A DNA stretch of 30,676 nucleotides from a virus, in IMG/VR virus record IMGVR_UViG_3300028383_000218, positions 1 through 30,676 of that record, one strand, 5' to 3'. Shown here one piece after another: positions 1-30,676 of the stretch; within the stretch, counting starts at the first letter, position 1; each line of letters opens with the position of its first letter. A program made the position numbers and the translations under genes. The notes beneath the pieces were generated by a model that did no database searches, was not told the origin of the DNA, and saw nothing but the letters and a program-made list of their open reading frames with translations.

Positions 1-1
1 A

Positions 2-49
2 AGTGTGCCGCAAGGCGGACTTATGCTGTACCCGCAGCGTAGCGGCTAG
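2..49 (+). CDS. Possible 3' end of an upstream gene (partial)
   Basis: Reading from base 2 gives 15 open codons ending in TAG at 47-49, with the peptide PQGGLMLYPQRSG near the end. That looks like an ordinary protein C-terminus, and the gene would lie outside the window. The stretch is more GC-rich than the rest of the window, and frame 3 is also open here, so the reading frame is not proven. Nothing can be said about function. Confidence 0.3.
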   Translation, partial: SVPQGGLMLYPQRSG

Positions 50-84
50 AACCCGCATCGGACTTCTAACAAAGGAGAAAACAA

Positions 85-474
85 ATGGGACGCCCAATTA
101 ATTCAAGATATCTAGGTATCACTAGATTCGACGGTTCAAATCTAACAGACGAAGAAAGACTAACAGCAATTGTTAAAGTAGGCACAAACGCAGTATCCGA
201 AACTGGCATTGTTCTACGTCAAAGAGCAGAAACTCGTTTCAAAGTCGATGATGCTGCTAACGGCGGAGGCAACGAAGGTGTTTGTGAACTGGTTGACAAA
301 GCAGTACCAGGCGATAACGAAATGGTAATCAAGGGATATGTTAACGGCGAAGGTGACGGTGTTAACATTCGCAAACTGCACAATCGTACAATGATTGACT
401 TCGATAACAATCGTTACACTTGGGAAATTGACGACGATTCTACTGCTAATATATTGGTACTAACAGCTATTTGA
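85..474 (+). CDS. Small phage protein of unknown function, probably structural
   Basis: A 129 aa protein starting MGRPINSRYLG. The ATG is preceded by a strong ribosome binding site (AAAGGAG, about 8 bases upstream). The sequence is hydrophilic, with no signal peptide, membrane segment or catalytic motif that I can see; the C-terminal part (FDNNRYTWEIDDD) is acidic and beta-like. The gene stands apart from the next one because a strong terminator follows the stop codon. Its position at the head of a fibre gene cluster suggests a virion component, but that rests on context only. I do not recognise the family. Confidence 0.8.
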   Translation: MGRPINSRYLGITRFDGSNLTDEERLTAIVKVGTNAVSETGIVLRQRAETRFKVDDAANGGGNEGVCELVDKAVPGDNEMVIKGYVNGEGDGVNIRKLHNRTMIDFDNNRYTWEIDDDSTANILVLTAI

Positions 475-478
475 TACT

Positions 479-504
479 AAGGGGAGAAATCTCCCCTTTA
501 TTTT
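479..504 (+). terminator. Rho-independent terminator
   Basis: A perfect 8-bp stem, AAGGGGAG (479-486) and CTCCCCTT (491-498), closes a 4-base AAAT loop and is followed by TATTTT. It starts 4 bases after the stop codon of the 129 aa gene and would separate that gene from the fibre cluster. Confidence 0.9.
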
Positions 505-515
505 AAGGACGATGT

Positions 516-1814
516 ATGACCAAAGTAGTTAAGGCATATAACACAAACTATAAAATAGCTGTTCAAGAAGGCGGCGAGATAACGCTGGATACCGGATCGG
601 ATATAGGCACAGTTATAGTGACCGGCGATTTAAGAGTTCAAGGTGAGACAACAACAGTCAATACCACAGATCTTGAAATAGAAGATAACACAATCGTTCT
701 TAATAAAGGAGAATCAGGCGGAGACGGTGTAACCGGTGACACAGCAGGGATTGAAATCGATCGAGGAAGTCTGCCTAATGCACGATGGATATATGACGAA
801 AATATATCATGGAGTCTAGGCGGAATATCAAGCGGTGATAGAGGCACTTTTTATGCAGAAATAGATGGTGACAAATTGCCTTTGAATACTCCCGGAATCA
901 GGTCAGATGGGAACTTTTATGTAGATACCGGCACGGGAGTAATATCTGTAACAGGTACGTCGAATTACGAGGAAAAAGTATTCAATTATGAAAATGGCAC
1001 ATTACAACCAGCAGCAGATGGTTCTATTCTCTTAGACGACGACAATATTCCCAATGCCAAAGCACTTGTTGATTTTATAGATTTCAGTTTTGAAAATATA
1101 GTTCAGTCTTCTATTAGGGAAGGCAATACTGTGCTTTCTACTATAGACGAGTCTCATATTATTGCAGATATCATATCGCTAGATGCTTTTGGTAATGGCA
1201 CAGTTGTAGTAGTTACTGCTACACCCCATGGGTTTGTAGCAGGAGACACTGTTAACATATCTGACGTTGAAGCAAACGGAGATGCAATAGAAAATCTCAA
1301 TCAGACTGATATAGAAATTACCCAGGTTCTCAATCAGGTTAGTCTGCGTCTTGATGCTGGCCTGACTGCGGGTGATGTTTTCGAATACATAGCAAACTCA
1401 GGTAAAATAGAAAAAACAAATGCAGAAGAAAGTGAAGTATCAGTTCAGGTTGAAGGAGATATTGTAGCACAATTTTTCAATGACAGAACTGTAGTGGAAG
1501 ATCTTGAAATAGAAGATGCAACTATTACGAATTTTGTAGATGGAAGCGATCTTGTTTTGCAGACTGTAGGGTCAGGATCAGTGAAAATAAATGATACACT
1601 AGAGTTAGCTGCAGGTCCTTGGGAATCAAACAGTGTTATACCTCCTGCTGTGCCCAGCAACGGTGTAAAAATTTATACAACACAGTCAAATACTTCTGGT
1701 AACTTTTCTGATCAAACACTGGGAAAATCCGGAATATTTTTTGTAAATAGCAATCAAACAAGCGATGAACTTGTTTCACGAAATAGGTCTCTGCTTTATA
1801 GCATGCTTTTTTAG
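516..1814 (+). CDS. Tail fibre-like structural protein (432 aa)
   Basis: A 432 aa protein rich in short beta strands, Gly, Asn, Asp and Thr, without cysteine clusters or membrane segments. Residues about 30-80 (VTGDLRVQGETTTVNTTDLE then IEDNTIVLNKGESG) follow a pattern common in T4-like marine phage fibres: a VxGDLxVxG strand repeat, then an N-T-x-V-L-N-K-G turn. A similar segment recurs near residues 330-370. The same VTGDL/NITxxGxITLG style appears in the 947 and 1241 aa proteins downstream, suggesting shared ancestry or convergent fibre design. The start is supported by AAGGA at 505-509. The stop lies 8 bases before the next gene, so the two are probably cotranscribed. The exact position in the virion is unknown. 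Confidence 0.75.
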   Translation: MTKVVKAYNTNYKIAVQEGGEITLDTGSDIGTVIVTGDLRVQGETTTVNTTDLEIEDNTIVLNKGESGGDGVTGDTAGIEIDRGSLPNARWIYDENISWSLGGISSGDRGTFYAEIDGDKLPLNTPGIRSDGNFYVDTGTGVISVTGTSNYEEKVFNYENGTLQPAADGSILLDDDNIPNAKALVDFIDFSFENIVQSSIREGNTVLSTIDESHIIADIISLDAFGNGTVVVVTATPHGFVAGDTVNISDVEANGDAIENLNQTDIEITQVLNQVSLRLDAGLTAGDVFEYIANSGKIEKTNAEESEVSVQVEGDIVAQFFNDRTVVEDLEIEDATITNFVDGSDLVLQTVGSGSVKINDTLELAAGPWESNSVIPPAVPSNGVKIYTTQSNTSGNFSDQTLGKSGIFFVNSNQTSDELVSRNRSLLYSMLF

Positions 1815-1822
1815 GATATAAC

Positions 1823-2158
1823 ATGGCAATAAAAAATTCACAGCTAACTGATACCCAATTAGACATTTTAGACGTTCCTGCAGGAAAAAGCTGGGCCATT
1901 ACAAATGTTTTAGTTTGTAATACATCTGTAGATGATGCAGCTAGTTTCGACATGCACTTAATCCCAAACGATCAAGGCCTGTCTAATGATGTTACAATGG
2001 TAATAAGAGATCTGGAACTGCCGCCAAGTGAAACATTTACATTTGACACAGAAAAAATAGTGCTCGAAGAAGGAGATAGATTAAGTTTTGTTGCGCGACC
2101 TGATACTGGTACAGGTGAAACTACTCTAGCAGCAACAGTGAGCTATCTGGAAGTATAA
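1823..2158 (+). CDS. Small beta-sandwich-like virion protein, family copy 1
   Basis: A 111 aa protein with a TAGGA ribosome binding site overlapping the stop of the previous gene. The pattern is an N-terminal LDVPAGKSWAITNVLVCN strand pair, a central IRDLELPPSETFTF segment, then LEEGDRLSFVA and a final VSYLEV. The order of hydrophobic strands and the L-x-x-G-x-x-L turn are shared with the proteins at 9421 and 23093, which also follow long fibre genes. Identity among the three is low by eye, so the relationship is an inference from length, strand order and position. The stop and the next ATG overlap by one base (TAATG), indicating translational coupling. Likely a fibre- or baseplate-associated accessory protein; the function is not known. 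Confidence 0.7.
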   Translation: MAIKNSQLTDTQLDILDVPAGKSWAITNVLVCNTSVDDAASFDMHLIPNDQGLSNDVTMVIRDLELPPSETFTFDTEKIVLEEGDRLSFVARPDTGTGETTLAATVSYLEV

Positions 2159-2685
2159 TGAGATTGATAAAGGCTCAAAACACCAACCTTCGTCAAATTT
2201 ATGGCAAAGGTGTACGATACGACATCAACGACCAAGTAGTTGTCGACAGTGAAAATGTTATGCTTTTACCTAAAGGTGCTGAAGATACAAGGCCTGGCGA
2301 AGACGACACACAAACCTCTCCAACCGACGGACATGTAAGATATAACACAACTACAGATCAGCTTGAAGCATACCAAAATGGTGCGTGGCGAAATGTAAGA
2401 TTCAAAGAGCCAAATCAAGATCCTGGTATCACCCAACAGGATCTTGGCTTAGGAGATGCTGATAAAACTCTATTCGGACCATTAGATTCAGGAGACTCGG
2501 ATTTCCCTCAACCTGCAGCACCTCAAAACATTTTGGTTTTTGTAGAAAATGTTTTTCAGCTTGCAAATATAAACTACGAAATAATACAAAATCCAGCCGG
2601 TGAAGACCCAGGCTATTATCTTGATTTTTTCTCTGCTCCAGACCTAGACAAGCCCGTCACTGTGCTTCATAACTTTGACAAATAA
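2158..2685 (+). CDS. Phage structural protein with an RYN-ExxxxGxW fibre motif (175 aa)
   Basis: A 175 aa protein coupled to the upstream gene by a one-base stop/start overlap. Residues about 60-80 contain VRYNTTTDQLEAYQNGAWR, a motif that recurs in the fibre proteins of this window (for example TRFNTDLDFVETWDGSVW in the 947 aa protein and two copies in the 1241 aa protein). The C-terminal part, starting ILVFVENVFQLANINYEI, looks like a separate beta domain. Pro and Asp residues between the two parts suggest a flexible linker. It probably belongs to the fibre apparatus, but which part is unclear. Confidence 0.7.
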   Translation: MRLIKAQNTNLRQIYGKGVRYDINDQVVVDSENVMLLPKGAEDTRPGEDDTQTSPTDGHVRYNTTTDQLEAYQNGAWRNVRFKEPNQDPGITQQDLGLGDADKTLFGPLDSGDSDFPQPAAPQNILVFVENVFQLANINYEIIQNPAGEDPGYYLDFFSAPDLDKPVTVLHNFDK

Positions 2686-2689
2686 AAAC

Positions 2690-2697
2690 TATAAATA
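2690..2697 (+). promoter_or_regulatory. T4-type late promoter box TATAAATA
   Basis: An exact match to the T4 late promoter consensus TATAAATA, in the short gap between the 175 aa and 947 aa genes and 18 bases before the ATG at 2716. T4-like phages read such boxes with the gp55 late sigma factor and the gp45 clamp. GATAAATA variants sit in three other gaps of the window. Confidence 0.7.
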
Positions 2698-2715
2698 CCC
2701 ATATAGGGGGTAATC

Positions 2716-5559
2716 ATGGCACAGACTGGTAGAATATCAGGACCACTTCTTAAATCTAATCTTGAAAGACAGGGAAAAAATCTTACTTTTAGAAATACTC
2801 TAGAATCAGATCCTTTGTTTTTTCTAGACGTAAATCAGCAGAGATTAGGAATTGACACCGACCAAGTCACTGCAGATTTATCCGTCGCGAAAGTTTTACG
2901 GTCTACAAATTTTCAAGTAGATCAGCAATTCGATATATCGAATTTTACCATACAAACTAACACTATTGAGCAGCTAACTGGCAACATTTTCTTAACTGCA
3001 CAAGACACTGTGAAATTTGGCGGCTTGTCAACCGGAACATTGTTTGTTAAAGGCAATTCTGTTGCTACTGAAGTTTCTGATGCGGATATAGATCTTGATC
3101 CTAATCAGTCTGGAATTGTCAATTTTCTGTCAAACACGAATGTAGAAAACAATTTATATACGCCAGGCAATATCACGCTTGATGGCACAATTACGCTGGG
3201 TAACGAAACAGAAGACACCGTTGATTTCAATGCCTTTGTCGATTCTGATATTATACCTCGAAATCCAGATACTTTTGCTCTTGGCTCTCAAGACAAAACT
3301 TGGAAGACACTTTTCACTAGATTAGTAAACGGTGAACAGATTAGCACTGGTGATCTCACAGTTGATAATCTTGATCTGAGTTTCAAACCCGATAACATCT
3401 ATTACGTAGCAAGTAACGGGGATGATGAAAACTTTGGTAATCACATTCAAGCGCCTTTTGCATCTGTAAAAAAAGCTCTGGAACTGGCAGAGCAACAAAC
3501 AGAGCCTACAACAGTTTATGTTTTTCCTGGAGTATATCAAGAACAGTTTCCACTAGAAGTATCTAGCAACACAAACATTATAGGTATAGACCTTAGACAT
3601 GTGATCATAGAACCAACTGCAGAAACCAACAACAAAGATTGTTTTCTGCTCGACGGCGAAACTTCTATAGAAAATGTAACTGTTCGAAATTTCTACTTCG
3701 ATGACAATCAGGGTTACGCTTTTAGGTTTAAACTAAATGGCAAGATAACAGAAAGATCTCCATACATTAAAAATGTCACTGTGAAAACAACAGGCACTGT
3801 GTCCGAAAACGACAATAAAGGATATAATGCAGGGAATGCAGGCAGAGGTGCTTACATAGACGGTGCAGAACTGTCCTCAGACAGTGAATCCGCATCAATG
3901 CTGTTCAATGCTTGTACATTTATTACTCCGGGCGCGGATGCAATCACAATGACAAACGGTGTGCGCGTTGAGTGGCTGTCATGCTTTACCTATTATGCGA
4001 AACGCGGACTGTATGCTTTTAATGATTCGTCAGGCAGAGTAACTCGTGACGGCACTGTGAACTTTGGTGCAGAAATAAGATCAATTGCTTCTGCAAACGT
4101 TTATGGATCGTTTGGTGTAGTAGCAGACGGTGACGACTGTTTGATGTATCTTATTAACCATAATTTTGCTTACATAGGATCTCAAGATAGTTCCGACAAT
4201 GACAAAACTCTTGCAAAAGAGGATCAAGAAGTTGTAGAAACAAACAATGGTAGAATTGTTTTTACTAGTATTGATCACAACGGAAAATACAAGGTTGGTG
4301 ATCTTTTCAACGTAGACTTTGAGTCGGGTAGCACTAATATTTCTGGTGATATTTTGTCTGCGGATGATTTCACTGTTTTAAACATCACGGACAACGGAAA
4401 TACCACTGTAGTAGACAACAACAAAATTACCACACCAAAGATAATTATCAGTGGTAATGAAATAGAATCAGTTGAAGGTCCGATTAACTTTCTTTCAAGC
4501 AATCGAATTAAAATTAACAGCAATACAAATATAGAGAGAGACCTTGGTATTACTGGAGATTTGAGTTTCGGTGGTTCTCTCAGTGTGTTTGGCAATCAAC
4601 CAAATGACACTGTAAATTTCAACACACCTATTTCTCAAAACTTTGTGCCTGAACTTGATATTACTCATAATCTTGGTTCGTTTCCAAAAAAATGGAAAAA
4701 CAGCTACATTAAAAACACAGCTTTAGAAAGTATCGAAATCACAAACGACAGCATTAGATCTACAGTATCTGATTCTGATATAGATTTGAGAGCAAATGCT
4801 GCCGGTAAAATTCATATAGAATCTCTGTTCTTCAAGACAAACACGATTTCTACTGAAACTGATTCTGTAAAATTCTCAGCTTCGATAACAGACTTTTTGT
4901 CTACAAAAGCAATTCAATTACCAGTGGGATCACGGTCAGACTATCATGCACTTTCTGCATCTCAAACAGCAGACATAAGATTCAACACTGACGATGACCT
5001 TTTTGAAGGATTCAATCAGGGCAGAATAACTTTCAAAGACATATATTCTGATGACAGAAACACAAGAGTATTTGCAAATTCTTCAAACGAATTAAAATTT
5101 GTTGCAGACAACACAGAAAGTGTATCTATAAATCAAAACAGTATCTCAGCTAACCGGATGTTAGTAGACGAAGTATTGTTCGACAATAACCTTATAAAAA
5201 ATAATATAAACGATCAAGACCTAGTTTTAGAAAAATCAACAAATAGAGACTATGTTATAGATAATTTTTTAATGCGACAAGGTACACTGCGAAAAAATAA
5301 CACAGACAGCTTTACTATACAAAACACAAATCTAGGCTATACAAAACTACAGGGAACAAACGGTGTTGTTATTCCCGTAGGAAACACGTCAACGAGATAT
5401 ACAAATCCAGAAATCGGTGACACACGATTTAACACTGATTTGGATTTTGTCGAAACCTGGGACGGTTCTGTATGGATAGATTCTGCAGGTACTTCTAAAT
5501 TTGTTGACGAAGAAGAATACAACGAAATACTAATTGAGCTAACACTGATGTTTGGCTAG
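2716..5559 (+). CDS. Fibre protein with pectin-lyase-like beta-helix (947 aa)
   Basis: A 947 aa virion protein. It starts with GRISGPLLKSNLERQG, nearly the same as the start of the 1241 aa paralogue. Order of parts: N-terminal strand repeats; a first ITLDGTITLGNETED-type module ending in SDIIP..LGS..KTWKTLF (about residues 155-205); a beta-helix segment from NIYYVASNGDD (about 228) to CFTYYAKRGLYAF (about 435); NFGAEIRSIASANVYGSFG (about 449); a second copy of the strand module (about 610-700); and a C-terminal RFNTDLDFVETWDGSVW motif near 905. The helix opening, with its ATGTYxE-like VFPGVYQEQFP, resembles the DUF1565/pectate-lyase-3 type. No catalytic residues can be identified, so binding or scaffolding is more likely than cleavage. 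A GGGGG ribosome binding site lies just upstream of the start. Confidence 0.8.
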   Translation: MAQTGRISGPLLKSNLERQGKNLTFRNTLESDPLFFLDVNQQRLGIDTDQVTADLSVAKVLRSTNFQVDQQFDISNFTIQTNTIEQLTGNIFLTAQDTVKFGGLSTGTLFVKGNSVATEVSDADIDLDPNQSGIVNFLSNTNVENNLYTPGNITLDGTITLGNETEDTVDFNAFVDSDIIPRNPDTFALGSQDKTWKTLFTRLVNGEQISTGDLTVDNLDLSFKPDNIYYVASNGDDENFGNHIQAPFASVKKALELAEQQTEPTTVYVFPGVYQEQFPLEVSSNTNIIGIDLRHVIIEPTAETNNKDCFLLDGETSIENVTVRNFYFDDNQGYAFRFKLNGKITERSPYIKNVTVKTTGTVSENDNKGYNAGNAGRGAYIDGAELSSDSESASMLFNACTFITPGADAITMTNGVRVEWLSCFTYYAKRGLYAFNDSSGRVTRDGTVNFGAEIRSIASANVYGSFGVVADGDDCLMYLINHNFAYIGSQDSSDNDKTLAKEDQEVVETNNGRIVFTSIDHNGKYKVGDLFNVDFESGSTNISGDILSADDFTVLNITDNGNTTVVDNNKITTPKIIISGNEIESVEGPINFLSSNRIKINSNTNIERDLGITGDLSFGGSLSVFGNQPNDTVNFNTPISQNFVPELDITHNLGSFPKKWKNSYIKNTALESIEITNDSIRSTVSDSDIDLRANAAGKIHIESLFFKTNTISTETDSVKFSASITDFLSTKAIQLPVGSRSDYHALSASQTADIRFNTDDDLFEGFNQGRITFKDIYSDDRNTRVFANSSNELKFVADNTESVSINQNSISANRMLVDEVLFDNNLIKNNINDQDLVLEKSTNRDYVIDNFLMRQGTLRKNNTDSFTIQNTNLGYTKLQGTNGVVIPVGNTSTRYTNPEIGDTRFNTDLDFVETWDGSVWIDSAGTSKFVDEEEYNEILIELTLMFG

Positions 5560-5564
5560 TATTT

Positions 5565-5572
5565 GATAAATA
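5565..5572 (+). promoter_or_regulatory. Late promoter-like box GATAAATA
   Basis: TGATAAATA lies 5 bases after the stop of the 947 aa gene and about 120 bases before the next start. It differs from the T4 late consensus only in the first base, and the same TGATAAATA recurs in front of the genes at 15709 and 27128. The leader that follows (5573-5691) contains short inverted repeats such as GAGAC/GTCTC (5583-5601) and no coding sequence that I can see. Confidence 0.5.
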
Positions 5573-5691
5573 ACATTAATGTAGAGACGCAGCAAGTGTC
5601 TCAAACAGGACAAACTGTGGTCAACCAGCAAAGAGCTAGAAGCTGAAAATTTGGTTGGAGGGACAGGATCCCCACGTATAGAGGAAGTTCA

Positions 5692-8600
5692 ATGGCATCT
5701 GTTGGTCGCATATCGGGTCCACTTTTAAAATCAAATCTTATCCGGAACGGTATAGACCTTGCATTTGAGACAAACCTTCTATACCTTGACGTAAACAACC
5801 AACGAGTTGGTGTAAAAAACAGCCAGCCAGAATATGACCTAGACGTCACTGGTACTACACGTTCTACAAACCTTCAAGTAACAAATCAAGCAGATATTGC
5901 AGATATTACCATACAGGGTAATACCATAACAAGTAACACACCATATCTCAATCTTGCAACGCTAGATGACGTAGTCTCTCTTAATAGACTAGAAATTGAT
6001 TCCTTTAAACTGGAAGGCAATCGAATTCAAACTATTGATTCAAATGCTGATATCGACTTTGCTCCTAATGGTGCCGGTTCAGTTAATGTTAGATCTGATC
6101 TTAACATTGATGGAAATCTCAATGTAACAGGTAACATCACAGCAGATGGCAACATTACGATAGGCGACGAAAACACAGATAATATTACGTTTAACGCAGA
6201 AGTAAATTCGGATATTATTCCCGATCAGACAAACACATATACTCTAGGGTCTGATCCAACTCAAGGCGGCAACGAATTCGCAGATATTTACACAAATCAA
6301 TTAATAGCTTCGTCTATAGACACTTCTGGCATAGAAGTAGAAGGTGTTGATCTAGCACTTCGACAAGGCAACATCTACTATGTTGCTGTTAATGGTGATG
6401 ACACAAACACAGGCGATCATATACTAGATCCGTTTCAGTCAATACAAACTGCTATCTCCCAATCGGAAGCAGGAGACACAATATACATTTTCCCTGGAGA
6501 GTATGAAGAACAATTTCCTATTACAGTTCCTACAGGCGTCACAGTTAGAGGACATGGACTTAGAACTGTTAGCGTGTCTCCTACTAATGCTACTGATTCA
6601 AATGATGCATTCTTGCTTAACGGAGAAACTACCGTAGAAAATCTCACAGTAAAAGATTTCTTTTACAACGATTCTGTAGACTCGGGGTATGGTTTTAGAT
6701 TTGCACCCGACATCAATATATCTACTAGATCTCCATATGTAAGAAATGTTTCAGTGATTACAAAAGGTTCCGTTACTTCACAGTCGGATCCTCGAGGATA
6801 TGACGCAGGAGATGCAGGCAAAGGCATACTGTTAGACGGATCCATAGTTTCTCAAGAAAGCGTTTCTGTTAGCTGTCTTTTCAGTCAGGTTACTCTAATT
6901 ACTCCAGGAGTTGATGCAATGACTCTCAAGAACGGTGTTAGAGTAGAATGGCTCAACTGTTTTACTTACTTTGCTCGCACCTCAATTCTTGCATTTGACG
7001 AATTGTTCGGTGCTAGAAGCGCAGGCGAAACAGCGCTGCGAGTAAGCGGAGTACAAGGTTCATATGGTCAAGGCGAACTAATACAGTATTATGATAACCA
7101 AGGCAGTCTTTTAGAATCTGCTATTATTTCAAGAGTAGACTCAGACGGTAAAATATTTGTAGACGGAAAATCAGACGGATTTGTAGAAGCAGACGAAAGA
7201 CAAGGCAAAACAATCACTGCAAACGGCGATGCACAGCTGGACACTTCGATCAAGAAGTTTGGCTCTGCCAGCCTATTACTAGACGGCGCCGGTGACTATG
7301 CCAGTATAAGTTCTCAAAATGATTTTGGGTTCGGTACTGCTGACTTTACTGTGGAAGGATGGGTATATCCAAAAAACTCAGGTGGTTTTGAGAGACTGCT
7401 TGATTTTAGAGCAGGCACAATAGGCGATAATGCTGTTGCAATAAATCTAGACGGGTTAACACTAGAAGTTTACGTCGACGGTGATTATAGAGTAACTGGT
7501 GATACTGATTTAACTGTTAACGATTGGAATCATGTTTCCTACTCAAGAGCAGGCTCAGTCGGCACATTGTATCTAAACGGCACAGACATAGGATCGTGGA
7601 ACGATACAACTGACTACGGCACTGCTAAGCCCCTTGTAATAGGAGCTTTGTTTGATGGAAGCCAAAACTATTTTGAAGGCAATATAGATGATGTCAGAAT
7701 AATAAAAGGCGTTGCTGTTGAACCGCCTAGTGGAGGTCCTACATTTAGATCTACAGTGACAGACGAAACTGTGCTAACGGCGAGGTTCGACGGTCAAGAC
7801 GGAAGCACAGAGTTTACCGACGACGTTGTATATGCTCAGGACATTCGTTTTTCGGGCGGCGCAACTGCAACAGCATTTACTCTAACTGACTTTACAGACT
7901 TTGGTGCAGAAGTAAGAATAATCAGTTCTGCGTCTGTGTATGGCGAATTTGGTATTGTAGGCAACGGTCCCGGTGTTGTAATTTACGCAATCGGTCACAA
8001 CTTCGCATACATAGGAAACGAAAAAGCAGTAACAAACGATCCCACTACAGTTGTACAAGCAAACGAAGTTGTTGAAACTGACAGAGCAAAGGTAAGATTT
8101 TCCAGTGTTGACCACGAAGGAGATTTTAGAGTTGGTAGTTTGTTCTTTGTAAATCAAGACACAGGCGAAGTAAACTTTTCCAGTAACAATCTTACAGTTG
8201 AAACCACAGACGGTCTTACCTTTTCAGATGCTTCAAGCACAACCATAATTGATGCAACAAAGGTTCAAACAGGCAATATTCGCATAAGCGGAAACACAGT
8301 AGAAAGTCTGTCAGGAGATATAAATCTTTCAGCTTTCAGCAACATAATCAACCTTGAGAACAACGTTGATATTACTGGCAATCTTGATGTAACAGGCAAT
8401 GTTACAATTGGCGGAGATATCACACTGGGAGACAGTTCACAGGATAGTATCGAATTTATTGCTGGAATAAACAGCGACATTGTACCCAGTGAGGATAACA
8501 CCTTTGATCTAGGAACTGGCTTAGAAAACTGGAAAACTCTGTTCGTCAAACAAATTGTAACTGAAAATATCAGAATTACAGACAATTATATCGAAACTAC

Positions 8601-9417
8601 TCTCAGTAATTCAGATATAGATATTAGAGCAAACGGATCTGGTTCAATCAATCTCGAAGACATAGCCATTGCAGATAACACAATCTCAGCTGTGTCGGAC
8701 CTTGTGATTAACCCTGCATCTGAAATTACGGTGTTTGACAGCACAGGCGCTATTAGTCTGCCTTCGGGCACAACTGCAGAAAGACCCGCACCAGAAGCAG
8801 GGCTGGTAAGGTACAATTCTCAGCTTGAAAGATTTGAAGGCTTCGACGGCAGTTTCTGGATTCAGCTAAATGGCGTGCAAGACATCGACGGTGACACAAA
8901 CATTACCGCAGAACTCGCACCGGGCGAAAATGATAACATAATTCGATTCACAGTTCAAGATTCTACTATTGTTACCATTGACAGCGACAAACTGGCAGCA
9001 GCTAAAGTTCTTGTAGATGATATTGAAATAGACAACAACTCAATATCTACATTTACTGCTGATACAGACCTTGTGCTAAATTCAAACGGCACAGGAAACA
9101 TAGTGCTGGACAACTTTGCTATAAATACAAATACATTTTTAAACACTGTGCCAGACGCTGTCACTGTGTTTGATAACACGGATAACGGTTACGTCAAATT
9201 TGACGGAACAAGTGGATTAGTTATACCAATTGGTGAAAATGACGAAAGGCCGCCAGTAGAAAATTCCGAAATCGGAATGATGAGGTTTAATCTAGATGAT
9301 AACAGGGTAGAAATCTGGGACGGACTTAACTGGATTTCTGTAGCGGGACAAGAGGCTGGGTTATCAAGAACAGATGCAGAAGTTATTGCATTTGAAAATA
9401 TTATAGCAATTGGATAA
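5692..9417 (+). CDS. Fibre protein with beta-helix and inserted LamG-like lectin domain (1241 aa)
   Basis: Paralogue of the 947 aa protein, sharing the start GRISGPLLKSNL, two SDI(I/V)P..LG strand modules (about residues 140-210 and 890-960) and the beta-helix opening NIYYVAVNGDD (about 227). After CFTYFARTSILAFDE (about 435) the collinearity breaks for about 300 residues and resumes at DFGAEVRIISSASVYGEFG (about 736). The insert contains a concanavalin A/LamG jelly roll at about 512-683, with FGSASLLLDGAGDYASI, FTVEGWVYPK, WNHVSYSRAGSVGTLYLNG and FEGNIDDVRIIKG as the usual strand landmarks. Two RYN/RFN..E..DG..W motifs lie near 1037 and 1196. AGGA at 5682-5685 supports the start. The protein is probably a glycan-binding fibre; no enzyme residues are evident. 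Confidence 0.8.
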   Translation: MASVGRISGPLLKSNLIRNGIDLAFETNLLYLDVNNQRVGVKNSQPEYDLDVTGTTRSTNLQVTNQADIADITIQGNTITSNTPYLNLATLDDVVSLNRLEIDSFKLEGNRIQTIDSNADIDFAPNGAGSVNVRSDLNIDGNLNVTGNITADGNITIGDENTDNITFNAEVNSDIIPDQTNTYTLGSDPTQGGNEFADIYTNQLIASSIDTSGIEVEGVDLALRQGNIYYVAVNGDDTNTGDHILDPFQSIQTAISQSEAGDTIYIFPGEYEEQFPITVPTGVTVRGHGLRTVSVSPTNATDSNDAFLLNGETTVENLTVKDFFYNDSVDSGYGFRFAPDINISTRSPYVRNVSVITKGSVTSQSDPRGYDAGDAGKGILLDGSIVSQESVSVSCLFSQVTLITPGVDAMTLKNGVRVEWLNCFTYFARTSILAFDELFGARSAGETALRVSGVQGSYGQGELIQYYDNQGSLLESAIISRVDSDGKIFVDGKSDGFVEADERQGKTITANGDAQLDTSIKKFGSASLLLDGAGDYASISSQNDFGFGTADFTVEGWVYPKNSGGFERLLDFRAGTIGDNAVAINLDGLTLEVYVDGDYRVTGDTDLTVNDWNHVSYSRAGSVGTLYLNGTDIGSWNDTTDYGTAKPLVIGALFDGSQNYFEGNIDDVRIIKGVAVEPPSGGPTFRSTVTDETVLTARFDGQDGSTEFTDDVVYAQDIRFSGGATATAFTLTDFTDFGAEVRIISSASVYGEFGIVGNGPGVVIYAIGHNFAYIGNEKAVTNDPTTVVQANEVVETDRAKVRFSSVDHEGDFRVGSLFFVNQDTGEVNFSSNNLTVETTDGLTFSDASSTTIIDATKVQTGNIRISGNTVESLSGDINLSAFSNIINLENNVDITGNLDVTGNVTIGGDITLGDSSQDSIEFIAGINSDIVPSEDNTFDLGTGLENWKTLFVKQIVTENIRITDNYIETTLSNSDIDIRANGSGSINLEDIAIADNTISAVSDLVINPASEITVFDSTGAISLPSGTTAERPAPEAGLVRYNSQLERFEGFDGSFWIQLNGVQDIDGDTNITAELAPGENDNIIRFTVQDSTIVTIDSDKLAAAKVLVDDIEIDNNSISTFTADTDLVLNSNGTGNIVLDNFAINTNTFLNTVPDAVTVFDNTDNGYVKFDGTSGLVIPIGENDERPPVENSEIGMMRFNLDDNRVEIWDGLNWISVAGQEAGLSRTDAEVIAFENIIAIG

Positions 9418-9420
9418 AAA

Positions 9421-9750
9421 ATGGCAAATACATTTAGAAATAAAGTTGTAAACAGCGTCGGAACAGATGTCACAGAGATTCTGTCTGTCGGAGCTGCAGA
9501 AAGAGCAACGATTGTAGGTTTAAGCATTACAAACTTAATTACCAGCTTTGTGTATGTAGATATTATAATTAAAGACGAAAGTTCTGTAGAAGGATTTTAT
9601 CTTAGAGAAAATCTGCTTCCTGCACAGACCAGTCTAAGAGCAGTAAACCAAGGCGAGAAACTGATACTTGCTCCGAATAATTCTCTAAGTATACGCAGTA
9701 CCAGGGAAGACTCGGTTGATGTCATAGTCAGTTATGTGGAGACAGTGTAA
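9421..9750 (+). CDS. Small beta-sandwich-like virion protein, family copy 2
   Basis: A 109 aa protein starting 3 bases after the 1241 aa gene ends. It has no separate promoter in the gap, so it is probably translated from the same message. The strand order matches the 111 aa (1823) and 106 aa (23093) proteins: ERATIVGLSITNL, a middle segment of YLRENLLPAQTSLRAV type, QGEKLILAPNNSLSI and a final VDVIVSYVETV. The closing VSYVETV is close to VSYLEV of copy 1. The stop and the next ATG overlap by one base. The role is probably an accessory subunit of the preceding fibre, inferred from repeated placement only. Confidence 0.7.
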   Translation: MANTFRNKVVNSVGTDVTEILSVGAAERATIVGLSITNLITSFVYVDIIIKDESSVEGFYLRENLLPAQTSLRAVNQGEKLILAPNNSLSIRSTREDSVDVIVSYVETV

Positions 9751-10193
9751 TGACATATTATGTAGGTAAGAGCGCTACAGATGTTCTAAACGGAATTTCA
9801 AGTCAATATCTATATGGACTACGAAGAAACGACGATGGTGAACTGTTTCTAATAAGAGTAGATCAGTTACAAGGCGGAGACGATAATTCAATAGTTATAA
9901 ACAATCAAGGAACACGTGATGCCAGCTTTCCTGATTTTGAAGAAGGCATAAGCTATTTCGAAGGCATAGACGAATCGCATGACATAGTTTATCCCAACCT
10001 TAGATATCCGCAACTTAAATGGGACAATCGAGCAATTAGCTATTACGTTGAACCAGAAACAGGACAATTTGTGCAGAGAGTAAACGAAGACTTTGAATAT
10101 CCGGAAAATATTTCTACGCCTGGTTATAACGAAGGCAAGGATAATCAAGTGCTAGACAATACAGAATACACAGACGCAGAGAGAAACTTATGA
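9750..10193 (+). CDS. Virion protein of unknown function (147 aa)
   Basis: A 147 aa acidic protein starting MTYYVGKSATDVLNGISS, with YLYGLRRNDDGELFLIRVDQ near residues 20-40 and a Tyr/Asp-rich middle (FEEGISYFEGIDESHDIVYP). It overlaps the previous stop by one base and the next start by four (ATGA), so all three genes are translationally coupled. This type of protein sits next to giant fibre genes in marine T4-like phages as far as I recall, but I cannot assign a role. An N-terminal anchor or linker for the 1829 aa protein is one possibility. Confidence 0.65.
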   Translation: MTYYVGKSATDVLNGISSQYLYGLRRNDDGELFLIRVDQLQGGDDNSIVINNQGTRDASFPDFEEGISYFEGIDESHDIVYPNLRYPQLKWDNRAISYYVEPETGQFVQRVNEDFEYPENISTPGYNEGKDNQVLDNTEYTDAERNL

Positions 10194-13100
10194 CAGAATT
10201 TGCAATAGAACGGTTTACCTATACCTGGAAAGGCGAGTGGGAACCAGAAGGTAACTATAAGAGAGATGATGTAGTTTTTCTAAACGGTAAGAGCTATGTT
10301 TGTATAGAAACTCATACTGCTTCGACTATTTTTTCGGACGATTTAAACGCCGTAATTCCTGATAGTGATCCCCCACAACTCAAACCTAAATGGGTGTTAA
10401 TGACGTCTGGATTACTATTTAGAGGAGACTGGGAGACAGAAACAGAATATAATATATACGAATTGGTATATTATAAAGGTACAGTATACAAATGTATCAA
10501 CAACCATGTTTCAACTGAATTTTACAACGACGAATCTAATTGGTCTTTTTTTGCTCGTCATATAGAGTATATAGGAGATTGGGAACCCGAAACACCTTAC
10601 AGTTACGGTGCTGTTGTAAAATACAACGGTATTATCTATGAGTGTGTTGCACCTCACTTGTCTAGCAATAGTTTAAAAGATGATATTAATAATTGGAAAG
10701 TATTTTATAACGGAATCGAATATAGAGGCGCATGGGAACCTAGTTCTACATACAGAAAAAATGATTTAGTCAAATTCGGAGGATCAATTTACAGATGTAC
10801 CGAAGAACACACATCGGTATCAACAGGATCAGCTGTTGGGTTTGATAAAAACAAATTTGAAATCGAAATTCCTGGTTTTCAGTACGAGTCAGTCTGGAAC
10901 TCTTCTACAGAGTATCAAGTAGGGGATGTTGTTAAGTACGGTGGTGTACTGTATTATGCTAATACTAGTAATATAAATATAGATCCTACACAGCCCGAAG
11001 GTAATGATACCTGGAGCTTTTTTAGCGACTCGTATAATTTTAGGGGTAAATGGTCAGTATCCGAGTCTTATAAAACAGGAGACATTGTTCAAAGAGGAGG
11101 ACAGGTTTTCCTAGCTAAACAAGACATTAATATCGATGAAATAGATTCAAGTAATCAAGATTATCTTGATCCTGATTGGTGGGAATTACTAATTCCTGGT
11201 TCTGTTTTCCAAAAAAGTTGGCAAGAAGACGTCACGTATTCAGTAGGGGATGTTGTTTATTACAGAGGCTCAGCCTACCGTTGTAACTTTGAGCATGTAT
11301 CAGCAACAGATAATTTTCCTGGAGATAATGGAAATATTTACGACTATTGGGACCTCTTTATACAAGGCAGCCCGGCAGGACTACAAGCAAAAGGTGACCT
11401 GCTAACATTTGGTTTAACGAGAGATGAAATTGGCGACGATTCTAGTCTTGGCTTAACCAATGTCTCTATTGGCAATGAGAATGATGTTTTGTCAGTATCT
11501 TCGTCTTTAGAAGCTTTTTGGCGTACTGTAGAATTTGATTCCGATACAATCTTTGTATCAACTCAGGGATTTGATGAAAGAAACGACGGTATTAATAGAG
11601 GATTAACTGCTACAGCACCCTTTAGAACAATTCGTTTTGCCTGCGAATACATAGAGGATAACTTCGAAGCGGGTACTTTAGTAACTGTTAGAGTTGCAAC
11701 GGGCACATATGAAGAAATTGGTCCGATAATTGTTCCTGCAGGGTGTGCTATCGTAGGCGACGAATTACGATCAACAACTGTTAGCGTAAATCCTCCGAAT
11801 CCCAATCTCGAAGGAGATTTCGAAAGGATTGTTTCAGCTTTGGGATATCTACAATCCATAATACTCAATATTGTTTCTAATCAAGAGATAGAGCCTACAC
11901 CTGGTAATAACTCTGAACAGCTTTTGAATACTACAACTACTGATATTAATGGAGTTAATAATATCCTTAATCAGCTTGAAGTATTTTTAGATCAGGCAAG
12001 ATTTAGACTAGGTTTAAGAAACAATCCTGTTGAAATATCAGGATCTAACGATCTTTCTACCGACCAAGCAAAAATAGATGCAGGAACCGCGCTATTTGAA
12101 AATAGAATATTTATAGCAAATGAATTAGCTGCGTATATTGAACAGACTTTTGATTTCTTTGACAGAGACAGATACGTAAACGACTTCGAAGCTGTTGCAA
12201 GAGGCATTAGAAGAGATTTTATATTTTCTGGTAATTACGGAACAATTCTTTCTGCAAATCGTTACGCAAATCAAATTACTGGTTCACAAACTGATGACCT
12301 TTTTAGAATGCGGGATACAACAGGCCTTAGAAGTTGTACTCTAAGAGGGCTAAAAGGTGACCTCATTGAACCTGTAAATGACAGGATTTATCCTGATATT
12401 ACCGGAGGGGCCTATGTTGCTCTTGATCCAGGCTGGGGCCCAGCAGACGAACGTACCTGGATTAACAACCGCTCTCCTTACATACAAGGCGTAACTACTA
12501 TCGGTGATAAATGTTACGGTAAACATATAAACGGTAGTTTGCATAACGGCGGAAACCGTTCTATGGTGTCAAACGATTTCACACAAGTTCTATCCGACGG
12601 TGTGGGAATTTTGGCGGAAAACAATGCAAGAACAGAACTAGTTTCAGTTTTTACTTATTATTGTGCTGTAGGTTATCTTGCAGACACCGGCGGAAAAATA
12701 CGAGCTACTAACGGTAACAATTCGTACGGAAGATTCGGAACAGTTGCAAACGGAATTGATCCAAATGAAACTCCGCTACAAGCAACTGTAAATACAAGGA
12801 ACAACGAAGCGCAAGTTATTGACGGTTTTGCAGGCAGTGTAAACAACGAAATTCTTGCATTCGAATATGGAATAACAGGAAATAATTACTCACAAGCAGC
12901 AGCAGACATTGAAGGCGCTGGAGATTTTGCAGAAGTCGAATTTTCTGATTTTAGAGACGGAGCAATGTTTGATGTTGAGATTTTGCCATTCCAGGATTCG
13001 GGATCTATAGGAGGATCTGGATATACTACTCGACAAGGATTTGCACAGGAAACTGTAAATGCAGAAGAAAGAATTATCATTTCTAGAGCAGATGTTAATC

Positions 13101-15679
13101 AAATTCCCGAAGACTACATAGGTTTAAGAATTATTATTATTGCAGGTCCGGCTGCAGGACAGTACGGAATAATTGATGCTTATAATCCACCTACTAAGGA
13201 AGCTGCAATTATAAAAGAATCAACAGGGGACCCTGGATGGGATCATATCGTATCTGGAACACCTATCTTAAACACTATAGAATCCACAAACCGTTACAGA
13301 ATTGAGCCTTTAATTTCTGTAGAAGAACCTGAATTTTTACAAAGCTTTTCTAATTTACCATTAGACAGAACCTACATAGATACTGCATTTGATTATATCA
13401 CCCAATTCTTTGAGAATATAGATATAGGTGACGGTACTCTAGAAGACGATGCTGTTCCAAAAAATCCAGCAGTTTTTGACATAGTTCAAAGAGGCGAAGA
13501 GTATGAAGTTACTTTAGTTGACGGAGGATCTGGATATAATGTAGGAGATTCATTTACCATAAGCGGAGATCGAGTAGGGGGCATTTCTCCTGAAAACGAT
13601 CTTTATATTGACGTTACAGAAGTTAGTGCTGATAGCACTAACAGTGTGATTAATTTTTCCAGTGAAGGAAAAGCTCGCGGCAAACGCTTTGTTTCTATAG
13701 CCAATCCTAATTTTGCAATTTATAGCGATAACGGAGAAGACTTTTTAGAAAATAATTTGCCTTTTGCAGGAAATTATGTTTCAATAGCTTCAGGGAACAA
13801 CAGATTTGTAGCCGTGGCGTCATCTGAAAGCAGGGCTGCTTTTAGCTATAACGGAATAGACTGGAGCGAAGTCAATCTTCCTTTAGATTTAAATTGGAGC
13901 AGCGTATCATACGGAACCGGGGTATTTGTTATTGTTGCAGATGATTCAGATACGGTTCTTTATAGTTCTAACGGCGAACAATGGCAGTCAACAGAAATTC
14001 CACCAGATACGGTAGGAGATTCTACAGTATCTTCTTATAGTTTTGTAGAATTCGGCAAAGGGAAATTTGTAGCTCTGTCTAGCAACGACAGAGCAACAGC
14101 AACATCAACTGATGGCATAAATTGGTCACGCAACGATCTTGCATTGCCGAATGTAAATTCTACATCTATATACGATTTTGCAGGATTTACATATGGCGAC
14201 AATAAATTTGTAGCGTTATCTAAAGAAGGATTCTGCATTTATAGTTTTGACGGAGTTACATGGTACGAAGGAACCATTGCACCAAATACAAGTCTAGTAG
14301 AATATGTAGATATCAAATACTATCAAGGTATATTCCTAGCAGCAGGCAAGCCTAGTACCGGTACACCTACAAGCGAACTTTTTGCAACAACTTATGATTG
14401 TTTGACTTGGGAATCTAGAACGGGCAACTTTTCTCAGGAATGGACAACTATAGGGTTTAGTAATTTAAACAATAGGCCAGAATTTTACTTATTTGCCGAT
14501 AGTACTCGTACTAACGGGTTAGCTAAAATTAATGCTGGTAAGCCTGCAAAACTAAGACCCGAGTTAAACCAAGGTGCTATAAGCGATATCAAAATTTGGG
14601 ATCCAGGTAGCGGATATGATCCAGATAATTTACCGGTAATCACGGTTTTTGATGACACTGCGCCTGTAGAAGCTTTTCTTGTGCCGAGAATAGGTAATGG
14701 TTCGCTATCCCAACCAGATTTTGTAAATAGAGGCAGTGGATATGTAACGACTAGTTCTACAGTAACTATATCAGGAAACGGATACGGTAATGTTGTACCG
14801 GTTGGTGATGTTCTTACTCTTTCAGGATTGCCAAAGGTTCCTGACGTAGGAGTGCAAATAATCATTGACGGCGTATTTGATAGCATAAATGAGGACCAGC
14901 TAGAATTATTTACTGCTGCAAGAGTGCGGGATCTAGGAGACGACGGGACTAGACAAGGCACTAAACTAATTGAATTTGACGTTAATCCTTCGCTAGACGC
15001 TATAGATCAAATTCAGCACGGAACTTCTGTTACCCTTAGAGAGAATTACAGCCAAGCTCGTGTAACAAATCACGATTATCTTGATATAGGCACAGGCAGT
15101 TTTGAACAAACTAATTATCCGGATATATATGCAGGAGGTAATTTTTTCAGAGCCTCGCCTGAAAACGAAGTATTCGAAAGAAACGGTGGTAGAGTATTTT
15201 ATGTTTCCACAGACCAAGATGGTAACTTTAGAGGCGGCGAATTATTTGCAGTTAACCAAGCAACGGGTGTGATTACTATTTCAGCTGAATTCTTTGACTT
15301 GCAAGGGCTTTCTGAATTAGCGCTAGGAGGAATAAGATTAGGTGGATCAGGCACAGTGGTTAGAGAATTTTCTACCGACCCTAACTTTACTGCTGACTCT
15401 GACAATATTATTCCAACACAAAAAGCTATTGCAGAATTTTTGCAAATACGTCTTAGTGTAGGCGGCGAAAATCTTGAAACAAACCTACTAACTGCTGGTA
15501 GAATACAGCTAGGCGGACCTGAAAACAATGCATTTAATTTGACAGGCAGGCCCATAGAAGTAAGAAGTCCTGTAATAATTAATGGGCTAGATCGTTCAGG
15601 ATCTCCTACCAGTATTTCAGGAACAATTATCTCGCAACAGTTGTTTTTACGAGAAACAACTGAGAATATGCAGCAGTGA
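10190..15679 (+). CDS. Giant fibre protein: CBM-like repeats, beta-helix, propeller (1829 aa)
   Basis: Parts in order: seven repeats of about 45-60 residues (residues 9-392) of the form W-x5-Y-x-x-D/G-x-V-x-x-x-G-x-x-Y-x-C-x3-H ... W, resembling CBM5/12 chitin-binding modules; a beta-helix opening DTIFVSTQGFDERNDG (about 452) with GTYEEIGPIIVPAG; a helical stretch (about 590-720); the core GAYVALDPGWGP to NGNNSYGRFG (about 741-855); six Asp-box-like repeats such as YNGIDW, STDGINW and FDGVTW (about 1163-1424), probably a beta-propeller; and a C-terminal segment GGRVFYVSTDQDGNFRGG (about 1665). The 2456 aa neighbour has the same order. The ATG overlaps the stop of the previous gene by four bases. 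Likely a long host-recognition fibre; carbohydrate binding is inferred from the repeat pattern, and no catalytic site is visible. Confidence 0.8.
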   Translation: MTEFAIERFTYTWKGEWEPEGNYKRDDVVFLNGKSYVCIETHTASTIFSDDLNAVIPDSDPPQLKPKWVLMTSGLLFRGDWETETEYNIYELVYYKGTVYKCINNHVSTEFYNDESNWSFFARHIEYIGDWEPETPYSYGAVVKYNGIIYECVAPHLSSNSLKDDINNWKVFYNGIEYRGAWEPSSTYRKNDLVKFGGSIYRCTEEHTSVSTGSAVGFDKNKFEIEIPGFQYESVWNSSTEYQVGDVVKYGGVLYYANTSNINIDPTQPEGNDTWSFFSDSYNFRGKWSVSESYKTGDIVQRGGQVFLAKQDINIDEIDSSNQDYLDPDWWELLIPGSVFQKSWQEDVTYSVGDVVYYRGSAYRCNFEHVSATDNFPGDNGNIYDYWDLFIQGSPAGLQAKGDLLTFGLTRDEIGDDSSLGLTNVSIGNENDVLSVSSSLEAFWRTVEFDSDTIFVSTQGFDERNDGINRGLTATAPFRTIRFACEYIEDNFEAGTLVTVRVATGTYEEIGPIIVPAGCAIVGDELRSTTVSVNPPNPNLEGDFERIVSALGYLQSIILNIVSNQEIEPTPGNNSEQLLNTTTTDINGVNNILNQLEVFLDQARFRLGLRNNPVEISGSNDLSTDQAKIDAGTALFENRIFIANELAAYIEQTFDFFDRDRYVNDFEAVARGIRRDFIFSGNYGTILSANRYANQITGSQTDDLFRMRDTTGLRSCTLRGLKGDLIEPVNDRIYPDITGGAYVALDPGWGPADERTWINNRSPYIQGVTTIGDKCYGKHINGSLHNGGNRSMVSNDFTQVLSDGVGILAENNARTELVSVFTYYCAVGYLADTGGKIRATNGNNSYGRFGTVANGIDPNETPLQATVNTRNNEAQVIDGFAGSVNNEILAFEYGITGNNYSQAAADIEGAGDFAEVEFSDFRDGAMFDVEILPFQDSGSIGGSGYTTRQGFAQETVNAEERIIISRADVNQIPEDYIGLRIIIIAGPAAGQYGIIDAYNPPTKEAAIIKESTGDPGWDHIVSGTPILNTIESTNRYRIEPLISVEEPEFLQSFSNLPLDRTYIDTAFDYITQFFENIDIGDGTLEDDAVPKNPAVFDIVQRGEEYEVTLVDGGSGYNVGDSFTISGDRVGGISPENDLYIDVTEVSADSTNSVINFSSEGKARGKRFVSIANPNFAIYSDNGEDFLENNLPFAGNYVSIASGNNRFVAVASSESRAAFSYNGIDWSEVNLPLDLNWSSVSYGTGVFVIVADDSDTVLYSSNGEQWQSTEIPPDTVGDSTVSSYSFVEFGKGKFVALSSNDRATATSTDGINWSRNDLALPNVNSTSIYDFAGFTYGDNKFVALSKEGFCIYSFDGVTWYEGTIAPNTSLVEYVDIKYYQGIFLAAGKPSTGTPTSELFATTYDCLTWESRTGNFSQEWTTIGFSNLNNRPEFYLFADSTRTNGLAKINAGKPAKLRPELNQGAISDIKIWDPGSGYDPDNLPVITVFDDTAPVEAFLVPRIGNGSLSQPDFVNRGSGYVTTSSTVTISGNGYGNVVPVGDVLTLSGLPKVPDVGVQIIIDGVFDSINEDQLELFTAARVRDLGDDGTRQGTKLIEFDVNPSLDAIDQIQHGTSVTLRENYSQARVTNHDYLDIGTGSFEQTNYPDIYAGGNFFRASPENEVFERNGGRVFYVSTDQDGNFRGGELFAVNQATGVITISAEFFDLQGLSELALGGIRLGGSGTVVREFSTDPNFTADSDNIIPTQKAIAEFLQIRLSVGGENLETNLLTAGRIQLGGPENNAFNLTGRPIEVRSPVIINGLDRSGSPTSISGTIISQQLFLRETTENMQQ
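10214..11365 (+). repeat. Seven CBM5/12-like repeats in the 1829 aa protein
   Basis: Seven diverged coding repeats, each opening with an aromatic strand and W (WKGEWEPEGNY, FRGDWETETEY, YIGDWEPETPY, YRGAWEPSSTY, YESVWNSSTEY, FRGKWSVSESY, FQKSWQEDVTY). Repeats 1-4 and 7 carry C-x3-H (CIETH, CINNH, CVAPH, CTEEH, CNFEH); repeats 5 and 6 have A in place of C. DNA identity between units is low, so the array is old. Confidence 0.85.
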
Positions 15680-15685
15680 TAAATA
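15678..15685 (+). promoter_or_regulatory. Late promoter-like box GATAAATA
   Basis: TGATAAATA overlaps the TGA stop of the 1829 aa gene and lies 23 bases before the ATG of the 2456 aa gene. It is the same nine bases as at 5564-5572 and 27101-27109. Confidence 0.55.
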
Positions 15686-15708
15686 TATTATAGAGCGGAG
15701 TTTATTAG

Positions 15709-18700
15709 ATGGCTGAATTTAAATTAGGAAGAATAAGATTTGTCTGGAAGGGTGAATGGAATTCCGGTAACGAATACTACAAAGATGATGTGGTAAGTTT
15801 CAATGGTAAAAGTTTTATCTGTGTTATAGGCCACACCAGTGCAGAAGATTTTTCCGACGATTTCAATATTACTCCTTCTAAATGGAATCTTGTAGCCGAA
15901 GGACAGTCGTGGAGAGGAGGCTGGCAGCCTAACACTGAATACTTTGTAGATAACATAGTCAAATGGGGGGCACGTCTATACATCTGTGATACACCTCATA
16001 CTTCAAGCACAGTTACAGGCTCTCAAACATTTACGGTTACTGTAGAAACCAACACAGAAAGTCCAGGCAATAATGTTTTTGCAATCGATGGTGTACAATA
16101 TCCTGATTTACAATTTATTCGAGGATACACCTATACTTTCAACCAAGATGATTCCAGTAACACTGCTCACCCGTTATTGTTTAGTACTCAGAAAAACGGA
16201 ACTCATAGCGGCGGAACAGCATTTGAAACCGGAGTGTCATATTTTCTAGACGGAGTAGAAGTTGCAGACGGCGACGCCTATAATGCAGGATTTAACACAG
16301 CTACACAGAGACGCGTGGAAATTGCAGTATCTGCCGATACACCCGATCCACTTTATTACTACTGTTACAACCACAGTAACATGGCTGTGAATGCAGAAAT
16401 TGATGTTACTAGCTATGGGCTTACATCAGATATATCAAAATGGAAAATTTTTGCTGAAGGCCTAGAATGGAAAGGCGAGTGGCAAACTGAATTCGATTAT
16501 AAAATTAATGACTTTGTAAAATACGGCGGTAGTTCTTATGTTTGTATCTCTGATCATGTTTCTTCCTCAACTTCTGCCCTTGGATTAGAGTCCGACATAG
16601 ATAAATGGGAAACATTTAACAATGGATTTGATTTTCAAAATAGCTGGCAATCCAATTATAGGTATAAACTAAACGATGTTGTTAGAAGAGGCGGAAAACT
16701 TTGGATATGCGTTGTTCATCACACTTCTTCTAGCGAATTTGCTTCAGATTCCAGTAACTGGCAGCCATTCGTAGAAGGGTTTGAATTCGAATCAGAGTGG
16801 GATGCTTATAAAAACTATCAGATAGGCGATATTGTTGTTTATGGCGGAAACCAATATATTGCACGCGCTGACAACATAGGAGAGTTTCCTACTACCTCAA
16901 ATTCTTGGGAGGTATTCAGTGAAGGCTTGAAATTTGTTGGAGACTGGAATGAAGATTCGTCACAGGTAGAATATAGAGTAGGTAATGTAGTTCGCCTAGG
17001 AGGATTTACCTATCGCTGCATCAAAGATCATACCAATCAACAACCGCCAAATGAAGAATTTTGGATTAGATTAAATTCAGGATTCGAATGGAGATCGGAG
17101 TGGGCAGCCGGTGCGGAATACTATCAAGGCGACGTTGTTCGTTTCGGCGATAATTCTTACGTAGCAAATACCTATCATATTGCAGACGACGGAGTTAATT
17201 CTCCAGATCTTCAAGATAGTTCTGCCTTCTGGAGTGTTATTTCCATTGGATCTGAGCAAAGTGTGTTAACTACAGAAGGCGATTTGCTTTACTTTGCAGG
17301 TTCAGTTCCTGCTAGATTGCCTATAGGCGATAACGGCCAAATACTCACAGTTTCACCGGAAGGTATACCAGAATGGGAATTCTTAGGAGCATCGGAAGAT
17401 GTTTACTATGTAGCAGAACACGGTGAAAACGAGCCTGCTCCTATATATGGAAAAAGCATTGATAGACCTTGGAAATCAATAAGATATGCCTGCGAACAAA
17501 TCGAGTACGGAACAAAGAACCCTCAAGCCAGGATGCTGTTAGAAAACAACAGGGTCTTTATACAAAAAGAAACAATTGAATGGGCAGAATATCAATCGGA
17601 AAATAATCTTTCTCCATTCACAGATACATTTACATTTGATTCTGCAAAGTGGGAACGAGAAATAGGATTCATACTTGATTCTATAGTATGGGATATTAGC
17701 CACGGAGGCAATGTACGATCAAGAGATATAGCTTTAAAATATATTAATGACTCTAACGAAATATTTACACCAGATGAACAAGAAGAGTTTGTTGCTGCTG
17801 TCAATTATTCCCTAACATTAATAAGCGATATTTTAGATCAAACAGACCCTGAAGAAAATTATCAAATTCTGCGAGGAGATAATTCTACAAGAATAGCAGA
17901 ACAATACACAAACATGTCTCTTACTGCAGAAGACAGTGCATTTAATGATGTTTCTGATAGAGTTGCTATAATCACCACAGCAATTTCCGAACAAGATGAA
18001 AACAGTCTGCCCAAAAGAAATGAATTACATACTCTAGTAAAAGTTTCTACAGGAAAATATTTTGAAACTTGTCCTATTATTGTACCGGCGCTTTGCTGTG
18101 TTCTAGGTGACGAATTAAGATCAACTAGAATAGAAGCTAGGAACACTACTAATTCAAATCTAGTTGCTAGAGAAGATTTTATATACAAAGCTAGTATCTT
18201 TAACAGATTAGAAAACGTAATTTCCGATATAGTAGACGGACAAACTGTATCAGCATCGAGCGGTAACACACAGACACAGTATCAAGAGTGGCCTTTTGCA
18301 GAAACTGCTAATGTTTCGCCTGCAATAGAAAGACTTGTAAGAAGTGTAAGAAGACATGCAGACTTTAAATTAGGTTCTAAAGAAGAAATAACTTTGAAAC
18401 CTCATTATGATATGTCATCTCCCTTATTAGGAAGAGGACGTGACTTACTTCAACTTAACAAGGAATTTTTAAAAGCAGAAGTTGTTGCGTACATCGGTAA
18501 CGATTACAGTTTTCGTTATTCTCGCACTAAGGCAAAAGAGGATACAAGCTATATAATAGATGCTGTTTCATATGATTTAACATATGAGGGGAATTGGCAA
18601 AGTGTCATTGCGGGCGAGGCTTACTATGATGGAACAAATCTTGGCATAGGAAATGAAGACAAACAAGCCCTTATTGATACATACAATTTTCTAAACAACC

Positions 18701-21700
18701 TTGCAAGAGACGTAGCTACTGACACAGAAGTTACTGCCTTACAAGATAATGTTGAGCAGATTAGAGGTATCGGCGGCGATACAAATGTTGCTACAAGAAT
18801 AGATAGTCTGCTTACGGACATAGTAGATATTGTTGACAACGGCACAGGAACAGTTGCAACTGTTTATCCAACAATAAACACAACTGAAGGCCAAGCAGTT
18901 GTCGATGATATTGATACAGCAAAGTCTCAAATTGAAGACGATTCGATTACATTTATCAACACAAACTTTCCTAATTTAGAATACGATCAAGCAAAATGCG
19001 AGCGAGACATCGGACTTATTCTAGAAGCTGTGTCTTATGATGCAGCATTAGATACTAATTTTGCAACTTGCATAGCCGCATATGCATATCTTCGTCAATC
19101 AGGTGAAAAAGTTCTCAAAGAACAAAAAGAAGCTTCAATTGCTAACTTTGAATTTGTTAAACAGAGAACCTTGCAAGAGATTCCTCTTGATCCTGATTAT
19201 ACTTTTGCAAGAGACAGTATAGATGATTCTTTCGAATTTATCGCTGACATTGTGTATACAGGTGAAGCAGAAGGCTCTAATAATCAGGTAGAAGACCAAG
19301 AAATCTATCATGCAATACATCAGATTAGACTGAACAAGGATTTTATAACAAAAGAAGCTTATTCTTATTTTGAAGACTACTACACAAGAGACATTGTTGA
19401 AATAGATACTAACGCAAATGTAGTTGTAATAGATTCTACCGAGCCACTTGAACTATACACAGAAGTAGTAATGACTAATAATCTTGAAACTGCAGACGAA
19501 CAAGATAGATATTTTGTATACGATATAGTAAGCGACACCGAATTTAAAATTACAGATTCAATCGGAGGTTCAGAAGTCAGTGTAGTTAATGTTTCTGACG
19601 CTATCGTAGTACAAGCATCTTATGAAATAGAAGAAACTGAATTGAATCGATACGTAGAAGATTTACTAGACGATATTATTTGGGATCTTACATATCCTAG
19701 TAAATGGCAAAGAGATTATACCGGAACAGCAGGCGTAAGCGACTTTACTCTATGGATACCAGGCAGTTATAAACACAGGCTAAATGCTCGTTATTATAGC
19801 AATGAGATAATAGGTTCTCAAGAGGAGGACATGTACTATGTTAGAAATGCAACCGGTCTAAGATTACAAACTGTAGGCGGATTGTTAGGCGACTTAGGGC
19901 CAACAAATCAATACGGAACAAGACGACCGACTGCAGGTGCGTATGCGAGTCTTGATCCAGGTTGGGGACCAAACGATGAAAGAGTTTGGATTACCCAAAG
20001 ATCTCCCTACGTTCAAAACGTGTCTACTTTTGGTAGAGGTGCTATAGGTCAAAAAATTGACGGTGAACTACACGCCGGCGGGAATGATTCTATAGTTTCT
20101 AATGACTTTACCCAGTTAATATCAGACGGAATCGGGGCTTGGATTACAAATAATGGAAGAGCAGAGCTTGTATCTGTGTTTACCTACTATGCACACATAG
20201 GCTATCTAGCCGAAGAAGGTGGAAGAGTTCGTGCTACAAACGGCAATAATTCATATGGCACATTTGGTTCTGTAGCAGAAGGTGTAGACCCAGAAGAAAC
20301 TCCAATTACAGCAGTCATAGATAATAGAGGACAATTCCAAGCAACCGTTTCTAACGTATACACAGACGGAGAACAACTGCTCTCCTTAGAATACGAAAAT
20401 GCCGGTATCAATTATACCGAAGCAGAAATCGATATATTCGGTGCAGGTTCTGACGCAGATATTGTTGTAGATGAATTTAGAGATGATTCTGTATTCCAAG
20501 TCATTATTGACGAAGACGAAGATACACCTGCAGGCGGGGAAGGCTACACTCTGCAATCTAACACAGCTCAGTCTGGCTCAACAACGGGAATATTTCTTGC
20601 AGCAACAGACGGTAGGTTGAGTTCAGCATATATAGGGATGGCAATATATATAATAGGCGGCCGGGCACGGGGCCAGTATGCATATATCGACACCTATAAT
20701 GCGGGCACCAAAGAAGCCACTGTGGTAAAAGAGGACGGTACTGCTGGTTGGGAGCATATAGTACCAGGCACAGAGATTGTTAATCCTAACTCTACATCTA
20801 CCTATCAAATTGAACCGAGAGTTGAAATAGAATCTCCTACTGCCAATATTTCAAACGGAAACACTTTAGATTCTGCAGTCGATTTAGCTGCAATAGATTA
20901 TTTTGAAACCTCCGAAGAGTATTTTGATATTTCCGCATCAGGAGGAACCGGCAGCGGAGTAAGTTTCGATGTTATAAGAATAGGATCGAAATATTATGTA
21001 ACACTAAACAGTGCAGGGTCCGGATATCAGAGGCTAGAAACTCTAACAATACTAGGATCAGAACTAGGAGGAGCAGATAGTACAAATGATATTACCATAA
21101 GGCCGATCAGTCTAGACGAAGACGGTGCTATAATAGAATTTGATTTTTCAGGCTACGGCGAAAAAGGTCTCTTTGTCGGAGTCAGTTCAGACCCATCGGC
21201 TACTGCTCATACAAGCATTGACGGTAAAACATGGACTACTGAAAACATGTCTACGTCAGATCCCTGGTCAGATATTGCAAGCGGTCTAATCGACGACGGC
21301 TCTTCTATTTTCCAGACCAGCATAATTGCAGCTATATCTACAAATGGCACTGTTAATTATTCTATAAACGGAATTGATTGGTTTGATCGTTCAACAGGCT
21401 TATCATCTTCAGGTGTTAAAAAGATTGCATTTGGAAAAATCGCTGTAGATAATAATAGATTTGTAACAATCAGTGACAACTCAACAGATGTTGCATATTC
21501 TGTTAACGATGCTGAAAATTGGAACATAGTTCCAAACGGATTGCCGGCTACTGGCTATAGTTGTATTACATATGGCAAGGGTCTATTTGTAGCTGCACGA
21601 TCCGGTGCAGCAGAAGTGTCTTATTCTACGGACGGAGAAACTTGGACAACAACTACAGATGTAGCGATATCCGCTAATTGGGTAGATATCAAGTGGGGTA

Positions 21701-23079
21701 ATGGTAGATTTATCCTTATAGCAGCAGACGGTACCATATTGTATAGCTTAGATGGCGAAACCTGGCTGGATACTGAATCTACAGGATTAACAACTCCTTT
21801 GGGTCAACTAGCTTATGGACAAGGTGTTTTTGTTATTACTAGTACTGCAGACAATTCTGCAATTTATCATTCTGAATTTGGCTTAGAATGGAGTTCTTTA
21901 ACTGTAGGCACAACTACTGCATCAGGTTACAACGCAATTGCTCATGGTAATCCTGATAGAACAACCAGTTTTGTTGCATCTTCGGCTGGAATAGAAGACA
22001 CTATAGCTTATACTAATATTGGTGCTAGAGCTAGAGCGCGAGCAGGAGTTTCTAATGATCAGATATTTGAACTTAGACTTTTAGAGCCAGGGTCGTATTA
22101 TCAGTCTTCTCCTACAATAACGGTTACCGATCCAAACAACATCACAGATGTTTTATTACAGCCAAGACTAGGTAACGGATCTCTTGCTAATCCTTCATAC
22201 CTCAACAGAGGACAGGGATATTCTGAAGCGTCAGCAGAATTAAATGAACAGACCTCAAATGGTGAAGCAGACTTTAGACAAAGTGTTGATCAAATAGCTG
22301 TAAAGTGGATTACAGAACGTCCTGTAGATGGTTCAAACGTTGAGTTTGATAGTCTACCAGGCAAGTTCTTTAAATTGGTTAACACTTTAAGTTTTGTGGG
22401 CGAAGCAGATGGTTCATACACTGCTTTCTTGCAAATATCACCTGGGCTAACGATTACTGAGGCGCCGCCTCATGAAGATCCAATGACACTGCGTATTAGA
22501 TATTCACAGGTAAGACTAACAGGGCACGATTTCCTTGATATAGGAACAGGAAGCCAGGAAGAGACAAATTATCCTAGCAGAGTTTTCGGAGAACCAGAAA
22601 ACCTACCAGATCAAAGTCTAGAAACCACCGAGTCAGATGGCGGCAGAGTGTTCTTTACTTCCACAGACCAAGATGGTAACTTCCGAGTAGGTAACTTATT
22701 CTCAGTTGAACAGTCGACTGGTGTTGCAACAATTAGCGCAGATGCGTTTAACCTAGCAGGACTTCAAGAACTCTCGTTGGGAGAGGTTACACTTGGCGGG
22801 AATTCTGCTACTGTTAATGAGTTTTCAACTGATCCGTTCTTTACTGCAGATTCTGATAATATAGTGCCCACTCAGAGAGCGGTCAAGTCCTACATTGAAG
22901 CACAGATCGGCGGCGGCGGAGCCTCGATTAATGTAAATAGTGTTACAGCAGGAGATATTTTTGTAGGATCAAATCAAATTTCTTCTGTGACAGGCGAGCC
23001 GATAAATATTACTGGACCAATTAGATTCCAGAAAGCAGTGCTAGGACTTCCAATAGCATTTCAATACTTTTTAAGATAA
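15709..23079 (+). CDS. Giant fibre protein: CBM-like repeats with inserted cupredoxin-like domain, beta-helix, propeller (2456 aa)
   Basis: The largest gene here, a paralogue of the 1829 aa protein. Seven W/Y repeats (residues 9-514); repeat 2 is split after HTSSTVTG by a cupredoxin-like domain (about 105-232) carrying H154, C219, H222 and M225. A beta-helix opens at DVYYVAEHGENE (about 564). It is interrupted by long alpha-helical stretches with four diverged units of the type KWEREIGFILDSIVWD (about 645, 938, 1092, 1309). Next come GAYASLDPGWGP to NGNNSYGTFG (1411-1514), six Asp-box-like repeats (about 1821-2094; IDGKTW, INGIDW, TDGETW, LDGETW), and GGRVFFTSTDQDGNFRVG (about 2310). GCGGAG ahead of the ATG supports the start. 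It is about 630 residues longer than its paralogue, largely because of the cupredoxin and helical inserts. Probably a host-recognition fibre. Confidence 0.8.
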   Translation: MAEFKLGRIRFVWKGEWNSGNEYYKDDVVSFNGKSFICVIGHTSAEDFSDDFNITPSKWNLVAEGQSWRGGWQPNTEYFVDNIVKWGARLYICDTPHTSSTVTGSQTFTVTVETNTESPGNNVFAIDGVQYPDLQFIRGYTYTFNQDDSSNTAHPLLFSTQKNGTHSGGTAFETGVSYFLDGVEVADGDAYNAGFNTATQRRVEIAVSADTPDPLYYYCYNHSNMAVNAEIDVTSYGLTSDISKWKIFAEGLEWKGEWQTEFDYKINDFVKYGGSSYVCISDHVSSSTSALGLESDIDKWETFNNGFDFQNSWQSNYRYKLNDVVRRGGKLWICVVHHTSSSEFASDSSNWQPFVEGFEFESEWDAYKNYQIGDIVVYGGNQYIARADNIGEFPTTSNSWEVFSEGLKFVGDWNEDSSQVEYRVGNVVRLGGFTYRCIKDHTNQQPPNEEFWIRLNSGFEWRSEWAAGAEYYQGDVVRFGDNSYVANTYHIADDGVNSPDLQDSSAFWSVISIGSEQSVLTTEGDLLYFAGSVPARLPIGDNGQILTVSPEGIPEWEFLGASEDVYYVAEHGENEPAPIYGKSIDRPWKSIRYACEQIEYGTKNPQARMLLENNRVFIQKETIEWAEYQSENNLSPFTDTFTFDSAKWEREIGFILDSIVWDISHGGNVRSRDIALKYINDSNEIFTPDEQEEFVAAVNYSLTLISDILDQTDPEENYQILRGDNSTRIAEQYTNMSLTAEDSAFNDVSDRVAIITTAISEQDENSLPKRNELHTLVKVSTGKYFETCPIIVPALCCVLGDELRSTRIEARNTTNSNLVAREDFIYKASIFNRLENVISDIVDGQTVSASSGNTQTQYQEWPFAETANVSPAIERLVRSVRRHADFKLGSKEEITLKPHYDMSSPLLGRGRDLLQLNKEFLKAEVVAYIGNDYSFRYSRTKAKEDTSYIIDAVSYDLTYEGNWQSVIAGEAYYDGTNLGIGNEDKQALIDTYNFLNNLARDVATDTEVTALQDNVEQIRGIGGDTNVATRIDSLLTDIVDIVDNGTGTVATVYPTINTTEGQAVVDDIDTAKSQIEDDSITFINTNFPNLEYDQAKCERDIGLILEAVSYDAALDTNFATCIAAYAYLRQSGEKVLKEQKEASIANFEFVKQRTLQEIPLDPDYTFARDSIDDSFEFIADIVYTGEAEGSNNQVEDQEIYHAIHQIRLNKDFITKEAYSYFEDYYTRDIVEIDTNANVVVIDSTEPLELYTEVVMTNNLETADEQDRYFVYDIVSDTEFKITDSIGGSEVSVVNVSDAIVVQASYEIEETELNRYVEDLLDDIIWDLTYPSKWQRDYTGTAGVSDFTLWIPGSYKHRLNARYYSNEIIGSQEEDMYYVRNATGLRLQTVGGLLGDLGPTNQYGTRRPTAGAYASLDPGWGPNDERVWITQRSPYVQNVSTFGRGAIGQKIDGELHAGGNDSIVSNDFTQLISDGIGAWITNNGRAELVSVFTYYAHIGYLAEEGGRVRATNGNNSYGTFGSVAEGVDPEETPITAVIDNRGQFQATVSNVYTDGEQLLSLEYENAGINYTEAEIDIFGAGSDADIVVDEFRDDSVFQVIIDEDEDTPAGGEGYTLQSNTAQSGSTTGIFLAATDGRLSSAYIGMAIYIIGGRARGQYAYIDTYNAGTKEATVVKEDGTAGWEHIVPGTEIVNPNSTSTYQIEPRVEIESPTANISNGNTLDSAVDLAAIDYFETSEEYFDISASGGTGSGVSFDVIRIGSKYYVTLNSAGSGYQRLETLTILGSELGGADSTNDITIRPISLDEDGAIIEFDFSGYGEKGLFVGVSSDPSATAHTSIDGKTWTTENMSTSDPWSDIASGLIDDGSSIFQTSIIAAISTNGTVNYSINGIDWFDRSTGLSSSGVKKIAFGKIAVDNNRFVTISDNSTDVAYSVNDAENWNIVPNGLPATGYSCITYGKGLFVAARSGAAEVSYSTDGETWTTTTDVAISANWVDIKWGNGRFILIAADGTILYSLDGETWLDTESTGLTTPLGQLAYGQGVFVITSTADNSAIYHSEFGLEWSSLTVGTTTASGYNAIAHGNPDRTTSFVASSAGIEDTIAYTNIGARARARAGVSNDQIFELRLLEPGSYYQSSPTITVTDPNNITDVLLQPRLGNGSLANPSYLNRGQGYSEASAELNEQTSNGEADFRQSVDQIAVKWITERPVDGSNVEFDSLPGKFFKLVNTLSFVGEADGSYTAFLQISPGLTITEAPPHEDPMTLRIRYSQVRLTGHDFLDIGTGSQEETNYPSRVFGEPENLPDQSLETTESDGGRVFFTSTDQDGNFRVGNLFSVEQSTGVATISADAFNLAGLQELSLGEVTLGGNSATVNEFSTDPFFTADSDNIVPTQRAVKSYIEAQIGGGGASINVNSVTAGDIFVGSNQISSVTGEPINITGPIRFQKAVLGLPIAFQYFLR
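15733..17250 (+). repeat. Seven CBM5/12-like repeats in the 2456 aa protein, repeat 2 split by an insert
   Basis: Units open with FVWKGEW, SWRGGWQ, EWKGEWQ, DFQNSWQ, EFESEWD, KFVGDWN and EWRSEWA. C-x3-H is kept in units 1-4 and 6 (CVIGH, CDTPH, CISDH, CVVHH, CIKDH); units 5 and 7 have A instead of C. Unit 2 is interrupted between HTSSTVTG and SDISKWKIF by about 130 residues of cupredoxin-like sequence. Confidence 0.85.
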
Positions 23080-23092
23080 CGGAGATTAAATA

Positions 23093-23413
23093 ATGGCAAC
23101 AGGAATTTTAGGAGCAGAAGATCTGCTAGCAACGGAAAACACAGTGTTATATACTGTTCCAGAAAATACTTTTTCTGTAGTAACTGTTAATGTAACCAAC
23201 AGAAATACACAATCTAGAGATGTAAGAGTTGCAGTCGCAGCAGACGATAACCCTACCAATGCAGAATGGATCGAATATGATTCAGAATTGCTCGGCAGCG
23301 GTGTATTGGAAAGATCAGGCATAGTGTTGGATGCTGGAAAACGTGTAGTTGTATATTCTAATTCTACCGATGTTAATGTTGTAGTATACGGAATAGAAAC
23401 ACCTACCTCATAA
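23093..23413 (+). CDS. Small beta-sandwich-like virion protein, family copy 3
   Basis: A 106 aa protein placed 13 bases after the 2456 aa gene, with a CGGAG ribosome binding site. The strand plan resembles the small proteins at 1823 and 9421: VLYTVPENTFSVVTVNVTN, then YDSELLGSGVLERSGIVL, DAGKRVVVYS and a final VNVVVYGIE. Pairwise similarity is weak, so membership in one family is an inference. As with copies 1 and 2, it directly follows a long fibre gene and precedes another structural gene. Role unknown; possibly a subunit that decorates or connects the fibre. Confidence 0.7.
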   Translation: MATGILGAEDLLATENTVLYTVPENTFSVVTVNVTNRNTQSRDVRVAVAADDNPTNAEWIEYDSELLGSGVLERSGIVLDAGKRVVVYSNSTDVNVVVYGIETPTS

Positions 23414-23423
23414 GGAAAATCAA

Positions 23424-24371
23424 ATGCGAAGAATATCTACTGGAGTTACAGGACGAGAATTATTAGGAAACTATGTAAGTTTCAAAAACACTCTTTCTAC
23501 TCTTGTTACTAATCAAGACATAGTTTTAACGCCAGACGGATCTGGTGAGACTAAAATAAACTCTAATCTCAGAATAGATTCGGAGAATGCTTTAATTTTT
23601 AACGATGCTAGCGGTGATAATAATGTTTCTATCGAGTTGCCAGAAATATCATCAAACTATTCTTTAACGCTCCCTCCTGATTTAGGATCTGCAGGAAATG
23701 TTTTAACTGTTGATAGCAGCGGAAATCTTTCTTTCTCGGATCTAACAATAGAAGTATCAAACCAAACTGCTGATACAAGTGAATATTATCCTTTAATGAG
23801 CACATCCAATTCAGGGTCTATATCAGGTGTAGATACATCAAGCAGCAAACTTTATTTTACTCCTAACAACGGAACTTTATATGCATCAGTATTTGACGGT
23901 TCATTTACAGGTGATGGCAGCAATCTTACATCGGTTACAGCAGGAAATGTTGATGTATCTCAAGATTCCAGCACTAATAGCACTTTTTATCCAACTTTTG
24001 TAAGTTCTACAAGCGGAACTAGATCAATCACAACAGATAACAGCATGACATACAATCCGAACTCTGGCGAATTCAGTGCGCCTATTGTAACAGGTAGCTC
24101 GGATATCAGTCTCAAGACAGATTTTATGTCTATCACTGATGCATATGAAACTATATCTAAGATGGAAGGCAAGAAGTATGTGCGTAAGAGCACTGGACTA
24201 GACGAAGTAGGTTTAGTAGCTCAAGACGTAGAAGAAATACTGCCTGAGGTTGTATACACAGGCGAAAATGGCTTAAAGAGTATTGCATATGGAAATATCG
24301 TTGCCTATTTGATAGAAGCTCTAAAAGATCAGAAAAAAGAAATAGACGACTTGAAAAAGGCAAGAGGGTAA
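23424..24371 (+). CDS. Fibre/spike protein with C-terminal S74 intramolecular chaperone (315 aa)
   Basis: A 315 aa protein. The N-terminal half is beta-rich fibre sequence with TPDGSGETKINSNLRI and the common fibre motif FTGDGSNLTSV (about residue 165). From about 225 it has the peptidase S74 (endosialidase-type) chaperone signature: SDISLKTDFMSI, then KMEGKKYVRKST, EVGLVAQDVEEILPEVV, and a C-terminal coiled coil YLIEALKDQKKEIDDLKKA. In characterised members this domain trimerises the fibre and cuts itself off between Ser and Asp, using a Ser-Lys pair. Here the predicted cut is S226/D227 with K231 nearby, releasing about 89 residues. The domain strongly suggests a trimeric, highly stable spike or short fibre. 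AGGAAA upstream serves as ribosome binding site. The three small genes after it may belong to the same structure. Confidence 0.88.
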   Translation: MRRISTGVTGRELLGNYVSFKNTLSTLVTNQDIVLTPDGSGETKINSNLRIDSENALIFNDASGDNNVSIELPEISSNYSLTLPPDLGSAGNVLTVDSSGNLSFSDLTIEVSNQTADTSEYYPLMSTSNSGSISGVDTSSSKLYFTPNNGTLYASVFDGSFTGDGSNLTSVTAGNVDVSQDSSTNSTFYPTFVSSTSGTRSITTDNSMTYNPNSGEFSAPIVTGSSDISLKTDFMSITDAYETISKMEGKKYVRKSTGLDEVGLVAQDVEEILPEVVYTGENGLKSIAYGNIVAYLIEALKDQKKEIDDLKKARG

Positions 24372-24375
24372 AATT

Positions 24376-24633
24376 ATGGCAACAAAGCTAAGAAGTGACA
24401 GAGTACAATTTCCAGATGGTTCAGAACAAACAGAAGCCCGACAAACACCGTTATTTGCCGGCAGAACTAACTACTCCAATGTAAGAAATAGTTATAATAA
24501 TTTTCCAATTGGCACCAAGGTAGGATTCTGGTATAGGACAGGAAGTGGGTCTACTAGAAATTTTAACAACCAATACAAAGTATTATACGAAAAAACCGGC
24601 AATAACAGCTGGAGTGAAGTAGGGGGAGGATAA
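24376..24633 (+). CDS. Small tandem paralogue A (85 aa), fibre-associated
   Basis: First of three adjacent paralogues. Shared features: N-terminus M-(A/P)-T-(K/R)-(L/I)-R, then FPDGSEQTEA, which resembles the FxDGTxQTxA adaptor motif of many phage fibres; a core NVRNSYNNFPIGTKV; and the C-terminus KTGNNSWSEVGGG. Length is 85 aa with no membrane segment. Copy A lacks the central HxDTR segment found in B and C. The stop overlaps the next ATG by one base, and the final Val-Gly-Gly-Gly codons supply the GGGGGAGG ribosome binding site of copy B. A small tip, lectin-like or decoration protein is possible, but no known function fits with certainty. Confidence 0.75.
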   Translation: MATKLRSDRVQFPDGSEQTEARQTPLFAGRTNYSNVRNSYNNFPIGTKVGFWYRTGSGSTRNFNNQYKVLYEKTGNNSWSEVGGG

Positions 24634-24905
24634 TGCCTACGCGATTAAGATCAGATGCTCTTGAATTTAACAACCAATCCCAGCAGAGCGAGGCTTTTAA
24701 TGTGCCTCTATGGGGCGGGTATACAAATGAAAACAACGTTTTTAACAGTTATAGAAGTTTTCCAAGGGGAACAAAAGTTACACACATTGACACTAGAAAC
24801 ACAAACTCGGGCTATCAAGGCAACGGTAGCAGAAATTTTTCTGAAAGATACCAGAGAACATGGCTAAAAACGGGCAGTAATAACTGGACCGAAGTAGGAG
24901 GATAA
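24633..24905 (+). CDS. Small tandem paralogue B (90 aa), fibre-associated
   Basis: Second copy. It keeps the core NVFNSYRSFPRGTKV and the ending KTGSNNWTEVGG, and has the middle THIDTRNTNSGYQGNGSRNF shared in outline with copy C. The N-terminal motif has drifted (FNNQSQQSEA in place of FPDGSEQTEA). Asn, Gly and aromatic residues dominate, as in carbohydrate-facing loops, but that is only suggestive. The codons of the terminal Val-Gly-Gly (GTAGGAGGA) form the ribosome binding site of copy C, whose ATG lies 5 bases after them. Confidence 0.75.
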   Translation: MPTRLRSDALEFNNQSQQSEAFNVPLWGGYTNENNVFNSYRSFPRGTKVTHIDTRNTNSGYQGNGSRNFSERYQRTWLKTGSNNWTEVGG

Positions 24906-24907
24906 AC

Positions 24908-25183
24908 ATGCCAACAAAAATTAGAACACAGGGCATTCTGTTCGATAACGGAGAGCAACAGAACACGTCACCCGGAGATCCTCCTATCTGGGCAGGAACT
25001 ACCAATGACAACAATGTGCGAAACAGCTATAACAACTTTCCTATAGGTACAAAAGTAGCTCATAGAGATACCAGATATAGGAATACCGGCTGGACCGGTA
25101 ACGGAACAGGCACACTGAGAGACGATTGGCGTCGTGTTTGGGAAAAAACAGGAAACAACAGCTGGAACGAAGTAGGAGGATAG
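24908..25183 (+). CDS. Small tandem paralogue C (91 aa), fibre-associated
   Basis: Third copy. The core NVRNSYNNFPIGTKV is identical to that of copy A, while the middle (AHRDTRYRNTGWTGNG) is closer to copy B, so the three look like a mosaic produced by duplication and exchange. It ends KTGNNSWNEVGG. Its last three sense codons again read GTAGGAGGA and act as ribosome binding site for the GTG-started gene at 25185. Function unknown; the likely partner is the S74 fibre upstream. Confidence 0.75.
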   Translation: MPTKIRTQGILFDNGEQQNTSPGDPPIWAGTTNDNNVRNSYNNFPIGTKVAHRDTRYRNTGWTGNGTGTLRDDWRRVWEKTGNNSWNEVGG

Positions 25184-25184
25184 T

Positions 25185-25700
25185 GTGGCTACACAGAAAT
25201 ATTACGCTCAATTTAACAAGTATAACAAGTTGTTTATAACAATACTACAATGGTTGCCTGAGGAGTACTATCGCCTTCTCAATCATGATCAGTATCTGTA
25301 TAAGGAAGTTGAACTCGACGAAGAAACAGAAACTATAAAAGGTGATTATGACGATTTTAGGGTAGTCAAGATTGCTGATCAACCTCTGCCTGTTTACGAA
25401 CGAACACTAAACGACTTAGCGCGCCAAAAAATTGAAAAACAGTTTTCGATGCCAAAGCAGTTGTCTATAATTTGTGAACAGCTTACAAAATTGTCAGAAA
25501 GTGAAGGAATTGATGCATCAGATGTTAAAGAAATGCTTTCCTACATAAACGAAGTTAAAAAAGAAAATAGATTGCGAAAAGAATTTTATGCAGAAGATCC
25601 AGACTACGACTACTGGACTGAAGAAGAGGAAGACGAATATCAAGCAAAGCAAGAGGACGGCGGCATAATAGAATACGATGAAAGACTTAGAAGTTTATAA
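25185..25700 (+). CDS. Acidic protein of unknown function (171 aa), possibly a fibre assembly factor
   Basis: A 171 aa protein. The start is GTG, chosen because GGAGGA lies just upstream at the end of copy C and no better in-frame start is near. The N-terminal half is mixed alpha/beta (YYAQFNKYNKLFITILQWLP). The middle is predicted helical (LARQKIEKQFSMPKQLSIIC, then VKEMLSYINEVKKENRLRKE). The C-terminus is strongly acidic (DYDYWTEEEEDEYQ). No cysteine pairs, membrane segments or enzyme motifs are visible. A helical, acidic, soluble protein after fibre genes would suit a folding or assembly chaperone, but I do not recognise the family. It overlaps the next gene by 23 bases. Confidence 0.6.
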   Translation: MATQKYYAQFNKYNKLFITILQWLPEEYYRLLNHDQYLYKEVELDEETETIKGDYDDFRVVKIADQPLPVYERTLNDLARQKIEKQFSMPKQLSIICEQLTKLSESEGIDASDVKEMLSYINEVKKENRLRKEFYAEDPDYDYWTEEEEDEYQAKQEDGGIIEYDERLRSL

Positions 25701-26154
25701 GACCATTAAAGAGCAAACAGTTGACGAAATTAAAAAACAGTTGGCTGACCTAGACGACAGCGTTTGGATAAGAAGAGAATCTCTTGGACGCGGCCGAGGA
25801 GTAATTTCTGGAACAGATTGCTCTTATGATTTTTTAAGCGAACAAGATATGCCTAAGTTGCTATTATCTACCTTAAAGGATAATGCACCGGAATGTTCTT
25901 ATAATTTAGATGAAGTGTGTGTAAATAGATACCAGAAGGGTGACTATTTAGGACCGCATAAAGATATGGATATGTCTATCAAAAATATAGTCGTCTCTTT
26001 GGACAACAGCAATAATGGATTATTAAATAATGAAACAGACGAATTTATCGCGGACAAGAAAGGGCAAGCAGTTTGCTTTACAGGTGTAGGACCGATTCAC
26101 TCGGTTCCACCGGTAAAGGATTTAAGGTATGTGCTCATATATCTTTATAATTAG
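25678..26154 (+). CDS. 2-oxoglutarate/Fe(II)-dependent oxygenase, prolyl-hydroxylase-like (158 aa)
   Basis: A 158 aa protein with the facial triad of the 2OG-Fe(II) oxygenase superfamily: H94-x-D96 in YLGPHKDMDM and H141 in GPIHSVPPV, followed by R150 (9 residues later), the usual position of the 2-oxoglutarate carboxylate ligand. Spacing and small size fit the single double-stranded beta-helix core of phage and bacterial family members. Such enzymes use O2 and 2-oxoglutarate to hydroxylate a protein, nucleic acid base or small molecule; the substrate cannot be read from sequence. The N-terminus NRYQKGDYLGPH is typical of the prolyl-4-hydroxylase and AlkB-like groups. It overlaps the upstream gene by 23 bases and has only a weak ribosome binding site, so translation is probably coupled. 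Placement among fibre genes hints at virion protein modification. Confidence 0.82.
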   Translation: MKDLEVYKTIKEQTVDEIKKQLADLDDSVWIRRESLGRGRGVISGTDCSYDFLSEQDMPKLLLSTLKDNAPECSYNLDEVCVNRYQKGDYLGPHKDMDMSIKNIVVSLDNSNNGLLNNETDEFIADKKGQAVCFTGVGPIHSVPPVKDLRYVLIYLYN

Positions 26155-26162
26155 GAAAAATA

Positions 26163-26633
26163 ATGTATAAAAAATTACCAACACTAACTAGTTCAAGCAT
26201 AAAACAGTTTGAAAATTTATATAGTTCCGTGGAAATGAAAGATTTTCCTGTAAGACTAGGAGTTCATGGAGCAAGTAAACCTAGTTATTATTTCTCCTCA
26301 AAATGGTACGATTGGAAGCATGATCAAAGAGAAGGCTTTAAATCTGCATTTCCTGAGCCGTATGCCGATTATGCAGTTTCTGGTTACTTTATTAATTTTC
26401 CTGCAGAGATAGGTAGGTTAGATCTACAAGATTATTGGGTAGGATCTAGAATGGCAGGCAATATGATTTCATACAGCCTTACAGATAATATAATTTACAT
26501 TAATGACGAAGGTATTTCTGTCAAGAAAGGAGAAGGCATTACTTTCAATCTTAGAGAATATCACGAAGTAAAAGCAACATCCGCACATGATCAAAAATGG
26601 GCATGTTTAATGACTATGAAATCATTTATATAA
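26163..26633 (+). CDS. Cupin / double-stranded beta-helix protein, possibly Asp/Asn hydroxylase-like (156 aa)
   Basis: A 156 aa protein 8 bases after the oxygenase gene, with an AGGA ribosome binding site. The C-terminal third (GISVKKGEGITFNLREYHEV, then KATSAHDQKWACLM) resembles the final strands of the aspartyl/asparaginyl beta-hydroxylase family, in which W-x-x-G-x-x-x-x-F-x-x-x-x-x-H-E-V carries the second iron-binding His. Here that His would be about residue 135. I cannot find a convincing first H-x-D motif, and the Arg usually found after HEV is replaced, so enzymatic activity is doubtful. It may be a degenerate or non-catalytic cupin. It converges with the Nudix gene and overlaps it by 12 bases. 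Confidence 0.55.
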   Translation: MYKKLPTLTSSSIKQFENLYSSVEMKDFPVRLGVHGASKPSYYFSSKWYDWKHDQREGFKSAFPEPYADYAVSGYFINFPAEIGRLDLQDYWVGSRMAGNMISYSLTDNIIYINDEGISVKKGEGITFNLREYHEVKATSAHDQKWACLMTMKSFI

Positions 26634-26638
26634 TGATT
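26620..26638. repeat. 7-bp inverted repeat at the convergent gene ends
   Basis: AATCATT (26620-26626) and AATGATT (26632-26638) flank TATAT and cover the stop codons of both convergent genes. It could form a weak AT-rich hairpin in either transcript. No immediate T-run follows, so a terminator role is uncertain. Confidence 0.4.
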
Positions 26639-27053
26639 GAACATCTAAAACCGTTGCAATTTTTGTTTGATTAGGTTTTTTAGTCAATGTGTTTTTCAAT
26701 CCATAGTGCAACGGACGTGGCCATTTGTCGCAGGAAACCCATGCATATCCGTCGTGTTCTTGATTTAACAAAGGCATAAATTCTTTCCTTATTATACAGA
26801 GATAAGTATGAAATGTAAAGGAATTGTCTCTAGATTGAAATTTTTCAAGAGGCACAGTTTTCAATATGTCAACAGAACCTATTTCTTCCCAAATTTCTCT
26901 CTTTAGGCCTTCCCAGGGAGTTTCTTGATTTTCCGTGTTACCTCCAACAATCCCCCATACATTTGATCTCTTCCCCTGAGTTCGATGAACAAAAAGAAAT
27001 CTTTCAGTGTCAAGACTGAAGAAAAGAGCACCTGCACATACAAGGTTTGACAT
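26622..27053 (-). CDS. Nudix hydrolase (143 aa)
   Basis: A 143 aa protein with a complete Nudix box, G-x5-E-x7-R-E-x-x-E-E-x-G, at residues 38-60 (G38, E44, R52, E53, E56, E57, G59). The N-terminal VCAGALFFS and VHRT strands and the WGIVGG approach fit the usual alpha/beta/alpha fold. Family members hydrolyse nucleoside diphosphates linked to another group (oxidised dNTPs, ADP-ribose, NADH, dinucleoside polyphosphates, RNA caps); the substrate cannot be predicted here. The start at 27053 has an AAAGG ribosome binding site. The gene is encoded opposite to the surrounding fibre genes, shares a 74-base divergent gap with the 710 aa gene, and its 3' end overlaps the cupin-like gene by 12 bases. 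This suggests separate, possibly earlier expression, or later insertion. Confidence 0.92.
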   Translation of the reverse strand: MSNLVCAGALFFSLDTERFLFVHRTQGKRSNVWGIVGGNTENQETPWEGLKREIWEEIGSVDILKTVPLEKFQSRDNSFTFHTYLCIIRKEFMPLLNQEHDGYAWVSCDKWPRPLHYGLKNTLTKKPNQTKIATVLDVQSLYK

Positions 27054-27101
27054 ACCTTTACTTATATCTCAAAATGCTACATATAATTCAAAGTGAAGCT
27101 T

Positions 27102-27109
27102 GATAAATA
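27102..27109 (+). promoter_or_regulatory. Late promoter-like box GATAAATA
   Basis: TGATAAATA occurs in the divergent gap between the Nudix gene and the 710 aa fibre gene, 18 bases before the ATG at 27128, with GAGGA at 27117-27121 as ribosome binding site. The spacing to the start matches that of the perfect box at 2690. Confidence 0.6.
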
Positions 27110-27127
27110 TCATAACGAGGACATAAA

Positions 27128-29260
27128 ATGAGCAACTTTTTTGGTAGAATAAGAATTATTCCTAGACAATCAAGCTTCCTAGATAGAATATCAGGATCAA
27201 GCGGGCAGATTTACACAAACAAAGATTCTGGTAGTATTCGGGTATACAACGGTGACGATCCAGGAGGAAAAGAACTTGCAACTTCGGATTTTAAAAACAT
27301 AGAAAGCACTGCAGAACTTGACCTACTAAGTAAAAAGAATCGAATTCGTTTTCATTGGGACACACTTAATGACCTTGAAACAGAAGTAGATCCTGTTGTT
27401 TATCACGGCATGATTGCTCATGTTCACTCTGAAGGCAGACTGTATTTTGCACATGCAGGTGAATGGACACCGGTTGCTAATCTTTCTGAAGCCGGCAATA
27501 TTCCCTACACTGCGGATGCGGAAAACGAGTTGCAGTGGGTCGAAGGTACCTGGGACTTTGGAAACAATATAATAAAATATGCCAACGCAATTCAATTAGA
27601 AGCTGATCTTGCAAATTACGATGCTGGCGTTTATCACGGCATGACCATGCATGTTCACGAAACCGGTGCTCTCTACTATGCACACGCAGGAGAGTGGCGA
27701 AAACTGTTAACAGATGTTCAACATTCAGATGTTGAAGGAGCAGGGTATGCTAATCCTCTAGGCGCAACAGCCTATTCAAACGATTTTGCAGATTTGGATA
27801 ATGCTCCCGCAAGTATATTAGATTTGGGAATCACAGACGGTTCATCTGGTCAGGTGTTATCCACAGACGGTGCAGGCACATTCTCATTTGTAGATGCTGC
27901 TGCAGGCACAGGCAGTTCGTTCAATCTTATAGAATCAGACGACGGTTCTTTCAATGCTGATGATGTATCCAATCTAAGAATACTAGGCGGCGAGAATATA
28001 TCAACGGAAGTAGTAACAGATTCAGATGAATTGACTATTAACCTTGATTCTTTTTCTATTAACTTTTTGACAGACGTAGATACCGAATCCAATCCTCCAG
28101 CCACAGGTGAAGTACTGAAATGGGACGGCGCAAAATGGGCACCAGGAATTGACGTTGCAGAAGGCGGATCTGGACTAGACGCAGATACCCTAGACGGTCA
28201 GGACGGTTCCTACTATCTTGATTACAATAATTTTACCAACACGCCCAGCGTAGTAACTCTTGAAGATCTTTCTATTGGCAACGAACTCACAGCAGCAGGC
28301 AACGGTGCTATATCATACGACAACACAACAGGCGTGTTTCGTTTTACACCACCTACAGCAGCAGGCATTGGAGCTCTAACTTCTGTAGCGTTCTCTGATC
28401 TTACGTCAACTCCTACCACAATAGCCGGCTATGGAATAACTGATGCGTTTTCAGGTTCGTTTGGAGATCTCTCAAACACACCTACCACTATTGCAGGATA
28501 CGGTATCACTGACGCATTCTCGGGCGATTATAACGATCTTTCAAACACTCCTGCGATACCGTCAACTATATTAGATCTTGGTATATCAGATGGCACAGAC
28601 GGGCAAGTGTTGACCACAGACGGTGCAGGCAATTTTTCTTTCGCAAGTGTGACGCAAACCAGCGGTGGAGACCCAGACCAGAATCTGTTTGCTACCATAA
28701 ACGCAGATTCAGGATCTACCACAGCAGATACCACCACTGACAGTCTTACTGTTGCAGGTGGCACGGATATATCTACCTCAATATCTGGAGACACTGTGAC
28801 AGTCAGCTTCACAGGGTCAACATCAAGTGGCGCTTCTAACTTTGACGAACTCACAGACGTCGGTTCTGCAGGCATAGACGTCAATGACATATTCGAAGCC
28901 GCAATTGTTACTCTGAGAGTGAACAACAACAGTTCAATTGCCTACACATTTGATTCACACTACTCAGGAGATAATCCCACAATTTATGCTCTATCTGGAA
29001 CAACAATTGCGTTTGACCTAGATCAAGTGGGAGGTCATCCTTTTGAAATACAGGATTCAGGTGGCACAGCAATATCCCAAGGATTGGTTCATGTCAGTGC
29101 AACAGGTTCTGTATCAACTGGCTCTAGTGCTCAGGGATTTGATTCTGGAACACTGTATTGGAGAATACAAGAGTCAATCTCGGGTAATTACCAATATCAG
29201 TGTCAGTTTCACGCTGGTATGAATGGCACAATTACTGTAAAAAGACTAAGCGCAATCTAG
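27128..29260 (+). CDS. Fibre protein with HxH repeats and C-terminal cupredoxin-like domain (710 aa)
   Basis: A 710 aa structural protein. The N-terminal part (about 1-210) contains two similar units 77 residues apart, each YHGM-x-x-HVH ... A-H-A-G-E-W (H93, H98, H100, H109; H170, H175, H177, H186). A fibre shaft follows, with ILDLGITDG..GQVLSTDGAG at about 230 and again at about 480, and a tandem 23-residue repeat TPTTIAGYGITDAFSG (about 422-476). The last 115 residues form a cupredoxin-like domain with H637 (GGHPFEI) and C692-Q-F-H695-A-G-M698, the full set of type 1 copper ligands in amicyanin spacing. It is read from its own late promoter-like box and ends by overlapping the convergent minus-strand gene by four bases. 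Probably a receptor-binding or tail-surface fibre; metal binding is an inference from motifs. Confidence 0.8.
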   Translation: MSNFFGRIRIIPRQSSFLDRISGSSGQIYTNKDSGSIRVYNGDDPGGKELATSDFKNIESTAELDLLSKKNRIRFHWDTLNDLETEVDPVVYHGMIAHVHSEGRLYFAHAGEWTPVANLSEAGNIPYTADAENELQWVEGTWDFGNNIIKYANAIQLEADLANYDAGVYHGMTMHVHETGALYYAHAGEWRKLLTDVQHSDVEGAGYANPLGATAYSNDFADLDNAPASILDLGITDGSSGQVLSTDGAGTFSFVDAAAGTGSSFNLIESDDGSFNADDVSNLRILGGENISTEVVTDSDELTINLDSFSINFLTDVDTESNPPATGEVLKWDGAKWAPGIDVAEGGSGLDADTLDGQDGSYYLDYNNFTNTPSVVTLEDLSIGNELTAAGNGAISYDNTTGVFRFTPPTAAGIGALTSVAFSDLTSTPTTIAGYGITDAFSGSFGDLSNTPTTIAGYGITDAFSGDYNDLSNTPAIPSTILDLGISDGTDGQVLTTDGAGNFSFASVTQTSGGDPDQNLFATINADSGSTTADTTTDSLTVAGGTDISTSISGDTVTVSFTGSTSSGASNFDELTDVGSAGIDVNDIFEAAIVTLRVNNNSSIAYTFDSHYSGDNPTIYALSGTTIAFDLDQVGGHPFEIQDSGGTAISQGLVHVSATGSVSTGSSAQGFDSGTLYWRIQESISGNYQYQCQFHAGMNGTITVKRLSAI
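27401..27697 (+). repeat. Two HxH-containing coding repeats in the 710 aa protein
   Basis: Coding units at 27401-27469 and 27632-27700 encode YHGMIAHVHSEGRLYFAHAG.. and YHGMTMHVHETGALYYAHAG.., with four His conserved in register. The intervening sequence is not repeated at the DNA level. Confidence 0.8.
28391..28555 (+). repeat. Tandem 69-bp fibre shaft repeats
   Basis: Two complete 23-codon units (28391-28459 and 28460-28528) encode FxDLxxTPTTIAGYGITDAFSG, followed by the start of a third (YNDLSNTPA, to 28555). Such units are typical of phage fibre shafts and a likely site of copy-number change. Confidence 0.85.
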
Positions 29261-29272
29261 AATTCTATGCGC
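29250..29272. repeat. Inverted repeat over convergent stop codons
   Basis: The arms GCGCA (29250-29254) and TGCGC (29268-29272) enclose the palindrome TAGAATTCTA (29258-29267), centred on the overlapping stops of the 710 aa gene and the minus-strand gene. It may fold in both transcripts. There is no T-run, so a terminator role is only possible. Confidence 0.4.
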
Positions 29273-30666
29273 CACGCACCGTTTGGATATTCACCTTCGA
29301 AACTCAACAGCCACTCTGAATTTTCGAACTTGTACTGAATGCCTGTGTTTAGATTCGTGGTGTAGATTATTGTATTTTCATCATGCTGAGCTGCTTCAAA
29401 CACAACATGCCAACTAGAACCGTCCCATTCTATTATATCATTGCCCTTGGCAATAAAATCAGTACCGTCGTTGTTCTTCCATGCATCAGCTCCATCTGTA
29501 TTGACAGAATCGCCTATAGCCCCTAACAGCAATATCCTTGGATTTCCGCTTGCCTGTAGATTTTCTGGGTTGCTTTTTTTAGGATCAATAATGTAGTCTA
29601 TCTTGCTGCGAGATCCTGTAGGGCCTGTGAGCACAGTGTCTGTTGGAATTGAATCCACATCCCAGTTTACCACAGCTTCTGTGGGATCAGAAGGTGTAAT
29701 AGCAAAGGTACCTGCTATTTCTGAATCGAGATCAGATCGTTTTAGTCTTAGAAGAGAAATACCTTCTTCGAATTTGTAAGGCATCGCTTCTAGGAAGGTA
29801 TACCAATCTATAGCACCCACTACACCGTTTTTTGCAAGCTGAGCTGTGTTGTTTATGACTAACAGATCAATGTTCTGATAGGTGTTTTTAATAGTAATAT
29901 TCACTGCTTGATTGGTTTCATAATCTGCAGTGGCTTTTGCACGTTCTAGATCACCCTGCTCGTTGATAAAGATGCCTGTCTCTGTTTCTGCATCTCCTTC
30001 TGCAACTGACACATCAAGATCTCCCAGACTTTCTTTCATGTCTTCTTTGGAGTTGTGAATTCGAGAAATTATGTCTGTGATTACTCCTAGGCGCTTGACT
30101 TTTGCAGGTGGTGCTACCCAGATCGGAGTTGTAAATTCCATTGTGCTTACATCAATTTCAGATTCTGTTCCCGCCGGAATTGTTCGGCTACTCCACGTAA
30201 TTGAATTGAGATATACCGCAGTCAAGCTAGTCCAATCAAGGTAATTGTCTGTGGTCTGCAATTCCAGCGAAGGATTAAACAGCATGAGAATCTGTTCAAG
30301 TATCTGTAGTTTTTGATCTGTGTTTGTGCTCCAAATATCCACACTCACAGTAAGAGTGTAGGGAGTTGGCATGAGGCGTTCAACCGTGTAGTTTTTGCCT
30401 TCCGTGTTTAGATATTCATTACCCGCCTGATCAAATTCTCTTTCTCTGATATTTACTTTGTTTACATAGGAAGCGTCTGCCAGTCGTGAAGTGTCCAACT
30501 CAAGACTGGTAACATACAGAGCCATTCGAGGCGCTGTGGGAATTTTGTTTTCTGAATTGTCTCTTAAAATTGATCCTACCTGGCGTGTTAGGTCACCATA
30601 CATCACAGGCACAACATTGATATCCTGAGAGCTGTCTTTGTAGGAAAAACCACTCATCATTCTCAC
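29257..30666 (-). CDS. T4 gp15/gp3-like tail sheath stabiliser or related tail protein (469 aa), start uncertain
   Basis: The N-terminal two-fifths resembles the T4 gp15/gp3 tail completion family: MSGFSYKDSSQ then VMYGDLTRQVGSIL, and RLMPTPYTLTVSVDIWSTNT followed by QILEQILMLFNPSLEL. This parallels the N-P-x-P-(Y/I)-x-(I/M)-x-x-x-L-S-I ... QI(V/L)EQILPYF.P pattern as I recall it. Family members cap the contracted-tail sheath near the neck. At 469 aa it is clearly longer than T4 gp15 (about 270 aa); the extra C-terminal region has an acidic linker (about 215-245) and a beta-rich end with GNDIIEWDGSSWHVVFE. The listed start is a GTG at 30666; ATGs at 30660 and 30657 fit better because another frame has a TGA at 30665-30663 that could end the upstream gene. 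The frame stays open to the window edge, so the 5' end may lie outside. Confidence 0.62.
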   Translation of the reverse strand: MRMMSGFSYKDSSQDINVVPVMYGDLTRQVGSILRDNSENKIPTAPRMALYVTSLELDTSRLADASYVNKVNIREREFDQAGNEYLNTEGKNYTVERLMPTPYTLTVSVDIWSTNTDQKLQILEQILMLFNPSLELQTTDNYLDWTSLTAVYLNSITWSSRTIPAGTESEIDVSTMEFTTPIWVAPPAKVKRLGVITDIISRIHNSKEDMKESLGDLDVSVAEGDAETETGIFINEQGDLERAKATADYETNQAVNITIKNTYQNIDLLVINNTAQLAKNGVVGAIDWYTFLEAMPYKFEEGISLLRLKRSDLDSEIAGTFAITPSDPTEAVVNWDVDSIPTDTVLTGPTGSRSKIDYIIDPKKSNPENLQASGNPRILLLGAIGDSVNTDGADAWKNNDGTDFIAKGNDIIEWDGSSWHVVFEAAQHDENTIIYTTNLNTGIQYKFENSEWLLSFEGEYPNGAWRIEF

Positions 30667-30676
30667 CAGCTGAGTG

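Follow-up and report, generated by a model that had tools for sequence, protein, structure and literature searches.

A predicted cupredoxin domain with a conserved type 1 copper ligand set as a recurrent module of phage tail proteins

The window analysed here, a 30,676-nucleotide stretch of DNA from an uncultured phage of marine type (IMG/VR record IMGVR_UViG_3300028383_000218), encodes a gp9-type fibre protein whose last ~118 residues appear to carry an intact type 1 copper site, comprising His637 in a GHPF motif and then Cys692-x2-His695-x2-Met698 on the last loop. The explanation that we consider most likely, and on balance favour as a whole, is that the domain truly has the cupredoxin fold and an intact type 1 site under selection, and acts as a copper-loaded, metal-stabilised attachment module. 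What seems new, judging from the sequences, is the recurrence of such a domain as a module of phage tails. The relevant features of the fibre gene are as follows.

27128..29260, + strand: ORF of the 710-aa gp9-type fibre, or baseplate wedge tail fibre connector; residues 370-705 match phrog_677 (E 2e-51)
28892..29257, + strand: predicted C-terminal cupredoxin-fold domain, residues 589-710 (core ~589-706), from AlphaFold2 and Foldseek
29036..29038, + strand: His637, putative first type 1 copper ligand, in the GHPF motif; placed by position and invariant in alignment A2
29201..29203, + strand: Cys692, putative type 1 copper thiolate ligand; placed by position and invariant in A2
29210..29212, + strand: His695, putative second His ligand; placed by position and invariant in A2
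29219..29221, + strand: Met698, putative axial ligand; placed by position and invariant in A2, with Gln here in some relatives of a second copy of the domain (copy B, below)

Residues 627-641 of the fibre (IAFDLDQVGGHPFEI) hold H637, and residues 688-704 (YQYQCQFHAGMNGTITV) hold C692, H695 and M698, C692 being the sole cysteine of the protein. The earlier note had read these residues as a complete four-ligand set with the C-x2-H-x2-M spacing of amicyanin, and both the set, at these positions of the ORF, and the spacing are indeed present. Among 20,000 shuffles of the whole fibre protein none contained the pattern H-x(45-65)-C-x2-H-x2-M, and among 200,000 shuffles of the domain alone 13 did; a chance origin is excluded more strongly than by these shuffles because homologues keep the ligands. 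Across alignment A2, which holds 88 non-redundant homologues (near-duplicates removed) with 23% to 93% identity to the window domain, exactly five columns are invariant (H637, Y690, C692, H695 and M698), so that all four ligands withstand the comparison of homologues that had been proposed as a check. Going by the alignments, the ligand set is conserved far beyond the remainder of the domain, and we think it very probable that the site is maintained by selection for metal.

As some scans had been seeded with ligand-containing peptides, seeding bias was checked in three ways. Distinct domains in proteins that contain a ligand-free seed peptide retain the His, Cys, His and Met in 51 of 51 cases, and a viral scan whose seeds came solely from the sequence preceding the first ligand yielded 80 loci with 55 distinct domains, 54 of which have all four ligands (53 counted by script, plus L357, which has HPT in place of HPF). 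Both synonymous codons for His (CAT/CAC) and for Cys (TGT/TGC) are used across all complete domains. The set is kept in the phage records matched by tblastn (among them P-SSM2, P-SSM7, P-HM2, S-SSM7, S-RIM14, Syn9 and the podovirus P-GSP1), as well as in all main-class copies from 12 loci of cultured or single-cell phages. One exceptional lineage (L353, L355, L356 and L360) has exchanged the two His for Leu and Phe while Cys and Met stay and the domain is otherwise typical; hence, the site is not essential everywhere. These fibres constitute a natural loss-of-site control.

Comparisons with known structures place the domain almost certainly in the cupredoxin fold. Because a PDB search with the single domain sequence gave chance matches only, profiles were used instead, and nearly all PDB matches of the A1 (53 sequences) and A2 (88 sequences) profiles were cupredoxins, the A2 matches including CuNIR (1.6e-4), amicyanin (0.003), rusticyanin (0.02) and plastocyanin (0.04). 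The related profile A4 matched rusticyanin (1.3e-4) with all four ligands aligned, and, as a positive control, profile A3, built from phage domains, recovered the petE plastocyanin gene of P-SSM2 (E 1.3e-5). The structure prediction that the earlier note had likewise proposed agrees: an AlphaFold2 model on A2 has a mean pLDDT of 97 and a pTM of 0.90, and a Foldseek search of the PDB with it gave 62 matches at E<=0.001, the best 50 of which are all cupredoxin folds (laccase, CuNIR, rusticyanin, amicyanin, plastocyanin, pseudoazurin and CuA), with modest query-normalised TM-scores of 0.38-0.61. The predicted domain is a Greek-key beta-sandwich of the cupredoxin type, and the two His, the Cys and the axial Met/Gln that make up a type 1 copper site follow in it in their canonical order and strand setting. 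In the model the Cys ends strand 98-104, the penultimate long strand, and the His and Met lie in the loop before strand 111-117; the strand contexts previously suggested for the ligands are thus those of cupredoxins and blue copper proteins. We infer from the model that the four ligand side chains converge on one site.

The domain is present in about 260 phage records, nearly all of them cyanophages, mostly in proteins annotated as 'baseplate wedge tail fiber connector' and also in tail fibres, a subtilisin-like protease and unnamed proteins. Among 242 copies from fetched viral loci, 227 end at most 3 residues from the end of the ORF, and the domain alone matches phrog_677 ('baseplate wedge tail fiber protein connector') at E 1.4e-24. 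A cellular scan with profile A1 found nothing, and one with the sister profile A4 found 29 loci; marine Bacteroidetes encode a related domain, in some cases as ~150-aa lipoprotein-like proteins. A search of viral structure space also gave matches in giant viruses, one of them annotated as a blue type 1 copper protein. As the names of contigs hint at the sampled environments but are no proof of them, we assign no single lineage to a habitat. We found no paper describing a phage-tail domain of this kind in the open-access literature, outside which most subscription journals lie.

The window contains a second complete cupredoxin-like domain, copy B, in another fibre.

16060..16389, + strand: copy B, residues 118-227 of the 2456-aa fibre ORF 15709-23079; family HMM i-E 7.2e-19
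16168..16170, + strand: putative first His ligand of copy B, His154, in AHPLLF, from the sequence
16363..16383, + strand: C-x2-H-x2-M loop of copy B with Cys219, His222 and Met225, from the family HMM and the sequence

Most counterparts of copy B in related loci have a full set, in which the axial residue is Met or Gln, and one, L198, has lost it; ten counterpart rows marked by script as lacking the first His do show one by eye, in HPL, HPI or HAF. The location of copy B near the N-terminus of its fibre led us to reject a tip-specific copper site. The initial picture of an unusual site at the tip of a tail protein is not supported on either point: ligand sites are not confined to tips, and the site is widespread among cyanomyophages and uncultured phages related to them, where several structural proteins have it.

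The neighbourhood of the 710-aa fibre is also recurrent, being a unit of the fibre, a convergent gp15 gene (tail sheath stabiliser, PF16724) and a NUDIX gene.

26622-30675, - strand: NUDIX gene and gp15-like gene, flanking the fibre

Among 149 related loci, gp15 is present in 136 and NUDIX in 139. The gp15 of the window is nearest to those of the jumbo phages Phosso, Atu_ph07 and PA5oct (phages of Sinorhizobium, Agrobacterium and Pseudomonas), and the source phage is therefore not simply a cyanophage. Elsewhere on the + strand, the tandem ORFs 2716-5559 and 5692-9417 match phrog_13163, a baseplate wedge family, over their shared part, which suggests at the sequence level that the pair is a duplication. 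Two very large fibre ORFs in tandem, 10190-15679 (1829 aa) and 15709-23079 (2456 aa), both match phrog_9851, and a small ORF in the tail gene region (25678-26154) has weak similarity to 2OG-Fe(II) oxygenases.

Certain relatives keep the fold and have lost the site. T4-GC399, a cyanophage protein of ~1330 aa that adjoins gp9, has a domain with neither the HP motif nor C-x2-H-x2-M; its AlphaFold2 model (pLDDT 91) has AcoP, plastocyanin and rusticyanin high among its Foldseek matches, with other folds mixed in at weaker E-values, and we predict a cupredoxin-like fold from which the whole site has been lost. This domain is homologous to copy B of the window (phmmer down to 8e-19); as a profile-profile comparison of A2 with A5 was not significant, the homology rests on the copy B match and the fold. 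Decayed copies in phage ORFs of ~5000 aa on related contigs (L281, L282 and L284) have three or four ligands gone. A strict all-or-none loss of ligands was considered and dropped, as the His is still present in L284 and the Cys in L281, and as the loss in the L353 group is limited to the two His.

These observations bear on the first alternative, namely that the fold is reused without metal, the apo cupredoxin serving as a plain beta-sandwich module for adhesion or assembly in which packing or inheritance accounts for the retained Cys, His and Met. The ligand-free versions of the fold in the same virions, the loss of both His in the L353-type fibres and the little copper on offer during cytoplasmic folding would all fit this alternative. 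However, among sequences down to 23-40% identity the Cys, the two His and the Met outdo the hydrophobic core in conservation. In versions of the fold that do without the site, three or four ligands have usually been altered at once, and the axial place varies mainly by exchange of Met for Gln, which is likewise known as an axial ligand of type 1 sites. As the fold persists in virions without the site, the near-invariance of the ligands in the fibre class needs a cause other than folding; the argument that the earlier note had raised against simple fold reuse is thereby strengthened, and we regard metal-free reuse as unlikely.

Under the favoured explanation of a selected, metal-loaded site, the metal is likely to be copper, because the soft Cys and the axial Met or Gln of type 1 sites favour copper over zinc. 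The domain may be viewed as a mobile virion module, borne mostly at the C-terminus of gp9-type baseplate or fibre proteins of T4-related marine phages. The fibre protein would be made in the host cytoplasm with its cysteine free and reduced, and its copper might come either from the host as it dies or, after lysis, from seawater. A point against copper loading is that the cytoplasm, in which virion proteins fold, offers little free copper. Once bound, copper would tie together the last two strands and their loop, stabilising a presumably exposed domain, which could then serve in attachment or as a joint of the fibre. In blue copper proteins the usual Asn or Ser after the first His makes a hydrogen bond to the Cys thiolate; with Pro at this place in the fibre domain, that bond is absent or made differently, a further point against the favoured explanation. 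We see an even chance that the domain functions mainly in structure or adhesion and not in electron transfer, and predict that phages with this domain probably carry copper on their tails.

By analogy with proposals on iron, the displayed, copper-loaded domain could instead act as a Trojan horse, recognised as a receptor ligand by outer-membrane copper-binding or copper-uptake proteins of the host. The Ferrojan literature is a precedent for metal on tail fibres (PMC11705849), and the same fibre has two HxH motifs, a class proposed as iron-binding in tail fibres (PMC11705849).

27419..27427, + strand: H98-V-H100, candidate iron motif in the N-terminal half of the 710-aa fibre, from the sequence
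27650..27658, + strand: H175-V-H177 in the same fibre, from the sequence

Both HVH motifs lie in repeated GMxxHVHxxGxLYxAHAGEW segments. The C-terminal place of the domain on a fibre-type protein would also suit a receptor ligand; however, other copies are located close to the N-terminus of a different fibre or within giant structural proteins, and phages of different groups, including a podovirus, have the domain, making such a role improbable. Comparably improbable is a redox-active site whose copper would alternate between Cu(I) and Cu(II) at the cell surface for sensing or for passing on electrons, gating attachment or sheath contraction, for instance: the invariant axial Met (or Gln) is typical of electron-transfer type 1 sites and the closest relatives of known structure comprise electron-transfer proteins as well as copper enzymes, but no redox partner was recognised within the window.

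A more far-reaching proposal, which we hold to be doubtful, is that the tails of abundant marine T4-like phages include as standard, and under selection, a redox-capable type 1 site loaded with copper, which acts in host recognition or the triggering of infection, virions thus being copper carriers of the ocean. Cyanomyophages are among the most abundant marine viruses. If the tail site is as we propose, copper would join the metals suggested so far for tail fibres, a virion protein would become accessible to spectroscopy through a conserved site of the blue-copper type, and questions that can be tested would arise on copper in adsorption and in marine copper cycling, with the ligand-free sister domain in the same virions as a ready-made control.

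The fibre domain shares its predicted fold and the ligand order H...C-H-M with amicyanin, rusticyanin, plastocyanin and pseudoazurin; its C-x2-H-x2-M spacing is identical to that of amicyanin, and its GHPF resembles the first-His context of rusticyanin, GHSF. It differs from these blue copper proteins in lying inside a large virion protein made without a signal peptide, in having HPF rather than HN or HS at the first His, and in being about 120 aa long with longer middle loops. The label 'amicyanin-like' given to it earlier holds for the loop spacing but not for the first His, which is in a laccase-like HPF, nor for curated models: Pfam and NCBIfam searches gave cupredoxin matches below threshold only, PF00127 (plastocyanin/azurin; gathering score 21.2) being approached by the window domain at 16.6 bits and by the relative L243 at 20.9, and the amicyanin model TIGR02657 (cut-off 110 bits) having no match to the window domain at E<=1 and 24 bits for the best relative, L263. 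Amicyanin is moreover a secreted periplasmic partner of methylamine dehydrogenase, whereas the domain forms the C-terminal end of a structural ORF that lies among the tail genes of a phage; as neither the curated model nor the biological context matches, it should not be called an amicyanin. The best Foldseek match of the domain is the laccase of Thermus thermophilus, a multicopper oxidase whose type 1 domain invites comparison. The type 1 His motif of laccases is HPFHLHG, with a His-Pro-Phe context resembling that of the fibre, but the fibre domain is a single one without trinuclear copper ligands.

Closer relatives are the phrog_677 proteins (cyanophage gp9, T4-GC 398), in which the domain and about 330 fibre residues are homologous and all sampled members keep the four ligands; these are ~410 aa long as against 710 aa for the window fibre, and the gp15 of the window is closest to jumbo phages, not to cyanophages. 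The stand-alone cupredoxins of Bacteroidetes (L260, L263, L272 and L275) have the same domain with GHPF and YYxC-x2-H-x2-M, but are ~150-aa proteins with lipoprotein-type signal sequences, below the curated family thresholds, and not virion parts. The HxH motif of T4 gp37 is the metal site proposed on a phage tail fibre in the Ferrojan horse hypothesis (PMC11705849); there, HxH pairs of a trimeric fibre hold iron, whereas the fibre domain would have a putative type 1 copper site within one chain. Finally, the petE plastocyanins of cyanophages such as P-SSM2, which are found by the profile of the fibre domain, belong to the same superfamily but have C-x2-H-x4-M and are soluble photosynthetic electron carriers rather than virion domains.
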